A DNA stretch of 64,000 nt from Melioribacter roseus. GTDB lineage: Bacteria; Bacteroidota; Ignavibacteria; Ignavibacteriales; Melioribacteraceae. The notes under the pieces were generated by a model. It was not told the origin of the DNA, did no database searches, and saw only the letters and a program-made list of their open reading frames with translations. Numbering within the stretch: position 1 is the stretch's first letter; every line of letters starts with the position of its first letter. Below, piece after piece: positions 1 through 64,000 of this stretch. Where the stretch lies: the NCBI GenBank assembly GCA_020724265.1, contig DYHH01000008.1:1-64000 (forward strand), written 5' to 3'. Position numbers and translations under genes: made by a program.

Positions 1-238
1 AAAAATTAACTTAACTAACTTATTTTTTTGTCTACTTTTTGGGGTAAAGATCATAATTATTAATGAACAGCAATTACATTAATTTGACCGATCTTCACGA
101 ATAGAATAAGTTTGTATCAATTTATTAGGTGTTTTCGATTTTCAGATTTCGCAATTCATAGTCGGAACAATACCCTTAGATTAGAGTAGAATCTTAAATT
201 TTAGTAGATTAGTGCTTTCAAAACGGAAAAGAGATTAA
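1..238. other. Left-edge intergenic region upstream of the PQQ-propeller gene
   Basis: No open reading frame of useful size and no RNA gene was recognised here. The stretch is very A+T-rich. Its only recognisable element is a Bacteroidota-type promoter candidate at 83-114, listed separately. The sequence just before the gene, gaaaagagattaa, is a weak ribosome binding site. Whatever lies to the left of the window could also use part of this region. Confidence 0.5.
83..114 (+). promoter_or_regulatory. Candidate Bacteroidota-type promoter (TTTG-N20-TAAGTTTG)
   Basis: TTTG at 83-86 and TAAGTTTG at 107-114 are separated by 20 bases. This matches the -33 TTTG / -7 TAnnTTTG consensus known for the primary sigma factor of Bacteroidota. 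The -7 element lies about 125 bases before the start of the propeller gene, so a long leader would be needed. The match is exact, but short motifs arise easily in A+T-rich DNA. Confidence 0.4.
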
Positions 239-2047
239 ATGAAGATATTGTTTTTTACAGCTATACTCGGCACTTGTCTTTTTGCACAATCAATTAATTT
301 TATTGTTGTTGATGAGTTTGATGTTACCGGTAAGCCCGGGAAAGATAAATTTGTTGAATTGGTTAATACTTTAAATCAGCAAAATGGAATTGAGTTTGTA
401 CTCTTCAACGGATTGCGGGTAGATTTAAATGAAGCCAACGACCTTGTAAAACGAACAATAAAGAATATTGAACATCCCGTCTATATTTTACCGGCACAAT
501 CAAATTTTTGGCAGCATCGTTCAGCACGCGAAGATTTTATGAACGATTACAACGATTTATTTTTCAGAAGAAATTATGATACTCTTAAAGTACTTGGTTT
601 AAACACGACTGTATCATGGAGCGATAAGCCGTTTTTTGAGAGAGAAGTCCTAACGTTTATTAAAGATCAGAAACTTGATTGGCTTGCAAGTTTAATTCTC
701 ATTTTGAACAGCGATCCTACAACTGTTAAAAATTTTGATGCAATCTCAAATTTGTTTGCCGGGAGTAAAATAAAATTTATCGCCGCACCGGTTGGTACAA
801 GAAGAGAATTCACAAAAGAGAATGTTCCAATATTAAGCACAAGTGTAAACTCAAGAGCAAACGAGGTTTTCAAAATTATTGAATATAAAAACGATAGTCT
901 GTTTGTTTCGACTTCGGATATATCCGGCAAAACTTCAACTCAAAAATTTTATTCGATTGTTGACGGAATCTTCCCCACAGAAAAACAGAGCTATAAATTT
1001 GATCCTGACAATATTTTAAGATGGAGCTACGATCTTGGTTATTCGACTACATCAAAAGTTATAACTCATGAAAACAGAATTTATGCAGCAGACATAAGCG
1101 GTCAAGTTGTATGTCTCGATACTTTGGGTAAAAAACGGTGGGATTATTTTTCATTCGGTTATATTTATTCAAAACCTACCGCTAGAGATGAGTATCTCGC
1201 AATTGCAACCATACAAGGTGATCTTGAAACAGTTAATGCAAGAACAGGCAAACCACTACAATCAATCGGGTTTGACTCACCGATAACAAGTGACTTAGTA
1301 AGTTTCGATTACTCCGGCAATTATAATTTAATGATCCCGAAACAATCAAGATCAAAAGCCACGGTAATTGTTGGAACTCAATCTGGAAGAGTTTACTGTT
1401 ATGATATGGAAACCATGCAGGAGTTATGGAAGTTCACAAATACGCAAGGTGCTATTACCGGTGAACCGCTTATCGTAAAAGGTCAGATTTTGTTTTACAG
1501 TTTAGACGGAACACTCTATTGCATTAATGCTAATACCGGTTTGCTTACATGGAAGTCGAAAATAACCGGGAGAAATGAATCGGATATTTATGCTTCAAGT
1601 TTAACAACTAACCAAAGTGATGTATTCATCTCGCTTTCAAACGGTAAACTTTTTTCTTATGATTTACTTCTCGGTAAAAAGAATTGGGAAATGGATAAAT
1701 ATAATTTGAACACTACTTTACATGCTTCAAATGACGGCAGACTTGTTTATGCTAAGAGTACGAATGACAGATTCCATATTTTATCAGCAAAACTTGGTAC
1801 ATGGGTAAGAGAAATAATAACTAAGTTTGGCGGCGATAAAAGTCATACCGATATAGTAGAATTGGGTAAGAATATTTATTACGGTAATGAAGAAGGATAT
1901 TTAATCGAGATAGATGAAAATTATAAATACAACAGAATTTTCCGAAGTGATTTCTCCCCTATTTTTTCAATCACACCATTAAGTAAAAACAGACTCGTGG
2001 TTGCAAATCACAACGGTACAATTTCTCTAATAAGGATAAAAAACTAA
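239..2047 (+). CDS. Secreted PQQ-like beta-propeller protein with a degenerate metallophosphoesterase domain
   Basis: A 602-residue protein with a signal peptide (MKILFFTAILGTCLFAQS). Residues about 20-215 follow the outline of a calcineurin-like phosphoesterase: a strand ending VVDEFDVTG, then EFVLFNGLRVD, then PVYILPAQSNFWQ where active members have a P-G-N-H-D type motif. The metal ligands (DxH, GDxxD, GNHD) are all missing, so this domain is probably catalytically dead. Residues about 255-602 hold repeated strands such as GQVVCLDTLGKKRW, GRVYCYDMETMQELW and GTLYCINANTGLLTW, which are typical PQQ-type propeller blades (Trp at the end, no quinone needed). It probably acts in the periplasm or at the cell surface as a binding or scaffold protein. 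The HAD gene follows with a TAATG overlap, suggesting cotranscription. Domain assignment is from motif resemblance. Confidence 0.72.
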   Translation: MKILFFTAILGTCLFAQSINFIVVDEFDVTGKPGKDKFVELVNTLNQQNGIEFVLFNGLRVDLNEANDLVKRTIKNIEHPVYILPAQSNFWQHRSAREDFMNDYNDLFFRRNYDTLKVLGLNTTVSWSDKPFFEREVLTFIKDQKLDWLASLILILNSDPTTVKNFDAISNLFAGSKIKFIAAPVGTRREFTKENVPILSTSVNSRANEVFKIIEYKNDSLFVSTSDISGKTSTQKFYSIVDGIFPTEKQSYKFDPDNILRWSYDLGYSTTSKVITHENRIYAADISGQVVCLDTLGKKRWDYFSFGYIYSKPTARDEYLAIATIQGDLETVNARTGKPLQSIGFDSPITSDLVSFDYSGNYNLMIPKQSRSKATVIVGTQSGRVYCYDMETMQELWKFTNTQGAITGEPLIVKGQILFYSLDGTLYCINANTGLLTWKSKITGRNESDIYASSLTTNQSDVFISLSNGKLFSYDLLLGKKNWEMDKYNLNTTLHASNDGRLVYAKSTNDRFHILSAKLGTWVREIITKFGGDKSHTDIVELGKNIYYGNEEGYLIEIDENYKYNRIFRSDFSPIFSITPLSKNRLVVANHNGTISLIRIKN

Positions 2048-2700
2048 TGCCGAAATTTTCCACTTTCATTTTTGATGTTGACGGAACTTTAGCACACACA
2101 AACAAATTAATTTTTGCGAGTTTCAGGCACGTTGCAAAAAAATATTTAAATAAAGAAGTATCGGATGAAGAAATTATATCCTTATTCGGACCGACGGAAG
2201 ATGTGATTTTAAAAGAATGGATGAATGATAATTACGCAACCGCACGCGAGGATTATTATAATTTTTATTCGAACCAACACAATATTTTAGCGAATACTTT
2301 TCAAGGAATGGATGGAATTCTTAACTCTATAAAATCAAGTAATAAGAATCTTGCCATCTTTACAGGAAAAGGAAGAGAAAGCACCCGCATCACATTAGAG
2401 AAGATTGGATATGATAATTATTTCGATTTAATAATTTCGGGTGACGATGTAAAAAATCATAAACCCGCACCGGATGGAATATTAAAAATACTTGATCACT
2501 ATAAACTTAACGATGATGAAGTATTGATGATCGGCGACAGTCAGCATGATGTTGAAGCTTCACAAAGTGCAAATGTAAAAATCGCTTCCGTTATTTGGGA
2601 TAGTTATGCGAAAGAGGAAGTTATAAAAATGAATCCCGATTATGTCTTTCATGATATAACCGATTTCAAAATATTTATCGAGGACTCGCTCAAAAATTGA
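2047..2700 (+). CDS. HAD-superfamily hydrolase, phosphoglycolate-phosphatase-like
   Basis: A 217-residue cytosolic haloacid-dehalogenase phosphatase. Motif I is FDVDGT (nucleophile Asp10, acid/base Asp12), motif II the Thr in IFTGKG near 105, motif III the Lys in NHKPAP near 138, motif IV MIGDSQHDVEAS near 161. The alpha-helical cap between motifs I and II (about residues 18-85) is of the C1 class found in phosphoglycolate phosphatase, PpaX and beta-phosphoglucomutase. The sequence alone does not fix the substrate. The start ATG shares its A with the stop of the propeller gene, so translation is probably coupled. The 3' end overlaps the convergent gene by 11 bases, with no obvious terminator between them. 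Confidence 0.85.
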   Translation: MPKFSTFIFDVDGTLAHTNKLIFASFRHVAKKYLNKEVSDEEIISLFGPTEDVILKEWMNDNYATAREDYYNFYSNQHNILANTFQGMDGILNSIKSSNKNLAIFTGKGRESTRITLEKIGYDNYFDLIISGDDVKNHKPAPDGILKILDHYKLNDDEVLMIGDSQHDVEASQSANVKIASVIWDSYAKEEVIKMNPDYVFHDITDFKIFIEDSLKN

Positions 2701-4033
2701 GCGGATATATAAAAGATACTCTCGGTTCCAATCTTTTCTGAGGTTCGTAATCAATAATTTTTTTATCCGCATCACGAACCGGTGTGAAAGTCCAATGATA
2801 GACTAAAGATAAAATCAAATACGGAACAGGTCTATAACCAAACTCTGCAAATAAATAAGAACGGTCATCAAGTTTAAATAAATCTTTCTCATCTTGAATA
2901 TTAACTTTATCGTAACCTGCTCTAAAAACATAAGGCATACTTTCGGGCATAACATTAGTTGATAAATGAAGCATACCGGATTTAGGGTCTTTATCCAATC
3001 TTTGATAACTGCCGAGAATATCGAGAGTTCCGAGAACCGAAACAAGTAATTCGCCGTACCATCCGTTTCCCGCAGGACCGGCATTTTTCAATGCTTGTAC
3101 TTTACTTGTGAACATACCGGTTCCTCTATCAAGCTGGAATCTTTCAAGTTCATAAAACGAATTAAAATAAGAAGGTAAATATTCGTCACCGTTTATTCTT
3201 CTTTCAAATCTTGTTCTCAGGTCAACAATTCCCAATCCTTTTAAATTGAAGATAAAGCCGGTAGCAGCACCGCTTCCGAATTTTAACATTTTATTGAAAT
3301 CAAAATACAAGTCGAGATTGACCATTGCCGTTTTTAGAATCGGCAGACCTAAATCTATACCGACAACTGTTACGGCACCTTCATCTTGATCAGCTGTAAA
3401 TTTATTTTCAATTGCATCATAACTTCCCGTAAGCACGCCGGACTTGTTGTGAAGATCGGTTACAATACTTGCACCAAGTTCAAGATTTCCGATTATAGGG
3501 ATTGCTCGCAATTCAGTAAATTGCAGCGGGCGCGTATAACCCCGCAATCCCAATACACCGGCTTCTCCAAATGTTGAATAAACCGATTCGATTCCGAATG
3601 TATTGAAATCAATATCGAGTTCAATACCAATCTTTCTTGTGTCATAACTTGGACTATTATTGTAAAGATACATTATACTGCCATGCCCAAGAGTTGCATA
3701 ATCCAATGCACCGAGTCTTGCATACAACGGATCGCCTTTTAGTCCGTATCGAACATAACGAATTATACTTAAGTAATCGGAAAACTCGTTGAAGTTTTCG
3801 GTTCTAATTTTCCCATCTGCTCCAAACTCAAGTTTAAGATCAATTCCGATACCTACTTTTGAAAAAGCAAATTCCGGTCTAAGATGAAACCCGTAATATG
3901 GTTGTCCGTCAATCCATGTAATACCCAACCCGCCGTTAAGCATCCCTTGATTGTCACGCAGTGAATAGAGTTGTGCAAAGGAATTTGAACTGAATAACAA
4001 TGCTAAGATTAAAATGATAAGTTTAGACTTCAT
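2690..4033 (-). CDS. Putative outer-membrane beta-barrel protein, family not recognised
   Basis: A 447-residue protein with a signal peptide (KLIILILALLFSSNSFAQ) followed by alternating hydrophobic and polar strands rich in Gly, Tyr and Phe, ending in Phe (SFIYPLNF). A C-terminal aromatic residue and a periodicity of about ten residues are the usual marks of an outer-membrane barrel. No enzyme motif was seen. It follows the large PorU-like gene on the same strand after 81 bases, so it may be part of that transcription unit and act at the surface with it. It converges with the HAD gene, overlapping by 11 bases. Function is unknown. Confidence 0.6.
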   Translation of the reverse strand: MKSKLIILILALLFSSNSFAQLYSLRDNQGMLNGGLGITWIDGQPYYGFHLRPEFAFSKVGIGIDLKLEFGADGKIRTENFNEFSDYLSIIRYVRYGLKGDPLYARLGALDYATLGHGSIMYLYNNSPSYDTRKIGIELDIDFNTFGIESVYSTFGEAGVLGLRGYTRPLQFTELRAIPIIGNLELGASIVTDLHNKSGVLTGSYDAIENKFTADQDEGAVTVVGIDLGLPILKTAMVNLDLYFDFNKMLKFGSGAATGFIFNLKGLGIVDLRTRFERRINGDEYLPSYFNSFYELERFQLDRGTGMFTSKVQALKNAGPAGNGWYGELLVSVLGTLDILGSYQRLDKDPKSGMLHLSTNVMPESMPYVFRAGYDKVNIQDEKDLFKLDDRSYLFAEFGYRPVPYLILSLVYHWTFTPVRDADKKIIDYEPQKRLEPRVSFIYPLNF

Positions 4034-4114
4034 TTTTGAAAACTCTTTTTTGAATTAATTGATGCAAAGATAATTCTTTTTGAATTGATTTACTTTGTGA
4101 TTGGTGAATGGAAA

Positions 4115-7100
4115 CTATCTGACAATCGCAAGTTTGTTAGTAACTGTTGTTGTTTCGTTATCGTCGTAAGAAATTATTTTATAGAGATAAACTCCGTTTG
4201 CAATAAGATCACCGTCTTCGTCTCTACCGTTCCAGTAAATTCTATTCAAATCATAATTCAGATCTTCGCTGTTAAGTTTGATCTCGCGGATAAGTCTGCC
4301 AGCTATTGTAAATATTTTTATTTTTAACTCGTTCGGAACTTTTGTCAATTTAAAAGTAAAATAGGTTTCATTCATAAAAGGATTCGGATAATTATAGGGA
4401 TAAAGAATTTTATTTTCATTGGAGACCTTGAAAAAACGTACATACTCAGCGGCATCGCTGTTAGCCGGACGAATATTTTCACCGCTTACCGAAAGTGTGT
4501 AATCCCCGTTATCTAATTGTGGTTTATATAAGAAGACTATTCTATTGTTTTGAAATTCGTATGTTGTATTTAATTGTGAAAAACTAATTCTTTTTTGGTT
4601 TAGCCTGATATCGAACGAATTAGTATCGCTTAGTTCAAATGTGCCGGAATAATCTAAAAATATTTCAATATTTGGGTTAGCTGAAACATAGTCTCCATCA
4701 TATATTTCATAACCATCAAAGTTTGCAGAAACAACCACTGATGAAATTGATGTAACAGTATCTTTAATAACTACAAAAGGCAATTCGAATGAATTGTTGT
4801 CTTTATATAATTCTATGTTGCTGTTATCGCTATCGAGTTCTATCACAAATTTATAATTACCGGGTTCATATTCGGTCGAAATAACTTTATTACAATTTAA
4901 TCCTAATGCCGATTCGGGATTTATAAAAAGTAGAGTTGAATCAAGAACAGTTTCAAGGTATGTATTGCTTTTAAACAGATCAACCTTAGTTCTAACATTC
5001 AGTGCTCTTCCCTCACCAACATTACTTGCTTTAAAATTTACGGCAATTGATTCACCTTGCATAACGGTATCACGAACAATCGATGCTGTCTGATAGTTAA
5101 TCGCAAGCTCTGCGGTGTTATGATGACTAACTCCAATTTGTGATATAGATGGTGAATCACCATTTTCATTCTGAGTAAACTTGAATCTGAATTTAGCATA
5201 AGGGTAAGACTTCGGATTAATAAAACTAATTGGAATTGTACTCGAGTTAAGTACAAACGTATTTAGTGTATCAACTTCTTCATTCTTTTTAATGCCGATA
5301 GGAGTAACACTCAACTCCGCCCCATTAGGAATATGATAATCAACAAATAGAGTATCCCAACTTGAAACCGGACCGAGTTTGGTGGTGGTTAAGTAACCCG
5401 TCGAATTTGGAACAATATATTTTTTTTCGAGATACACAGAACCATCATAAACACCCTTAACATCTTCTAGAATATCGGGATCCCCGGCTGAAGCACCTTT
5501 TCGTCCGATAATTGCCCATGAACCGCGGAAAACCAATTGGTCAATTTTAGTACTGCCTAATGTTTTGATAGCTGTCCGCAATTCCGTAATTAATCTATGC
5601 TGACCGTCATCAGCAACGCCCATTACTACAATTTTTCCTAATTGTATATTGTTAATAAGTGCAGCCAAAGCTTCGGCATTTGGTCGGTTATCAAATAATT
5701 GAAACCAAGCCGAAGTATCAACCTTCATTGTTATGGGATCGAAAACAACAATCCCCATACCGGCAAAGAATGAGTTATCGAGTTGATTGATTCCGTCAAC
5801 CGAAATTACACATGTGGCACCGGCATTCCACCCTGCGGAAAGTACGGAAACATTTAAAGTATCGATCGATAAACTCAGTTCTCCATTATTATAACCAACA
5901 CCTATACTCGATTGACTACTAAAGGAATAATCATCATCAATTTTGAAATCATAGTTGTCATAACCTGAAAAAGATTTTAGAGCAGAAAAATCAAATTCAG
6001 ATTTATCAATTTTATATCGCAACCAATATCTATTATTTGATAAACTTAATGTTGGGCTTGTTGTTATTAGTTCGGTAGATGAAAAATTTAATTCTTGTGG
6101 ATTAGAAAAATCTTCCGATTCTGAGACTTGCATCAAAATATCAAAATCATTTTCCTCATATCTAATTGGGTTTAGAACTGCAAGATTATTTTGTTTGCCA
6201 TTTATTTGCGTATATGGTAAAAGATCACGTAACGAGAATGAAAACACATTAAATGATTCTGAGTATAAATTATCAGTTTCAGATAGCTCCTCAATCTCAT
6301 TTTTCGAATCAAGGATAACCTCTAATCTATGCTGCCCTGAAAGTTCTTTTGTTTTTATCCAAACTTTTAAAGTGTCTTTATAACCGGGTAATATGTAACG
6401 ATTGGATTTAGATACCAACAATTCATTTTCGTAATAATGATTGAACTGAATTTCAAATTCTCTAAAAGGAGCTAAACCTAAATTCTTAATTACAACTCCG
6501 ATCTCAACCGAATCGGAAATATCATTCATATCAGAATGTGTAAATAAAAACGGATTTTCTTCAAATGTTAGGTTTGGTAAACCCGGGAATCTCAATCTAA
6601 CCACCGGATCACCTAAGATTATATTTGATAGAGCAAATACTTTGAAGACTTGAGAATTCCCGAAAATCTGGTACAACTTTGATTTAGCGTAAATGTGAGC
6701 ATTGCCAACTTCTTTTAACGAATCTATTTTAAAGGATTCATAAAAATATTTCGGTACCGTAACGGCGGTGGATAAAAAACCAAGCGATGAATTCCCGATG
6801 TAATTTAATGCTTGTCCATCCGGATCAAATAAAAATCTCTCACCGAAACAAATTATATCCGGTTCGCCGTATTTATTAGTCGAACACCCGAAGTCACTAA
6901 TAACCGGATTTCTGTTAACGTTATTTTTTAATTGTGAAACCGTGTTTATGCTGTTATCCCAAGTAGCCGTTCCGCTATGGCCTACATAAGAAATAAACAA
7001 ACCTCCGTCATTAATAGCTTGATTTATTTCTTGTGGTGTAAACGGGCCGAAATCCGATTGAGGGTTAGTCGTCTTATAGAGGTGATCATAATTACCCGAA

Positions 7101-9454
7101 ATAGGTCGAGGCTCTATAATCTTTGTAACAACCGAATCATTCGCAGCTTTTAATTGTTTCAATTCATTTGGATTACTACCAACGCCTCCGGAAAATAATA
7201 AGAACCTTTTATTCCACTCATCAAATTCTGCAGATGCATTGTTTTTTATTTTATCTAAATAATATTGCAGATCATTATTTGAGAGAATCGGTATTCTACC
7301 AACTTTAAGCTGAGGGATATATGGAGCATTGAGATCCCATATTGCATACCAATTATCACTAATAGGGTTACCAAACGCCGGTATATAATTAGTACTGAGT
7401 TTTACACCAACATTATTGTAAACATAATCCTTATAATCATAGTTGGTATCACCAAACAAAGTTAAATAAGATGGTTTTGGAGAACTCCAATTATCATAAG
7501 CAAACTTGACAAACTCCTTTATTGATTCCGGAGTTGGATAACCAAAACCAAATTCATCAAAAATATCCTCGACTAATATTTTTTTTGACTTGATAGAATA
7601 TAATTGTTCAATCTCCGATAAATAATTTGATACAGAAGACGAAAATTCATTTACCATTAAGCCAATATAATCTGCTTGAGAATTGTTAGCTCTCAGATTT
7701 GTGAATTTCCCATTAAAGACCATTTTCGGTTTGAGAAACACTGCATTTGAGAATATAGCATATTCATCATTCGATGAAACAGTGTCAATAAAAGTTAATT
7801 CGCCAGGATTATATGAATAGTTAATTATCTTTTTTGAATTGCCCTTGGTTTTATAAATAGCATAATTAATATTATCTGCATTGGTTATCTTCAACACTAC
7901 GATTTGATTATTATAACCGTCAGGAACAGTTAGAATTAGTGAACCATTGATAAATTTATTGTACCGTGGATATTCGATTTCATACCAATCGTATGCTAAA
8001 TAGTTTGGGACTGTACCATTGGGATAATTTTGTACATTAACTGTATTATTACCGGTGTTTAAAATAGAAGCATCAACGATTCCGGTCATAATTGTTTGTT
8101 TGAAACGGTCAATAGATTGCGAATCAATTTTTGTTGAATTAAAATTCAATCTAACTTGATGAGCATTACTGGAAATATTTGATCCTCCACTGATGAGTTT
8201 TAAATAAAACTTTGCGTCAACGTTTGGAAAAATATCTTGAAGATTTACTGTGAAGTTTCGACTCGTCAGTATCCAATTCCAATACCAAGTTTTATTTTTA
8301 TTCCAATCTGATGTTTGGTTAAGCAGTTCATTGTTATTGAGATTTTGATACATTGTGTTTTCTTCAAAATGTAAAATTGCAGTATGATAGTTTAATTCAT
8401 CATAATCACCCGGTACATTTGAATTATCGAGTTTATATCTTACTCCGTGTGAACTGCCCCAAGTGAGAAAGTAATAAGTTGTATCGGTATAAATATTCAA
8501 GAAAGTGTTATACGGCTGGTTATCCGAGTTTATAGTGTGATAATCATTTTTAGAATAGTTCTTTGTACCGTAAAATTCAATGTAATCATCTTCATCAAAC
8601 ACACCGTCTTCTTCTCCGCTTACAAAGATTATTTGTTCAACACCACTTTCAAATAATTGAAAAGTTTTCGGCTCAAGCGAATTTACTGGAGTTCCTATAT
8701 TTTCTAAATCGGTTTTTGATATTCTATATATTCCATCTTGTGCGACTGCAATTTTAATATAATCGTTATTGTAGTTAATCCATGAATCTGAGTTAATAAG
8801 CTCAAGCTCTTTGCGATTACTTCTGAACTGCTCTGCAATATTGCTATTGTATACAATTTCTTTTAATGAATTATCAAATTGTGATTTAATTTGAATTGGT
8901 GAATGATCTTGAAAATTGTAGGAACCTTCAAATTCTAATTCTATCTCAACGTTTTCATAAATAATGATTGAATTAGTCGAAGGATCAAATTGATGAGAGT
9001 TGATTCTGACTTCAACGCAATAGAAATCTCTAAACCAAAATTTTTGTCCCAACTCGACAATGGGTTTAGAATTATTTTTAAATAATTGAGTATTCGTTTC
9101 AGCATTTTCGTAAACCAATGTTGAGTCATTTAATTTGATCGCTTTCGGATTAATCGCAGGAATTGTATTCTCTAAAACTTTTTCCTTTTTGCTCAGTATT
9201 TTTAATGCGGGATCGGAATTTGGTGGAATAGCAAAAATTAAATTTCTGCTGGGTAATTTATATTCTCCGGGTTTTGAGGGATTAGTAAAATCAATAAAGT
9301 CAATTTGTCTATAAACGTTTGATGAGTCAATTACATAATCATAATCCGGAGTTGAGATTGTAAATTGAAAGGAGTTGCCACTCACCTTAAACTGCGCAAG
9401 AACTGTAATACCTAAAATGAAAAATGGAATAATTAATTTATTAATAAGCAACAT
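4115..9454 (-). CDS. PorU-like gingipain-family (C25) cysteine peptidase with ILEI/PANDER-like, CARDB-like and T9SS/FlgD-like domains
   Basis: A 1779-residue secreted protein. After a signal peptide, residues about 20-600 resemble the N-terminal part of PorU (DYIKIAVAQDGIYRISKTDL, DEDDYIEFYG, TYYFLTWGSSHG). Residues about 640-980 are the C25 caspase-like fold: LTLFGDTNYDYKDY, then the catalytic His in SYVGHSGTATWD (about 823) and the catalytic Cys in SDFGCSTNKYGEPD (about 856). Both catalytic residues are present. Two CARDB-like beta domains follow (about 1000-1090 and 1415-1530). Between them, about 1200-1330, a segment resembles the ILEI/PANDER domain of FAM3 proteins (GMGIVVFDP, KIVVMGVADDGQ, LGSTKIDQLVFRGSWAIIG). 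The C-terminus (YPYNYPNPF to end) is a FlgD-like T9SS type A module. In Porphyromonas PorU is the T9SS sortase; here the assignment as sortase rather than another C25 peptidase is likely but not certain. The gene follows the glycan cluster by only 6 bases. Confidence 0.78.
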   Translation of the reverse strand: MLLINKLIIPFFILGITVLAQFKVSGNSFQFTISTPDYDYVIDSSNVYRQIDFIDFTNPSKPGEYKLPSRNLIFAIPPNSDPALKILSKKEKVLENTIPAINPKAIKLNDSTLVYENAETNTQLFKNNSKPIVELGQKFWFRDFYCVEVRINSHQFDPSTNSIIIYENVEIELEFEGSYNFQDHSPIQIKSQFDNSLKEIVYNSNIAEQFRSNRKELELINSDSWINYNNDYIKIAVAQDGIYRISKTDLENIGTPVNSLEPKTFQLFESGVEQIIFVSGEEDGVFDEDDYIEFYGTKNYSKNDYHTINSDNQPYNTFLNIYTDTTYYFLTWGSSHGVRYKLDNSNVPGDYDELNYHTAILHFEENTMYQNLNNNELLNQTSDWNKNKTWYWNWILTSRNFTVNLQDIFPNVDAKFYLKLISGGSNISSNAHQVRLNFNSTKIDSQSIDRFKQTIMTGIVDASILNTGNNTVNVQNYPNGTVPNYLAYDWYEIEYPRYNKFINGSLILTVPDGYNNQIVVLKITNADNINYAIYKTKGNSKKIINYSYNPGELTFIDTVSSNDEYAIFSNAVFLKPKMVFNGKFTNLRANNSQADYIGLMVNEFSSSVSNYLSEIEQLYSIKSKKILVEDIFDEFGFGYPTPESIKEFVKFAYDNWSSPKPSYLTLFGDTNYDYKDYVYNNVGVKLSTNYIPAFGNPISDNWYAIWDLNAPYIPQLKVGRIPILSNNDLQYYLDKIKNNASAEFDEWNKRFLLFSGGVGSNPNELKQLKAANDSVVTKIIEPRPISGNYDHLYKTTNPQSDFGPFTPQEINQAINDGGLFISYVGHSGTATWDNSINTVSQLKNNVNRNPVISDFGCSTNKYGEPDIICFGERFLFDPDGQALNYIGNSSLGFLSTAVTVPKYFYESFKIDSLKEVGNAHIYAKSKLYQIFGNSQVFKVFALSNIILGDPVVRLRFPGLPNLTFEENPFLFTHSDMNDISDSVEIGVVIKNLGLAPFREFEIQFNHYYENELLVSKSNRYILPGYKDTLKVWIKTKELSGQHRLEVILDSKNEIEELSETDNLYSESFNVFSFSLRDLLPYTQINGKQNNLAVLNPIRYEENDFDILMQVSESEDFSNPQELNFSSTELITTSPTLSLSNNRYWLRYKIDKSEFDFSALKSFSGYDNYDFKIDDDYSFSSQSSIGVGYNNGELSLSIDTLNVSVLSAGWNAGATCVISVDGINQLDNSFFAGMGIVVFDPITMKVDTSAWFQLFDNRPNAEALAALINNIQLGKIVVMGVADDGQHRLITELRTAIKTLGSTKIDQLVFRGSWAIIGRKGASAGDPDILEDVKGVYDGSVYLEKKYIVPNSTGYLTTTKLGPVSSWDTLFVDYHIPNGAELSVTPIGIKKNEEVDTLNTFVLNSSTIPISFINPKSYPYAKFRFKFTQNENGDSPSISQIGVSHHNTAELAINYQTASIVRDTVMQGESIAVNFKASNVGEGRALNVRTKVDLFKSNTYLETVLDSTLLFINPESALGLNCNKVISTEYEPGNYKFVIELDSDNSNIELYKDNNSFELPFVVIKDTVTSISSVVVSANFDGYEIYDGDYVSANPNIEIFLDYSGTFELSDTNSFDIRLNQKRISFSQLNTTYEFQNNRIVFLYKPQLDNGDYTLSVSGENIRPANSDAAEYVRFFKVSNENKILYPYNYPNPFMNETYFTFKLTKVPNELKIKIFTIAGRLIREIKLNSEDLNYDLNRIYWNGRDEDGDLIANGVYLYKIISYDDNETTTVTNKLAIVR

Positions 9455-9460
9455 GAATGA

Positions 9461-10186
9461 TTACTTTTTGTATTTTTCTTTGAGTACCCTAAATATAAAT
9501 AAAGGAATACCGATAAGGTAGCGTTTCCAATATTGTTTTGGATTGTGAATTAATCTTACAAACCACTCAAGTCCAATTTTTTGGATGAATTTAGGGCCTC
9601 TTGGTCTATAATTTGAGATTACTTTTAAACCTCCACCGATTGCAATAATTCTAGTATTCGGCAAATTACCATTCCATTGATTGATCCATCGTTCTTGTTT
9701 TTTTGCACCAAGACCTATGAACAATACATCAGGTTCACTCTTGGATATTTTTTTAACTATTTCAATATCTTGAATATCTATATAGCCATCAATTGATCCC
9801 ACAATCACTATTCCAGGAAAGTCTTTTAATATTTTATCTAAAGCTTGATCCAATACACTTTTTGTATCACCAAAAATAAAAAGTTTCATGCCTTTACGAT
9901 TCATTTCAGTCAATAATTTGAAATAAAGATCAGAGCCTGTAATCTTGGGGTTATGAATTTTTTCATCACTCTTAATGTCAAGTGCAAGTTTAACGCCTAT
10001 ACCATCGGGATGAACAATATCAAAATTATTTAAAAGATTAGTGTATTCTGAATCCACGTAAGCTAAATTCATATAGTACTGATTTACGCACGCAAAGCTT
10101 ACACTCTTTTGAGCAAAAAATTCATGAATAAATTCCTCATAGCTACCGACAGCAATAAATACTTCGAACAATTTAATTTTTTTCAT
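9461..10186 (-). CDS. WecG/TagA/CpsF-family glycosyltransferase
   Basis: A 241-residue cytosolic or membrane-associated transferase of the GT26 family, which moves N-acetyl-mannosamine-type sugars from UDP donors onto lipid-linked GlcNAc. Visible family marks are NFDIVHPDGIGVKLAL (the conserved Asp region, residues about 55-70), TGSDLYFKLL, LFIFGDTKSV, PDVLFIGLGAKKQERWI, the IGGGL turn near 180, and a C-terminal tail RGPKFIQKIGLEWFVRLIHNPKQYWKRY that in TagA contacts the membrane and completes the site. The first codon overlaps the previous gene (ATGA), and the PorU-like gene starts 6 bases after its stop. It is the last glycan gene of the cluster. The exact sugar cannot be told from sequence. 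Confidence 0.88.
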   Translation of the reverse strand: MKKIKLFEVFIAVGSYEEFIHEFFAQKSVSFACVNQYYMNLAYVDSEYTNLLNNFDIVHPDGIGVKLALDIKSDEKIHNPKITGSDLYFKLLTEMNRKGMKLFIFGDTKSVLDQALDKILKDFPGIVIVGSIDGYIDIQDIEIVKKISKSEPDVLFIGLGAKKQERWINQWNGNLPNTRIIAIGGGLKVISNYRPRGPKFIQKIGLEWFVRLIHNPKQYWKRYLIGIPLFIFRVLKEKYKK

Positions 10187-11037
10187 CTAAGCAGATAAGA
10201 ATATTTATTCAGAAATTTATTTAACGCAGTTTTCCAATTCAATTCAGTAATCAATTTATTTCTTGAATTTTCTGTGGATAAGATCTCATACTTTGGTCGA
10301 TTAGCAGTTAATTGAAAGTCGGATAGCTTTTTGGGAAGGACTTCAATACTATTATTGAGATCATAGTACTCAACAATATATTTGATAATATCAAATCGAG
10401 ATAATTCTGATTCAGTACAATAATTATAAGTACCATATTCAAGGTCATTTTTAAAAATGACATCCAAATCCATTGTAAACTCATCGGCAAAAGTGAGTGA
10501 TCCAAAAACATCATTAACTCCAAACATTTTTTTTTCTTTACTCAAAAGCTGTCTAAACACGTTACCAATGAATTTGTTGTCAATCTGTGGATCCCCAATT
10601 AACCATCCAAATCTAAAAATATAATATTTATCAAGATTTTGAGTTATATATTGTTCTGATAAAAATTTTGTAAAAGCATAAAAATTTGCTGGTTCAGGCG
10701 GATCATCTTTAGAGTACTTTTTCCTCACTTTACCGTTAAATATGCTGGCTGAACTAATAAACACTAAAGCTACATTTGAAAAGTTTTTGATTTCATCTAC
10801 AATATTTTTTGTAAAGACATAGTTCGAATTAATTGCTAGAAGCTTATTTTTTTCACACAAATCCACATTAGTTTCCGCAGCGAAGTGAAGAATAAATACC
10901 TTCTCAGCTGAATGAACATTTTCTTTAATTACCCTATGTATTACCTCCCGAGAATCATTTTTAATCTCTAGACAATTATATTTCTCTTTTATTGATGAAG
11001 AGAGGGTTCCTTTTCGACCAGTCAACAAAATTTTCAT
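10183..11037 (-). CDS. RmlD-like NAD(P)-dependent sugar-nucleotide reductase (extended SDR)
   Basis: A 284-residue extended short-chain dehydrogenase. The Rossmann motif TGRKGTLSSSI sits at about residues 6-16, the NAA-type turn appears as FAAETNVDLCE, the catalytic Ser region is FISSASIF (about 92-99), and the YxxxK pair is in FYAFTKFLSE (Tyr about 120, Lys about 124). The closest pattern is dTDP-4-dehydrorhamnose reductase (RmlD), which makes dTDP-rhamnose. The other rml genes are not in the window, so the substrate may be a different 4-keto sugar. It overlaps both neighbours by four bases (ATGA), a sign of tight coupling in the glycan operon. Confidence 0.75.
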   Translation of the reverse strand: MKILLTGRKGTLSSSIKEKYNCLEIKNDSREVIHRVIKENVHSAEKVFILHFAAETNVDLCEKNKLLAINSNYVFTKNIVDEIKNFSNVALVFISSASIFNGKVRKKYSKDDPPEPANFYAFTKFLSEQYITQNLDKYYIFRFGWLIGDPQIDNKFIGNVFRQLLSKEKKMFGVNDVFGSLTFADEFTMDLDVIFKNDLEYGTYNYCTESELSRFDIIKYIVEYYDLNNSIEVLPKKLSDFQLTANRPKYEILSTENSRNKLITELNWKTALNKFLNKYSYLLR

Positions 11038-11981
11038 ATTTTAATTTTTTCCCCGATGAGATTTAGTCCATTTCGAAATTCTTCTTGTGAAATATCTGAA
11101 AAAGAATTTCTTTTGAAATTGATACTCTTATTTGAGTTTACAAGAACTGCCTCAGGCTTGGTATTAGAGAATATTCCGACAAATTCCGTATTATAAGCAT
11201 CAGCAATGTGTAGGGGGAATGAATCAATTGCTACGAAAAAACTTGTCGTTAAATGCTTTACTAAGTCTTCTAAATTTAAGTCTGATAAATATGATACGTT
11301 ATTGTTTTCTAAAACCGTCATTAAATAATTATTATCAAATGTGGTACCCAATATATATATTTGGTCTATACCCCTTTCAAGAAAAAAGTTTATTAACGTA
11401 TTTAATTGAGAAATAGTAAGGGATTTATCCTCATATTTTGATTTTGAATGAATAGTTACACAGCAAGGTTTTATTGCTTGTTCAACTTTCGGTATAGGTT
11501 TATACTTTTCTACCTCAAAATCGATAATAAAATATTGTAGAACATTTTTGATAAGATCTAAGAAATTATTTTTATTGTACCATTGACGTCCAACACTTTT
11601 TCCCGAATTAATAGTAATTTGAGGATACAATACTTTATCATCCCATCTATTCACCATAGAATAATTATAATATCCTCCTTTGTTAGATGATCTACACACT
11701 TTGAGAAAAAGTGAATTAATCCTACCGGGGAAAAATGAAAATGCTAAATCATAACGACGAAAAAGAAGTTTTGTCAGTAAAATCAAGATAATACTTGAAA
11801 TAGATTTCCGGACATAATTGAATTCAGAGCTACTTAATTGGTCAAAATTCAATTTCTCCGCACTGCTTGGGAAAATAAATGTAAAATGCACATTTTTATA
11901 TTTCTTTTTCAATGGCTTAACTGCTGACATTGATAGATAAGCATCGCCGATAGCATTTGTAGATATAATTAGAATATTCAT
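11034..11981 (-). CDS. Glycosyltransferase family 9 (heptosyltransferase-like)
   Basis: A 315-residue protein of the GT9 fold. The N-terminus MNILIISTNAIGDAYLSMSAVKPLKKKY is the typical GDA/LS..AV..LK start of LPS heptosyltransferases. In the C-terminal half, VTIHSKSKYEDKSL and the later FVAIDSFPLHIADAYN (equivalent of the D-S-G/P-x-x-H-x-A motif that binds the nucleotide-sugar) are clear. Members add heptose or related sugars to the LPS core or O-chain from ADP or GDP donors. It sits in the middle of the minus-strand glycan operon, its stop overlapping the RmlD-like start by four bases. Confidence 0.78.
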   Translation of the reverse strand: MNILIISTNAIGDAYLSMSAVKPLKKKYKNVHFTFIFPSSAEKLNFDQLSSSEFNYVRKSISSIILILLTKLLFRRYDLAFSFFPGRINSLFLKVCRSSNKGGYYNYSMVNRWDDKVLYPQITINSGKSVGRQWYNKNNFLDLIKNVLQYFIIDFEVEKYKPIPKVEQAIKPCCVTIHSKSKYEDKSLTISQLNTLINFFLERGIDQIYILGTTFDNNYLMTVLENNNVSYLSDLNLEDLVKHLTTSFFVAIDSFPLHIADAYNTEFVGIFSNTKPEAVLVNSNKSINFKRNSFSDISQEEFRNGLNLIGEKIKI

Positions 11982-12034
11982 TTCTCAGCAAAGTCGATTA
12001 CAAAGTAATAATTCGAGTATTCCCAGAACTATAT

Positions 12035-13099
12035 TTACTTTAAGTAAATTTTTTCTAAACTTTTTATGTAATTACTAATCGAATATTTTTTTTTCATAAA
12101 CTCTTTTATTTCACTTGCATGTTTTTCTTTTATATAATCAATATTATCATAAATATTTTGGATTGTACATAATAATTGTTGTGGAGTATAATCGGTTAAA
12201 CACCAAACGAATGGATGCAATTTTCTATCTATTGATTTTTTTTGAAGGGTAATAATTGGTTTACCAAAAAAAATTGCTTCATATAAAGTTAAACCAAAGG
12301 ATTCAAATTTTGATAGGGAAATAAAAATATCGATTTTTTTGAAAAAATCTCTTCTCGAGGTATAATCATTTTTAAAATATACAATTTGATCAAGTTTATT
12401 TTCCAATATTGATTTCTCAATTTCATTTGCAAAATCACCAGGCCCAGATATTAGTATATTATAATTTAGTCCGTTTTGTTTTTCATAAATTGCAAAATCT
12501 ACTAATTGTTTTAAACCTTTGTAATGCACAATTCTTCCTAAATAGCCACAGTTATATTGAGTTCCCATATTACTATTTTGTGTGAAGTCTATTAATTTAT
12601 CAAAATCAATTGGATTATCTAGTCGAATATTTTTTTGGGGAGATGTTCTTTCATATTTATTTTGTAACTCATAAATAAATTTAGATACAGAAATTCTGAG
12701 TATTTTCTTGTAAATCTGTTTTGCTGTGAATTGCTTAATAATACTCACAAATTTGGGCTCTAATTTTAGTTCATAAATTCTGAGACGACATCCATGATTA
12801 TGAGAAATTAATTTAGTATTTGGAAAAAACATTAAATTAAATATATCTATTAATAATCCTCCCGAATGATTATGTAAGATATCATATCTTTCTAATCTTA
12901 CTAGTCTTATAAACCGAAAAAAATAATATACCTTAGTAAAAAGCCTGTTGTTAATTTTCATTTTTGAAATAAAATCCTTTTGAAAATAAACAACTTCAGA
13001 AGATAATTTATTTTTTAATTGTTCAGAAGATATTAACCTAGCAACTTCTTCAATTCCTCCATAATAGTTCCCAGAACATATATGCAATACCTTCTTCAT
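12035..13099 (-). CDS. Glycosyltransferase family 4 (GT-B fold)
   Basis: A 354-residue GT-B glycosyltransferase. The N-terminal domain begins MKKVLHICSGNYYGGIEEVARL with the gly-rich loop of GT4 enzymes. The C-terminal domain has GYLGRIVHYKGLKQLVDF (acceptor/donor hinge, about 185-200) and the E-x7-E type donor site SKFESFGLTLYEAIFFGKPII near 265-285. It is a retaining transferase expected to use a nucleotide-sugar at the inner membrane. The codon use is extremely A+T-rich (long runs of aaa, ttt, ata), more so than in flanking housekeeping genes. It lies 53 bases upstream of the GT9 gene and 21 bases downstream of another GT4 gene. Confidence 0.85.
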   Translation of the reverse strand: MKKVLHICSGNYYGGIEEVARLISSEQLKNKLSSEVVYFQKDFISKMKINNRLFTKVYYFFRFIRLVRLERYDILHNHSGGLLIDIFNLMFFPNTKLISHNHGCRLRIYELKLEPKFVSIIKQFTAKQIYKKILRISVSKFIYELQNKYERTSPQKNIRLDNPIDFDKLIDFTQNSNMGTQYNCGYLGRIVHYKGLKQLVDFAIYEKQNGLNYNILISGPGDFANEIEKSILENKLDQIVYFKNDYTSRRDFFKKIDIFISLSKFESFGLTLYEAIFFGKPIITLQKKSIDRKLHPFVWCLTDYTPQQLLCTIQNIYDNIDYIKEKHASEIKEFMKKKYSISNYIKSLEKIYLK

Positions 13100-13120
13100 T
13101 TTTTAAAGTGTTCTCCAATT

Positions 13121-14188
13121 CTACTGAACCGCATTAATGGTTTTTTCATATAAGGAAACTAATTCTGCTGACACCTTCTTTTGTTTATAGAATTCTTCAA
13201 CCTCATTTTTCAATTTTAAGATTTTTTTTCGATATAATGTATAATTTGTAACCGAATCTATAATTTTTTCAGATAAATCTTTGCTATTACCTTTTTCAAA
13301 AATAACAGCACATTCATCATTTAAAATATCCGAATGTCCAAAAAAGTTGGAACTAATTACTAAATTTTCAGAAAGAATTGCTTCAATTAAAATTGTTGGG
13401 AGGCCTTCATATTCTGCCTCTGATGGAAAAACAAGGATGTGAGTTGCCTCCAAATATTTTTGAAACTCTTCGATCACTCCTAAAAAATTGATACTAATAT
13501 TTGCTTTTTTCCCTATCTCAGCCAAAATACTTTCTAGACTTCCTGAACCAGCAACATAAAATTCCACGTTTGTGGGTAATTTATCTTTGATCAGGATAAT
13601 TGCATTAATATAAGTCTCAAATCCTTTTTCTTTTTCAATCCGCCCTGCGGAAATAACCCTTATAACATTATTGTCTTTTTCGATCTGTTTAGTTGATATA
13701 GGAAAACTATGTCTTATAAAATGTACCTGTTTATTCCTTAGTCGCTTCTTAAGAATTTCTTTAATGCTAATACTAAGGACAACAATATGCTCTGAACTAA
13801 ACTGATTGACCAATCCTTTTCTTTGTAATAACCCATGGTTTGTTTGAATAGTTACGACTTTAGTAAATAAGGAAACTTTGTAAGCAATGCTTGAACTGTA
13901 ATGATGATGGGAGTGAATAATTTGTATATCATTCCTTTTGACAAAACTGTAAACTTCTTTTATACCTTTTATATAACCAGTTATTGAACGAGTTTCATGT
14001 CTTAAGTTTTCATTTACAATAACTGGTACACCAAGCGCCTGAAATTTTTGAATTGCATTTCCTCCACCTGTCATAATAAAATATTCATTATTAGGATAGT
14101 TTTTCTGTAAACCATCAACCAAATGGTAAAGATGTTTACTAACCCCACATACTTGTAGTAATTCATTAGCTAAAAAAAGAATTTTCAT
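13121..14188 (-). CDS. Glycosyltransferase family 4 (GT-B fold)
   Basis: A 355-residue GT-B enzyme. MKILFLANELLQVCGVSKHLYHLVDGL is the N-terminal gly/Ser-rich loop; IIHSHHHYSSSIAY and QTNHGLL follow; the donor domain shows VISAGRIEKEKGFETYINAI (about 180-200) and FPSEAEYEGLPTILIEAILS (about 252-272), the usual E-x7-E region. It is paralogous in fold, not closely in sequence, to the GT4 gene that follows. It forms part of the seven-gene glycan cluster; a terminator was not seen on either side. The linkage formed and the sugar used are unknown. Confidence 0.85.
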   Translation of the reverse strand: MKILFLANELLQVCGVSKHLYHLVDGLQKNYPNNEYFIMTGGGNAIQKFQALGVPVIVNENLRHETRSITGYIKGIKEVYSFVKRNDIQIIHSHHHYSSSIAYKVSLFTKVVTIQTNHGLLQRKGLVNQFSSEHIVVLSISIKEILKKRLRNKQVHFIRHSFPISTKQIEKDNNVIRVISAGRIEKEKGFETYINAIILIKDKLPTNVEFYVAGSGSLESILAEIGKKANISINFLGVIEEFQKYLEATHILVFPSEAEYEGLPTILIEAILSENLVISSNFFGHSDILNDECAVIFEKGNSKDLSEKIIDSVTNYTLYRKKILKLKNEVEEFYKQKKVSAELVSLYEKTINAVQ

Positions 14189-14230
14189 CTATATTTTTAC
14201 TTTTCTATGTTGATAAAAAAATCAAAAAGT

Positions 14231-15085
14231 TTAATTTTCTCTTTGTAAGAAATATCTCTTAATTCTACGCAAAAAAGACTCAAGAAAAAGGTTTGAAAAA
14301 TGGATTCGTTTGACTATCACCCATCTTAAATAACCTTCATAAATCAATCCGTGTTTTTTTTTTATTCTTCTAGAACTTTTAATATGAGAGAGGATGCTGT
14401 ATCGAACACTGGCATAACTTTTATCAACAGATTTATTAGAATAGTTATGATCGTGTAGTAGAGTAATTTCTTCAATATACATAGCTTTTAACGGATTATT
14501 TTTGACCATTGCCCTTATAGCAAATTCAAAATCTTCAAAACCCACAAACATCTTATCATCAAATAACCCATTATCATGAAAAATACTTTTTTTAACAATT
14601 GCACCCCCACCTGGGAACCAATTTGTATATATTGAATCATGCACAAGATTATAAATCTTTTTCCCGTGAATTTCCAATCTCCTTTTCTGTTCAAATTGTT
14701 TGACTTGATTATCAAATATCATTGGGATAAAGATGCCAACGTGGGGATTATCAGAAATTTTAGACTGTATTATTTCGATCCAATTTCTTGTTTGAAGTAT
14801 AATATCATTATCCACAAAAAAAAGCCAATCAGTTTCAGCATGATCTATTAAAAAATTTCTTCCTTTAGCAACGCCCAAATTTTTTCCAACTTCATAGTAT
14901 TTGATCTGTTTATACTCAGAGATAAACTCTTTTAATAAACCCGCAGTATATTGTGATGAATTATTATTTAATACAGCAATTGTACAACTACTTGGAATAA
15001 TACTTTTTATACAAGAAATTGTAGCTTTTATCTTTTCGTAAAAAAGAATGCAAATAGTGATATTATTTTTCAGTTCATTTACCAA
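14231..15085 (-). CDS. Glycosyltransferase family 2 (GT-A fold)
   Basis: A 284-residue GT-A transferase. After a short N-terminus come ITICILFYEKIKATISCIKSI, AVLNNNSSQYT (about 37-47) and the family signature YEVGKNLGVAKGRNFLIDHAETDWLFFVDNDI split over about 65-97, in which the VDND is the metal- and nucleotide-binding DxD-like motif. The acceptor half has FPGGGAIVKKS and GFEDFEFAIRA, the ED(Y/F) catalytic region. It is an inverting transferase likely to act on the growing lipid-linked glycan. The gene is 42 bases upstream of the GT4 gene and 18 bases after the flippase gene, consistent with one operon. Confidence 0.85.
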   Translation of the reverse strand: MVNELKNNITICILFYEKIKATISCIKSIIPSSCTIAVLNNNSSQYTAGLLKEFISEYKQIKYYEVGKNLGVAKGRNFLIDHAETDWLFFVDNDIILQTRNWIEIIQSKISDNPHVGIFIPMIFDNQVKQFEQKRRLEIHGKKIYNLVHDSIYTNWFPGGGAIVKKSIFHDNGLFDDKMFVGFEDFEFAIRAMVKNNPLKAMYIEEITLLHDHNYSNKSVDKSYASVRYSILSHIKSSRRIKKKHGLIYEGYLRWVIVKRIHFSNLFLESFLRRIKRYFLQREN

Positions 15086-15103
15086 TTTTTCTTTATTATT
15101 TAA

Positions 15104-16309
15104 CTAATTTAAGCAAACAGTTCTTAGTTTAATTAAGAACATAAAAAAAATAAATACTTCGGTTAACAAAGTCGTAAACGCAGCACCATTATATGAAAAA
15201 TCGGGAATTAAAAGAAAATTTAGAATAATATTAGTAAGGAGTCCAAAAAAGCTAGCTAAAGCAAAAAACTGCTTATAATTATAGGATAATAATGAATTAC
15301 CTATAACGATATTTAAACTCTTCACTATAATACACATTGCGAACACATGTATTGCATCAACTGAAGAAGAATAATCATCAAGATAAAGTAAAGTTAAAAT
15401 ATCATTTGCACAGTTGAACAGTAACAATGCTATTATCAAACCGACTCCAAGTGATAAGAAATAGAACTGTGTAAATGATTTTAATGAGTAATAGTGTGAT
15501 ATACTATTTTTCACATTTATTGGAAAGAATATAGACATCAGGATTGCAAAAGGTATTTGGGCTATTAAAAATAATTTAGATGGAATGCTATATAAACCAA
15601 CAGCATAATCAGTTTTTATAAAACGCAACATAATTACATCTACACTCAGATAAATAGCAATTAGCCCAAGACTTATACCATATGGGAGAGAATTATAAAA
15701 TAATTTGAGTAATTTCCTTTTATTTATAAAAAACAAATTGGAAAATAGTAGTCCATTTTTCTTAAATAAAAAGAAAGAGGAGCCCATCATAGAAAAAAGT
15801 AAAGCAATCGGGATAAGAGCCGCTGAAGCAAGTCTAATAACAATAAAAGCAAAAATAAAATAACTTATTGATTCAATCACTCTTGAATATATTATATTTC
15901 TCACATCATGTTTAATATAAGAATACCATGTTGTATTTAAGGATAAAGGGAAAAGAGACAACGAGTAAAAAATTATAAGAAGATAACTTGATATCGATAA
16001 AAAAATAAATGAATGGATTATAATGTTTGTAAAAACAAGAGTGAAAGAAACTAAAAATTTCAGTTGGATATTGTAATAAACAACTTCAATCTTGCCCCTC
16101 TGAATTTGAGTTGTAGCAAATAAATCAAAACCAAAATTTGTAAATACAACAAGAATAGCCAATATCTGTTGCCCATATAAAATTTCACCAACTATATTAA
16201 CGGCGAAGCTCTTAAGAATAAAATAGAATATAATATAGTTTGTAAATCTATAAAATATTTCAATGGCAGATAACTTAAACAGGCTTTTGAAATAATCTAG
16301 GAATTTCAC
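15104..16309 (-). CDS. Wzx-like oligosaccharide flippase (MOP superfamily)
   Basis: A 401-residue integral membrane protein with about a dozen hydrophobic segments and short basic loops, fitting the polysaccharide transporter (Wzx/RfbX) branch of the MOP exporters. Typical features are the N-terminal IVGEILYGQQILAILVVFTNFGFDLFAT helix pair and the internal NSLPYGISLGLIAIYLSVDVIMLRFIKTDYAVGLYSIPSKLF stretch (part quoted in two motifs), which matches the conserved centre of these flippases. It would move the lipid-linked glycan to the periplasmic face. It is the first gene of the glycan cluster as transcribed. No Wzy polymerase or ligase was found beside it. Confidence 0.8.
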   Translation of the reverse strand: MKFLDYFKSLFKLSAIEIFYRFTNYIIFYFILKSFAVNIVGEILYGQQILAILVVFTNFGFDLFATTQIQRGKIEVVYYNIQLKFLVSFTLVFTNIIIHSFIFLSISSYLLIIFYSLSLFPLSLNTTWYSYIKHDVRNIIYSRVIESISYFIFAFIVIRLASAALIPIALLFSMMGSSFFLFKKNGLLFSNLFFINKRKLLKLFYNSLPYGISLGLIAIYLSVDVIMLRFIKTDYAVGLYSIPSKLFLIAQIPFAILMSIFFPINVKNSISHYYSLKSFTQFYFLSLGVGLIIALLLFNCANDILTLLYLDDYSSSVDAIHVFAMCIIVKSLNIVIGNSLLSYNYKQFFALASFFGLLTNIILNFLLIPDFSYNGAAFTTLLTEVFIFFMFLIKLRTVCLN

Positions 16310-16364
16310 TTAAATGATTGCCACAATATTCTAATTAAATAAACCTTTTGAGGGTATTTATTTT

Positions 16365-17573
16365 TCATTTCCTTACCAACCAAACTTCCGGGTTTTGATA
16401 ATTTCTTTCATTCCAGATTTCAAAATGTAAGATGTTGCCCTCTAAACTTTGGTTAACTTTGCCAAGTAATGTACCGCCTTCAACTTTGTTACCTTCAATT
16501 ACGCTTATTTCGGAAATGTGTCCATACACCGTACGATAATTATTTTTATGTGTAATGATCACAACACTGCCATAACCCGGAATCCACTCAATTGCTGATA
16601 TAATCCCTTCGGCAACTGCAAATACTTCTTCCCCTTTTTCAGTTTGGATGTCCACACCGTAGTTTAAAGTAACTGTATTTAATTTAATATTTCTGTTTTC
16701 ACCGAAGTTGCGGATTATTTTACCGGACTTAACAGGCCAGTTTAATACACCTTGAAGATTAGAAAAATTTTCAAAATTATCATAGTTATAATCAAATTTG
16801 ACTTCTTCATTTTTTAGTCGTGCAAGACGCATTTCTTCCTGTCTACGTCTTTCGTCTTCAATTAATTTTGCAATCAAATTTTTTATTTGAATCTCGGCTT
16901 TTCTTTTTTCGTCAATTTCCTGAAGCAAAGCGTTTTGATCTTCTTGTAATGAAGTGATTATTAATTCACTTACAAATTTTTTATCTACTAAAGATTCCTG
17001 TTCTTTTTCTTTCTCATTTACTAAACGCTCTTTCTCAAGTTTTTCTTTCTCTCTTACATCTATTAATTTGACAAATCTATTTTTTTTCTCTTTTAATTGA
17101 TTAAGCAGATCTTGTTTTTCGCTTGTTATATAGTTTAGATATTTATAACGAATTACAGCTTGATTTATCGATTCGGCACTTAATAGAAATTTTAGGAAAG
17201 AACCTTTTCTGTGTTTGTAAAGCCAAACAAGATAATTCGAATAATCATGCCGTAATTTTTCAATTTCGGTTTCTAATTCCGAAATTTCAGAATTCAAACG
17301 AGTGATCTCCCGTTCTTTTTGCCTTTCTTCCTGTTTGAGTTTAGTGATGACTTTACTTATCAGTAAATTTTGCTGATTAATATTTTGAAGTGCCTGAAGA
17401 GATTTTTTTTCTTGATCCGATAAATCATTTAGCTTGGATTGCAATGAAGAGATTTCCGAACGAAGATTCATTAAAGCAACATTATGCTCTTCAATCTTAT
17501 TATTGCTTTGCGCATTTACGCTGAAGTAAACCGCGAATAAAATAATTATGAAATACTTGATTGTTTTTACCAT
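16365..17573 (-). CDS. EnvC-like murein hydrolase activator (M23 fold, degenerate site)
   Basis: A 402-residue periplasmic protein with a signal peptide (YFIIILFAVYFSVNAQS). Residues about 25-250 form a long coiled coil (many Glu/Lys/Leu heptads, DEKRKAEIQIKNLIAKLIEDERRRQEEM). Residues about 285-400 are a LytM/M23 domain (NYGVDIQTEKGEEVFAVAEG, YGHISEISV, ILHFEIW). Compared with active endopeptidases, the first zinc His (HxGxD) is replaced by Asn-Tyr-Gly-Val-Asp and the first His of HxH is Ile, so it should not cut peptidoglycan but, like EnvC, activate an amidase at the division site. It overlaps the DUF4292 gene by 7 bases, in a TPR-DUF4292-M23 order common in Bacteroidota. Confidence 0.85.
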   Translation of the reverse strand: MVKTIKYFIIILFAVYFSVNAQSNNKIEEHNVALMNLRSEISSLQSKLNDLSDQEKKSLQALQNINQQNLLISKVITKLKQEERQKEREITRLNSEISELETEIEKLRHDYSNYLVWLYKHRKGSFLKFLLSAESINQAVIRYKYLNYITSEKQDLLNQLKEKKNRFVKLIDVREKEKLEKERLVNEKEKEQESLVDKKFVSELIITSLQEDQNALLQEIDEKRKAEIQIKNLIAKLIEDERRRQEEMRLARLKNEEVKFDYNYDNFENFSNLQGVLNWPVKSGKIIRNFGENRNIKLNTVTLNYGVDIQTEKGEEVFAVAEGIISAIEWIPGYGSVVIITHKNNYRTVYGHISEISVIEGNKVEGGTLLGKVNQSLEGNILHFEIWNERNYQNPEVWLVRK

Positions 17574-18364
17574 TCAATTATTTCTGCATCTTCGGGAATT
17601 TTGAAACTCAAACTTCCGATATCTCTGTTAACTCTAATGCTTCTATAATCTATATCAATATTTTGATTCATCAACTTATAATTGATATTAATTTTATAAG
17701 GAAGCGGGACATCATCAAACATTTCAAAATCTTTGTAGGAACCCTCTAAAACTAAATTTCTCGGTTGCTCTATTATGCTGAATTTTGTAATGGCTAAGTC
17801 GTCTATTAATATTTCATATAAACTCTTTCTTCCGGTAATTTGTTCGGAATAGGATAAAAGATAAGAATCATTCCTGATCAATAATTCGTCGGGTTCACGT
17901 CTAAGTTTATCGGTTAAGTCAACAGCGCCGGCAAAAGCATCCATTAGTTCATCAAAAGTAAGGTCTACTTTAAAAATATTTTTAAGAGATAAATCTTTTG
18001 TTATGCCTTTGAATACCCTGTTATTTATAACATCGTAAAAAATAAAATCTCTTTTGGTTGCAACTGATTGTGCGAGATCAATTCCGAATGGTCCGTAAAA
18101 GGATATCTTCAATGAATCAGGTTTCTTTAACGATACTTGAAAACTTGCCTTTGCAGTCAACTGCGGACTGCTTAGATTAATTGTTCCGCTTCCGCTAAAA
18201 GTTTTTATTTTCCGTCTATTGGCTTCTAATTTTTTCATTAAGCGATCAGCCGGTAAAATACGTTCTTCATCAACCGGTTTTGACGGTACGCATGAAGAAA
18301 ATAAAATTGAGATTGAAATAAAAATCACTAAATGTATTACTGCATGAATAAAAGTTCTTTTCAC
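17567..18364 (-). CDS. DUF4292-family lipoprotein
   Basis: A 265-residue lipoprotein: the hydrophobic N-terminus ends in the lipobox FSSC at about residue 25. The rest (SGSGTINLSSPQLTAKASFQVSLKKPDSLKISFYGPFGIDLAQ in outline) resembles DUF4292, which has a LolB/LppX-like half-barrel for holding lipids or lipoproteins. It starts with GTG in a four-base GTGA overlap with the TPR gene and its own end overlaps the EnvC-like gene, so the three genes are translated together. A role in envelope or outer-membrane lipoprotein trafficking is inferred from fold and context. Confidence 0.75.
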   Translation of the reverse strand: MKRTFIHAVIHLVIFISISILFSSCVPSKPVDEERILPADRLMKKLEANRRKIKTFSGSGTINLSSPQLTAKASFQVSLKKPDSLKISFYGPFGIDLAQSVATKRDFIFYDVINNRVFKGITKDLSLKNIFKVDLTFDELMDAFAGAVDLTDKLRREPDELLIRNDSYLLSYSEQITGRKSLYEILIDDLAITKFSIIEQPRNLVLEGSYKDFEMFDDVPLPYKININYKLMNQNIDIDYRSIRVNRDIGSLSFKIPEDAEIIEW

Positions 18365-20151
18365 AATTCACCTTTCTGAATTTTTTCCTTTAATCCTTCT
18401 CTTTCCGGGTCTAACTCGAATGCTTTTTCCCAATATTCCAAAGCTTTGATTTTATTATTCAGTTTGAAATATACATCACCCAGATGGTCAGTTACTTCGG
18501 CATTATCTTCATTTTCTTTTAATGATTGACAAATATAATCCCTTGCCTTTTCATAATCACCTAATTTAAAATAGACCCAGCCGATTGTATCTAAATAAGA
18601 AGAATTATAGGGATCGATTTCAAGAGCTTTTTCTACCATCTGTAATGCTTTTTCTAATTCGATATCTCGTTCAGCCAATGAGTATGCATAATTATTTAAT
18701 ACAAGCGCATTCTCTGAATCAATGGAAAGTGCATATTCATAAAGCTCGGCTGATTTATCATGATTGCCGAGATTTTCTTCTATCAAACCTATTGTACCAA
18801 TTAATGAAACATTCATCGGTTCCTTTTCCAAAGCTCGGTTAAGATAAATTAATGCTTCTTCCTCTTTCTTTAGTTGATTCAGAGTTATCCCGTATGCGTA
18901 CAAACTTGTAAAATCATCCGGGTTCAGTAGTAAAGACTTTTTGAGATATGGTTCCGATTTTTTATACTCGGTTGATTGAGTATAAGAAATGCCGAGTATT
19001 AAGTTCAATGCAAATTCATCAGGGAATCGTTCAATTACCGGTTCTAAAATTTCTATTGCTTCTTTATACCTGCCGGAATCAAACAGAAGTCCGCCAAGCG
19101 ACATGAAAATTTGTGGATTCCAAGGAGCAAGTTCACCGGCAGATTTAAAATAATCTACGGCTGTTGAATCTTCATTTTCATGCAGAGCTATTTGAGCTAA
19201 ATACAATTTTACCTGCCAATGTGTAGTATCGGCATCAATATCATTAAATATCTTTTTTGCTCTGGGAAGTGAAAGACTATCTTTACCGGCATGATTAAAA
19301 AAAGCTGCACCAATTTTAATTTTAGATTCAAAATGCATATCAGCCCGTTCACTTAATTTTACGTACTCTTCAGCTCCTTCCGTCCATCTATCCGATTGTA
19401 TCAGTGCATTAGCTTTATACTCAATGAGATTAATATCCTCCGGAAATTGAATCAATAACTCTTCAGTTAAATTTAGTGCTTTATCATACTTTTCGGTTTT
19501 CAGATATGACTCGACTAACAATTTTCTCATTCGAAGATTATCGGGATCGATTTGAATCAATTCTTCAATAGTTGAAATTGTTCCCTCAACATTCCCGATT
19601 CTTTCGTTCAGATTTGCAATATTAACAAGCACATTCCATTCCGGACCAATTAAATCAATAAGTTTATGATATAGTTCAAGTGCCTTCAACGGTTTAGATG
19701 ATTCATAAATTTGAGCTAAAGAATAATATGCTCTTTCATCCGAAGGGTTTTTACTTATTATACTTTCGTAAACTTTTGCGGCGGAATCGGGTTGGTTGCC
19801 TAATTGATAAATTGAAGCAAGTAAATAATTGTACTCAAAATTATCGTTATCACCTTTTACTGCATCTTTAGCATGTATCAAAGCTGAGGGAAGCTTTTTA
19901 ATTCTCATGAAATTTTTTGCCAAAGCAAAATGAATTCCCGGTGACGGGTCTAATCTTAATGCTTCCTGGTAATCAATAATTGCATCTGTATAATTACCTT
20001 TCATTTCGTGAAGTGAACCTGAAATAAAAAGTTCCTTTGCATATTCTTTATTTTTTGCGGATTCGGGTGAGACTTTTTTTGTAATTTCAGGTGAACCTGA
20101 ACAGCCATAAAAAATTACTATGATGATTACTACTAAACTGAATTTATACAT
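18361..20151 (-). CDS. Tetratricopeptide-repeat lipoprotein
   Basis: A 596-residue lipoprotein with lipobox IIVIFYGC at about residue 16. Residues from about 30 to the end are some fourteen to sixteen 34-residue TPR units with the usual W/L-G-Y-A-F-P pattern (for example GNYTDAIIDYQEALRLDP, GDYEKARDYICQSLKENE, NKIKALEYWEKAFELDPE). TPR arrays serve as protein-binding scaffolds; in this place they probably face the periplasm from the outer membrane. It is the first gene of the TPR-DUF4292-EnvC-like trio and is divergent from the ATP-grasp gene across a 109-base spacer that should hold both promoters. Confidence 0.85.
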   Translation of the reverse strand: MYKFSLVVIIIVIFYGCSGSPEITKKVSPESAKNKEYAKELFISGSLHEMKGNYTDAIIDYQEALRLDPSPGIHFALAKNFMRIKKLPSALIHAKDAVKGDNDNFEYNYLLASIYQLGNQPDSAAKVYESIISKNPSDERAYYSLAQIYESSKPLKALELYHKLIDLIGPEWNVLVNIANLNERIGNVEGTISTIEELIQIDPDNLRMRKLLVESYLKTEKYDKALNLTEELLIQFPEDINLIEYKANALIQSDRWTEGAEEYVKLSERADMHFESKIKIGAAFFNHAGKDSLSLPRAKKIFNDIDADTTHWQVKLYLAQIALHENEDSTAVDYFKSAGELAPWNPQIFMSLGGLLFDSGRYKEAIEILEPVIERFPDEFALNLILGISYTQSTEYKKSEPYLKKSLLLNPDDFTSLYAYGITLNQLKKEEEALIYLNRALEKEPMNVSLIGTIGLIEENLGNHDKSAELYEYALSIDSENALVLNNYAYSLAERDIELEKALQMVEKALEIDPYNSSYLDTIGWVYFKLGDYEKARDYICQSLKENEDNAEVTDHLGDVYFKLNNKIKALEYWEKAFELDPEREGLKEKIQKGEL

Positions 20152-20260
20152 ATTTCCCTTATTATATTGGTAGAAAAATACTTTTTAAGTGCCTGAATAA
20201 CAAGGTGTTTCCTTTGCTTAGAAAGTCTTATATAACTATTTTTACGACTAAACTTATTTT

Positions 20261-21163
20261 ATGAAATTCGATCTTGCCATATCATATACGTGGATTTACG
20301 ACATTGAGTTTACTCAATTAATTGAGAAAATGTTCCAAGCAAATAGTTTGTCAACTTTTCTTATTAATCATAATAATATTGAAGAAATAACAAAATTTGT
20401 TCGTGATAAAAAAATTTCTTTTGATGCATATTTAGATCGTGCATCAGATGAAGATAGTAATTTTTTAGAATTAGCCGATCTGCTTGAAAAATCTTCTTGC
20501 AGAATTATTAATCAATACAAAAAAGTTGCACAGTCAACCGACAAAGCACTTGTACAACCAAAATTGATTAATGCCGGTTTGAAAATACCGGAGACAATAA
20601 TCGTCCCACCCTACGAAACACAACCCGAACTAAAAATAACAGAACGAAATTTAGAAAAAATCGGAAGACCTTTTATTATTAAGCCCTCATATTATACGGG
20701 AGGAAGTGATGGAGTAATAAAAAATGGATTTACTTTTGATGATATTCAAGCTGCTCGAATGACCAACAAAGATGATAGTTATTTAATTCAAAAGAAAATT
20801 TATCCGGTTGTAATTAATAAGCACCGCTCGTGGTTTAGAGTTTTATGGGCATTCGGGAAAGTCATTCCTTTATTGTGGGATGATGAGACTTTGGTTTATT
20901 CCGAACTTGATGTTAAATCTGAGCACCCTGAAGTTTTTAAGGAAATTGTAAGTGAAATGAATACAATTTATAAGGTTACCGGACTTGATTATTTTTCAAG
21001 TGAGTTCGCATTAACTAAATCCGGTGAATTATACTTGATTGATTATGTGAACGATCAGTGTGATATGAGATTAAAATCAACACACTTCGATGGGGTTCCG
21101 AATAGAATTGTAAAAGAATTTATTAATGAAATGATTCAATTTGTAAAATCACTTCAGAAATAA
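20261..21163 (+). CDS. ATP-grasp family ligase, substrate unknown
   Basis: A 300-residue cytosolic protein with the ATP-grasp layout: N-terminal pre-grasp domain, then NQYKKVAQSTDKALVQPKLINAGLKIPET (the Lys-lined entry), GRPFIIKPSYYTGGSDGVIK (nucleotide-binding Lys and gly-rich loop, about 137-158), YLIQKKIYPV (purine hinge), and EFALTKSGELYLIDYVNDQCDMR with the metal-binding Glu/Asp/Asn near 255-275. It looks like the RimK/glutathione-synthetase-type sub-branch. It has no obvious pathway partner: it is divergent from an envelope operon and converges on rsgA, overlapping its stop by 10 bases. No strong ribosome binding site precedes the ATG. Confidence 0.75.
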   Translation: MKFDLAISYTWIYDIEFTQLIEKMFQANSLSTFLINHNNIEEITKFVRDKKISFDAYLDRASDEDSNFLELADLLEKSSCRIINQYKKVAQSTDKALVQPKLINAGLKIPETIIVPPYETQPELKITERNLEKIGRPFIIKPSYYTGGSDGVIKNGFTFDDIQAARMTNKDDSYLIQKKIYPVVINKHRSWFRVLWAFGKVIPLLWDDETLVYSELDVKSEHPEVFKEIVSEMNTIYKVTGLDYFSSEFALTKSGELYLIDYVNDQCDMRLKSTHFDGVPNRIVKEFINEMIQFVKSLQK

Positions 21164-22170
21164 AGATCATCTTCAATCGAATCCAATATGTTCAGATAAC
21201 TTTCATACCGCTCAGCATTAATTTTATTATTTCTTACTGCTTCAATAACAGCACATCCGGGTTCATGATGATGAGTACAAGTATTAAATTTGCATTCATG
21301 TACAAAGGGAAGAAACTCAATAAAATAATGTGATAAATTTTCTTCGGTTATTCCATACGGGTCAACTTCTCGTATTCCGGGGGTATCAATTATAAAAGTA
21401 TCCTTTTCAACTTTTTCCATTCTTACCGTTACTGTGGTATGTGTACCTTTCCCGGAATAATCACTTATTTCTTTTACTTTAAAATTCAAACTTGGATATA
21501 GGATATTATAAATTGAAGACTTCCCTACCCCGGAATGTCCCCAAAACATATTTACTTTCGAATTCATCACACTTAATAATTTATCAATAGAAGAATCCTT
21601 ATTAATTATTGAAGTCAAAAACACATCATACCCAATTGATTGATACATTTCCGCATACTTTTTCGATATATCATTTTTATCCAAATCAATCTTATTAATA
21701 ATTAGATGCGGCTTAACGTTTGAGCTTTCTGCGATTACTAATAATCTGTCGACAGAACGGTTATTGAATTGCGGTTTTTTGATACTTGTGACAATGAAAA
21801 AATTATCAACGTTTGCACTTACGATTTGCTCAAGCCTTTCTCCGCGGTAACTTGCGCCTTTTATCTTTGGTGCTTTTCTGGAAATATGATTTTTTCTTTT
21901 TAAAATTTTCTCAATTACACCTGTACCGTCATTATTAATTTTATATTGAACGAAATCACCGACAGCTGCAATATCCAGGGTATAGAGTTTATCTTTTTTC
22001 AACTCAAACTCTTTTTGAAACTTTCCTCTAAGCGAACAACGGATTACATTTTCTTTTTCGGTAAGAACATAGTAATCTTTGCTTTCTATTCTAAGAATTC
22101 TTCCTTTTATATTTTCCTCACAAAAAAAAAGCGCCTCAGAAAAAATAAGGCGCTTAGTAAATGAAGTCAA
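21154..22170 (-). CDS. rsgA: Ribosome small-subunit-dependent GTPase A
   Basis: RsgA (YjeQ/YloQ) is a circularly permuted GTPase that checks late 30S maturation. An OB-fold lies at about residues 20-90; G4 is INKID near 138; the P-loop GHSGVGKSS near 210; G3 DTPGIRE near 262; the zinc site C-x4-C-x-H-x5-C near 292 (CKFNTCTHHHEPGC). The 5' end is odd: the only conventional start in frame is the TTG at 22170, but the next 15 codons are the terminator hairpin of the upstream porin gene. Homologues start at the equivalent of IKGRILRIES, here an in-frame ATA codon at 22110-22108 preceded by a GAGG with five-base spacing. The interval given uses the TTG; the true start is uncertain, the family assignment is not. 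Confidence 0.9.
   Translation of the reverse strand: MTSFTKRLIFSEALFFCEENIKGRILRIESKDYYVLTEKENVIRCSLRGKFQKEFELKKDKLYTLDIAAVGDFVQYKINNDGTGVIEKILKRKNHISRKAPKIKGASYRGERLEQIVSANVDNFFIVTSIKKPQFNNRSVDRLLVIAESSNVKPHLIINKIDLDKNDISKKYAEMYQSIGYDVFLTSIINKDSSIDKLLSVMNSKVNMFWGHSGVGKSSIYNILYPSLNFKVKEISDYSGKGTHTTVTVRMEKVEKDTFIIDTPGIREVDPYGITEENLSHYFIEFLPFVHECKFNTCTHHHEPGCAVIEAVRNNKINAERYESYLNILDSIEDDLYF
22129..22155 (-). terminator. Rho-independent terminator after the porin gene, inside the rsgA 5' end
   Basis: On the minus strand an eight-base stem AAGCGCCT/AGGCGCTT (22155-22148 with 22136-22129) with an eleven-base loop is followed directly by nine T residues (22130-22122). This is a textbook intrinsic terminator, 30 bases after the stop of the FadL-like gene. 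It lies within the first codons of rsgA as counted from the only TTG start. Confidence 0.85.
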
Positions 22171-22184
22171 TCTATTGAGGTTGA

Positions 22185-23606
22185 CTAAAATAAATATCTT
22201 ACGGTTAATAAAACGTTTGTCGATGTGATATCCTGGAAAGTACGGGAATCGTCAAATCCGTAGTTATCACCAATATTTTTCCACCATCCGTGGACATAAG
22301 CAATATCTAAAGACAAAACTTTGTTGGGCATAATTCCCAATCCGGCTGTAATGTATTTTCTATTGAATTCCGACGGATCATTTTTAAAAGCAGAAGGCTG
22401 CATTATGAAACCGCCTCGAATAGAAATAAAAGGTTCAGGTAATCTATACTCAAAACCAAAATTGTAATTTAGAACTTCTTTGAAAGCATCTTTTATATCT
22501 CTGTTATTTGAACTTACCAAACCTTGATCCAACCCGTCACCGAATTCCATTTGTGTATAGTCGATAAAGGTTGCCTCTGCCGATAAAGTTAGATCGGCAA
22601 ATTCATATGCAAATGCACCGGTGAATTCAAATGGTGAAGTAATATCATACTCAACAATATTTCTGATCGGGTCAATTTCAACGAGGGTACCATCACCAAA
22701 CTCGCTTGTCGCTTCAACAAAATAATTTTCTTTAATGGTGTACTTTGTCGGGAATTTAACAGTCGCACCTATTTTCATAAAACTCGGCAGTTTATATAGG
22801 AATCCTATTTTAAAATCCCAACCGGAAATATCCCAATCAATTACATCATTAAAATAAAAAGTTTGGAAGTCGGCAGTAAACGGTTCGGAAGGATCTGTAC
22901 GAACTGAAGCATCATAAACATTACGAGTATCATCTTCGTAGTATCTTCTATCGCTTTTATAAGAACCGGAGATAATATTTAACGTTGCACCGAAAAAAAC
23001 ATCTTTGGCAACTTCAATTGCGCCGGCTAATGACCAGCTGTTAATTTTCCCCTCTTCAATAATATCTCCACTTTGGTTTAAATTACCATTTATAGGAGTT
23101 TGTGTTCCGGTTGTATCTGTTAAATAGAGTTCATATGAAATGTCACCAAATCCAAGCAATGATTGAATCATCGAAGTGTTGCCGCTGTTAAAACCATTAA
23201 ATTCCAAAGCAGAATTAAAATTTTTGGATTGATTAAAACCAAACCCGAAAACCAAACTTCCCTGTACAGTCGGCATAGGAAGAACCAATCCTGCTTGGCT
23301 TAAATTTGTTGTGCTGTTTGAAAAATCTGTTTTATTATTAAAAAATTCCGTACTATTTTCAAACGAGTTATATAAAAATGAACCGCTGAATTCTGCGCGT
23401 GTTGCAGTACCTAATCCAGCCGGGTTGAAAAATGAACCGCTGTAATCATAACTCAGGGCATTATATGCATTACCCATACCCAATGCTTTTGCATTAGCTC
23501 CTATACCGGGGAAAGATAATCGTAAAGCATCATTAATATTTTGAGAAAAATTTGTAGTTACAATTAGTGTAAACAAGATCAATAAGCTTTTAGAGAATTT
23601 TTTCAT
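22185..23606 (-). CDS. FadL/TodX-family outer-membrane transport protein
   Basis: A 473-residue outer-membrane barrel of the OMPP1/FadL/TodX type that takes up hydrophobic compounds. The start chosen is ATG at 23606, which has a GGAG five bases upstream and begins a proper signal peptide (MKKFSKSLLILFTLIVTTNFSQ); an upstream ATG at 23630 is less likely. Just after cleavage comes the family N-terminal plug region: GIGANAKALGMGNAYNALS and DYSGSFFNPAGLG (about 40-70), where the NPAG is the hallmark. Many beta strands follow and the protein ends in Tyr-Leu-Phe. It is also distantly like PorV, so a T9SS role cannot be excluded, but its length and NPAG core favour FadL. It ends in a strong terminator. 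Confidence 0.82.
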   Translation of the reverse strand: MKKFSKSLLILFTLIVTTNFSQNINDALRLSFPGIGANAKALGMGNAYNALSYDYSGSFFNPAGLGTATRAEFSGSFLYNSFENSTEFFNNKTDFSNSTTNLSQAGLVLPMPTVQGSLVFGFGFNQSKNFNSALEFNGFNSGNTSMIQSLLGFGDISYELYLTDTTGTQTPINGNLNQSGDIIEEGKINSWSLAGAIEVAKDVFFGATLNIISGSYKSDRRYYEDDTRNVYDASVRTDPSEPFTADFQTFYFNDVIDWDISGWDFKIGFLYKLPSFMKIGATVKFPTKYTIKENYFVEATSEFGDGTLVEIDPIRNIVEYDITSPFEFTGAFAYEFADLTLSAEATFIDYTQMEFGDGLDQGLVSSNNRDIKDAFKEVLNYNFGFEYRLPEPFISIRGGFIMQPSAFKNDPSEFNRKYITAGLGIMPNKVLSLDIAYVHGWWKNIGDNYGFDDSRTFQDITSTNVLLTVRYLF

Positions 23607-23633
23607 AACTACTCCGTATTTATGAAACATAAA

Positions 23634-24830
23634 TTATTTCTTTCCCCTACCTGATGAAGAAGAACTGCTGCTTCTACTTGAAGATGAACTAGTTCCGCTC
23701 GATCTTGACGATGAAGAACTACTTGGTCTTGAATAACTTGAATTATTGCTACTGCTTGAAGACGGACGAGAATATGTACTTCTACTTGGTGAACTTGAAC
23801 GAGGTGTAGTAGTGGTTGACTTTCTACTACTGCTACTCTTTGGCGGAGTATAACTTCTGTTTGGTGACGGATAACTTTTACGTTCAGGAGTTTTTGTTTT
23901 TTGCGGTGCAACAGAACGAGATGAACTATTATTATCCTTAGGTGCCGTTGAACGTGTTGACGGTTGTGTTCTGCTAGGAATAGTCTCACGATTAATATCT
24001 ACTTGATATCTTCTTGCATCTTTACTTTCAACTTCGCCTACTTTTCTTCCGGTTTGGGGAACAACTTTTCTGTTTGTATCCGTAGTTCTGCCAGTTGCCG
24101 GAGTTGGAGTCTTTGGCTTATCAATACTTCTTCCCGTTCTAGGATCTTGTCTTGATGTACCTCTTTCATCAGCATCTCTTGAAAAAGAAGTTACGGTTCC
24201 TCGTTCCTTATCATTGGTTCTTCCTGTTTGTACTGTTCTACCATCACCGGCTCCGCCATCTCTTGTACTGCCTGGTGTAATTGTACCACGACCGTCATCT
24301 ATACCTCTTCCTCTTCCGCTGTTTCGTAAACCGGTATAACGATTAGATCTATCTTTAAAATCTTTGTAAGAATAATATCCACCATAATAATGATATGGTG
24401 AACGATAGAATGAATAGCCCCACCATCCTGTATAAGCTAGTGGATAAAACCAAGGATCCGGGAAGAAAATGTAAGTTGGATAATAATAACCCCATCTATA
24501 ATAATCATAGTAGGAAAAACCAAAATAAAAATATGAAGAGGGATAATATGCAGTGAAGTATCTTCTGTAAGCCGGTCTATAAAACGGATCGTAATAATTT
24601 TCTATGTAGATAACATCAGGGTCTGAGTAATAATATTCTCCATCTTCATATGCATATGATTCATCATAATATGTAGTTGAATCATATTCGTCGTAATATT
24701 CTGTTGTTTCAGATTTTTCAACTCTTACATAATCTCTATCATAATCTCTCATTGCAATTTGTGTGTAACAACCTGAAAGAAAGATAGAAGATGCAAATAC
24801 TATCACACTTGTCTTCAGTAAAAATTTCAT
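23634..24830 (-). CDS. Low-complexity lipoprotein: Tyr-rich N-terminal half, Ser/Arg/Thr-rich C-terminal half
   Basis: A 398-residue lipoprotein with lipobox LSGC at about residue 21. Residues about 25-155 are extraordinarily rich in Tyr, Asp, Glu, Trp and Phe (TTYYDESYAYEDGEYYYSD, YYRWGYYYPTYIFFPDPWFY). From about 160 to the end the sequence turns into Arg/Thr/Gly/Pro and then long Ser/Arg runs (SSSSSRSSGTSSSSS). No enzyme domain is visible. Such sequences are disordered, sticky and often surface-exposed or matrix-forming; this is inference. It ends 28 bases before the FadL-like gene start, so the two may share a transcript. A putative regulatory hairpin lies upstream (24939-24978). Confidence 0.65.
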   Translation of the reverse strand: MKFLLKTSVIVFASSIFLSGCYTQIAMRDYDRDYVRVEKSETTEYYDEYDSTTYYDESYAYEDGEYYYSDPDVIYIENYYDPFYRPAYRRYFTAYYPSSYFYFGFSYYDYYRWGYYYPTYIFFPDPWFYPLAYTGWWGYSFYRSPYHYYGGYYSYKDFKDRSNRYTGLRNSGRGRGIDDGRGTITPGSTRDGGAGDGRTVQTGRTNDKERGTVTSFSRDADERGTSRQDPRTGRSIDKPKTPTPATGRTTDTNRKVVPQTGRKVGEVESKDARRYQVDINRETIPSRTQPSTRSTAPKDNNSSSRSVAPQKTKTPERKSYPSPNRSYTPPKSSSSRKSTTTTPRSSSPSRSTYSRPSSSSSNNSSYSRPSSSSSSRSSGTSSSSSRSSSSSSSGRGKK

Positions 24831-24938
24831 CTCACACCTCTTTATTTTATAATCTTCATTTACTAACAGTAATTTTACAAATATTATGCCGATAAAATGG
24901 GGTAAAAAACGGGAATATTCTTAGATTTGTTTAGCGTT

Positions 24939-24978
24939 TGTATAAGATATTGCACGTTTGTGTACAATATTTTATACA
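24939..24978. repeat. Long imperfect inverted repeat in the spacer upstream of the Tyr-rich lipoprotein
   Basis: TGTATAAGATATTG at 24939-24952 is the reverse complement, with one mismatch, of CAATATTTTATACA at 24965-24978. The twelve-base centre contains CAC and GTG that can extend the stem. It has no following T-run on either strand, so it is not a standard terminator. It could be an operator for the lipoprotein gene (109 bases downstream) or a 3' end hairpin of the gene ending at 25016. The surrounding 185-base spacer has nothing else recognisable. Confidence 0.5.
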
Positions 24979-25015
24979 CATTATAACTGCAAAAGTTCGC
25001 AATTATTCGGCTATA

Positions 25016-25792
25016 TTAGAAGATGGATCGGATGAATTCGACGAAAATGGCTCTATCTGCTTTATTGCTTGTAATCTTTTTGTTTGCAATTAAATCTCTC
25101 AAATCAAGTCCTATTGTAAAACCTTCCCCAACCGACCATCGAACTCCGATATTCATATATCCTGCGCCGTCACCGTAAGCTTTAATTGTATTGTCATTAA
25201 TTGCGAAATTATACTCCCCAACAAATGAAATTTTGGGACCTATTGTTTTTTCAAAACCGACTCCAAGGTTTAAATCCTTGTCATCATCATCGCGTTCTAA
25301 TGAATAATTAATTATTCCATGCAAACTAAGGTAACCGAGAAATTCGAAATTCTTTGCGACAGCCAGATAAAAACCGGGAGATTTAATTTCAAACCTGTTG
25401 AGTTCATCGTCATACAACCCTTTGCCTTGAGAATCAAATCCTAAAGTGAATGCCGGCATGCCTTCAGTTTCGTCAATTAACCGGGCACGAACATTAACAC
25501 CGGGTAATTTATACCAATCAACTTTACCCGTACCAATAATATTTGCTCCGCCGTAAGAAATACCAAAACTAAAATTATCAAAAACACCAACTTCGATTTT
25601 TGATATTACAACACCGAACGGCAGAACATCGGCAGTTACACCGACAAATCCTTTTTCAAGAATTCCGGCTGAAGGAAGATCTATTAAAGAACGGTATTCA
25701 TATTTTGCATCGGTACCGGCTGTACCTTGTGCAAATTGAATAACACTTAAAAAGAAAAACAATACTGTTGTAATTATCTTTTTCATCTTCAT
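25016..25792 (-). CDS. Putative outer-membrane or secreted beta-rich protein, family not recognised
   Basis: A 258-residue protein with a signal peptide (KKIITTVLFFFLSVIQFAQG). The mature part is all short amphipathic strands (GFVGVTADVLPFGVVISKIEVGV and GYLSLHGIINYSL in outline) with Gly and aromatic residues at regular spacing, ending in Phe, which suggests a small beta-barrel. No catalytic motif was seen. Its ATG overlaps the stop of the preceding small membrane-protein gene by four bases, linking it to the cysS transcript. Proteins of this kind are usually listed as hypothetical in related genomes. Confidence 0.55.
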   Translation of the reverse strand: MKMKKIITTVLFFFLSVIQFAQGTAGTDAKYEYRSLIDLPSAGILEKGFVGVTADVLPFGVVISKIEVGVFDNFSFGISYGGANIIGTGKVDWYKLPGVNVRARLIDETEGMPAFTLGFDSQGKGLYDDELNRFEIKSPGFYLAVAKNFEFLGYLSLHGIINYSLERDDDDKDLNLGVGFEKTIGPKISFVGEYNFAINDNTIKAYGDGAGYMNIGVRWSVGEGFTIGLDLRDLIANKKITSNKADRAIFVEFIRSIF

Positions 25793-26196
25793 TCCATTTT
25801 GTGATTTGGTATTTCTACAAGAAAAATATTTTGTGTTTTATTAGTTCTTATTTCCAATTTTACAGGAGTATTGTACTTAATAAGCTTTATCTTTAGGAAA
25901 TTATCAGTTTTTAAAATATTGCCGATATTGTCTTCACCATCAATTATTGTATAAGAAAATTCAACATTTCGCATTGGAGCTTTCTTACCCAATGAATTTA
26001 GCGGAATTAATTCCAATTCATAATTCAATGAACTTGGTTCGTGTAAATCTATTTTTACTTCGTAGATGTTAAAAATATAGAACCAAGATAAGAACAATAA
26101 TATTAAGAGTGTAACAAAAAATGTAATGATCAATTTTATTACTTTATTTTTTTTTGAATGATGTTCCACTCTTTGTGTCCACAAGTTGGAAACCAA
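25789..26196 (-). CDS. Small single-pass membrane protein of unknown function
   Basis: About 110-135 residues with one membrane segment near the N-terminus (LIITFFVTLLILLFLSWFYI) and a periplasmic beta-rich domain (LNYELELIPLNSLGKKAPM, VEFSYTIIDGEDNIGN). The coordinates use a TTG at 26196, which overlaps the end of cysS by 53 bases; later in-frame starts at 26184 (TTG) or 26169 (GTG) are equally possible. It overlaps the next gene by four bases. No family was recognised; it may assist the beta-rich protein encoded just after it. Confidence 0.55.
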   Translation of the reverse strand: MVSNLWTQRVEHHSKKNKVIKLIITFFVTLLILLFLSWFYIFNIYEVKIDLHEPSSLNYELELIPLNSLGKKAPMRNVEFSYTIIDGEDNIGNILKTDNFLKIKLIKYNTPVKLEIRTNKTQNIFLVEIPNHKME

Positions 26197-27550
26197 TTTC
26201 CGCTAACTTATTCCGTATTAAATCGGCAAGTTCATAATTTTTATTTTTTTTAGCGTCGGTTCTTAATGATATCAGCAGCTCAACAAGCTCATTTTCTTTT
26301 GAATCGCCAATTTGTTTTGATTCACTATCAAGCTTAACAATTCCCAAAACATTTTGTGCGGTTTTTTCTAGAAATAGTTTCACATCTTCATAAAACTTAA
26401 TATCAATGTTATCATTCTTAGCAATAACAGAGTTTACCGATCTGACAAAATCAAAAATTATCGCAACAGCTTGAGGAGAATTAAAATCATCATCCATACT
26501 ATTTTCAAATCCGAAATAGTACTTATCAAAATCAAAGTCAACATGATTCCCTTTTGTTTTCTTATCAATTTTTTCTTGAACGTGTTCTACTAGATTATTG
26601 ATTTTTTCCAATCCCTTTTTTGCAGATTCTAAAAGATCTTCACTGAAATTCAACGGACCTGCATAATGCGTTTGGCTGAAGAGAAGTCTGATTGCTTCCG
26701 CAGAATATTTTTTCAAAATTTCCCGTGCAGTAAAAAAATTACCGAGTGATTTAGACATCTTTTCATTTTGAATATTGAGAAAACCGAAATGTATCCAATA
26801 CTTCACAAATTGATGAGAAGTTGCTGCTTCACTTTGAGCAATTTCATTTTCGTGATGAGGAAAAATCAAATCATTCCCACCGGCATGAATATCAATAGTT
26901 TCTCCTAAATGTTTTGTGCTCATCGCAGAACATTCGATATGCCATCCTGGTCTTCCTTTTCCCCAGGGACTATCCCAAGCCGGTTCACCTTCTTTAGCTT
27001 TTTTCCATAAAGTAAAATCAAGCGGATTTTTCTTCTGATCATTTACTTCTATTCGGGATCCGGCAATCAATTCATCAATTTTTTTACCGCTTAATTTTCC
27101 ATATCCATCAAATTTGTTTACATCATAAAAAACATTACCCTCAATATTGTATGCAAAACCTTTCTTAATTAACGAGTCAATCATTCCTATAATTTCATCT
27201 ATATGTTCCGTTGCTCTGGGGAACAAATCGGCTTTTGCAATATTTAATAATTTTGTATCTTGGAGAAACGCATCTGCAAATTTCTCGGCAATTAACTTAG
27301 AATCGACTTTTTCCTCATTTGACTTTTTGATTATTTTGTCATCAATATCTGTAATGTTCATTATATATTTGACATTATATCCTTTATAGATCAGATACTT
27401 TCTGATAATATCCGCCATAATAAATGATCTTGCATTACCAATATGAAATAGATCATATACAGTTGGTCCGCAAACATACATTGAAACATTCGGCGGGTTA
27501 ATTGGTTCGAATTTTTCTTTAGTTTTGGTAAGCGTATTATAGATAATCAT
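26144..27550 (-). CDS. cysS: Cysteinyl-tRNA synthetase
   Basis: A 468-residue class I aminoacyl-tRNA synthetase that charges tRNA-Cys. The HIGH signature is FHIGNARSF (about 36-40); KMSKSLGN is near 263. The zinc ligands that select cysteine are visible: Cys in MYVCGPTVYD (about 27), WHIECSAMS (about 205) and GNDLIFPHHENE (His/Glu, about 230). The C-terminal DALR-type helical and anticodon parts follow at normal length. It is read leftwards with two small envelope genes directly behind. The divergent spacer to the cytochrome gene is 277 bases. Confidence 0.97.
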   Translation of the reverse strand: MIIYNTLTKTKEKFEPINPPNVSMYVCGPTVYDLFHIGNARSFIMADIIRKYLIYKGYNVKYIMNITDIDDKIIKKSNEEKVDSKLIAEKFADAFLQDTKLLNIAKADLFPRATEHIDEIIGMIDSLIKKGFAYNIEGNVFYDVNKFDGYGKLSGKKIDELIAGSRIEVNDQKKNPLDFTLWKKAKEGEPAWDSPWGKGRPGWHIECSAMSTKHLGETIDIHAGGNDLIFPHHENEIAQSEAATSHQFVKYWIHFGFLNIQNEKMSKSLGNFFTAREILKKYSAEAIRLLFSQTHYAGPLNFSEDLLESAKKGLEKINNLVEHVQEKIDKKTKGNHVDFDFDKYYFGFENSMDDDFNSPQAVAIIFDFVRSVNSVIAKNDNIDIKFYEDVKLFLEKTAQNVLGIVKLDSESKQIGDSKENELVELLISLRTDAKKNKNYELADLIRNKLAEIGFQLVDTKSGTSFKKK

Positions 27551-27745
27551 AAAGCCGTTTTTTTTTGATTAAAATATACTAATAGGTCTTACTTTATTCA
27601 AAAATAATTACTATATTAATCTAGTGGATAAGAGAGACTTATATCTTTTTATCCAAGTATCCTAAATTTTCTTAGATAAAAAAATCGATTGAATAGAATT
27701 CTTGAAAATTGGAAATTTGAAGAGCATTTTGGCAATTTTCGCATT

Positions 27746-27777
27746 TTTTAGCGAATAATAAGATGGTATTATCTTTG
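27746..27777 (+). promoter_or_regulatory. Candidate Bacteroidota-type promoter for the multihaem cytochrome
   Basis: TATCTTTG at 27770-27777 fits the TAnnTTTG -7 box, with TTTT (near TTTG) at 27746-27749 after a 20-base spacer. The box is about 50 bases before the ATG. The rest of the 277-base spacer (27551-27827) shows no further recognisable element except a strong Shine-Dalgarno sequence, AGGAGG at 27815-27820, seven bases before the ATG, consistent with high expression. Confidence 0.4.
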
Positions 27778-27827
27778 ATGTTTTCTAAACATAAATAAAC
27801 TCATTTCCCCAAACAGGAGGCAGTTAT

Positions 27828-29846
27828 ATGTTAAAAAACCTTACCATTTTACTGAGTACTGTGCTGTTGTTTTGTAGCCTAACAATGGCACAATCTCTAA
27901 AACTGGAAACCTACGGAGTTTCTCCCCGTATGATTACCTACGACCTCGTTGATGATTTCTTCGAGTATCCTTATAGCGGATTAACGAGTGTTGGTGTTGG
28001 TACTATGGTTTACTTAAAAGTATCAACAACCGGAAGCTTTACAAACCCGGTTTGGACAATGCCGGTTTCTCCGGCAGGCTCACAAACCACACTAAACAAT
28101 ACTTTAGCTGAAGGCAATAATGTTATTTACTTAAAATTCACTCCTGATAAAACAGGCAGGTATGTAATTGAATTTGGTGATAATGGAGTGACAGCAGAAA
28201 TTACTTTTAATTCAGCTATGTATTTAGGTGTTGATGGTGGCCCGGTTACATGTATGAATTGTCATAACAACTCACTTTATGGATTTATTGGAAACAAGTG
28301 GCAAGGAACCGGTCACTATTCAGATACTGAAAGAGCTTTTAATGGCGAACTCAGTTCACATTTCCGTGCAAGTTGTTTGCAATGCCATTCTACCGGATAT
28401 GATGCAAATCCAACGGCTGTAAACGGCGGGTTTGATGATTATCCTTTTGAATTCCCGGCTCAATTAGGACCCGGAGTTTGGGATCAATTAGTACAACAAT
28501 TCCCGGAAGCAATGGCTATGGCAAGAATTCAATGTGAAAGCTGCCATGGACCAGGTGGAAATCACTTAGGACAAACAGGCAACAATGCAATTGTTACAAA
28601 CCTTGATGCAGAAACTTGTGGTTACTGCCACGATCAAGGTTCGCATCACGTATTCCCGCAGCAATGGGATATTTCTGTCCATGCTACCGGACCAAATGTT
28701 GGTTATGCGGGCGGAAGAGCCGGTTGTGCTAACTGCCATAGTGGTTCAGGATTTGTAGCATGGGTTAAAGGCGGACAACAGCCGTTAGCTGCTGCACCAA
28801 GTGCAATACCAATTACATGTGCTACATGCCATGATCCTCATGACGCTTCAAACCATGCACAGCTTAGATTAGTTTCTGCAACACTTACTAATGGCTATAT
28901 TGTAGATTTAGGTAATGAAGGAAGATTGTGTATTACTTGTCACAAAGCTCGCAGAGACGGCGTTGATTATACTAATAATTATTTGAGAAATCTAAGCAGT
29001 CACTTTGGACCTCACTACAGCGGGCAAGGTGATGTATTGGTTGGTAAAAATGCTGTAACTTGGGGTTACAATGTGCCTACTTCTCCTCACCTTCAAGCAA
29101 TTGATAATGCTTGTGTTGGATGTCATATGGGACCAGGTCCACTTGATGAAGAAACACAAAAAGCATATATCGCAGGCGGACACACATTTGCTATGAGAAC
29201 ACCTGATGGTGTTGCTAACGTTGGCGTATGTACACCTTGCCACGGTGATGTCGGTGATGATTTTGATCAGAAAAAATTATACATAAACGGTATTGCAGAT
29301 CATGATGGCAATGGTATTGAAGAAGGATTACAAATAGAGGTGGACGGATTATTAGGTCAAATTTTTGAACTTCTGCCGAATGACGGCGCTAGTCGTGTTT
29401 TGATTACCGATTCTTCAGTAACACAAGTTCAAGCACAAGCTGCCTGGAACTATTTGTTAATTAAGACTGATAGATCACGGGGTATGCACAATCCCGAGTT
29501 TGCAGTTGAATTGTTGAAATTAACACTTGGTGTATTGAAAGGTGAAATCAGTGATGTTGCTCCAGAAGACGGACAAATTCCTGTATCATTTGAATTAGCT
29601 CAGAACTATCCAAATCCATTTAACCCATCAACTACAATCAGTTTCTCAATTCCTAAAGCAGGTGAAGTAACATTAACGATTTATGATGCTTTAGGTAAAG
29701 AAGTAACAAAATTGGTTGATGATCACATAGCTGCAGGAAGATATAATGTTGAGTGGAATGCTGCAAATAATGCTTCAGGTGTATACTTCTATAGAATTAC
29801 AACCAATGAAAATGTTCAAGTTAAGAAGATGGTTCTTGTAAAATAA
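27828..29846 (+). CDS. Secreted nonahaem cytochrome c with T9SS type A sorting domain
   Basis: A 672-residue exported protein: signal peptide (ILLSTVLLFCSLTMAQS), a beta-rich domain at about 20-130, then nine CxxCH haem-c sites at about residues 141, 182, 235, 263, 300, 330, 367, 428 and 468 (for example CMNCH, CESCH in a SCHGPGG context, CATCH, CVGCH, CTPCH). Extra His residues between them can serve as distal ligands. The C-terminus from about 590 (YPNPFNPSTTISFSIP to MVLVK) is a complete T9SS type A sorting domain, so the mature cytochrome should be released or anchored outside the outer membrane. Family resemblance is to c554/perCXXCH-type multihaem proteins. It has its own promoter candidate, a strong RBS and a terminator: a monocistronic unit. 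A role in extracellular electron transfer is inferred. Confidence 0.88.
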   Translation: MLKNLTILLSTVLLFCSLTMAQSLKLETYGVSPRMITYDLVDDFFEYPYSGLTSVGVGTMVYLKVSTTGSFTNPVWTMPVSPAGSQTTLNNTLAEGNNVIYLKFTPDKTGRYVIEFGDNGVTAEITFNSAMYLGVDGGPVTCMNCHNNSLYGFIGNKWQGTGHYSDTERAFNGELSSHFRASCLQCHSTGYDANPTAVNGGFDDYPFEFPAQLGPGVWDQLVQQFPEAMAMARIQCESCHGPGGNHLGQTGNNAIVTNLDAETCGYCHDQGSHHVFPQQWDISVHATGPNVGYAGGRAGCANCHSGSGFVAWVKGGQQPLAAAPSAIPITCATCHDPHDASNHAQLRLVSATLTNGYIVDLGNEGRLCITCHKARRDGVDYTNNYLRNLSSHFGPHYSGQGDVLVGKNAVTWGYNVPTSPHLQAIDNACVGCHMGPGPLDEETQKAYIAGGHTFAMRTPDGVANVGVCTPCHGDVGDDFDQKKLYINGIADHDGNGIEEGLQIEVDGLLGQIFELLPNDGASRVLITDSSVTQVQAQAAWNYLLIKTDRSRGMHNPEFAVELLKLTLGVLKGEISDVAPEDGQIPVSFELAQNYPNPFNPSTTISFSIPKAGEVTLTIYDALGKEVTKLVDDHIAAGRYNVEWNAANNASGVYFYRITTNENVQVKKMVLVK

Positions 29847-29877
29847 TTTTCTAGAACATTCTCTGTTTTTGTTATTG

Positions 29878-29906
29878 AGACCCGGTTTTGCCGGGTCTTT
29901 TTTTTT
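29878..29906 (+). terminator. Rho-independent terminator of the cytochrome gene
   Basis: Stem AGACCCGG (29878-29885) and CCGGGTCT (29891-29898) with a five-base loop TTTTG, followed by a run of nine T (29898-29906). It starts 32 bases after the cytochrome stop codon. Confidence 0.92.
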
Positions 29907-29952
29907 ATAAAGATTGGTCAATAGTCAATTAGAACAGCATATCGATCTGGTA

Positions 29953-30651
29953 CTATTTATTTAATTCAATTTCTCTAATTCCGAAGCCTGATGATGTTAC
30001 AAAGACTTCAAATTTTTTCGGCTTACCGGTAAGTTGATAAGCTGCATTTCCATAGACAGTATTAACGAATGGCATTTTATGACCGACATCATATAAAATA
30101 TTCCATAAAAAATCTTCTTCATCTTGAATTAAGGAATGAACAGTCGGTGAAATTGAAATTTCTTCCTCTGTCTTGATGAATCTACCGCGAACCCTGTTCA
30201 GTCTATACCGGCTATGCAGACCTAAAAAGTTCATGTAATCAGACCACTTCAGGATATCTCCTTCAATCATCCATTGATCGCCGGCAATTTCGAATTTGTA
30301 ATAATTTGTTTTACCATCTTTTAAAAATTCTTCTAAAAAAAGATTACAACGTTGTTCGGAAATAGGTTGTATTTCTACAAACGCAACTTTTTCTTCATAA
30401 GTAAAATTATGATATGCGATAAAAAAGAATCCTAGGAAAAGCAGCATCCCACCAACTGCAATAAGCAGCAGCATCGAGATTAAATTTCTACTACTTCCTA
30501 ATAGACCGGGGATTTTCTTTTCTTCTTTACCAACTAATTTCAAAATTCGTCTTTTAAGAAAAACCATCAATGAAAATATCCCAATAAGAATTCCTGCCAA
30601 TCCGATTACTATAACCAGGTTGGGATTTAAGACATCAAAAGGGTTAAACAT
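29953..30651 (-). CDS. Membrane protein of unknown function with two N-terminal helices
   Basis: A 232-residue protein with hydrophobic helices at about 13-33 (NLVIVIGLAGILIGIFSLMV) and 55-80 (LISMLLLIAVGGMLLFLGFF), joined by a basic cytosolic loop. The rest (about 85-232) is a soluble domain ending in a strand-rich part (RRGRFIKTEEEISISPTVHSL in outline) and should face the periplasm. No family was recognised. It lies 61 bases after rluD on the same strand and may be the last gene of the long ileS operon. Confidence 0.55.
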   Translation of the reverse strand: MFNPFDVLNPNLVIVIGLAGILIGIFSLMVFLKRRILKLVGKEEKKIPGLLGSSRNLISMLLLIAVGGMLLFLGFFFIAYHNFTYEEKVAFVEIQPISEQRCNLFLEEFLKDGKTNYYKFEIAGDQWMIEGDILKWSDYMNFLGLHSRYRLNRVRGRFIKTEEEISISPTVHSLIQDEEDFLWNILYDVGHKMPFVNTVYGNAAYQLTGKPKKFEVFVTSSGFGIREIELNK

Positions 30652-30712
30652 ATTAGTTCTCTTTTGTAAATAATGTTAAAATATAGGAAAGATTTGTAAA
30701 ATAAACTTTCTT

Positions 30713-31699
30713 TTACGAACGTAGTTTTTCAATGAGTGTCTGCATATCCGCAGGAAGTTCTGAATCAATAAAAACTTTTTCTTTTTTTACCGGGTGGAAG
30801 AATCCTAATGTTTTTGCGTGCAGTGCTTGTCTCGGCATTATTTCCAACAAATTATGAACTCTTGATTTCATTTTGGGAAGACTGCTTCCATAAACAATCA
30901 CTCTTCCGCCATAAGTCGGATCTCCAAAAATAGGATGGTTTATATGGGACATATGAACACGTATTTGATGAGTCCTACCGGTTTTTAATTTTAGTTTTAG
31001 AAGTGAAGCAAATTCAAATTCTTCAATAACCTCATAATAGGTATGCGCATGCTTGCCTTCATTCTCGCTAACAGAAAAAATCTTGCGGTCTCTTTTACTT
31101 CGGGCAATATTTCCTATTATTTCACCGGTACTATTTTTGAAAATGCCCCAGCAAACAGCCCAATATTCTCTATCAATTGAATGATCGGCAAATTGTTTTG
31201 CTAATTTTGCATGAACATTTTCGTCCTTTGCAATAAGTAATAACCCGCTGGTATCTTTATCAATTCTATGAATTATACCGGGACGAACATGGTCATCTTC
31301 ATTATAATCACTTAATTTATTGGTGTAATGCAATAGTGCATTAACTAGTGTACCGGAATAATTACCGAGTGCGGGATGTGCAACCATGCCAGGAGGTTTA
31401 TTTACAATTAATAAATAATCATCTTCATACTTGATATCAAGAGGAATTTCTTCCGGATCAATATGTTCGGGACGAGGAGAGACAGGAATTCTTACTTCAA
31501 TTAAATCTCCCGGTACAACCAAATAATTTGGTTTTACCGTCTTGTTATTAACCGTAACCAAATCTGCTTTAATTAATTTTTGAATTTTCGATCGAGTGGA
31601 ATTTTCAATTGAGTTTGCGAGGTATGTATCTATACGTTCCTTTTTTTTACCGTTGGTAATCTCGTATCTAAATATTTTTTCCGATATCAGTTTGCTCAT
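30713..31699 (-). CDS. rluD: RluA/RluD-family 23S rRNA pseudouridine synthase
   Basis: A 328-residue enzyme that isomerises uridines in rRNA. An S4 RNA-binding domain occupies about residues 15-75 (RIDTYLANSIENSTRSKIQK), and the catalytic domain carries the motif HRIDKDTSGLLLIAK with the nucleophilic Asp near 145, followed by the conserved K-T-G-R-T-H-Q-I-R-V-H stretch near 240. S4 plus this length fits RluD (helix 69 sites), though RluC cannot be excluded without alignment. Its start overlaps the end of lspA by 32 bases. The same lspA-rluD-like pair (lspA-ylyB) occurs in Bacillus. Confidence 0.88.
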   Translation of the reverse strand: MSKLISEKIFRYEITNGKKKERIDTYLANSIENSTRSKIQKLIKADLVTVNNKTVKPNYLVVPGDLIEVRIPVSPRPEHIDPEEIPLDIKYEDDYLLIVNKPPGMVAHPALGNYSGTLVNALLHYTNKLSDYNEDDHVRPGIIHRIDKDTSGLLLIAKDENVHAKLAKQFADHSIDREYWAVCWGIFKNSTGEIIGNIARSKRDRKIFSVSENEGKHAHTYYEVIEEFEFASLLKLKLKTGRTHQIRVHMSHINHPIFGDPTYGGRVIVYGSSLPKMKSRVHNLLEIMPRQALHAKTLGFFHPVKKEKVFIDSELPADMQTLIEKLRS

Positions 31700-32300
31700 C
31701 TTTTACCGTTTCAATTGGTTCGACTTTTGCGGGTTCAACCTTATCTTCATCTTTAGATTTATCATAAATTTTACCGTGGAATATCAGCATTAAAATAACA
31801 CCTATAGTAACGGATGCATCGGCTACATTAAAAATAGGCCAAGTTTCGTATGTTTTACCAAACAGTGTAAAATCCCAAAATTCCACTTGAAAAAAATCTA
31901 CAACTTTACCGTACATCAAAGGCGCATACCCGTAAAACACACCGTAGAAAGCTCGGTCGATAAAGTTTCCTATTGCTCCGCCAAGTATTAGAGCTAATGA
32001 CAATCGATTAATTAAAGATTCATGTCGAATTTTATAAATATAATAGATCAACCCGATTGAAGCGATAAGAGAAAATAAGGATAGAAAAAATTTGGAATTT
32101 ATACCTACATTAATACCGAAAGCCATACCGGGATTTTCTACAAATGTAAGTCGAAAAAAATCACCGATAACTGATATACTTTCGCCGAGATTCATTCCAT
32201 TAACCTTGATATTAAGGAACGGAATTGAAAATCCCTTTACAAAGAGTTTTGAAACCTGATCTAAAATAACTATCGATAGCGAAACGTATAAGACTCTCAA
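31668..32300 (-). CDS. lspA: Lipoprotein signal peptidase (signal peptidase II)
   Basis: A 210-residue inner-membrane aspartyl peptidase that removes lipoprotein signal peptides. Four membrane helices are visible. The two catalytic Asp residues lie in GGAIGNFIDR and FNVADASVTIGV. It is longer than the usual 150-170 residues: a charged tail after helix 4 (KSKDEDKVEPAKVEPIETV) adds about 35 residues, and the loop with FYGVFYGYAPLMYGKVVDF is extended. Lipoprotein genes elsewhere in the window (18361, 17567, 23634, 49321) would be clients. It lies between the DksA-like gene and rluD. Confidence 0.93.
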   Translation of the reverse strand: MRVLYVSLSIVILDQVSKLFVKGFSIPFLNIKVNGMNLGESISVIGDFFRLTFVENPGMAFGINVGINSKFFLSLFSLIASIGLIYYIYKIRHESLINRLSLALILGGAIGNFIDRAFYGVFYGYAPLMYGKVVDFFQVEFWDFTLFGKTYETWPIFNVADASVTIGVILMLIFHGKIYDKSKDEDKVEPAKVEPIETVKDEQTDIGKNI

Positions 32301-32319
32301 ACTTTTTAGCTTCCCCCTT

Positions 32320-32976
32320 TTACTTTCCTTGCATTTTTTGCTTAACCTGCAGGCAATGCTGCGTATGCGGCACGGCTTTCAATCTTTCCTTTGGAATAAG
32401 CGGACAGGTTGCACAAAGATTCTGCGGTTCATCAATACATTCAACACAAATGCCATAAGAACCGTTTTCAATCCTCTGAAGAGCTTCTTCAAGGTAAGTA
32501 AGAAATTTATTCTCTCTTTGTGCCCATAGGTACAATTTTTCGCGTTCCATAGCATCGGTTCCTTGTTCTGCCATATGCAGGGAATAAGGAGAGCTTTCGT
32601 TTACATACTGACCAGTTGTCGGATCCATCATTTGCTCTTTAAGAGATTGAAGTTGTTCGATAATTTCATCTCTCTTAACAAGGATAATATCCTTAAATTC
32701 TTCCAGATCCTTTTTAGGGTATCCCTTTATTTTTTTAACAACTTTTTTGGGTGATAAAATTTCAACCTCTTTAACAACTTTTGTCTTTTTTGAAGCAGTT
32801 TTTGTGTTTACTGATTTTTTTGCAACTGTTTTCTTAGCAGTTGTTTTTTTAACAGCTGTTTTCTTTGCAACAGGTTTAGCTTTTGCTGCAGTTTTTTTAG
32901 GAGCCGTTTTCTTCTTCGCAGCAGTTTTTGAAGTTTTCGTGCTCGTTTTTTTTACGGTCTTTTTTGCAATTCCCAT
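32320..32976 (-). CDS. DksA/TraR-family zinc-finger protein with a histone-H1-like Lys/Ala-rich N-terminal tail
   Basis: A 218-residue protein. Residues 1-75 are almost only Lys, Ala, Thr, Pro and Val (KKTAAKKTAPKK-type repeats), as in H1-like DNA-binding tails. Residues about 90-170 are the DksA coiled coil (DLEEFKDIILVKRDEIIEQL). The zinc region near 175-210 is altered: GICVEC is followed by an insert with a second CxxC (LCATCPL), and the last CxxC of DksA is reduced to one Cys (TQHCLQVK). DksA-like proteins bind RNA polymerase through the secondary channel; the tail suggests nucleic-acid binding. In Bacillus the DksA-like ylyA holds the same place between ileS and lspA. Confidence 0.82.
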   Translation of the reverse strand: MGIAKKTVKKTSTKTSKTAAKKKTAPKKTAAKAKPVAKKTAVKKTTAKKTVAKKSVNTKTASKKTKVVKEVEILSPKKVVKKIKGYPKKDLEEFKDIILVKRDEIIEQLQSLKEQMMDPTTGQYVNESSPYSLHMAEQGTDAMEREKLYLWAQRENKFLTYLEEALQRIENGSYGICVECIDEPQNLCATCPLIPKERLKAVPHTQHCLQVKQKMQGK

Positions 32977-32996
32977 TTTAGTCCTCCCGCAATAAA

Positions 32997-35900
32997 TTAC
33001 TCTTTTGCTTTTACAATTGAAATCTTACACTTGTAATCGCCGATGTCCCAGTTTTCCGAAAAGCCGTTTTCGGAAATTCCGGATATTAACTCATTTGCAA
33101 GCGTTTCACGAGTTATATAGTCCGAAAATTGGATTATATATTTAATGAATTTTTCGTCGGATTCATAGAAAATTCGGATTTTATCAATAACGTCAAAATC
33201 AGCATCTTTTCTCATATTTTGCACTCTATTAACAAATTCTCGTGCATATCCTTCTGCAATTAAATCATCGGTTAATTCAGTATCAATACCAACAGTAACA
33301 CCCTCCTCACTTTCAACTAACCAGCCTTCAATTTCCGTGCTGATTATATCAACATCATCTAAAGTTAATTTGACGCCACTTCCATCAATATTAATTTCAA
33401 GTTCTTTATCGTTCTCAAGTTTTGCTATATCTTCTTTTCCGAATTTAGCGATTTCAGCTGCCAAATTTTTCATCAACTTACCATATTTAGGACCAAGAGA
33501 TTTAAAGTTAGCTTTTGCCGATTTATTAACTATCCCGGAATCATCTTCCAGCACTTGAAGTTCTTTTATATTAACTTCTTCAAGAATTACTTCCTTCATT
33601 TGTTCAACTGCTTCTCTTTGCGATGCATTAACCGAAACAATAATTTTCTTTAACGGCTGTCTAACTTTTAAATTATTTTTTGCTCTCATCGAGCGTGTTA
33701 AATAAACAACACGTTGAGCAATATCCATCTTCTGCTCAAGTAATTCATCATGATATTCGATATTCGGGAATTCTACAAGATGAACGGATTCATATTTTTC
33801 ATTGCTTGTTGTCTTATTCAAATTCTGATAAATTTCTTCGGTTAAGAAAGGAGCAAAAGGTGAAGCTAATTTCACTACAGTTGCAAGACATTCATATAAT
33901 GTTTGATAAGCCGAAAGTTTGTTTTCATTCATTTCCGATTTCCAGAAACGGCGGCGGCTTCTTCTAACATACCAATTAGATAATTGATCAATTGAAAATT
34001 CCGAAACTTCACGGGCAGCTTTTGTAACTTCATAATTTTCCATAAAGCTTTCGTATTCTTTAACCAAAGAACCGAGTTTGGAAATTATCCATCGATCAAT
34101 TTCAGGTCTCTTTTCGTAAGGGATAATCTCTTCAGAAAAATCAAACTTATCTATGTTTGCATAAAGTGCGAAAAAGGAATACGTGTTAAGTAAAGTTCCG
34201 AAGAATTTTCTCTGCACTTCAACAATTCCCTCTTCATCAAATAAAGTAGGTTTCCAAGGAGGACTTGTAGTTACTAAATACCATCTTGTTGCATCGGCTC
34301 CGTATTTGTCAAACAATTCAAAAGGATCAACAGTATTTCCTTTTGATTTCGACATCTTCATTCCGTTCTTATCAAGTATCAGTTCGTTAACAATAAGATT
34401 CTTATAAGCGACATTATCAAAGAGCATAGTTGCAATAGCATGCATAGTATAGAACCAACCGCGCGTTTGATCAATTCCTTCGCAAATAAAATCGGCTGGG
34501 AAATTCTTTTCGAACCATTCTTTATTTTCAAAAGGATAATGATATTGAGCAAACGGCATAGCACCTGAATCAAACCAAACATCTATCAATTCAGGGGTTC
34601 TTGTAAAAAGTTTTCCATTTTTCTCAAACTTAACTTCATCAACAAATGGTCGATGCAAATCAATTTCTTCGTCTTTCAATTCGGTAACATTAATTTTCTT
34701 ACCATCACGTTCAATGAAACCTTCTTTAAGCTCAACAATACTACCAACAGCAAACATATCACCATCTTCAGAAACCCAAATTGGGAGCGGGGTTGCCCAG
34801 AATCTATCGCGTGATAAAGCCCAATCTTTATTTTCTTCAAGCCAATTACCAAATCTGCCGCTTCCAACTTCAGGTGGATGCCATCCAATGGTTTTGTTTA
34901 ATTCTACCATTCTACCGGCAATTTGAGTTGTTCGTATAAACCAAGATTCGCGTGCATAATAAATTATCGGAACATTGTCGAAACGCCAACTAAACGGGTA
35001 AGAGTGAACAATAGTTTCTTTTTTATAAAGCTGACCTCTTTCACGAAGCAATTTTATTATACCTTCATCGGCATCTTTAACAAATTGTCCTGAAAAATCA
35101 GATACTTCGGAAGTAAATCTTCCTCCTCTATCAACCGGTTGAGCGAAAGGCAAATCATATTTTTTTGAAATCTCGTAGTCATCTGCACCAAATGCAGGAG
35201 CAATATGAACTATACCGGAACCATCTTCTGTACTTACGAAATCTGCTTCAACGACATAACATGCTTTCTTATCATATTTTACATAATTAAATAACTGTTC
35301 GTATTCTTGCCCGGCTAATTTTTTTCCTTTGTATTCGGAAATTATTTCATATTCATTCCGGATTACTTCTAATCGTTCTTTTGCAAGAATTAAATATGCA
35401 TCATCAGTTTTAATTTTTACATAATCGATATCGGGACCAACGGCAAGCCCAACGTTAGAGATTAATGTCCAGGGGGTTGTTGTCCAAACCAAGAAATATG
35501 TATCCCCTTCTCTGGTTAATTCAGATTCTTTTAATTTCAGTACGACATAAACCGAAGGGTCTTTTGTTTCACGGTAACCAAGCGCTAATTCATGAGACGA
35601 GAGAGGAGTTTCCGCTTTAGGATCTTGAGGAACAATTTTATAATCTTTGTAAATCAAACCCTTATCAAAAAGTGTTTTCAATGCCCACCAAACCGATTCG
35701 ATATAATTATTTGTACAAGTAACATAGGCATCATCAAGATTAACCCAGTAACCCATACGGGTTGTCATTTTTTCCCAAAGATCAAGATAGGTAAAGACAG
35801 ATTCGCGGCAGGCAGCATTATATTTATCAACACCATAAACCGGGATTTCACTTTTGCTTTTTATACCGAGACTTTTTTCAACTTCAATTTCAACCGGTAG

Positions 35901-36167
35901 ACCATGAGTATCCCAGCCCGCTTTTCTATTTACATGGAAACCTTTTAATGTTTTGTATCTGCAAACAAGGTCTTTCAGTACACGTGCCATTACATGATGA
36001 ATACCGGGTCTTCCGTTTGCCGTAGGAGGTCCTTCATAAAAAGTAAATGGATTGTTTTCATCTCGAGTTGAGATAGATTTTTCAAAGATTTGATTTTCTT
36101 TCCAGAATTTTAAAATTTCTTCTTCAATTTTGGGATATGAAATATTTCCTTCGTACTGCTTGAACAT
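32997..36167 (-). CDS. ileS: Isoleucyl-tRNA synthetase (type 2, eukaryote-like)
   Basis: A 1056-residue class I synthetase. The HIGH-equivalent motif is PTANGRPGIHHV (about 48-59) and KMSKSKGN is near 605. The CP1 editing domain lies between (about 190-390; VWTTTPWTLISN is the threonine-rich editing loop). The length, the GRPGIHH form of the first motif and the C-terminal region without the Zn-finger of E. coli IleS point to the type 2 enzyme, a class known for low mupirocin sensitivity. It follows the membrane/coiled-coil gene by 28 bases. The operon position upstream of dksA-like, lspA and rluD matches Bacillus. Confidence 0.96.
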   Translation of the reverse strand: MFKQYEGNISYPKIEEEILKFWKENQIFEKSISTRDENNPFTFYEGPPTANGRPGIHHVMARVLKDLVCRYKTLKGFHVNRKAGWDTHGLPVEIEVEKSLGIKSKSEIPVYGVDKYNAACRESVFTYLDLWEKMTTRMGYWVNLDDAYVTCTNNYIESVWWALKTLFDKGLIYKDYKIVPQDPKAETPLSSHELALGYRETKDPSVYVVLKLKESELTREGDTYFLVWTTTPWTLISNVGLAVGPDIDYVKIKTDDAYLILAKERLEVIRNEYEIISEYKGKKLAGQEYEQLFNYVKYDKKACYVVEADFVSTEDGSGIVHIAPAFGADDYEISKKYDLPFAQPVDRGGRFTSEVSDFSGQFVKDADEGIIKLLRERGQLYKKETIVHSYPFSWRFDNVPIIYYARESWFIRTTQIAGRMVELNKTIGWHPPEVGSGRFGNWLEENKDWALSRDRFWATPLPIWVSEDGDMFAVGSIVELKEGFIERDGKKINVTELKDEEIDLHRPFVDEVKFEKNGKLFTRTPELIDVWFDSGAMPFAQYHYPFENKEWFEKNFPADFICEGIDQTRGWFYTMHAIATMLFDNVAYKNLIVNELILDKNGMKMSKSKGNTVDPFELFDKYGADATRWYLVTTSPPWKPTLFDEEGIVEVQRKFFGTLLNTYSFFALYANIDKFDFSEEIIPYEKRPEIDRWIISKLGSLVKEYESFMENYEVTKAAREVSEFSIDQLSNWYVRRSRRRFWKSEMNENKLSAYQTLYECLATVVKLASPFAPFLTEEIYQNLNKTTSNEKYESVHLVEFPNIEYHDELLEQKMDIAQRVVYLTRSMRAKNNLKVRQPLKKIIVSVNASQREAVEQMKEVILEEVNIKELQVLEDDSGIVNKSAKANFKSLGPKYGKLMKNLAAEIAKFGKEDIAKLENDKELEINIDGSGVKLTLDDVDIISTEIEGWLVESEEGVTVGIDTELTDDLIAEGYAREFVNRVQNMRKDADFDVIDKIRIFYESDEKFIKYIIQFSDYITRETLANELISGISENGFSENWDIGDYKCKISIVKAKE

Positions 36168-36195
36168 TTTTTTACCGTAGTTTTGAGTTAGTGTT

Positions 36196-36807
36196 TTAAT
36201 CTGCTTCGTATTTTTTAATTAATTCTTTTTCTGTTTTTAAAAATTCTTTAAGCTGGAGCTCAATTTCTTTCTTACGATTAATCAATTCCAGAGATTCTCT
36301 TTCTGCTCCTACCAACATAGCATCGGCTTTAGATTTTGCTTCGCGGATTATTATTCCAGCTTCTCTTTCAGCATCTTCGGCAATTTTTCTATTTAATTGC
36401 GTTTGATGTTTAAGTTGTTCTATTTCTTTCTGAACAGCTAAAAGTTCGGCAACTGCTAATCCGAAAATCCCCATTACCCCCAACATAATATTGCGGAGAG
36501 AAAAGAGAATGAAGTTTTCAGTCAAGTATTCATTGATACCGAAGTAACCTCTAAAGAAGGTAACTAAGAAAACACTCATAATAGAGGTGGCAACAATAAC
36601 AGCGAAAACGAGCTTTCCGCCGTAACGCCATCCGAGTGTTTTGTCAATAATCCAACCGCAAGAAAACGCAAAAATAGAAAGAATAAACCACACGGCAAAA
36701 TTTAAAATTTCACCGGTAAACAACTTCGGACTAAGAAAGTTTGAGCTGAACATTATCAGTCCTAACAATACCACTGTTGCATAAGGCAGATTAATTTTAT
36801 TTATCAT
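36196..36807 (-). CDS. Membrane protein with C-terminal coiled coil, unknown function
   Basis: A 203-residue protein. Four hydrophobic helices occupy about residues 7-135 (ATVVLLGLIMFSSNF, ILNFAVWFILSIFAFSCGWI, LVFAVIVATSIMSVFLVTFF, LGVMGIFGLAVAELLAV), followed by a cytosolic coiled coil of about 70 residues (QLNRKIAEDAEREAGIIIRE). The tail has an Ala/Glu-rich heptad pattern also seen in the DivIVA-family protein encoded two genes away, so an interaction is conceivable; that is inference. It overlaps the PNP start by four bases. No known family was recognised. Confidence 0.6.
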   Translation of the reverse strand: MINKINLPYATVVLLGLIMFSSNFLSPKLFTGEILNFAVWFILSIFAFSCGWIIDKTLGWRYGGKLVFAVIVATSIMSVFLVTFFRGYFGINEYLTENFILFSLRNIMLGVMGIFGLAVAELLAVQKEIEQLKHQTQLNRKIAEDAEREAGIIIREAKSKADAMLVGAERESLELINRKKEIELQLKEFLKTEKELIKKYEAD

Positions 36808-37625
36808 AACTGTTTTATAACTTCCTTCATTATTATTGTCATTTTTGGTTCAGCTTGCATTGCCGTTGCAATAATATCTTCAACTTTAGCCGGGACAAGT
36901 GAATCCGGAAAGCATTCATCTGTTATTATACTAAAACCTAATACGCGGATTCCCATATGGTTTGCAATAATATTTTCGGGAATGGTGGACATGCCCACAA
37001 CGTCAGCACCAATACCTCTCAAGAAACGATATTCTGCCTTGGTTTCAAGATTAGGCCCCGGAACTGCAACATAAACACCTTTTTGAACTTTGATTTTATT
37101 TTCGAGTGCTACTTTTTCGGCAAGGTCAATTAATTTCAAATCATAAGGTTCACTCATATCGGGGAATCTTGGTCCAAGTTCATCTTCATTCGGACCAATT
37201 AAAGGGTTATCTCCTAATAGGTTGATATGATCAACCATCAGCATAACATCCCCTTTTTTATACAGTGGATTCATTCCGCCGCATGCATTGGAAACAAGAA
37301 GTGTTTTAACCCCCAGGAATTTCATTACTCTAACCGGGTATGTAATTTGCTTCATCGAATATCCTTCGTAGTAATGAAAACGACCTTGCATAGCCACTAT
37401 TTTTTTATTACCAATTGTTCCGAATATCAATCTACCATGATGTGATTCAACCGTAGATAATGGGAAATGCGGTAAGTCAGCATAATCTATTTCATGTTCA
37501 ATGTTAATTTCGTTTACAAGTCCTCCTAATCCGGTTCCTAATATAATTCCAATTTCAAACTCGTCTGTTGTTTTTTGACGAATAACACTCAAAGTCTCAT
37601 TGATCATATCAATAAGTTTACTCAT
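36804..37625 (-). CDS. Purine-nucleoside phosphorylase (trimeric, inosine/guanosine type)
   Basis: A 273-residue enzyme that phosphorolyses purine nucleosides to base and ribose-1-phosphate. Family marks: GIILGTGLGGLV near 28 (phosphate loop), LPHFPLSTVESHHGRL (His about 65), MQGRFHYYEGYS, the base-site VSNACGGMN near 117, GVYVAVPGPNLETKAEYRFL with the Glu of the purine site, and GADVVGMSTIPE. This matches the PunA/PNP2 class rather than hexameric DeoD. It overlaps both neighbours (divIVA-like and the membrane gene) by four bases. It is an insertion relative to the Bacillus gene order. Confidence 0.92.
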   Translation of the reverse strand: MSKLIDMINETLSVIRQKTTDEFEIGIILGTGLGGLVNEINIEHEIDYADLPHFPLSTVESHHGRLIFGTIGNKKIVAMQGRFHYYEGYSMKQITYPVRVMKFLGVKTLLVSNACGGMNPLYKKGDVMLMVDHINLLGDNPLIGPNEDELGPRFPDMSEPYDLKLIDLAEKVALENKIKVQKGVYVAVPGPNLETKAEYRFLRGIGADVVGMSTIPENIIANHMGIRVLGFSIITDECFPDSLVPAKVEDIIATAMQAEPKMTIIMKEVIKQL

Positions 37626-38167
37626 AACAGTTTCTCCAATATTTCGTCTGCATTTATTTTTGAATCGAGATCTTTTTTAGCTGATGTAAAATCAATCTCA
37701 TGGTTTTCGTCAACTATTCTTTCTTTAAAACTAATTTCTATTAAACTTGATTGTGTTTCAACCATAGCTTTTAATTTGGCTACTAATAAATTCTTCTCTT
37801 CTCTCAATTTTAATACGGCATCACGAATTTCATTAGCTTTTTCTTTTGCTTCTTCTATAATCTGCGATGCTTTTAGTTCAGATTCTTTTATTAATAGAGC
37901 AGTTTGTTTTCTTGCCGATTCAACTGCTTTCGTTGATGATTCCTGTGCCGATAATAAAGTGGTTTGAAGATTCTTTTCGATTCGCTGGTACTGTTCAATG
38001 CGTGAATTCATTTTTTCAATTTCGGAAGTCAATTTAGAATTTTCATTTTGAATTCTTTCTACTTCATCGGAGAGTTTTTCGAGGTATGCTTTTACTTCAT
38101 CTTTATCAAAACCTCTAACTGCCCGGCTGAATTCTTGATTCTTAATACTGAATGGTGTGAATTTCAT
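37622..38167 (-). CDS. DivIVA-domain protein
   Basis: A 181-residue protein. The N-terminus MKFTPFSIKNQEFSRAVRGFDKDEVKAYL is the DivIVA signature: an N-terminal membrane-sensing turn and the RGFDxxEVxxFL motif. A coiled coil follows to about residue 150 (EKLSDEVERIQNENSKLTSE). In Gram-positive bacteria DivIVA marks curved membranes at poles and septa; its role in a diderm of this group is not established. It sits between yggS and PNP with four-base overlaps on both sides, and upstream of ileS as in Bacillus. Confidence 0.88.
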   Translation of the reverse strand: MKFTPFSIKNQEFSRAVRGFDKDEVKAYLEKLSDEVERIQNENSKLTSEIEKMNSRIEQYQRIEKNLQTTLLSAQESSTKAVESARKQTALLIKESELKASQIIEEAKEKANEIRDAVLKLREEKNLLVAKLKAMVETQSSLIEISFKERIVDENHEIDFTSAKKDLDSKINADEILEKLL

Positions 38168-38865
38168 TGTTCATTCCATTTTTGTGAATAATCACGTTCA
38201 CCGAATATTGCGGTTCCAATACGAATTATTGTTGAACCTTCTTCAATTGCTATATCAAAATCATTTGTCATTCCCATAGAAAGCTCGGAATATTGAAAAC
38301 CAGAACTGTTAAGGTCATCTTTCCATCGGCGGAGTTGAATAAAGCACTCTCTTATAATTTTTTTATCATCGGTATATGGAGCCATTGTCATCAAGCCTAA
38401 AGCTTTCACGTTGGGTAATTCTTCTGCAGCAAAAGCCAGCAACTTAAGTTCATCAAAACTTTTCAATCCATACTTATTTGATTCATCGGAAGTATTAACT
38501 TCAAATAATATTTTCTGAATTTTATTTTCTGAAGCTGCTCGTTTATTTATCTCATCCAAAACTTTTTGTGAATCTACCGAGTGAATAAGTTCGGCGGCTT
38601 TAACGGCATATTTAACTTTGTTGGTTTGTAAATGCCCTATAAAATGCCAAATCAGTCCTTCAGACTTGGCTTCAAACTTATCACGTAACTCTTGAGCTTT
38701 GTTCTCTCCAAAATTAATTATACCGAATTTAAGTACCTCTTCGATTGCGGAAATAGGATTATTCTTAGATACCGCAACGATTGTAATTTCATCGGATTTT
38801 CGATTGCAATTTTTGCAAATTTCGTCAACTTTTTGACGTAATCTATTAAGATTTTCTCGAATCAT
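38164..38865 (-). CDS. YggS-family pyridoxal-phosphate homeostasis protein
   Basis: A 233-residue PLP-binding TIM-barrel protein (YggS/YlmE/PROSC). The PLP Lys is in ITIVAVSKNNP at about residue 34; FGENKAQEL, WHFIGHLQTNK and HSVDSQKVLDEI are the family's conserved blocks, and the phosphate-binding end SMGMTNDFDIAIEEGSTIIRIGTAIFG closes the barrel. It has no known catalysis and balances PLP pools. It is the first gene of the long minus-strand operon and has a sigma70-like promoter candidate upstream. Confidence 0.95.
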   Translation of the reverse strand: MIRENLNRLRQKVDEICKNCNRKSDEITIVAVSKNNPISAIEEVLKFGIINFGENKAQELRDKFEAKSEGLIWHFIGHLQTNKVKYAVKAAELIHSVDSQKVLDEINKRAASENKIQKILFEVNTSDESNKYGLKSFDELKLLAFAAEELPNVKALGLMTMAPYTDDKKIIRECFIQLRRWKDDLNSSGFQYSELSMGMTNDFDIAIEEGSTIIRIGTAIFGERDYSQKWNEQ

Positions 38866-38885
38866 CTCATCTAATTAAGATTGAG

Positions 38886-38914
38886 AATCTATCAGTTTTG
38901 TGAGGAAAAGTCAA
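38886..38914 (-). promoter_or_regulatory. Candidate sigma70-type promoter for the yggS-divIVA-ileS operon
   Basis: On the minus strand TTGACT (38914-38909) and TAGATT (38891-38886) are separated by 17 bases, a good match to -35/-10 boxes, ending about 20 bases before the yggS start. The 183-base spacer to nrdJ carries this element and an inverted repeat near nrdJ. Confidence 0.4.
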
Positions 38915-38980
38915 CGAAAATTAAAAATAAAAATGCCTTTATATTGAACTCAAAAACGAAATGATTATTCGGTGAGTAAA

Positions 38981-39033
38981 GAGTAACCTTCGAGGAAATA
39001 GTACTCAAAAAGAATACGCAAACCCCGAAGGTT
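38981..39033. repeat. Interleaved inverted repeats just after the nrdJ stop codon
   Basis: AACCTTCG at 38985-38992 pairs with CGAAGGTT at 39026-39033, and GAGTA at 38981-38985 pairs with TACTC at 39002-39006. The two pairings overlap, so they are alternatives or could form a pseudoknot. There is no T-run, so an intrinsic terminator is not clear. It lies 16 bases past the end of nrdJ. Confidence 0.35.
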
Positions 39034-39048
39034 AAATTTATAATTTAA

Positions 39049-42000
39049 TTAACTGCATCCGGTTGTGGAACCGCAGGTAGTACATTTTAAGCAAGTTCCA
39101 TTACGAACCATTGTCATACTTCCGCATTCGGGACAAATATCACCCGTGTAACCGCGTTCTTTTGCTTTAACCATCTGTGTATGCATTGCAAATACTTTGC
39201 TTCTTTCAGAACGACCGTTTCCATTGGTTCCGGGATTATCCTGGCTGTTATTATCATCATATTTGTATGATGTAGGATCAAGTTCTATCATTCTTTCACT
39301 GATTACTTCTTCACTTTCAAAGTCATCAGAATCGGGATGAACTTTATTTTTTGCTTTTTGCTGAATTTCTTCTTCGTCCACATGAGCAAGATCATTTCTG
39401 CCAAGATATGTTACGGCAAGTTCTCTGAATATATAATCAATAACCGAAGTTGACATTTTAATTCTTTCGTTACCGGTAACAACACCACTGGGTTCAAATC
39501 GCGTAAATACAAATGCATCTACAAACTCTTCCAAGGGAACTCCATGTTGAAGACCGAGAGAAATAGCTATTGCAAAATTATTCAGCAGACTTCTAAATGC
39601 GGCACCTTCTTTGTGCATGTCGATAAAAATTTCACCTATTTGACCGTTTTCATATTCACCGGTTCTAATATAAACCGTGTTACCGTTAATTTTTGCTTTT
39701 TGAGTATATCCGGTTCTACGGTCCGGTAATCTTCTTCTCTTAGCAATGTACCGATGAATAATTCTCTCGGCGACTTTAACAATATCATTATCTTCTTTGT
39801 CTTCGATGATTTCTTCTATCTCTTCAGCAGACATGGAACTTAAAGGCTGCGAAAGTTTTGATCCGTCTCTATACAGTGCATTTGCTTTAAGACCTAACCG
39901 CCATGACTCTAGGTAAGCCGATTTAATGTCTTCGATTGTAGCATCGTTCGGTAAATTTATTGTTTTTGATATTGCGCCTGAAATAAAAGGTTGTGCGGCA
40001 GCCATCATTCTTATATGTGCTTCGGGTTGAATATACCGAGTACCTTTACGACCGCATTTATTTGCACAATCAAATACGGGGTAATGTTCATTACTTAAAT
40101 ATGGTGCACCTTCAATCGTCATCGTACCGCATACGTAATCGTTAGCTGCAGCAATTTCTTCTTTTGTGAAGCCCAACGCTTTCAATAAATCGAAATCAAA
40201 ATCATTTATTTGTTCTTTTGAAAGCCCAAGCTTCTCAATTAAAAAGTTTTCACCGACAGTAAACTTGTTAAATGCAAAACCGATTTCAAAAACCGAGGGA
40301 AGCATACTTTCAATTTTTTTAAGAACTTCTTCCGTAAATCCTTTTGCCTTAAGCGTTTCTTTGTTAATATGAGGGCAGCCGGTTAAAGTACCTGCCCCTT
40401 TTGCATATTTTACAATCTCTTTAATTTGTTCATCTGTGTATTCAAGTTTTTTAAGAGCTGGTGGAATTGATTGATTGATAATCTTAAAATATCCGCCTCC
40501 TGCTAATTTCTTAAATTTCACTAAGGCAAAATCAGGTTCGATACCTGTGGTATCACAATCCATTACTAACCCTATTGTTCCTGTAGGAGCAATAACCGTA
40601 ACTTGAGCATTTCTGTAACCATATTTTGTACCGAGTTCCACCGCTCTATCCGATTCTTCTCTTGCTGCTTCAAGTAAATCGGCAGGACAATATTTCGGAT
40701 TAATTCCATTCGGATAAATTGATAATCCCTCATATTCTTCTTTTGGAACATCGTAAGCTGCCCTTCTATGATTTCTAAGAACTCGCAGCATATAATCTTT
40801 GTTCTTTTTGAATTCCGGGAAAGCGCCTTGTTCCTTAGCCATTTCGGCAGAAGTTGCATAAGCACCCATATGCATAATTGCTGTTATAGCACCGCCAATT
40901 GCATAGGCTTGTTCGCTATCGTATGGTATTCCTTGTCTCATTAAAAGCGAACCTAAATTTGCAAAACCTAATCCGAGAGTTCTGAAGTCATAGCTTAATT
41001 GTGCAATTTCCTTGCTCGGATATTGAGCCATCAAAACACTAATTTCCAAAACAATAGTCCAAAGTCTGACGGCATGTTTGAAACCGTCAATATCAAACTT
41101 ATGTTCGGTATCGCTATAGAATCTTACAAGATTTAAAGATGCAAGATTACATGCCGTATCATCAAGAAACATGTATTCACTACAAGGATTAGATGCTCGT
41201 ATTTCACCGTTAGCAGGGCATGTATGCCATTCATTTATAGTTGTATGATATTGAAGACCCGGATCAGCACACGACCATGCAGAGAATGCTATATCATCCC
41301 ATAGTTTGGAAGCTTTAACAGCTTTGAAAGGTTTTGGAACTCTTTTTTCTTTTCTTGCTTTTTCTAATTCAACCCGCCAGTATAAACTCCAATCGCTATC
41401 ACTTATTACAGCATGCATAAAATCATTTGTTACACGAATCGAGTTATTAGAATTTTGCCCGGATACGGTTGCATATGCTTCCGAATTCCAGTCAGTATCG
41501 TATGTTGGGAATTCAATTGATTTAAAACCAAGTTTGGCAAGATGAATAACCCGTTCAACATAGTTTTCAGGAACATTGTTTTTACGTGCTTCTATTACGG
41601 CTTCTCTTAATCTGCTATTTGTTTTCTTGTTGAATCTATCATTTTCAGGATGTTCAGCATAACATGCTTTCATAATTTTATTGAGATGGTAGCCGCATGC
41701 TTTTGAACCTGCGACTAATGCGGCAACTTTCTGCTCTTCAATTACTTTCCAATTAATATATTCCTCAATATCAGGATGATCAATATCGAGAGTTACCATT
41801 TTTGCTGCTCGTCTTGTAGTTCCGCCTGATTTAATTGCTCCGGCAGATCTATCACCAATTTTTAAGAATGACATTAAACCGGAAGATTTCCCACCGCCGC
41901 TTAGCGGTTCGTCGGCACCTCTTAAATTTGAAAAGTTACTTCCAGTTCCCGAACCATATTTAAATAACCTTGCTTCTCGAACCCATAGATCCATAATACC

Positions 42001-42636
42001 GCCTTCGTTAACTAAATCATCAGAGACGGATTGAATAAAGCAAGCATGCGGTTGAGGGTGTGTATATGCGTCTTCGGATTTTGTAAGTTTACCTGTTTGA
42101 TAATCGACGTAATAATGCCCTTGCGCAGGACCGTTAATGCCATAAGCCCAGTTTAAACCCGTATTAAACCATTGCGGACTGTTAGGTGCACAGTATTGCA
42201 TAGCAAGCATATATTTCATTTCATCAAAAAATGCTAAAGCGTCTTCTTCCGTATCAAAATAATTTGCCTTCCATCCCCAGTATGTCCAGGTTCCGGCTAA
42301 ACGATGAAATACTTGTCTTGAGTCGGTCTCAGATGAATATCTTTCTTTCTCCGGTAATTCTTCCAATCTTTTCGTATCTGCAACCGAAGATTGAAGCCAT
42401 TTGGGAACGTTGTCTTCTTTTACTTTTTTGAGGAGTTTCGGAACACCTGCTTTTCTAAAATACTTTTGTGCAATAACGTCGGTAGCTACTTGTGACCATT
42501 GCTTAGGAATAACAACATCTTCCATTTTGAAAACCACAGAACCATCCGGATTTTTAATCTCCGATGTTCTTTTAACGAATTCTATTTTATCGAATGGATC
42601 ACTACCGGCGGTGGTAAACTTACGGGTTATTTTCAT
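39049..42636 (-). CDS. nrdJ: Adenosylcobalamin-dependent (class II) ribonucleotide reductase
   Basis: A 1195-residue class II enzyme that reduces ribonucleotides with B12 radical chemistry, so it needs no NrdB partner. Visible marks: [10 protein letters not shown] and [13 protein letters not shown] near 155-240, [22 protein letters not shown] near 488-510 (catalytic/radical loop with Cys), [32 protein letters not shown] (substrate and C-site; given in parts), then the TSCPD domain around 960-1080 and a C-terminal zinc-ribbon tail ([18 protein letters not shown]) ending in CGSTTGCS, whose cysteines re-reduce the site. A cobalamin riboswitch was sought upstream but not recognised. The gene is single and divergent from malQ. 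Confidence 0.96.
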
Positions 42637-42915
42637 CTATTAAATCTCCCTTAAAACTTATTAACAATATTTATAAAAACTGATAAGGCTGTTTATCTTA
42701 TTTTACTTTTTGTTCGCCTCGATGGGGAAAGCAAATTAAGTATTATTTTTTTTTTAAGCAATCTCTTGTCAACGATTTAAAAAAATTAATATATCAGTGT
42801 ATCGAAATTGCTTGAAAAAGGGGTGGCAATATAGAAAAAAATTTTAAAAAAGTTTTTCGTCATTAGTAACTATAATTTTTATTTTCGTAGAACAAAAAAA
42901 TAAAAAGGAATACAT
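42637..42915. other. Divergent nrdJ/malQ spacer
   Basis: A 279-base A+T-rich spacer serving two divergent genes. On the minus strand TTGACA (42772-42767) could be a -35 box for nrdJ, but no good -10 lies at 17 bases (TAATAC only at 21). A ribosome binding site, AAAAGGAA, precedes malQ by six bases. No B12 box, NrdR box or RNA structure was recognised. Confidence 0.4.
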
Positions 42916-44436
42916 ATGGAATTAATTCGCTCAGCCGGAATATTATTACACCCTACTTCTCTTCCTTCACCTTATGGAATTGGTGATTTGGGGCACGATG
43001 CTTTTAAGTTTTTGGATTTTTTGAAAGATGCAGGACAAACATTATGGCAAGTCTTCCCTCTTGGTCCAACAGGATATGGAGATTCTCCATACCAGTGTTT
43101 CTCTGCTTTTGCCGGTAATCCTTTATTAATTAGTCCCGACTTATTGATTGAAGACAATCTTCTTCAAGAAGATGATGTAAGAGATAAAGGGTCTTTCAAT
43201 CCAACTTCAATCGATTTTGGTACAATTATAGAATGGAAAAAAGTTTTACTTCAAACAGCATACAAAAATTTTAAGAGAAGCAATAATAAATTTAAAAATG
43301 ATTTCGAGTCGTTTTGTTCTAATAATACTGAATGGCTGGACGATTTCGCTTTATTCATGGCTTGTAAAGAATATCATGGTGGAAAGGTTTGGTCACAATG
43401 GGAACGTGAAATAGCCTTCCGTGAAGGTGATGCCGTACAAAAATGGAATGATAAATTAAGTGATGACGTAGGATATTATAAGTTCGTTCAATTCATATTC
43501 AACAAACAATGGAAAGCTGTTGTTAGATACGCGCACTCGCACAATATAAAAGTAATCGGTGATATTCCGATTTTTATTGCGTATGATTCATCTGATTTAT
43601 GGGCGAACAAAAGTCAATTTACAGTAAATGATGAAGGTAAACTTGAAACAGTTGCCGGTGTTCCGCCGGATTATTTTAGTGAAACCGGGCAGTTATGGGG
43701 TAATCCTCTTTATAAATGGGATGTAATGGAAAAAGATAATTTTGCCTGGTGGACTCAACGCTTCTCTAAGATTTTTGAACTTGTTGATATTGCCAGGGTT
43801 GATCACTTTAGAGGATTTGAAGCTTATTACTCAATTCCCGGTGATGCGAAGACTGCAATGCACGGCGAGTGGATTAAAGCTCCGGGAGAAAAATTGTTTA
43901 ATGTGATAAGAGAAAAACTAGGTAAACTACCGATTATTGCGGAAGATTTGGGAATAATTACAAAAGAAGTTGAGGCACTTAGAGATAAATTTGAATTCCC
44001 CGGAATAAAAATTTTACAATTTGCTTTCGGTGAAGGAAATGAAGAAAAATTTCTTCCTCACAATCATGTAAGAAATTGCGTTGTACATACAGGTTCGCAT
44101 GATAATGATACGACAAGGGGTTTTTTCGAAAAGGAAAAAGAAATCGGCAGCGGAATTTATGAATGGGCACAAGAATATTTGAACTATTACGGTGATGATA
44201 TGTGTTTTGCATCTATCAAAGCAGCATATGCTTCCGTTTCAGACATGGTCATTATACCGATGCAAGATATATTTAATTTAGGAACCGAGGCACGAATGAA
44301 CTTCCCCGGTAAACTGGGAGGAAATTGGACCTGGAGATTTACATGGGATCAAATTAATGATGAGCTTGTAAAAACATATAAGCGAATGACTGAGATGTAT
44401 GAACGTCCGCCAAAGAAGAAAAAGGAAACTAATTAA
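42916..44436 (+). CDS. malQ: 4-alpha-glucanotransferase
   Basis: A 506-residue GH77 enzyme (amylomaltase/disproportionating enzyme) that transfers maltosyl units between alpha-1,4-glucans in the cytosol. Family marks: LHPTSLPSPYGIGDLG at 12-27, WQVFPLGPTGYGDSPYQ, GDIPIFIAYDSSDLWAN, GVPPDYFSETGQLWGNP (the 250s loop), the nucleophile Asp in IARVDHFRGFEAYY near 296, the acid/base Glu in IAEDLGIIT near 341, and HTGSHDNDTTRG near 393. The length is normal. It is followed after 5 bases by the TerB-like gene. Other glycogen genes are not in the window. Confidence 0.96.
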   Translation: MELIRSAGILLHPTSLPSPYGIGDLGHDAFKFLDFLKDAGQTLWQVFPLGPTGYGDSPYQCFSAFAGNPLLISPDLLIEDNLLQEDDVRDKGSFNPTSIDFGTIIEWKKVLLQTAYKNFKRSNNKFKNDFESFCSNNTEWLDDFALFMACKEYHGGKVWSQWEREIAFREGDAVQKWNDKLSDDVGYYKFVQFIFNKQWKAVVRYAHSHNIKVIGDIPIFIAYDSSDLWANKSQFTVNDEGKLETVAGVPPDYFSETGQLWGNPLYKWDVMEKDNFAWWTQRFSKIFELVDIARVDHFRGFEAYYSIPGDAKTAMHGEWIKAPGEKLFNVIREKLGKLPIIAEDLGIITKEVEALRDKFEFPGIKILQFAFGEGNEEKFLPHNHVRNCVVHTGSHDNDTTRGFFEKEKEIGSGIYEWAQEYLNYYGDDMCFASIKAAYASVSDMVIIPMQDIFNLGTEARMNFPGKLGGNWTWRFTWDQINDELVKTYKRMTEMYERPPKKKKETN

Positions 44437-44441
44437 GGTTA

Positions 44442-44930
44442 ATGATGTTACAATTTTTTAGAGAATTATTAAGTACTAATACTAATCAGGCAAATAACAA
44501 CCAACATTATTCTTCGGATTCTGTTTCTGAAAATACAGAAAGGAAAATACAATTAGCTACTTGCGCTTTATTTCTTGAAGTAGCTCATGCCGATGATAAT
44601 TTTGACCCTTCTGAGCAAAATATTTTAATATCCATTATGGCAAAAATGTTTGCTCTGAATGATGCAGAAGTAGATGAATTAATTAAGCAGTCTAATGAAA
44701 TTATCAGAGAAAGCGTTAGTCTTTATGAATTTACAGATGTGATTAACGAGCACTTCGATAAAGATGAGAGATATGAAATAATTAAGAACTTGTGGCGTTT
44801 AATTTTAGCAGATGAAAAAATTCACAAGTACGAAGAACATTTTATTAGAACAATAAGCAACAATTTTCATCTTGAGCACAAAGATATGATTGCCGCAAAG
44901 TTGGAAATCAAAGAAGAACTTGGTTTATAA
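44442..44930 (+). CDS. TerB-family (tellurite-resistance-like) helical protein
   Basis: A 162-residue protein whose residues about 30-155 form the TerB helical fold: TCALFLEVAHADDNFDPSEQNILISIM contains the AD.(D)G.(D)..E.. pattern, repeated in LWRLILADEKIHKYEEHFI. The acidic residues in these loops bind metal in TerB relatives. The family name does not imply tellurite resistance; no ter operon is present. It begins with two ATG codons in tandem (44442 and 44445), and it follows malQ by 5 bases, so the two are probably cotranscribed. It ends in a palindromic terminator-like element. Confidence 0.82.
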   Translation: MMLQFFRELLSTNTNQANNNQHYSSDSVSENTERKIQLATCALFLEVAHADDNFDPSEQNILISIMAKMFALNDAEVDELIKQSNEIIRESVSLYEFTDVINEHFDKDERYEIIKNLWRLILADEKIHKYEEHFIRTISNNFHLEHKDMIAAKLEIKEELGL

Positions 44931-44938
44931 TTATTGAG

Positions 44939-44966
44939 GTAGAGCTTTGATTAATCAAAGCTCTAC
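44939..44966. terminator. Perfect 28-base palindrome between convergent genes, bidirectional terminator candidate
   Basis: Positions 44939-44952 (GTAGAGCTTTGATT) are perfectly repeated in inverse at 44953-44966. The stem is 14 bases without a loop, so the central four would open. It lies between the TerB-like and the glutathione peroxidase genes, 8 and 5 bases from their ends. A T-rich stretch follows on the plus strand (attattttt). Bidirectional termination is the simplest reading. Confidence 0.6.
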
Positions 44967-44971
44967 ATAGA

Positions 44972-45535
44972 TTATTTTTGTAGTTCCGTTTCAACGGCAT
45001 TGACAATTTCTTCACTCAATGGTTCAACTTTACTTCTATACCTAGCAATGACATCACCGTTTTTTGCAATCAAAAACTTTTCGAAATTCCATTTAACATC
45101 ACCTTGCTCTGTAGTAGGATTGTTGATTAGTTTTTCATAAAGCGGTTCTCTATCATCGCCAAGCACTTTGATTTTATCAAACAATGGGAACTCAACTCCA
45201 AAAGTTGAACTGCAGAATTCTTGGATTTCTTCATTAGTTCCGGGTTCTTGTCCGCCAAAATCATTGCATGGAAATGCAAGAATTTCAAATCCTTTATCTC
45301 TGTAATTATTATATAACTCTTGAAGTCCGGCATATTGTTTTGTATACCCGCATTTGCTTGCAACATTAACAATTAGAAGTACTTTCCCTTCATACTCAGA
45401 AAGTGAAACTTCCTCCCCGTTAATATTTTTTACTTTTATATCATGAATATTATTTGTCACTGAATCTCCCTTCTTATTAAATGAAAAACCTACGATTAAG
45501 AAAATTGCAGATAAAACAAAGATATATTTATACAT
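44972..45535 (-). CDS. Glutathione peroxidase-family thiol peroxidase, exported
   Basis: A 187-residue Cys-type GPx. A hydrophobic N-terminus (YIFVLSAIFLIVGFSFN) indicates export or membrane anchoring, so it would act in the periplasm. The peroxidatic Cys is in NVASKCGYTKQY near 63, Gln in FPCNDFGGQEPG near 98 and Trp-Asn in VKWNFEKFLI near 150 complete the tetrad. FCSSTFGVEFPLF holds an extra Cys typical of thioredoxin-dependent members. It is selenium-free. It probably protects the envelope from lipid or organic hydroperoxides. Its gene is monocistronic, bounded by the palindrome on one side and a spacer shared with pta on the other. Confidence 0.92.
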   Translation of the reverse strand: MYKYIFVLSAIFLIVGFSFNKKGDSVTNNIHDIKVKNINGEEVSLSEYEGKVLLIVNVASKCGYTKQYAGLQELYNNYRDKGFEILAFPCNDFGGQEPGTNEEIQEFCSSTFGVEFPLFDKIKVLGDDREPLYEKLINNPTTEQGDVKWNFEKFLIAKNGDVIARYRSKVEPLSEEIVNAVETELQK

Positions 45536-45606
45536 ACTATTGTTCCTTCCAATTTTTTTATAAGTAACACTAAAATATATTGAAATGTTTCATTTGGGGG
45601 AGAAAA

Positions 45607-45637
45607 AAATCCCGGGATTTAAGAAATCCCGAGATTT
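45607..45637 (-). terminator. Rho-independent terminator of pta
   Basis: On the minus strand, about 9 bases after the pta stop, two 14-base arms (45637-45624 and 45620-45607, AAATCTCGGGATTT with AAATCCCGGGATTT) pair with one mismatch around a three-base loop. A T-run (complement of the A residues at 45603-45609) follows. Each arm is itself nearly palindromic. Confidence 0.75.
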
Positions 45638-45646
45638 CAAATAATA

Positions 45647-46630
45647 TTATTCAGCCATCAGACAAGAAATAGCCGCAGTATTTACAATATCATCAACGCT
45701 GCACCCGCGGCTTAAATCGAAGAGCGGTTTTTTCAATCCTTGAACAACCGGGCCAACGGCTTCGGCTCCGCCTAAACGCTGCGCAATTTTATAACCGATA
45801 TTGCCTGCTTGTAAATCCGGGAAAATAAGTACATTAGCTCTTCCGGCAACATCACTTCCGGGAGCTTTCTTCTTACCTATTGAATCAATAACTGCAGCAT
45901 CAAATTGAAGTTCACCGTCGATTTTTAAATTAGGTCTCTTTTCTTTGACTACTTTCATCGCCTCCAAAACTTTATCAACGAGTTCATGTTTAGCGCTTCC
46001 TTTAGTTGAAAAAGAAAGCATCGCAACATAGGGTTCTTCACCGGTTAATTTTTGATGATTCTCCGCAGTAGAAATTGCAATATCTGCAAGTTGATTAGCA
46101 TCAGGATTAGGAACGACAGCACAATCTGCAAAGCTGTAAGTTTTTTCCGGGAAGATCATCAAAAAGAAACTTGATACAATTGAGATACCTTCAGGCATTC
46201 CAACACATTGTATTGCTGCACGCAACACATCACCGGTTGACGCAGTTGAGCCGGCGACAAATCCGTCAGCCATCCCTTCACGAACCATCATCGCACCGAA
46301 GAATAAATCTTTTTTCATTATTTCTCGTGATTCTTCAATTGTAAGTCCCTTATGTTTTCTTAAATTGAAAAACACGTTCGAGAAATCACTATGTTTTTCC
46401 GATTTCAGAGGATCGATAATTCTAACACCTTTAAGATCAACTTTTAATTCTGCAGCTTTACTTCTTACTTGATCTTCGTTACCAATAGTAATTACCGAAG
46501 CAACATTTCCTTTAACTAATTTTTCAGCCGCAAATAGAACTCTATCGTCATGAGATTCGGGTAACACAACAGTCTTTTTTCTTTTTGAAGCTTTTGTCTT
46601 AATTTGATTTAACAATTCTAATTCTGCCAT
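45647..46630 (-). CDS. pta: Phosphate acetyltransferase
   Basis: A 327-residue enzyme converting acetyl-CoA and phosphate to acetyl phosphate, the first step of acetate formation or the last of its activation. Family marks are KTVVLPESHDDRVLFAAEKL at about 18-37, VREGMADGFVAGSTASTGDVLRAAIQ near 120, VVPNPDANQLADIAISTA near 177, SFSTKGSAKHELVDKV and the C-terminal GPVVQGLKKPLFDLSRGCSVDDIVNTAAI (quoted in part). It is the short form without the DRTGG domain. No ackA is in the window, so its partner must lie elsewhere. It is divergent from the AI-2E gene and ends in a strong hairpin. Confidence 0.95.
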   Translation of the reverse strand: MAELELLNQIKTKASKRKKTVVLPESHDDRVLFAAEKLVKGNVASVITIGNEDQVRSKAAELKVDLKGVRIIDPLKSEKHSDFSNVFFNLRKHKGLTIEESREIMKKDLFFGAMMVREGMADGFVAGSTASTGDVLRAAIQCVGMPEGISIVSSFFLMIFPEKTYSFADCAVVPNPDANQLADIAISTAENHQKLTGEEPYVAMLSFSTKGSAKHELVDKVLEAMKVVKEKRPNLKIDGELQFDAAVIDSIGKKKAPGSDVAGRANVLIFPDLQAGNIGYKIAQRLGGAEAVGPVVQGLKKPLFDLSRGCSVDDIVNTAAISCLMAE

Positions 46631-46662
46631 AATTCATTCCTTTAATTCTGTAAATGTATTTT

Positions 46663-46694
46663 CAAATATAATAAATGGAGGGATTCCTATCATA
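46663..46694 (-). promoter_or_regulatory. Candidate Bacteroidota-type promoter for pta
   Basis: On the minus strand TATATTTG (46670-46663) fits TAnnTTTG and lies about 33 bases before the pta ATG. Twenty bases upstream the -33 element would be TATG (46694-46691), one base off TTTG. A Shine-Dalgarno sequence, AAAGGAATG, precedes the start. Confidence 0.35.
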
Positions 46695-46799
46695 TTAAAG
46701 AATCTACAATTTATCATTTTTAAAAAATCCTACATTTTTATTTGAATTTTATTTTTAATTTAGGAATATTGAATTTACCACTAAAAGAAAAAAACTATA

Positions 46800-47858
46800 A
46801 TGCTTCTAAATGAAGTTACATTAAAGAAATTGAGCAGGTTTGCTTTTGGTATCGTTATAGCGGGTCTGCTGCTGTATTTTTCGATAATAATCTTTGATAT
46901 TATAGTTTTGCTTATCATTTCAATTTTGCTTGCATTTATCTTGAATCCCCTCGTTATGTTTTTTGAGAAAAACGGATTTAACCGGCTATTCTCTGTAATT
47001 CTTGTTTTTCTTATTACTGCTGTAATAATCGGATTTGGATTTTCAGTGATTATTCCGAAAATAGCTAAACAAATGAATGTAATTGCCGGAAGTTTAAGCA
47101 AGGATAATATCGATCAGGTTCTCGGAGATTTTAATCAAACAATTGAAGAATTTTTACCTTTTGTTAGTGCGGAAGAAATCACTAATCAGCTTAGTAATTT
47201 CTTCTCAAATCTTTTCTTTACTTCTATTGATAACATTAGCGTTATAGTTACAAGTATTATTTCGGTGATTGCAATTTCTGTTATTGTTCCATTTCTTACA
47301 TTCTTTATACTTAAGGACAAGCATAGAATTGTTAAAGGTATTATTGACGTAATGCCAAATAAATATTTTGAAGTTTCTTACTGGGTGATAAAGAAGATTT
47401 CATATCAGCTTGGTCGATATGTAAGAAGTTGGATTTTTGATGCATTTATAGTTGGCTTTATGGCAACAATTGGACTTGCTATATTAGGAATTCAAAACTC
47501 TATTACGATTGGTGCTATAGCCGGAATCGGTCATCTTATTCCATACTTTGGACCGGTTATTGGGGGTTTGCCAGCCATATTAATTTCCATCATTCAGTTC
47601 GGTGATCTTTCGATGCTGCCGTCTATCACTTTGATGTTTGTTATCATTTATACATTCGATAATGGTTATATCCAACCGAATGTATTTTCAAAGGGAACCG
47701 ATATTCATCCTCTTTTAATTATTTTGTTAATATTAGTCGGCAGTCAAGCAATGGGAATATTAGGGATGCTTCTCGCAGTACCGGCTGCTACAGTTCTAAA
47801 AACTGCGGCACGAGAAATTTATCACGGTTACAAAAATTATCGCATTATAAGAGCATAA
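46800..47858 (+). CDS. AI-2E-family (TqsA/PerM/YdiK-like) membrane transporter
   Basis: A 352-residue inner-membrane protein with about eight hydrophobic helices. The family pattern is clear: an N-terminal helix pair (GIVIAGLLLYFSIIIFDIIV; LISILLAFILNPLVMFFEK with the family's LNP), a large central loop of about 80 residues, and the C-terminal core FGPVIGGLPAILISIIQF (PYFGPVIG motif) and GYIQPNVFSKGTDIHPLLIILLILVGSQAMGILGMLLAVPAA (quoted in part). The family name comes from TqsA; other members are Na+/H+ antiporters or permeases, so the substrate is open. It is divergent from pta and followed after 81 bases by the metallo-hydrolase gene. Confidence 0.88.
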   Translation: MLLNEVTLKKLSRFAFGIVIAGLLLYFSIIIFDIIVLLIISILLAFILNPLVMFFEKNGFNRLFSVILVFLITAVIIGFGFSVIIPKIAKQMNVIAGSLSKDNIDQVLGDFNQTIEEFLPFVSAEEITNQLSNFFSNLFFTSIDNISVIVTSIISVIAISVIVPFLTFFILKDKHRIVKGIIDVMPNKYFEVSYWVIKKISYQLGRYVRSWIFDAFIVGFMATIGLAILGIQNSITIGAIAGIGHLIPYFGPVIGGLPAILISIIQFGDLSMLPSITLMFVIIYTFDNGYIQPNVFSKGTDIHPLLIILLILVGSQAMGILGMLLAVPAATVLKTAAREIYHGYKNYRIIRA

Positions 47859-47939
47859 AATTTCCGCACAAACTTCTTTACTATTTTTGTAAATTAAATC
47901 TACGGTTTAATCATTTCCGAATATTATAAAGATTATTCT

Positions 47940-49337
47940 ATGCAGATTAAATTTATTGGTGCAGCAGGAACGGTAACCGGGTCAATGCACTTAATTGAAG
48001 CCGCCGGAAAAAAATTTTTACTTGACTGCGGACTTTATCAAGGGAAAAGAAAATTAGCTTATGAAATCAATAAAAATTTTCCGGAGTTCGATCCGAAAGA
48101 AATTGATTTCGTAATTTTATCGCATGCGCATATTGATCACTCCGGTAATCTCCCGTCATTGGTTAAAAAAGGATTTAAAGGTGAAATCTATTCGACGTTT
48201 GCCACGAGAGACCTATGCCAAATTATGCTGATAGACAGTGCGCATATACAAGAAAAAGACGTTCAGTTTGTTAATAAGAAGAGAGCCAAACAGGGCAAGA
48301 ATTTATTTGAACCTCTTTATACACAAGCTGATGCCGGCGAAACATTGAAAAGATTTGTCGGACTAAATTATTACCACACATTTAGAATTGATAGTAATAT
48401 TTCTTTTTCGTTTGTTGATGCCGGGCACATTTTAGGCTCAGCAGTAACGCATATCGAAATTAATGAGAACGGTAAAAGAATAAACCTGGGATTTACCGGT
48501 GATCTCGGCAGACCAAATCTACCGATTTTAAAAGATCCCGAAAAAATACCACCTGTTGATCTGTTAATATGTGAAAGTACTTACGGCAATAAATTTCATG
48601 ATGACCCTGTTAATGCCGAGAAAAGATTAATAGAAATAATTAACAAAGCGCTTGAGAGAAACGGGAAAATTATTATCCCTGCTTTTAGTGTTGGAAGAAC
48701 ACAAGAATTAGTTTTCGCTCTTCATAATGTTTTTGAGAGCGGTAAAGTAGATAGAATTCCGGTATATGTTGACAGCCCTCTATCTGTAAACGCAACCGAA
48801 GTTTTTAGAATGCATCCCGAATGCTTTGATAATGATACGGCAAAATATTTACTTGAGAATAAAGACCCGTTCGGTTTTAATCAACTCCATTATATAACGG
48901 AAACCGAAGAATCAAAAAAACTGAATGAACTAAAAGAACCTGCAATTATAATTTCGAGCAGTGGAATGTGTGAAGCGGGAAGAATTCAGCATCACTTACT
49001 TAATAATATCGAAGACCCAAAAAATATTGTTTTGATAGTTGGATATTCAGCTCAGCATACATTGGGCAGAAGAATAACCGAACGAGAACCGGAAGTAAAA
49101 ATATTCGGAGATGTTTATAAACTAAATGCTGAAGTTATTGTATTAGATTTCTTTAGTGCTCATGCCGATCAAAAAGAATTGTTGGATTATTGCAATCAAT
49201 TCGATAAAAGTAGAATTCAAAATTTATTTTTAGTTCACGGTGAAAGTGAACATCAATCCGTACTAAAAGATAAATTAATTGAAATAGGATTTAATAATGT
49301 TACAATTCCTCAAAAAGGTGATGACTTCAACTACTAA
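47940..49337 (+). CDS. Metallo-beta-lactamase/beta-CASP-fold ribonuclease-like protein
   Basis: A 465-residue cytosolic hydrolase. The zinc site is complete: SHAHIDHSGN near 61 (HxHxDH), the His in DAGHILGSA near 162, and Asp in FTGDLGRP near 183. The beta-CASP cap and RNA-specificity part follow: LICESTYGN, IIPAFSVGRTQELVFAL, PVYVDSPLSVNAT, IIISSSGMCEAGRIQHHL, and the C-terminal FFSAHADQKELL and VHGESE motifs. This is the architecture of CPSF-like exoribonucleases/mRNA 3' end factors common in bacteria and archaea. A weak TATTTTTG box at 47882-47889 may be its promoter. It overlaps the FN3 lipoprotein gene by 17 bases. Confidence 0.92.
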   Translation: MQIKFIGAAGTVTGSMHLIEAAGKKFLLDCGLYQGKRKLAYEINKNFPEFDPKEIDFVILSHAHIDHSGNLPSLVKKGFKGEIYSTFATRDLCQIMLIDSAHIQEKDVQFVNKKRAKQGKNLFEPLYTQADAGETLKRFVGLNYYHTFRIDSNISFSFVDAGHILGSAVTHIEINENGKRINLGFTGDLGRPNLPILKDPEKIPPVDLLICESTYGNKFHDDPVNAEKRLIEIINKALERNGKIIIPAFSVGRTQELVFALHNVFESGKVDRIPVYVDSPLSVNATEVFRMHPECFDNDTAKYLLENKDPFGFNQLHYITETEESKKLNELKEPAIIISSSGMCEAGRIQHHLLNNIEDPKNIVLIVGYSAQHTLGRRITEREPEVKIFGDVYKLNAEVIVLDFFSAHADQKELLDYCNQFDKSRIQNLFLVHGESEHQSVLKDKLIEIGFNNVTIPQKGDDFNY

Positions 49338-50307
49338 GTTATCTTTTGCAGTATTTTTTCTTTTACTTTTTAGTTGCGATCGCGATACACCGGTAGAAAT
49401 TGTTGATGACGGCATACCCCCGGCAAAACCTACAGGCTTGCGTATCTTTAGAGCACATGACGGCGAAATTGGAATCGAATGGAATCATAATTTAGAAAAG
49501 GATATTAAATTTTATAAGATATTTAGAACCATAGACCCATCTGATTTGTATTTATTAATTGATTCAACAACTGCAACTTATTACTTCGACTACGGTCTCG
49601 AATATGATTCAACTTATTATTACAAGATTTCAGCAGTTGATCAATTCGGTAATGAAAGTGTAATGTCGGATTCGGTTTTTGCAACTCCCAAAAATATACT
49701 CGTACCTCTTCCGCCTTATTATATTCATATAAATGCTCGTAATTGGGATGATTCACTCACAATTAAGATTACATTTAGCCCATCGTTCAGCACCGATGTT
49801 GATTATTATGAAATCCACCGTGATAAAACTCCCTCATTTTTACCGGATTCCGGTTCTCTTATTGGTATTAGCAAAGTCTATTCTTATACTGATAAAATGA
49901 ATCTGGAATTATTGGAAAGATATTATTACAAAATAATTTCGGTTGATAAAGGCGGATTGAAAAGTCAAGCTTCATCAGAAGTTAGCGATCTCTTGCTGGA
50001 TAAACCTAAGCTAATTTTCCCACAGGATAATGCAGCTTTAAATTATTTTGCAGAATTTAAAATACAGACTTCTTCTATTCCTGCAGATTATAAATTGGTA
50101 CTGCAAACAAATGAAATTTACGGGACAAAAGTGGAATTAAATTTTGCGAGTGATCAATCTAATAGTATTATATCGGTTCCCATCAGAAATGTTACTTTTG
50201 AACCTTATGTAGATTATTATTGGCGTGTTTATACTTATACAAAAAGTAATAATATTCCTAATTCTTTTTCCGAACTTTATAAATTTACAATAGTACCGGG
50301 CGGTTAA
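49321..50307 (+). CDS. Lipoprotein with fibronectin type III domains
   Basis: A 328-residue protein. I place the start at the ATG at 49321 rather than the upstream 49297, because it has an AAGG just before it and begins a clean lipoprotein signal (LSFAVFFLLLFSC, lipobox FSC at about residue 18). Two FN3 domains follow: about 30-120 (KPTGLRIFRAHDGEIGIEWN to DQFGNESVMSDSVFATP) and 125-220 (NWDDSLTIKITFSPSFSTDV to VDKGGLKSQASS), then a third beta-domain with YVDYYWRVYTYT. Such modules bind proteins or carbohydrates at the surface. It overlaps the metallo-hydrolase end by 17 bases and is followed within a few bases by the barrel gene, which may be its partner. Confidence 0.78.
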   Translation: MTSTTKLSFAVFFLLLFSCDRDTPVEIVDDGIPPAKPTGLRIFRAHDGEIGIEWNHNLEKDIKFYKIFRTIDPSDLYLLIDSTTATYYFDYGLEYDSTYYYKISAVDQFGNESVMSDSVFATPKNILVPLPPYYIHINARNWDDSLTIKITFSPSFSTDVDYYEIHRDKTPSFLPDSGSLIGISKVYSYTDKMNLELLERYYYKIISVDKGGLKSQASSEVSDLLLDKPKLIFPQDNAALNYFAEFKIQTSSIPADYKLVLQTNEIYGTKVELNFASDQSNSIISVPIRNVTFEPYVDYYWRVYTYTKSNNIPNSFSELYKFTIVPGG

Positions 50308-50308
50308 A

Positions 50309-52210
50309 CTGAAATTTCTATTATACATAGCAATAATCTTTCTCCTATTTCAATCGGTAATCGCCCAATCAACCGATACATTGACAATAATTGATGGGAA
50401 GAAAAAGCCTTCTTCACTTACCAGTTTTTTTGATAAAAGACTTAATACGTACTCGTTAAATTCAAAACTGTCATATTCACAATCATTCGGTAACTATTCA
50501 TTTTTACTAAATGAGAATTTTCGCTCAACAGTTATCAAAGCAAATCAAAACAGCATTAAAGATGAGAATTATTTTACGTTCTCTAATCAATATTCGTTTA
50601 CTAACTATTTAGCTTTAGGGTTATTATTAAATAACAACACATTTTCGGATGATAGAAGATTAAACATAAATAAAACTTCTGTTCTTCACGGTGAAGTTTT
50701 TGCAAACATTACTCCTTTCTCAGAATTACAGATAGTACCCTTCGGAGGCTTATCGCAAAACCAGCAAGTTGCAGTTCTCGATAAAGGAACAGTTTATGGT
50801 TCCGAAGCTTTTCTAAGCGAATTAAAATTGGATGATTTTTCATTCAGCGGAAGTGCTAAATTTCAAAATGAGGATATTTCTCCTCGCAAAAACACTTTAA
50901 GAAATTTTAAACTAGATATGAGTTCCAGTTTCGATCAAAATATTTTCAATAATTTGTCATTTCATTACTTTGAACAGCGGAGAGATTTCTATTTTGAAAG
51001 TGACTCAATAACTTCAAACGCTTTCAACATAACCAACAATATACAAAGCAGAACCGAAGATCAATTTCAGCTTCAGAACAGATTATTTTATTTTTCCCCG
51101 CTTAATAATTTTTCGATTGATATTAACGGAAGATTATTCTGGAGGAATATTGATAGAAACACCCGTTATGTTCTTGCTGAAAGAGTAACTCAATCTTCCT
51201 TTGATACAAAGATTGAAGAATTTAAAATTGATTTCTCTTCAATTGCATCGTACCGAACTTCCGACTTTGAAGGAATTTTCAGGTTAGCTTATTCGGAAAA
51301 AGAAGAAAAGCATTCACCCAAACCTATAGACGGTGCAAACCCTATTTTTTTCAACGAACGTGAAAAAACCGAATCACAAAAAAATAATTCCACGAAACTA
51401 ATCACATTGTCATTTCAATCAAACTATGTATTAACCGCCCGGGATTATCTCACTCTAAGTATTTTCCACCGTAAACTTGTCTATGATACTCCAAGCGATC
51501 TTAATTTTGACGATAGAGATGAATTACTTACTACTGCTCGATTACGATATTTGCGTAGTATCAATTACTTTTTTGATGTTTTCTTAAATGTTGAAGGAAG
51601 TATAAATAAAATAGTTTACATTTTTGCCGAAAGGAGTTCTAACAATAATGTAAAAAGATTTATAAAATTTTCTTCGGGAGTTACTTATAAAAGCAGGTTT
51701 ATTATCTCATCCAACAGTGCCGAGGTTTCGGCTAATTACACAGTCTATGACTTTGAGGAACTTAATCCTAACTTTAAAAGTTTTTCATTCCGACAATTGG
51801 CTTTTCGTGATTCAACGGTTATAATCTTTTCTCAAAAAATCAAATCTGAAATACAGGGTTTTCTAAAATTGTCGGAACAAGGCGACTTCAGATGGAGTAA
51901 TTTCAGCAATCAACCGGTTAGATTTTTAAGCGAAGTTTATATTGAACCGAAACTTTTTTATGTCTTTGATCAACTTCAATTAGGCATTGGGTTGAGATAT
52001 TTTGACTTATCTACTTATAATTATGACAGCAATAATGAGAAAGTACTTGCCACAAATTATAAAAGCATTGGTCCATTAACCGATATTCGATTAATAATGA
52101 ATGAAAAATTACGATTAAAAATTTATGGTTATTACGAATTCATTTCTACAGAAAGACCTTTTACAAACGAACAAGCGAATCTCAATATTCAGTTAGAATG
52201 GTTATTATAA
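50309..52210 (+). CDS. Putative outer-membrane beta-barrel protein with a CTG start
   Basis: About 633 residues. No ATG, GTG or TTG precedes a TTG at 50381, but the frame is open from 50294 and reads, from a CTG at 50309, LKFLLYIAIIFLLFQSVIAQ, a perfect signal peptide lost if TTG is used. A GGCGG lies five bases before the CTG. The mature protein is a series of aromatic-rich amphipathic strands (YSFTNYLALGLLLNNNTF, FRLAYSEKEEKHS, LRLKIYGYYEFIST) and ends in Leu-Leu after Glu-Trp, typical of outer-membrane barrels. No family was recognised. It is separated from the FN3 lipoprotein stop by one base, so translational coupling could rescue a poor start codon. Confidence 0.65.
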   Translation: MKFLLYIAIIFLLFQSVIAQSTDTLTIIDGKKKPSSLTSFFDKRLNTYSLNSKLSYSQSFGNYSFLLNENFRSTVIKANQNSIKDENYFTFSNQYSFTNYLALGLLLNNNTFSDDRRLNINKTSVLHGEVFANITPFSELQIVPFGGLSQNQQVAVLDKGTVYGSEAFLSELKLDDFSFSGSAKFQNEDISPRKNTLRNFKLDMSSSFDQNIFNNLSFHYFEQRRDFYFESDSITSNAFNITNNIQSRTEDQFQLQNRLFYFSPLNNFSIDINGRLFWRNIDRNTRYVLAERVTQSSFDTKIEEFKIDFSSIASYRTSDFEGIFRLAYSEKEEKHSPKPIDGANPIFFNEREKTESQKNNSTKLITLSFQSNYVLTARDYLTLSIFHRKLVYDTPSDLNFDDRDELLTTARLRYLRSINYFFDVFLNVEGSINKIVYIFAERSSNNNVKRFIKFSSGVTYKSRFIISSNSAEVSANYTVYDFEELNPNFKSFSFRQLAFRDSTVIIFSQKIKSEIQGFLKLSEQGDFRWSNFSNQPVRFLSEVYIEPKLFYVFDQLQLGIGLRYFDLSTYNYDSNNEKVLATNYKSIGPLTDIRLIMNEKLRLKIYGYYEFISTERPFTNEQANLNIQLEWLL

Positions 52211-52298
52211 ATAAATACATGCACACTTGATTTAGGTACATACAATTTGATATTTTTACCGCAATCGAAAACTTTAGAATAGAAATTTCGGAGATTAT

Positions 52299-52709
52299 TT
52301 GGGTACGGTTTATAGAAAAGAAATATTTAGTGATCCTGAATTAATGCCTGAGGTTGAACAGTTTGTATTGGATGTTGCCGAAGAAGTTGGTTTAAACGAA
52401 AATAAATTTAATAATATTGCTCTTGCAGTTGCGGAGGCAATTTCAAATTCGATTAAACACGGTAATAAAAACGATAAAAACAAAAAAGTCTTTATTAAAA
52501 TTGAAGTTAAGAACCACCAAATGATTGTCACACTAAAAGACGAAGGAACCGGGTTTGATCCAAACACAGTACCTGATCCAACAAGACCGGAAAATATTTT
52601 AAAAGAAAGCGGCAGAGGTGTTCATATTATGCGTTCTCTGCTTGATGATCTAAGATTTAATTTCACTCCAAACGGTACAGAGATAATACTTATTATAAAT
52701 CTCAAATAG
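52299..52709 (+). CDS. RsbW-like serine kinase / anti-sigma regulatory ATPase
   Basis: A 136-residue GHKL ATPase of the HATPase_c_2 type. The N-box is ALAVAEAISNSIKHGNK (about 47-63), G1 DEGTGFDP (about 93-100) and G2 GRGVHIMRSL (about 117-126). These small proteins act as anti-sigma factors or kinases of STAS-domain antagonists in partner-switching. No anti-anti-sigma gene or sigma factor is next to it. The start is TTG at 52299 with a GGAG five bases upstream; no ATG is available nearby. It lies 88 bases past the barrel gene. Confidence 0.85.
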   Translation: MGTVYRKEIFSDPELMPEVEQFVLDVAEEVGLNENKFNNIALAVAEAISNSIKHGNKNDKNKKVFIKIEVKNHQMIVTLKDEGTGFDPNTVPDPTRPENILKESGRGVHIMRSLLDDLRFNFTPNGTEIILIINLK

Positions 52710-52761
52710 TCACATTACATCCGAGATTCTTCTACAATTAAATTCTCATGCTGAATATTGA

Positions 52762-53781
<1,020 letters not shown>

Positions 53782-53810
53782 AACTATTCCGTGAATAATA
53801 TTTAAAACAA

Positions 53811-53836
53811 AAAACCCTCCTAAGCAGGAGGGTTTT
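53811..53836. terminator. Bidirectional Rho-independent terminator between mdh and rpmA
   Basis: A perfect 11-base stem AAAACCCTCCT/AGGAGGGTTTT with the loop AAGC. T residues flank it on both strands (TTTT inside the stem on the plus strand; TTTTGTTTT on the minus strand). It sits 29 bases from the mdh stop and 23 bases from the rpmA stop, and should serve both. Confidence 0.92.
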
Positions 53837-53859
53837 AGTATACAAAATTCTAAGAAATT

Positions 53860-54123
53860 CTAATTAACGTTTTCCGCAAAAACATTGACAAATTTGCGGT
53901 CATTGCGTTTAGTTTCGAATTTTACAAAGCCGTCAATTGTAGCAAATAATGTATCATCTTTACCTTTCATAACATTCAACCCGGGATGGAACTTTGTACC
54001 ACGCTGACGAACGATGATTGAACCAGCTGTAATTCTTTGACCGCCTGCAGTTTTAACACCTAAATACTGCGGGTTACTGTCACGACCGTTTCTTGATGAA
54101 CCTTGACCTTTTTTATGTGCCAT
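53860..54123 (-). CDS. rpmA: 50S ribosomal protein L27
   Basis: An 87-residue L27. It begins [24 protein letters not shown], the conserved N-terminus that reaches the peptidyl-transferase centre, and continues with [18 protein letters not shown] and a basic C-terminus. The length is normal, with no N-terminal extension needing cleavage by Prp as in Firmicutes. It follows rplU by 15 bases in the usual rplU-rpmA order and ends at the bidirectional terminator. Confidence 0.98.
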
Positions 54124-54138
54124 AATACCTCCGGATTC

Positions 54139-54447
54139 TTATCCGATTTTTGTTACTTCAATTTTTGTAAGCGGCTGTCTATGCCCCTTAAATCTTCTGT
54201 ATGATTTTCTTCTTTTCTTTTTAAAGACTATTACTTTATCATCTTTTAAGTGTTCAAGAATCTTTGCTTGAACTGCTTTTCCATTGATTGTAGGTGTACC
54301 AATTTCAGTTTTTTTACCATCGGAAAGAAGCAAAATCTGATCGAATGAAACTTCGCTATTAACGTCTCCTTCTAAAAGTGGGACGTAATATTTAACGTTT
54401 TCCAATACCTTAAATTGCTCACCTGCTATATTTACCACAGCAAACAT
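54139..54447 (-). CDS. rplU: 50S ribosomal protein L21
   Basis: A 102-residue L21. MFAVVNIAGEQFKVLENVKYYVP is the family N-terminus, and FKKKRRKSYRRFKGHRQPLTKIEVTKIG is the basic 23S rRNA-binding tail (C-terminal part). A GGAGGAAAT Shine-Dalgarno precedes the start. It lies 95 bases after the histidine-kinase gene on the same strand. That spacer shows no clear promoter, so its transcript may also come from the upstream operon. Confidence 0.98.
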   Translation of the reverse strand: MFAVVNIAGEQFKVLENVKYYVPLLEGDVNSEVSFDQILLLSDGKKTEIGTPTINGKAVQAKILEHLKDDKVIVFKKKRRKSYRRFKGHRQPLTKIEVTKIG

Positions 54448-54542
54448 TTATTTCCTCCAATTCCTCTAAACAAGAGCCTTAAATATAAATATTGATCTCA
54501 TATTTAGCAATAAAATTTATATATAATTTTTAACCGGAAAAT

Positions 54543-55574
54543 CTATTTCTTGAGTACGAAAGAGAATTCACTTCCTTCACCAATAGTACTTTTTACGGTG
54601 ATTTTGGTGCCATGTGCTTCTAATATGTGCTTAACGATAGCTAAACCCAATCCGGTTCCACCTACTGCACGAGTTCTAACCTTATCAACCCTATAGAATC
54701 TTTCAAAAATTCGACTTATTTCCGAATCCGCAATACCGATTCCTGTATCTTTTACAATAATTCGACCTTCTTTTTCCGATTCTACAATTAGAATTTCAAC
54801 TTTACCTTTATCTGTATATTTAATGGCATTGGAAATTAAATTTGTCATTACCTGTTTTAATCTAACTTTATCACCAAAAAGTTGAAGATTTGGTCTGATT
54901 TCACCTAATATCAGTGGGATTCCTTTTGTTTCCGATAAATTTTTCATTTCATTGACGATTGATTCCAAATATTCTTTTGCATCGAAAAAACGAAAACTCA
55001 TTCTCATTTCACCCGATTCTATCATCGATATATCAATCAGATCATTAAGTAAATTATTCAGATTCTCCGAATGTCTGGCAGCTTTTATAAGAAAATTCTT
55101 ATTTACTTTAGGATCATTGATAGCCCCATCGAGCAAAGTTTCAATATAACCTTGTATTCCGAAAATAGGAGTTCGTAATTCATGCGAAACATTTCCTAAA
55201 AATTCGGTACGAACCTGTTCTAATTTTTTGAGATTCTCAATATCACTTCTCGTCTTTAAAAACATAGATTTAATTTCATCTTCAAGATCAACCAAGCTGG
55301 TTGTAAGTTTAATCTCTTCGGCAGAATTAAATTTATTTTTTCGTATTGATTCAATTATGGTTTTTACTTCCAATATATCAATCTTTCTTTTTTCCCCGAT
55401 TATATACAATAGAATAAAAAGAAAGAGTAGTGTTAACAATGATAACGAAATGAATTGAGTTAGACTGAGAGGGTAAATAAATGAAATAAAAAATAAAAAC
55501 AATACGAAGACAATAAAAATCTCAACAAAGTAGATTTTTGACGCATAAAGGTTCTTTTTAATTTTATTCCACAT
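54543..55574 (-). CDS. PhoR-like membrane sensor histidine kinase
   Basis: A 343-residue kinase. The start chosen is ATG at 55574, which overlaps the response-regulator gene by 11 bases; a GTG at 55595 is a less likely alternative. Two hydrophobic helices lie at about 17-62, with hardly any periplasmic loop, so sensing is probably within the membrane or by a partner. Then come the HisKA box LGNVSHELRTPIFGIQGY (phospho-His about 131), N-box TNLISNAIKYTDKG, G1 DTGIGIAD, F-box FERFYRVDK and G2 GTGLGLAI. No PAS domain is visible. It is the partner of the PhoB-like regulator encoded just upstream. Confidence 0.93.
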   Translation of the reverse strand: MWNKIKKNLYASKIYFVEIFIVFVLFLFFISFIYPLSLTQFISLSLLTLLFLFILLYIIGEKRKIDILEVKTIIESIRKNKFNSAEEIKLTTSLVDLEDEIKSMFLKTRSDIENLKKLEQVRTEFLGNVSHELRTPIFGIQGYIETLLDGAINDPKVNKNFLIKAARHSENLNNLLNDLIDISMIESGEMRMSFRFFDAKEYLESIVNEMKNLSETKGIPLILGEIRPNLQLFGDKVRLKQVMTNLISNAIKYTDKGKVEILIVESEKEGRIIVKDTGIGIADSEISRIFERFYRVDKVRTRAVGGTGLGLAIVKHILEAHGTKITVKSTIGEGSEFSFVLKK

Positions 55575-56250
55575 TTTTAAAGCGGTAACCAACACCTTTT
55601 ATTGTCTCGATAAGATCTGCGTACTCACCTAATTTTTCGCGAATTTTTCTAACGTGAACATCTACGGTTCTTTCAACCACAAAAATATCTGTTCCCCAAA
55701 CATCCGTAAGAATTTTATCACGAACAAAAACTTTACCCGGCTGTGATGCCAAATATGCAAGTATCTCAAATTCTTTTTTGGGAAGGATTAAATTTTCGCC
55801 GTTGAGATTGACAGTATATCTTTCACGATCAATACGTAAAGGACCAATTTTTATCTTGTTAGCTTTTGATGGATCTAAAGCAGTTAATCTTCTGAGGTTA
55901 GATTTTACACGAGCTACTAATTTTTTTGGTGAAATAGGTTTTTGTACATAATCATCGGCTCCTAAATTCAAGCCGGTTATTTCATCAACCTCACTTGTTT
56001 TTGCCGTAAGGAACAATACCGGAGTATCTTTGAATTGATCATTTTCCCTAATTTTTTTACAAGTTTGATATCCATCCAATTTTGGCATTAATACATCAAG
56101 AATAATTAGATCGGGTTTTTCAGATAATTTTTCAAGTGCTTCGATGCCATCGTATGCCTTAATAACTTCAAACCCTTCTTGAATAAGATTATATTCAAGA
56201 AATTCTACTATGTCAGGTTCATCATCTACTAAAAGTATTTTGTGGTTCAT
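55564..56250 (-). CDS. PhoB-like response regulator (OmpR/PhoB family)
   Basis: A 228-residue transcription factor. Receiver domain at 1-120: acidic pocket DDEPD (9-13), phospho-Asp near 52 in ILDVLMPKLDGY, Thr in LFLTAKTSE near 82 and Lys in YVQKPISPKKL near 104. The winged-helix DNA-binding domain (about 130-228) has KEFEILAYLASQPGKVFVRDKIL and the recognition helix VERTVDVHVRKIREKLG. Together with the PhoR-like kinase it forms a two-component system. The signal is unknown; phosphate is the family's classic one. It follows the oxidoreductase gene by 7 bases. Confidence 0.95.
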   Translation of the reverse strand: MNHKILLVDDEPDIVEFLEYNLIQEGFEVIKAYDGIEALEKLSEKPDLIILDVLMPKLDGYQTCKKIRENDQFKDTPVLFLTAKTSEVDEITGLNLGADDYVQKPISPKKLVARVKSNLRRLTALDPSKANKIKIGPLRIDRERYTVNLNGENLILPKKEFEILAYLASQPGKVFVRDKILTDVWGTDIFVVERTVDVHVRKIREKLGEYADLIETIKGVGYRFKNVE

Positions 56251-56257
56251 ATCTTTT

Positions 56258-57259
56258 CTATAATTTTATTTCTTTATTCTGCTGTGTCGATTTATAAAGT
56301 ACCTCAACCAACTTCATTCTTTTAAGTGCATCATCACTTGAAGACAAAATAGGGTTAATTCCCTTAATGGCTCCGATAAAATGTTTCAATTCGTTTTCGT
56401 AAGATTTCTTAAACAAATCTTTCTTTCCCGAAGAAGGAGTAGTTAAATCAACTTGAATTGAATCAATTCTCCTATAAGCATTAAGCGGATTAAGATGAGC
56501 AGTACCTTCAGAACCGAACGCTGTTAAATTAAAACCATCCGATTCGGAATGCAAGCTCCAACTAACATCAAAATTAATTACTGTTCCGTTTTTATTTCTT
56601 ATAAATCCAACAGCAGAATCTTCAACATCTTTTGTATTATGGTGAAAATTCTGAACCGAAACACTACTGATGCCGGGGAAATCAATCAACCAAAGAGAAA
56701 GATCAAGCAGATTAATACCGAGGTCAAGAATTACTCCTCCGCCTGCTTCATTTTTTTTGAAAAACCATTTCTGTTCACTGCTTTGTTTACGGAGCCAGCC
56801 GCATTTAATATAGAAAATATCTCCAAGCTCACCACTGTTTATTATACTTTTTAGTAGCATTGCATCGGGTCTAAACCGGAGGTTCATACCGACCATTACT
56901 TTGCAGCTATACTTCTTTGCGGTATCATTAATTCGTTTCGTTTCTTCGTAGTTTAATGCAATCGGTTTTTCAATTAATAAATCTTTTCCCGCTTTCAAAA
57001 AATCAATTGCAATGTCATGATGAGTATTAGTAGGTGTAGCAATAATTGCTGCGTCAAATTCGGATTTTTCAATTAACTCTTTATAATCAGTGAAAGTATT
57101 TTTTATTCCGAATTTTTCTGCAACAGTGTTAAGTCTATTTTTGTTAATTTCGGCAAGAGAAACTATTTCAACATTTTTTAGTTTGGATAAAATAGGTAAA
57201 TGAATTAGCTGAGCTATTCCACCCAAACCAACAACAGCAAATTTTGTTATGTCTTTCAA
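56258..57259 (-). CDS. Gfo/Idh/MocA-family NAD(P)-dependent oxidoreductase
   Basis: A 333-residue oxidoreductase. The start is a TTG at 57259 whose TTGA overlaps the dxs stop, with a GAGG seven bases upstream; upstream in-frame codons to 57295 would lie inside dxs. N-terminal Rossmann fold: FAVVGLGGIAQLIHLP (about 7-22). Then SLAEINKNRLN, AAIIATPTNTHHDIAIDFLKAG and the catalytic Lys in LIEKPIALNYEE near 97. The C-terminal alpha/beta domain carries GGGVILDLGINLLDLSLWL. It reduces or oxidises sugars or related alcohols, with substrate unknown. Its place between dxs and a two-component system gives no clear clue. Confidence 0.9.
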   Translation of the reverse strand: MKDITKFAVVGLGGIAQLIHLPILSKLKNVEIVSLAEINKNRLNTVAEKFGIKNTFTDYKELIEKSEFDAAIIATPTNTHHDIAIDFLKAGKDLLIEKPIALNYEETKRINDTAKKYSCKVMVGMNLRFRPDAMLLKSIINSGELGDIFYIKCGWLRKQSSEQKWFFKKNEAGGGVILDLGINLLDLSLWLIDFPGISSVSVQNFHHNTKDVEDSAVGFIRNKNGTVINFDVSWSLHSESDGFNLTAFGSEGTAHLNPLNAYRRIDSIQVDLTTPSSGKKDLFKKSYENELKHFIGAIKGINPILSSSDDALKRMKLVEVLYKSTQQNKEIKL

Positions 57260-59175
57260 ACAGCTACCTCTTCTTTGATTCCTTTCCCTTTGCAAAAGAT
57301 TTTAATTTTATGAAAGATTCCTTCGGGATCAATTTCAATCATTCGATGCAATTCTTTTTGCGTACCATGATCAATAAAATGATCCGGCAGACCAATTCTG
57401 ACTATATCATTTTTATAATTATGATCTGAAAAATATTCTAAAACGGCGGATCCAAAACCTCCAACAATAGAATTTTCTTCTACTGTTACGATTTTATCAA
57501 AACGATTAGCGATGTTATCCAATAATTTAGTATCCAGCGGTTTAATAAATCTCATGTTAATAACTTCAGCATTTATTCCGGCATTCTTTAATAGATCGGC
57601 AGCTTCTATTGAATATTGTACCATATTTCCAACCGCAAGAATTGCAACATCTTCGCCATGTAAAAGTACTTCTGCTTTCCCAATCTCAATGGCTTCAAAA
57701 TTAGTTCTAAGTTGAATCCCGGTACCTTCACCTCGCGGATATCTAATTGCAGACGGTCCCTCGATTTTATTAACCGCCGTGTACATCATATCACGCAATT
57801 CTTGTTCATCTTTAGGAGCCATTACAATCATTCCCGGTATCATTCTTAGATAAGACAAATCAAAAGTACCATGATGAGTAGGACCATCGGCACCAACTAA
57901 CCCGGCTCTATCAATTGCAAAGATAACTTTTAGTTTTTGCAAAGCAACATCATGAATTACTTGATCATATGCTCTTTGTAAAAATGAAGAGTAAATAGCA
58001 GCAACCGGTATTACCCCTTGTGTTGCAAGTCCGGCAGCAAAAGTAACCGCATGTTCTTCTGCAATACCAACATCAAAATAATTTTGCGGAAATTCTTGTT
58101 GAAGAATATCCAAACCTGTTCCATCTGGCATAGCTGCAGTAATACCTACGATGTTTGAATTTTCTTTAACCAAATCAACCATCGCATTACCAAAAATTGA
58201 AGTATATGATGGTTTGCCTTCGGATTTTTTAATTGCTTTCCCGGTAATTTTATCAAAAGGAGTTGAAGCGTGCAAACGCTGAACGTGTCCTTCGGCAGGT
58301 TTGTAGCCTTTACCTTTTTCTGTGATTGCATGAACTAAAAGTGGTCCGGGGTAATCTTTTATATGTGTAAACAATTTAACGAGCTGTCCAACATTGTGCC
58401 CGTTAACCGGTCCAAAATAACGAAAGCCTAATGCTTCAAACAACATACCCGGTGTGATTACAGATTTAATACCTGATTCAAAACGAGCTGCAACTTTGCG
58501 AAGTCTATCACCAAAATCATCCAACTTGCCGGTTAAATCCCAGATAGCTCCTTTCAATCTATTATACTCTGGATGAGAAATCATTTCTGTAAAGTAATTT
58601 GAAATTTGCCAAACGTTAGGAGCAATTGACATATTATTGTCGTTAAGAACAACAATTATATTCTTTTTAAGAATACCGCAGTTATTCATTGCTTCGTAAG
58701 CCATACCGCCGGTCATTGCGCCATCACCAATAACGGCAATTACTTTTTTATTTGTTTGAAGAATATCGCTTCCGGTAGCCATACCCAAAGCAGCGGAAAT
58801 TGAAGTAGAAGCATGACCGGCTCCAAATGCGTCATACTCACTTTCGGTTCTCTTTAAGAATCCGCTCAAACCGTTTAACCTTCTTATAGTATGTAATTGA
58901 TCTCTTCTGCCGGTAATAATTTTATGCGGATATGCTTGATGACCGGTATCCCAAACAATTAAATCACTTGGCGTGTTAAAAACTTTATGCAATGCTACAG
59001 TAAGTTCAACCGACCCCAACCCACCTCCGAAATGCCCACCTACCTGTGAAATTACGTCAACCATATATTGACGGATTTCTGAACATAAACCTTTTAGATC
59101 AACAACGGAAAATTCTTTTATGTCACCGGGGGAATCAACATTAAACAGATATTTATACTTTGTCTTGTCAATCAT
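57256..59175 (-). CDS. dxs: 1-deoxy-D-xylulose-5-phosphate synthase
   Basis: A 639-residue thiamine-diphosphate enzyme joining pyruvate and glyceraldehyde-3-phosphate, the first step of the MEP isoprenoid pathway. Marks: GGHFGGGLGSVELTVALH (His near 50), WDTGHQAYPHKIITGR, GDGAMTGGMAYEAMNN (ThDP-magnesium motif, near 150), NDNNMSIAPNV, the middle domain VGIAEEHAVTFAAGLA with the catalytic Glu near 375, and the C-terminal domain EENSIVGGFGSAV. The length is normal. It follows xseB by 19 bases and is coupled to the oxidoreductase gene; the xseA-xseB-dxs neighbourhood is common in bacteria. Confidence 0.97.
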   Translation of the reverse strand: MIDKTKYKYLFNVDSPGDIKEFSVVDLKGLCSEIRQYMVDVISQVGGHFGGGLGSVELTVALHKVFNTPSDLIVWDTGHQAYPHKIITGRRDQLHTIRRLNGLSGFLKRTESEYDAFGAGHASTSISAALGMATGSDILQTNKKVIAVIGDGAMTGGMAYEAMNNCGILKKNIIVVLNDNNMSIAPNVWQISNYFTEMISHPEYNRLKGAIWDLTGKLDDFGDRLRKVAARFESGIKSVITPGMLFEALGFRYFGPVNGHNVGQLVKLFTHIKDYPGPLLVHAITEKGKGYKPAEGHVQRLHASTPFDKITGKAIKKSEGKPSYTSIFGNAMVDLVKENSNIVGITAAMPDGTGLDILQQEFPQNYFDVGIAEEHAVTFAAGLATQGVIPVAAIYSSFLQRAYDQVIHDVALQKLKVIFAIDRAGLVGADGPTHHGTFDLSYLRMIPGMIVMAPKDEQELRDMMYTAVNKIEGPSAIRYPRGEGTGIQLRTNFEAIEIGKAEVLLHGEDVAILAVGNMVQYSIEAADLLKNAGINAEVINMRFIKPLDTKLLDNIANRFDKIVTVEENSIVGGFGSAVLEYFSDHNYKNDIVRIGLPDHFIDHGTQKELHRMIEIDPEGIFHKIKIFCKGKGIKEEVAV

Positions 59176-59194
59176 TTAAATTACCTCAAACTAA

Positions 59195-59416
59195 TTATTC
59201 ATTTTCAAATTCATTTTCGAGCCGTGATTTTAACTTCATAATCTTAACTTCGGCCTCCTTCAGTTTATTATAACAAATTTTTGAGAGATTAATTCCCTCT
59301 TCATACAACTTAATTGATTCATCTAAACCAATCTCGTCATTTTCCAGCAGTTCAGCAATTTCTTCGAGTCTTTTCAGCGAATTCTCGAAAGAATCCGTTT
59401 CTTTTTTTTTAGCCAT
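59195..59416 (-). CDS. xseB: Exodeoxyribonuclease VII small subunit
   Basis: A 73-residue helical protein. SFENSLKRLEEIAELLENDEIGLDESIKLYEEG is the full XseB helix-turn-helix pattern (quoted in part: FENSLKRLEEIAELLE), followed by NLSKICYNKLKEAEVKI. It binds XseA to form the single-strand-specific exonuclease. It overlaps xseA by 8 bases and precedes dxs. Confidence 0.95.
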   Translation of the reverse strand: MAKKKETDSFENSLKRLEEIAELLENDEIGLDESIKLYEEGINLSKICYNKLKEAEVKIMKLKSRLENEFENE

Positions 59417-60587
59417 TTTTTATATCTACCTCATTATCATAAAATTTTAATTTGAAATCTATATCGTCTTTAAAATGAATCGAACGAGTTACAAATTTAC
59501 CGTTCTGTTTGACAAGTGTAAAACCTTTCTTTAAAGTTTTTTGGATGTCGTAGCCATCAAGTGATTTTTCTAAATATTTCAAATGCTGAATTTTATTTTT
59601 ATATTGCTGAAAGATACTCATTGAAATCAACGAGTATAAATTATCAATCGATTGCATACCGATATTTACTTTGTTTTCAATGCTTCTAAAACCATAGGAA
59701 CGTAATATTTCATTCACCGAGTCTTTGCTCTCATCAATTTTATTTATCATTGTTACATCCAACTGCTCACTATAACCTTTTAGAAAATCTAAAATATCTT
59801 CTTTGTTCGGAGTAGCCAATTCAATTGCGGCAGACGGAGTCGGTGCTCTCAAATCAGCTACAAAATCCGTTATTGTAAAATCAATTTCGTGCCCAACACC
59901 GCTAATAACTGGAATTCTTGATTCAAAAACAGCACGAGCAACAATTTCTTCATTAAAAGCCCACAGGTCTTCTAAAGACCCTCCGCCTCTAGCAATTATC
60001 AAAATATCAATATCAATCCTATTGTTGAATTCCTGAATTGCTTGTGCAATTAACTTTGCGGCACCTTCACCTTGAACTTGAGTCGGAGCAACAACCAACT
60101 CTACAATAGGATATCTTCTTGAAACAATATTAATAATATCATTATAAGCTGCACTTCCGGAACCTGTTATAATTCCGATTTTTTCCGGGAAAGACGGAAT
60201 AGATTTCTTAAATTTTTCATCGAATAAACCTTCGGCAGCCAATTTACTTTTTAATCTCTCAAAAGCAGCTTGAAGCTCTCCTACACCAGCCGGTTTCATC
60301 GAACGTACATCAATTTGATAACTACCGCGCGGCGGATAAACAGATATCTTTCCGTTAACTATGATTTTCATCCCGTCTTCGGGAGTGAAAAAGACATAGT
60401 TGTTGAATCCTTTCCACATTGCACAGCTTATCTGGGCGTTAGAATCTTTAAGAGTGAAGTACCAATGACCCGAGACATGCTGCTTAAAATTAGATATTTC
60501 ACCAATAACACTAAGAGAATCAAAATTAGATTCTAAAGTTTCACGAATAACCGAAGTAAGTTCGCTCACCGATTCATATTGCTGCAT
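59409..60587 (-). CDS. xseA: Exodeoxyribonuclease VII large subunit
   Basis: A 392-residue nuclease subunit degrading single-stranded DNA from both ends. The N-terminal OB-fold is at about 1-100 (VIGEISNFKQHVSGHWYFTL). The catalytic domain has IGIITGSGSAAYNDI, VEVVAPTQVQGEGA-type block, the family motif IARGGGSLEDLWAFNEE near 190 and PVISGVGHEIDFTITDFVADLRAPTPSAAIE near 222 (quoted for outline). The coiled-coil and C-terminal KKGFTLVKQ complete it. It starts 2 bases after the methyltransferase stop, so the genes share a transcript. Confidence 0.96.
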   Translation of the reverse strand: MQQYESVSELTSVIRETLESNFDSLSVIGEISNFKQHVSGHWYFTLKDSNAQISCAMWKGFNNYVFFTPEDGMKIIVNGKISVYPPRGSYQIDVRSMKPAGVGELQAAFERLKSKLAAEGLFDEKFKKSIPSFPEKIGIITGSGSAAYNDIINIVSRRYPIVELVVAPTQVQGEGAAKLIAQAIQEFNNRIDIDILIIARGGGSLEDLWAFNEEIVARAVFESRIPVISGVGHEIDFTITDFVADLRAPTPSAAIELATPNKEDILDFLKGYSEQLDVTMINKIDESKDSVNEILRSYGFRSIENKVNIGMQSIDNLYSLISMSIFQQYKNKIQHLKYLEKSLDGYDIQKTLKKGFTLVKQNGKFVTRSIHFKDDIDFKLKFYDNEVDIKNG

Positions 60588-60589
60588 GG

Positions 60590-61459
60590 TTAAATTTCTT
60601 TTCTAAAAATTAAACAATACTGGTGATGCCTATTACCGACCCAAGCATTATTAACACCCAAAGCTATTAACGGCTTGTCATCTTGCAGCCAAATTTTTTC
60701 GTCTTTCAATATCCAGCTCTTATCATTTCGATTGGTAAGTGAAATTGCAGTATCGAATGCTAAAGGATAAAGTTTGCTTTCATTATATACATTGTTTGTA
60801 ATAATCGTCAGATAACCGCCGGCTTTAATTAAATCCCATACAACATCGAAAATTTTTGCCTGGAATTCAATGAAGTTATTATAGTCTGTGATATTACCCA
60901 AATCATTTTTATCGGAAGAATATTTTGTATCGAGACCGGAGTTTTTTCGTTTTGTTTGACGCAATGAATTTCGTTCCAGTTGATTCCAATACGGCGGTGA
61001 AGTTATTACGTAATCGAATTTATCTACCGGAAGACCTTGCATGTTTATCAATTTAATTGCATTTAATGAATTTCCATTTATCGGAATTATAGTTGAATTG
61101 TATTTCCCCTTTTTAACTCTTCTTACTGAAGTATTGTAATATTTTTTTTGCAATTCAATACCGACTGCATTCCTGTTTAATTCACCTGAAGCAATTAAAG
61201 TACTACCAGTACCAAGGAAAGGATCGAAGACCCACTCTTCTTTTTTTGTGAAGAAGGTTATGAATTCCTTAACTAATGTTTCTGGAAATTTTGCCGGATG
61301 TAAAACTTCATCTTCTTTTCTTTTGGGGGGACGGTGAACAAACCAAGTTTTGGTAAACTTAATCCATTCTTTTCCGGTTAAGTCATTAAGTTTGTTGTTA
61401 AGACTCAATCTGCCCCGTTGACCCAGGTCAAGAAATTTATTTTCTTTTGATTTTGTCAT
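60590..61459 (-). CDS. DNA methyltransferase (N4-cytosine/N6-adenine type, TSPPY motif)
   Basis: A 289-residue amino-methyltransferase. HPAKFPETLVKEFI (motif X-like) is at about 55-68, the AdoMet loop FDPFLGTGSTLIASG (motif I) near 80-95 with VGIEL after it, and the catalytic TSPPYWN (motif IV) near 153-159. The TSPPY form is most common in N4-methylcytosine enzymes, but base specificity needs testing. No restriction endonuclease or specificity subunit is next to it, so it looks like an orphan methylase. It stands 2 bases upstream of xseA, in a housekeeping operon. Confidence 0.85.
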   Translation of the reverse strand: MTKSKENKFLDLGQRGRLSLNNKLNDLTGKEWIKFTKTWFVHRPPKRKEDEVLHPAKFPETLVKEFITFFTKKEEWVFDPFLGTGSTLIASGELNRNAVGIELQKKYYNTSVRRVKKGKYNSTIIPINGNSLNAIKLINMQGLPVDKFDYVITSPPYWNQLERNSLRQTKRKNSGLDTKYSSDKNDLGNITDYNNFIEFQAKIFDVVWDLIKAGGYLTIITNNVYNESKLYPLAFDTAISLTNRNDKSWILKDEKIWLQDDKPLIALGVNNAWVGNRHHQYCLIFRKEI

Positions 61460-61502
61460 TGCATAAAGTTAAAGATTCTAAAAACGATTTCAAATTCTCA
61501 CA

Positions 61503-64000
61503 TTAAAAACGAACGTTAAAGCCAAGTGTCGGTAATATAGGAAACATTGTGCTTTTCTCTCTCCCGATAGTCAGATCATCATTAATATAATAATCATAAC
61601 CTATTACATTCGAGCGGTTATAAATATTTATAACATCTAAATAGAATACCCAATCATACTCCCAATAATCCGCCTTTGCCGAAATTCGAAAGTCTAACCT
61701 ATGGTATTCGGGTTTGCGTGAATTAAATCTATTTTCAACTCCTCCAAAGTCTGTATCAAAAATTACTTCCGTTGTGCCTTTTCTTGTAGCAATTTCGGGT
61801 GAATCCGGGATCATATCTCCGTTGGTATCCACTAATGTAATTCTCGGTTTAATTCCAACCGGCTCTGTAATTGGGAATCCCGAACCATATTGAAAACGAA
61901 TTCCAAAATCCAACCAGTCATTAATTTCATAATTTAGAACAACATTCAAAGTATGTCTTTGGTCAAAATTAAAGGGGATTGTTCTATTGTATTCATATCT
62001 TTCAGCCAATGCAAGCGAGTAAGAAATCCATCCATCAATTTTAGAAATTCCGGCAACATTTCTTTTTTCAATTAAAAATTCCAGACCATAAGCTTCACCG
62101 CGTGAATCATTTATTGGAATTTGTGTAAGAGAATCACCTTTAATTGGAATAGGTCTAGTCCAAGCAGAACGTTCTCTCGGATCTTGCCCGGGCACCGGTT
62201 CTGTATAAAATTGCGTTCCCGTAACTTCTTTTTGAATTACTAAATTGGAGAATTTTTTGTAATAAGCTTCAACCCTTGCACGCCATTCACTTGAGAGCCA
62301 CTGCTCTATACCTAAAACATAATGAGTTGATTTTTCAGCTTCTAAGTCCTTTGTATATCTTTTGTCAAGATCCAATAGTTGGTTGCCGTCCCGTAATTTT
62401 TCATAACCCGGTGATTGATAAAATTGTCCCCAAGTTGCTCTCAAAGTAGTTATGCCGTCAAGTGCATAAGAAAAAGAAATTCGCGGTGCGATATAACTTT
62501 TCCCTAATATATTATAAAAATCATAACGCAAACCCGGTTGAATAAAAAATCTATCGGCAAGAGCAAATTTATTTTGTATCCAAAATCTATAGCGGTTGTA
62601 GATTTTTTCATCTCCGATATCGTCAAAAACAACTCTAATATTAGGATTAGAATCAAAGAAAGCACGAAGTTCAGGATCCAGATTAAAATCGAAATTAAAC
62701 AAAGTACGCATGAAATCTACTCCGAAACCTGCACTGAATTCATTCCCTGTGCCCCAGTACTGCAAATATTTATTATCAATCGAGTACTTTTGAAAAATGT
62801 ATCTTGCGTTCACACCGAATCCAACTAAATAAGGAGCAAGAGTATCCGGTGCAATATTTTCAAAATCTTTTCTATTAAGTGAAGGGTCTAAAATCTTTGA
62901 ATCAAAATTACTTCTCCCTTCGTTTCTGTACCAAGAGATAATAAATTTATTTAATGATTTTTTATTCGGTGTGAAATGCCAAGCAAAAGATAGCATATCA
63001 TTATCCGAATCATCAACAACTGCAACACTATCGGCGGTTTTTCTATTCTCGCTACTTATAAGATCGACTCCGTCTCTTGAAAGAATTCCGTTTATAAAAA
63101 ATTTATGTCCGTTAAACGGTCCAAACGCCAATTTTGCTTGAACATCATAGAAGTTTGGAAAAGTTACATTGTCTTCAACTAATCCGGCACCTTTGACGAA
63201 TGGTTCGATAATCAAATCGTAATAAGTTCTTCTCGAATTAATAAGCCAGCTTCCGGGAATATCAAAAGGATTCTTCCCTTCTAAAACCAAATTTGCAGCT
63301 ACAATACTTGCATTCAAGTTACCCGTAAAACTTTCTGTAATATTGCCTTGTCTATTTGTAACATCAAGAACTGCTGAAAGTCTATCGCCATATTGCACAG
63401 GAAATCCGCCGGTTATTAAATTAATATCGGAAACTGCTTCCGGGTTGAACATACTAATTACACCATAAAGTCTGTACGGATTAAAAACTTCTACATCATC
63501 CATAACAATTAAATTTTGATTTGGTCCGCTTCCTCTTACAATTAACTGTGAAGAAAAATCGTTAGGAGCTAAAACTCCTGGTAGAGCTTGTAGAGTTCTA
63601 AATACATCAGTTACTGCGCCGGGAAGAACTTTTGCGCCTTCAGGTTGTAAATCAATCAAGCTGGAAGTAGGGTCACTTTGTTCTTGTATTTTTCTATCGA
63701 GTATTTCAATCTGATCGATTTCTATTGCTTCAGTGTTCAATTCAACATTTAGTTCAAGAAATTTATCGGGAAGAATTTCTACATCAAAGAATTGACTTTT
63801 AAATCCCACAGCACTAAATCTTACTCTGTGTTTACCGATGGGAATTTTAGATATTCGAAAATATCCTTTTTCATCAGTTACACCGCCGGAATTGATATCT
63901 ATAATTAGAATATTTACACCCGGTATTGGAGAACCATTTTCACTTACCTTACCGGTTAGACCCCCGGTTTGAGATAAAAGAACCGTTGCAATTATTTGGA
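61503..64000 (-). CDS. TonB-dependent receptor with carboxypeptidase-like regulatory domain (partial, runs off right edge)
   Basis: At least 832 residues; the reading frame is open to the window end, with the true start beyond it, and a GTG at 63809 is not the start. The first visible residues are the end of a signal peptide (IIATVLLSQTGG), then a CarboxypepD_reg-like beta-domain (LTGKVSENGSPIPGVNILI, KIPIGKHRVRFSAVGFKS). The plug follows (GAVTDVFRTLQALPGVL, QLIVRGSGPNQNLIVMDDVEV, NPEAVSDINLITGGFPVQYGDRLSAVLDV), then a barrel to the final LGFNVRF. It takes up a large substrate (siderophore, glycan or cofactor) using TonB energy. No SusD partner is visible on its 3' side. It is close to the class of Ignavibacteria receptors without a defined ligand. 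Confidence 0.9.
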   Translation of the reverse strand, partial: QIIATVLLSQTGGLTGKVSENGSPIPGVNILIIDINSGGVTDEKGYFRISKIPIGKHRVRFSAVGFKSQFFDVEILPDKFLELNVELNTEAIEIDQIEILDRKIQEQSDPTSSLIDLQPEGAKVLPGAVTDVFRTLQALPGVLAPNDFSSQLIVRGSGPNQNLIVMDDVEVFNPYRLYGVISMFNPEAVSDINLITGGFPVQYGDRLSAVLDVTNRQGNITESFTGNLNASIVAANLVLEGKNPFDIPGSWLINSRRTYYDLIIEPFVKGAGLVEDNVTFPNFYDVQAKLAFGPFNGHKFFINGILSRDGVDLISSENRKTADSVAVVDDSDNDMLSFAWHFTPNKKSLNKFIISWYRNEGRSNFDSKILDPSLNRKDFENIAPDTLAPYLVGFGVNARYIFQKYSIDNKYLQYWGTGNEFSAGFGVDFMRTLFNFDFNLDPELRAFFDSNPNIRVVFDDIGDEKIYNRYRFWIQNKFALADRFFIQPGLRYDFYNILGKSYIAPRISFSYALDGITTLRATWGQFYQSPGYEKLRDGNQLLDLDKRYTKDLEAEKSTHYVLGIEQWLSSEWRARVEAYYKKFSNLVIQKEVTGTQFYTEPVPGQDPRERSAWTRPIPIKGDSLTQIPINDSRGEAYGLEFLIEKRNVAGISKIDGWISYSLALAERYEYNRTIPFNFDQRHTLNVVLNYEINDWLDFGIRFQYGSGFPITEPVGIKPRITLVDTNGDMIPDSPEIATRKGTTEVIFDTDFGGVENRFNSRKPEYHRLDFRISAKADYWEYDWVFYLDVINIYNRSNVIGYDYYINDDLTIGREKSTMFPILPTLGFNVRF

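Follow-up and report, generated by a model that had tools for sequence, protein, structure and literature searches.

The window analysed here, a 64,000-nucleotide stretch of the Melioribacter roseus genome, carries seven glycan genes and a gene for a C25 protein, all on the minus strand, with a Wzx-type flippase gene first and a WecG-family glycosyltransferase gene last before the C25 gene:

15104–16309, minus strand: Wzx-type polysaccharide flippase (PF01943, Polysacc_synt, 34.9 bits; cut-off 28.2)
14231–15085, minus strand: GT2-family glycosyltransferase (PF00535, 65 bits)
13121–14188, minus strand: GT4-family glycosyltransferase, PglH-like by its top NCBIfam match, which is below cut-off
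12035–13099, minus strand: GT4-family glycosyltransferase (PF00534, 57 bits)
11034–11981, minus strand: GT9-family (heptosyltransferase-like) glycosyltransferase, a weak match (PF01075, 30.5 bits; cut-off 22)
10183–11037, minus strand: RmlD-type NDP-sugar reductase/epimerase (PF04321, 139 bits; TIGR01214, 117 bits, below the cut-off of 224)
9461–10186, minus strand: WecG/TagA/CpsF-family glycosyltransferase (156.7 bits), the sole PF03808 match in the genome
4115–9454, minus strand: class A C25 protein of 1779 amino acids, with C25 and Propeptide_C25 matches above the Pfam cut-offs

The start codons are GTG for the gene at 15104–16309 and TTG for that at 14231–15085. A sequence-only reading of this DNA had described seven co-directional glycan genes followed, across a 6-base gap and with no terminator in between, by a PorU-like gene. 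The open reading frame (ORF) coordinates agree with this arrangement: the WecG gene ends at 9461, the C25 gene starts at 9454, and bases 9455–9460 are the only spacing. A consensus scan of 9000–16600 likewise gave no terminator-like site on the minus strand, and promoter-like sites in the same interval are at chance level (55 versus 48.7 ± 7.2); a separate promoter or terminator ahead of the C25 gene was rejected, the consensus scan being no better than chance.

The flippase and several glycosyltransferases occur together, the combination by which Wzx-dependent glycan assembly is recognised, and the product of the seven-gene block is probably an oligosaccharide that is built on undecaprenyl and then flipped. 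Pfam and NCBIfam models recognised neither a Wzy-type polymerase nor a phosphoglycosyl transferase among the seven genes, and none of the seven matches Bac_transf; candidate genes for both functions are located elsewhere in the genome. Pfam matches none of several cluster proteins of relatives, each about 450–550 amino acids long, which makes a divergent Wzy possible in those genomes. As to the A-LPS equivalent suggested in the sequence-only reading, an A-LPS of the P. gingivalis type, with its Wbp/Vim linking sugar, is at most putative for this genome, whose best match to the VimA-related family TIGR03019 is weak (47 bits; cut-off 260).

The C25 protein is composed of the following parts:

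N-terminus: hydrophobic, signal-peptide-like by eye
Residues 24–177: Propeptide_C25-like region
6593–7624, minus strand (residues 611–954): C25 cysteine peptidase domain with His826 and Cys857 (PF01364, about 193–197 bits)
Residues 981–1065: CARDB-like domain
5492–5761, minus strand (residues 1232–1321): FAM3/ILEI domain, POMGnT1-stem-like and of carbohydrate-binding type (PF15711, 70.5–75.3 bits; cut-off 27)
4145–4390, minus strand: type IX secretion system (T9SS) type A C-terminal sorting domain (CTD), Ig-like (TIGR04183, 32.0 bits in the genome search; cut-off 23)

The CTD is absent from the whole-protein hmmscan matches listed, and FlgD_ig scores 21.7 bits, below its cut-off of 27. His826 and Cys857 are invariant among 34 aligned class A proteins and in 77 of the 77 C25 domains compared. 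The designation "PorU-like" given in the sequence-only reading is sound at the level of the superfamily, where the C25 domain is shared; as an assignment to PorU orthology it fails, for the protein scores about 271 bits with the PorU model NF033707 (cut-off 420), and the genome's true PorU, at 1023.5 bits, is encoded elsewhere (G000:C18) and followed by PorV. The best NCBIfam model for the window protein is PorU2 (NF052324), with 394.3 bits against a cut-off of 450, and no genome match to PorV2 (NF052325) exceeds the cut-off of 325, the best being 191.9 bits. In a tree of C25 domains, built without L218 and without the small C25 protein of G000:C8, the window protein and the genome's PorU fall in different supported clades. 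The window C25 protein is a paralogue of PorU, nearest to PorU2. The notion that it is the canonical PorU of this genome could draw on the common C25 domain and the PorU model score, but the sub-cut-off value of that score, the separate PorU gene with its PorV and the tree contradict it, and we give it almost no credence.

Like PorU (NF033707; PDB 6za2, the top profile match), the window protein combines a C25 domain bearing His/Cys with a propeptide-like N-terminal region and a CTD; it differs in its added CARDB-like and FAM3/ILEI domains and in adjoining glycan genes rather than PorV. The PorU2/PorV2 pairs (NF052324, NF052325) come closer by model score, and a PorU2 member, L219 (660 bits, above cut-off), also has an ILEI domain, but the window protein lies below the PorU2 cut-off and has a glycan block in place of PorV2. 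The genome encodes a T9SS, with SprA, PorU, PorV and 121 CTD matches, among them a multihaem cytochrome encoded in the window.

An alternative is that the protein is a gingipain-like surface protease, itself T9SS cargo, which sticks through its FAM3-type domain to the glycan made by its neighbours and joins no proteins to sugar. Its catalytic part best matches the gingipains RgpB and Kgp by structure, its profile matches include gingipain pro-domains, and it carries a CTD and the catalytic His and Cys. Among the profile matches to solved structures, however, PorU 6za2 alone contributes a C25 catalytic domain, the PorU and PorU2 models score far above chance, and PorU itself also carries a CTD; we regard the protease alternative as unlikely.

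The FAM3/ILEI region matches FAM3C, FAM3B and the POMGnT1 stem in the PDB, and its predicted fold fits 5ggl_B with a TM-score of 0.81 by target length and an rmsd of 2.4; as modelled, the domain has the GlcNAc-binding fold. These PDB matches are animal proteins, whereas the window version, which has the same predicted fold and partly shares the sugar-contact residues, is embedded in a bacterial sortase-like protein. With E-values up to 0.01, ILEI was found in 19 of 19 class A proteins, 0 of 12 PorU proteins and 0 of 8 class B proteins; a further 38 of 38 ILEI-positive proteins had been selected by ILEI. At the positions equivalent to the POMGnT1 contacts R129, D179 and R207, as inferred from the structural-match alignment and PMC9802357, the window protein has Ala1231, D1282 and R1310, so that two of the three are kept; the R129 equivalent is Arg in just 8 of the 34 aligned proteins of the order.

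Conservation of the gene order was examined in 120 loci including the window, which reduce to 99 distinct loci, 80 of them with upstream sequence. A scan of genome contigs supplied the best 80 of 132 loci, and a phylum sample of 296 genomes, itself part of a larger group, supplied regions from 40 of 77 ILEI-positive genomes, one of which (L210) gave no C25 ORF. ORFs in relatives were called mechanically (ATG, GTG or TTG starts, at least 80 amino acids, overlaps pruned). The WecG gene lies directly upstream of the C25 gene in 56 of the 80 distinct loci and within two genes upstream in 68, and any glycan family is found within two genes upstream in 76; among the 63 loci for which 5 kb or more is available, the eight upstream ORFs include at least three glycosyltransferases in 58 and a Wzx in 48, all as called with profiles iterated on the window's genes, which miss distant families and may mix GT4 with GT9. 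These linkage counts are unchanged under a second de-duplication at 97% identity. Fewer than three glycosyltransferases are present at 5 of the 63 loci (L063, L065, L066, L153 and L103), and L103 has no recognised glycan gene in its eight upstream ORFs. As a control, the genes around 12 canonical porU loci, 112 in all, included no recognised glycan genes. The pairing of sortase-like gene and glycan cluster is thus conserved, which removes the objection, raised with the sequence-only reading, that the order might be unique to the M. roseus genome. The WecG gene is on the opposite strand in 14 of the 80 loci, and a single shared transcript is therefore not obligatory.

Co-occurrence of the two genes was tabulated for 58 genomes of the order, with class A genes read by eye from the matches listed for each genome. 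A class A gene is present in all 41 WecG-positive genomes, while among the 17 genomes without WecG it is absent from the matches listed in 12 and represented by partial matches in 5, four of which begin no more than 24 bases from the start of a contig; Fisher's test gives p = 7e-9, with kinship ignored and class A taken from the matches listed. The two genes are at most 5 kb apart in 39 of the 41 genomes; G044 and G051 (loci L065 and L066) have a class A gene and carry WecG on a different contig. In the window's own genome the single PF03808 gene found is the one adjoining the class A C25 gene, and the pairing therefore goes beyond chance. A plain protease would leave this near-constant pairing in the order unexplained.

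In the C25-domain tree one clade spans classes and comprises 37 proteins (support 95/88). Of the proteins that have at least two glycan genes close by, also 37 in number, 31 belong to this clade, and 6 are among the 40 C25 proteins outside it by the same rule. Elsewhere in the phylum many C25-ILEI proteins lack a glycan linkage, and two tested genes of this kind, L212 and L218, are each preceded by a PorV2 gene. The equivalents of R129, D179 and R207 are R in 14, D in 15 and R in 14 of 18 domains of the glycan-linked clade outside the order, and R in 3, D in 14 and R in 17 of 20 inside it; in C25-ILEI proteins outside the clade they are R in 4, D in 5 and R in 2 of 24, with the R129 column gapped in 17 of the 24, so that the contrast is carried mainly by the D179 and R207 positions. 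Judged from these alignments, members of the glycan-linked clade mostly retain two of the three sugar-contact positions, whereas other C25-ILEI proteins have mostly lost them, a contrast of clade with clade and not of independent events.

Several genes on either side of the glycan block and the C25 gene are also conserved:

18361–20151, minus strand: TPR-repeat protein, conserved flank (synteny)
17567–18364, minus strand: LolB-like lipoprotein, conserved flank (NF053559, 87.5 bits, cut-off 50; synteny)
16365–17573, minus strand: EnvC-like M23 peptidase, conserved flank on the upstream side of the variable glycan block (67 bits with the EnvC model, whose cut-off of 270 it does not reach)
2690–4033, minus strand: outer-membrane beta-barrel of 447 amino acids, in many but not all loci conserved on the downstream side (alignment of 34; model pLDDT 82; generic barrel matches)
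2047–2700, plus strand: HAD phosphatase gene, convergent conserved flank
239–2047, plus strand: BamB-like beta-propeller gene, convergent conserved flank

An EnvC relative is found at most 11 ORFs upstream in 37 of the 58 loci whose upstream sequence extends for 8.5 kb or more. With flanks conserved and the content of the block differing among genomes, an ordinary O-antigen or exopolysaccharide locus might have been exchanged within constant surroundings, EnvC at one end and BamB/HAD at the opposite end, the C25 gene being merely one flank. The linkage nevertheless recurs in other families and classes in which EnvC, HAD and BamB were not recognised in the stretch fetched (L187, L189–L196, L200 and L207–L209), WecG and the C25 gene are missing together, and two sugar-site residues track the linked clade; such positional hitch-hiking seems to us quite improbable.

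In 34 of 70 loci the gene for the 447-amino-acid barrel is among the three ORFs downstream of the C25 gene, and in 36 of 70 it was not found there. The structural matches of the barrel are unspecific, with a Foldseek TM-score of about 0.3 and VIA-align Z values of 12 to 14 against numerous dissimilar barrels; a close solved relative was sought and the searches gave generic barrels only, a list that excludes nothing. Identity with PorV or PorV2 was rejected, with profile-comparison probabilities below 1% against the genome's PorV and eight proteins upstream of unlinked C25 genes (three scanned with NCBIfam, of which two matched PorV2), in a test that is insensitive, as those eight proteins also score below 1% against PorV. 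The C25 protein and this barrel might together serve the export or display of polysaccharide, perhaps through the processing of an export or matrix protein, and not general cargo anchoring. The barrel gene's recurrence behind the C25 gene and the presence of the alginate exporter AlgE among its many generic matches would fit such a role, but given how unspecific those matches are and how often the barrel is not found nearby, we think it very unlikely.

On balance we lean towards a conserved glycan–sortase locus, in which the C25 paralogue joins T9SS cargo to the glycan made by its neighbours while its FAM3-type domain holds that glycan in cis. The seven-gene block would build an undecaprenyl-linked oligosaccharide and flip it; the C25 protein would cross the inner membrane by Sec, leave via the T9SS through its CTD and act at the cell surface as a cysteine transpeptidase. 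Cys857 and His826 would cleave the CTD off some or all T9SS cargo, the new cargo C-terminus would be joined to the glycan from the neighbouring genes, and the FAM3/POMGnT1-stem-type domain would bind and present that glycan in cis, a task that PorZ performs in trans for the PorU of P. gingivalis. Glycan binding, transpeptidation, the acceptor, the glycan structure and the cargo set of the C25 protein are what we infer here; the canonical PorU of the same genome could do all of the anchoring. More tentatively, and with rather less confidence than in the locus itself, we propose a separate sortase class in several Bacteroidota classes, a C25 transpeptidase with its own FAM3-type glycan-presenting domain that is inherited with its glycan genes.

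A close parallel is in P. gingivalis, in which, according to PMC8545088, PorZ hands A-LPS to PorU, so that there too a C25 sortase is supplied with a surface glycan by a carbohydrate-binding part; in that system the part is PorZ, a protein of its own with two propellers, whereas the window C25 protein has a FAM3-type sugar-binding fold fused in cis. Exosortase/PEP-CTERM systems with exopolysaccharide clusters, as described in PMC7468200 (section 20), similarly link the gene of a protein-sorting transpeptidase to glycan-assembly genes, but exosortases sit in the inner membrane and the window C25 enzyme, being of T9SS type, is expected on the outside of the cell. For P. gingivalis and T. forsythia, sugars that link T9SS cargo have been reported (PMC7468200, PMC13086638). 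Our literature search found no report of such sugars in the Ignavibacteria branch, and no paper on PorU2, on PGN_1668 together with WecG or on C25 together with Melioribacter. Prevotella intermedia has reportedly also been the subject of a paper in the context of linking sugars (PMC11969387).

The gene order points to candidate anchor-glycan genes together with a putative dedicated sortase, and both are testable in cultured Ignavibacteria, which include Ignavibacterium album and M. roseus; the 121 CTD matches in the genome would be possible substrates of the C25 protein. If true, a sugar-presenting domain built into the sortase would be a new surface-anchoring design, useful for protein–glycan conjugation. 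Under the proposal of a separate sortase class, genomes would hold at least two C25 sortases for different anchors: PorU with PorV, the sortase of the glycan locus and possibly class B. The class B C25 gene adjoins a flippase gene and a Wzy_C gene in some genomes.

The surface-glycan genes form a block of seven minus-strand genes, delimited from open reading frames and Pfam matches in the window, and the gene for the C25 peptidase starts 6 bases past its end. The features discussed here are:

16309 to 9461, minus strand: glycan block encoding a Wzx-type flippase, one GT2, two GT4, a GT9-like, an RmlD-type and a WecG/TagA/CpsF-family protein
9454 to 4115, minus strand: C25 gene, encoding a protein of 1779 aa
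2690-4033, minus strand: outer-membrane barrel gene, co-directional with and downstream of the C25 gene

In a consensus scan, no terminator on the minus strand was found to separate the C25 gene from the glycan block, and with the ORF coordinates this agrees with the sequence-only reading, in which the two adjoin with a 6-base gap and no terminator. The transcript could extend further than that reading supposed, because genes for EnvC-like, LolB-like and TPR proteins lie upstream of the block on the same strand, spaced by small gaps or overlaps. The 447-aa barrel protein is conserved and has no Pfam match; its sole NCBIfam match is ImpL63 (77.5 bits, cut-off 1000). Elsewhere in the window (27828-29846, plus strand) is a multihaem cytochrome with an MtrC/MtrF-like match and a T9SS C-terminal sorting domain (CTD), likely a surface electron-transfer protein exported by the T9SS.

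Propeptide_C25, Peptidase_C25, CARDB and ILEI (FAM3/POMGnT1-stem-type, PF15711) domains all match the window C25 protein above Pfam cut-offs; a C-terminal T9SS CTD was found in the genome search (32.0 bits, cut-off 23) and is missing from the whole-protein scan list. This protein had been labelled PorU, wrongly: it scores 270.9 bits on the PorU model (cut-off 420), against 1023.5 bits for the genome's own PorU (1326 aa), which is encoded on contig C18 just ahead of PorV (263 bits, cut-off 250), with a T9SS-dependent M6-like protein after that. NCBIfam already holds PorU2 and PorV2 models, and on the former (NF052324) the window protein scores 394.3 bits, under the cut-off of 450, so that it passes neither the PorU nor the PorU2 model. 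When 77 C25 domains were placed in a maximum-likelihood tree, 12 canonical PorU and eight members of another C25 paralogue formed one supported group (100/98), and 19 window-type C25-ILEI proteins plus 18 further proteins formed a separate clade of 37 (95/88). Identity with PorU is rejected on the model score, the true PorU on C18 and the different tree clade. A literature search found nothing joining PorU2 with type IX secretion, and a superficial survey found no glycan-linked PorU paralogue. The genome also has 15 PorV2-model matches, all under cut-off (for example C35:48923-49906), which suggest a family of PorV/PorQ-like shuttle proteins. Close to an end of contig C8, a 466-aa protein with a C25 domain and CTD (L074:47-1447) is, judged by sequence, a compact gingipain-like T9SS protein.

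His826 and Cys857 are kept in 77/77 C25 domains. The ILEI domain was found in 0/12 PorU and 0/8 proteins of the other paralogue; in the window protein its sequence hits are FAM3C, FAM3B and the stem of POMGnT1. A structure model of residues 600-1345 (59 sequences, pLDDT 89.9, pTM 0.79) predicts the same fold, matching POMGnT1 stem 5ggl_B (TM 0.81 by target length, rmsd 2.4, 23% identity) and also gingipain catalytic domains. POMGnT1 Arg129, Asp179 and Arg207 contact GlcNAc, and FAM3C is likewise described as sugar-binding (PMC9802357); counting along the alignment, these residues would correspond to 1231, 1282 and 1310, which in the window are Ala, Asp and Arg. The R, D and R are present in 8, 23 and 31 of 34 window-type proteins; among the tree domains, the counts are 3, 14 and 17 of 20 in Ignavibacteriales, 14, 15 and 14 of 18 in the clade outside this order, and 4, 5 and 2 of 24 outside the clade.

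The order was searched in 58 genomes, own genome included. We fetched 39 window-type regions plus the own-genome porU region, and took as named loci the best 80 of 132 from a scan using C25 peptide patterns only; the resulting 120 locus rows, window included, were reduced to 99 by duplicate removal, 80 of them with upstream sequence. WecG (PF03808) is directly upstream of the C25 gene in 56 of these 80 and at most two genes upstream in 68 (54 same strand, 14 opposite), and some glycan family lies within two genes in 76. Where at least 5 kb of upstream sequence was available, at least three glycosyltransferases are present in 58/63 loci and Wzx in 48/63; EnvC is present in 37/58 loci with at least 8.5 kb upstream. 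A second de-duplication at 97% identity left the linkage numbers unchanged. A barrel gene lies within three ORFs downstream of the C25 gene in 34/70 loci. Composition of the glycan block varies between genomes; one cluster is represented in 43 locus rows (duplicates kept), and its one tested member is a UDP-galactopyranose mutase.

As a control, the surroundings of 12 canonical porU loci were scored, and none of the 112 neighbouring genes was a recognised glycan gene. The other paralogue (about 1905 aa, without ILEI; for example in L081, L080 and L078) has 14 glycan genes among 81 neighbours of eight loci, with at least three nearby in 3/8; in the L081 region (3459-16248) it is preceded by GT4, MurJ-like flippase and Wzy_C genes, with a GlmS-like gene next.

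WecG is present in 41 of the 58 genomes, and window-type proteins occur in all 41. Among the matches listed, 12 of the 17 genomes without WecG also lack the window type, and the other five have partial matches only, four of which begin at most 24 bases into a contig (Fisher p 7e-9 across 58 genomes, a value that ignores kinship). WecG is single in 38/41 genomes and within 5 kb of the window-type gene in 39/41; in the exceptions, G044 and G051, the two are on different contigs. This joint absence, with WecG at most two genes upstream in 68/80 loci, strengthens the core of the earlier proposal, that the sortase gene forms a unit with the glycan genes.

ILEI was detected in 77/296 Bacteroidota genomes, and most frames that carry it are roughly 1500 to 2400 aa long; regions were fetched from 40 of the 77. 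In several other families of Ignavibacteria, and in one family outside that class (f37), the C25-ILEI gene adjoins Wzx, glycosyltransferase, WecG or Wzy_C genes; its neighbours in family f19 are a WbaP-type transferase and sugar-nucleotide genes. At some other fetched loci no glycan gene was recognised nearby, and a PorV2 gene precedes the C25-ILEI gene in L212 and L218. Linkage was scored by a fixed rule, which asks for at least two ORFs of glycan families among the five to the left and the five to the right. By this rule 31/37 proteins in the window's clade are linked versus 6/40 outside, and linkage switches 10 times along the tree versus 26 in shuffles. The six unlinked clade members are the three of f19, L209 (one glycosyltransferase and Wzy_C), L188 (lacking upstream sequence) and L065. 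In L195:11200-19901 and L200:11823-19385, from other families of the class, a second C25-matching gene (weak in L200, 50 bits) stands in tandem behind the C25-ILEI gene, and the tandems close WecG-type glycan clusters.

Porphyromonas gingivalis PorU is described as cleaving the CTD and linking the cargo's new C-terminus to A-LPS, supplied by PorZ (PMC8545088); the bond is given as an amide, with a sugar from the Wbp/Vim pathway as the partner (PMC7468200), and in a 2026 study the linker, carried on O-polysaccharide, is described as a pentasaccharide (PMC13086638). Most likely, by analogy, the window enzyme, presumably at the cell surface, would make the same kind of bond through Cys857 and His826, and its own FAM3-type domain would hold the glycan built by the adjacent genes. 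Five glycosyltransferases and no recognised polymerase in the block fit a short oligosaccharide as product; polymerase and initiating-enzyme families occur elsewhere in the genome. SprA and 121 CTD matches indicate that machine and cargo are present in this genome. In 16/75 loci, the window not among them, a CTD-motif protein, mostly of about 220-260 aa, is encoded by the gene that comes directly after the C25 gene and runs in its direction (for example L118:5973-6653 and L100:5906-6613), possibly as dedicated cargo.
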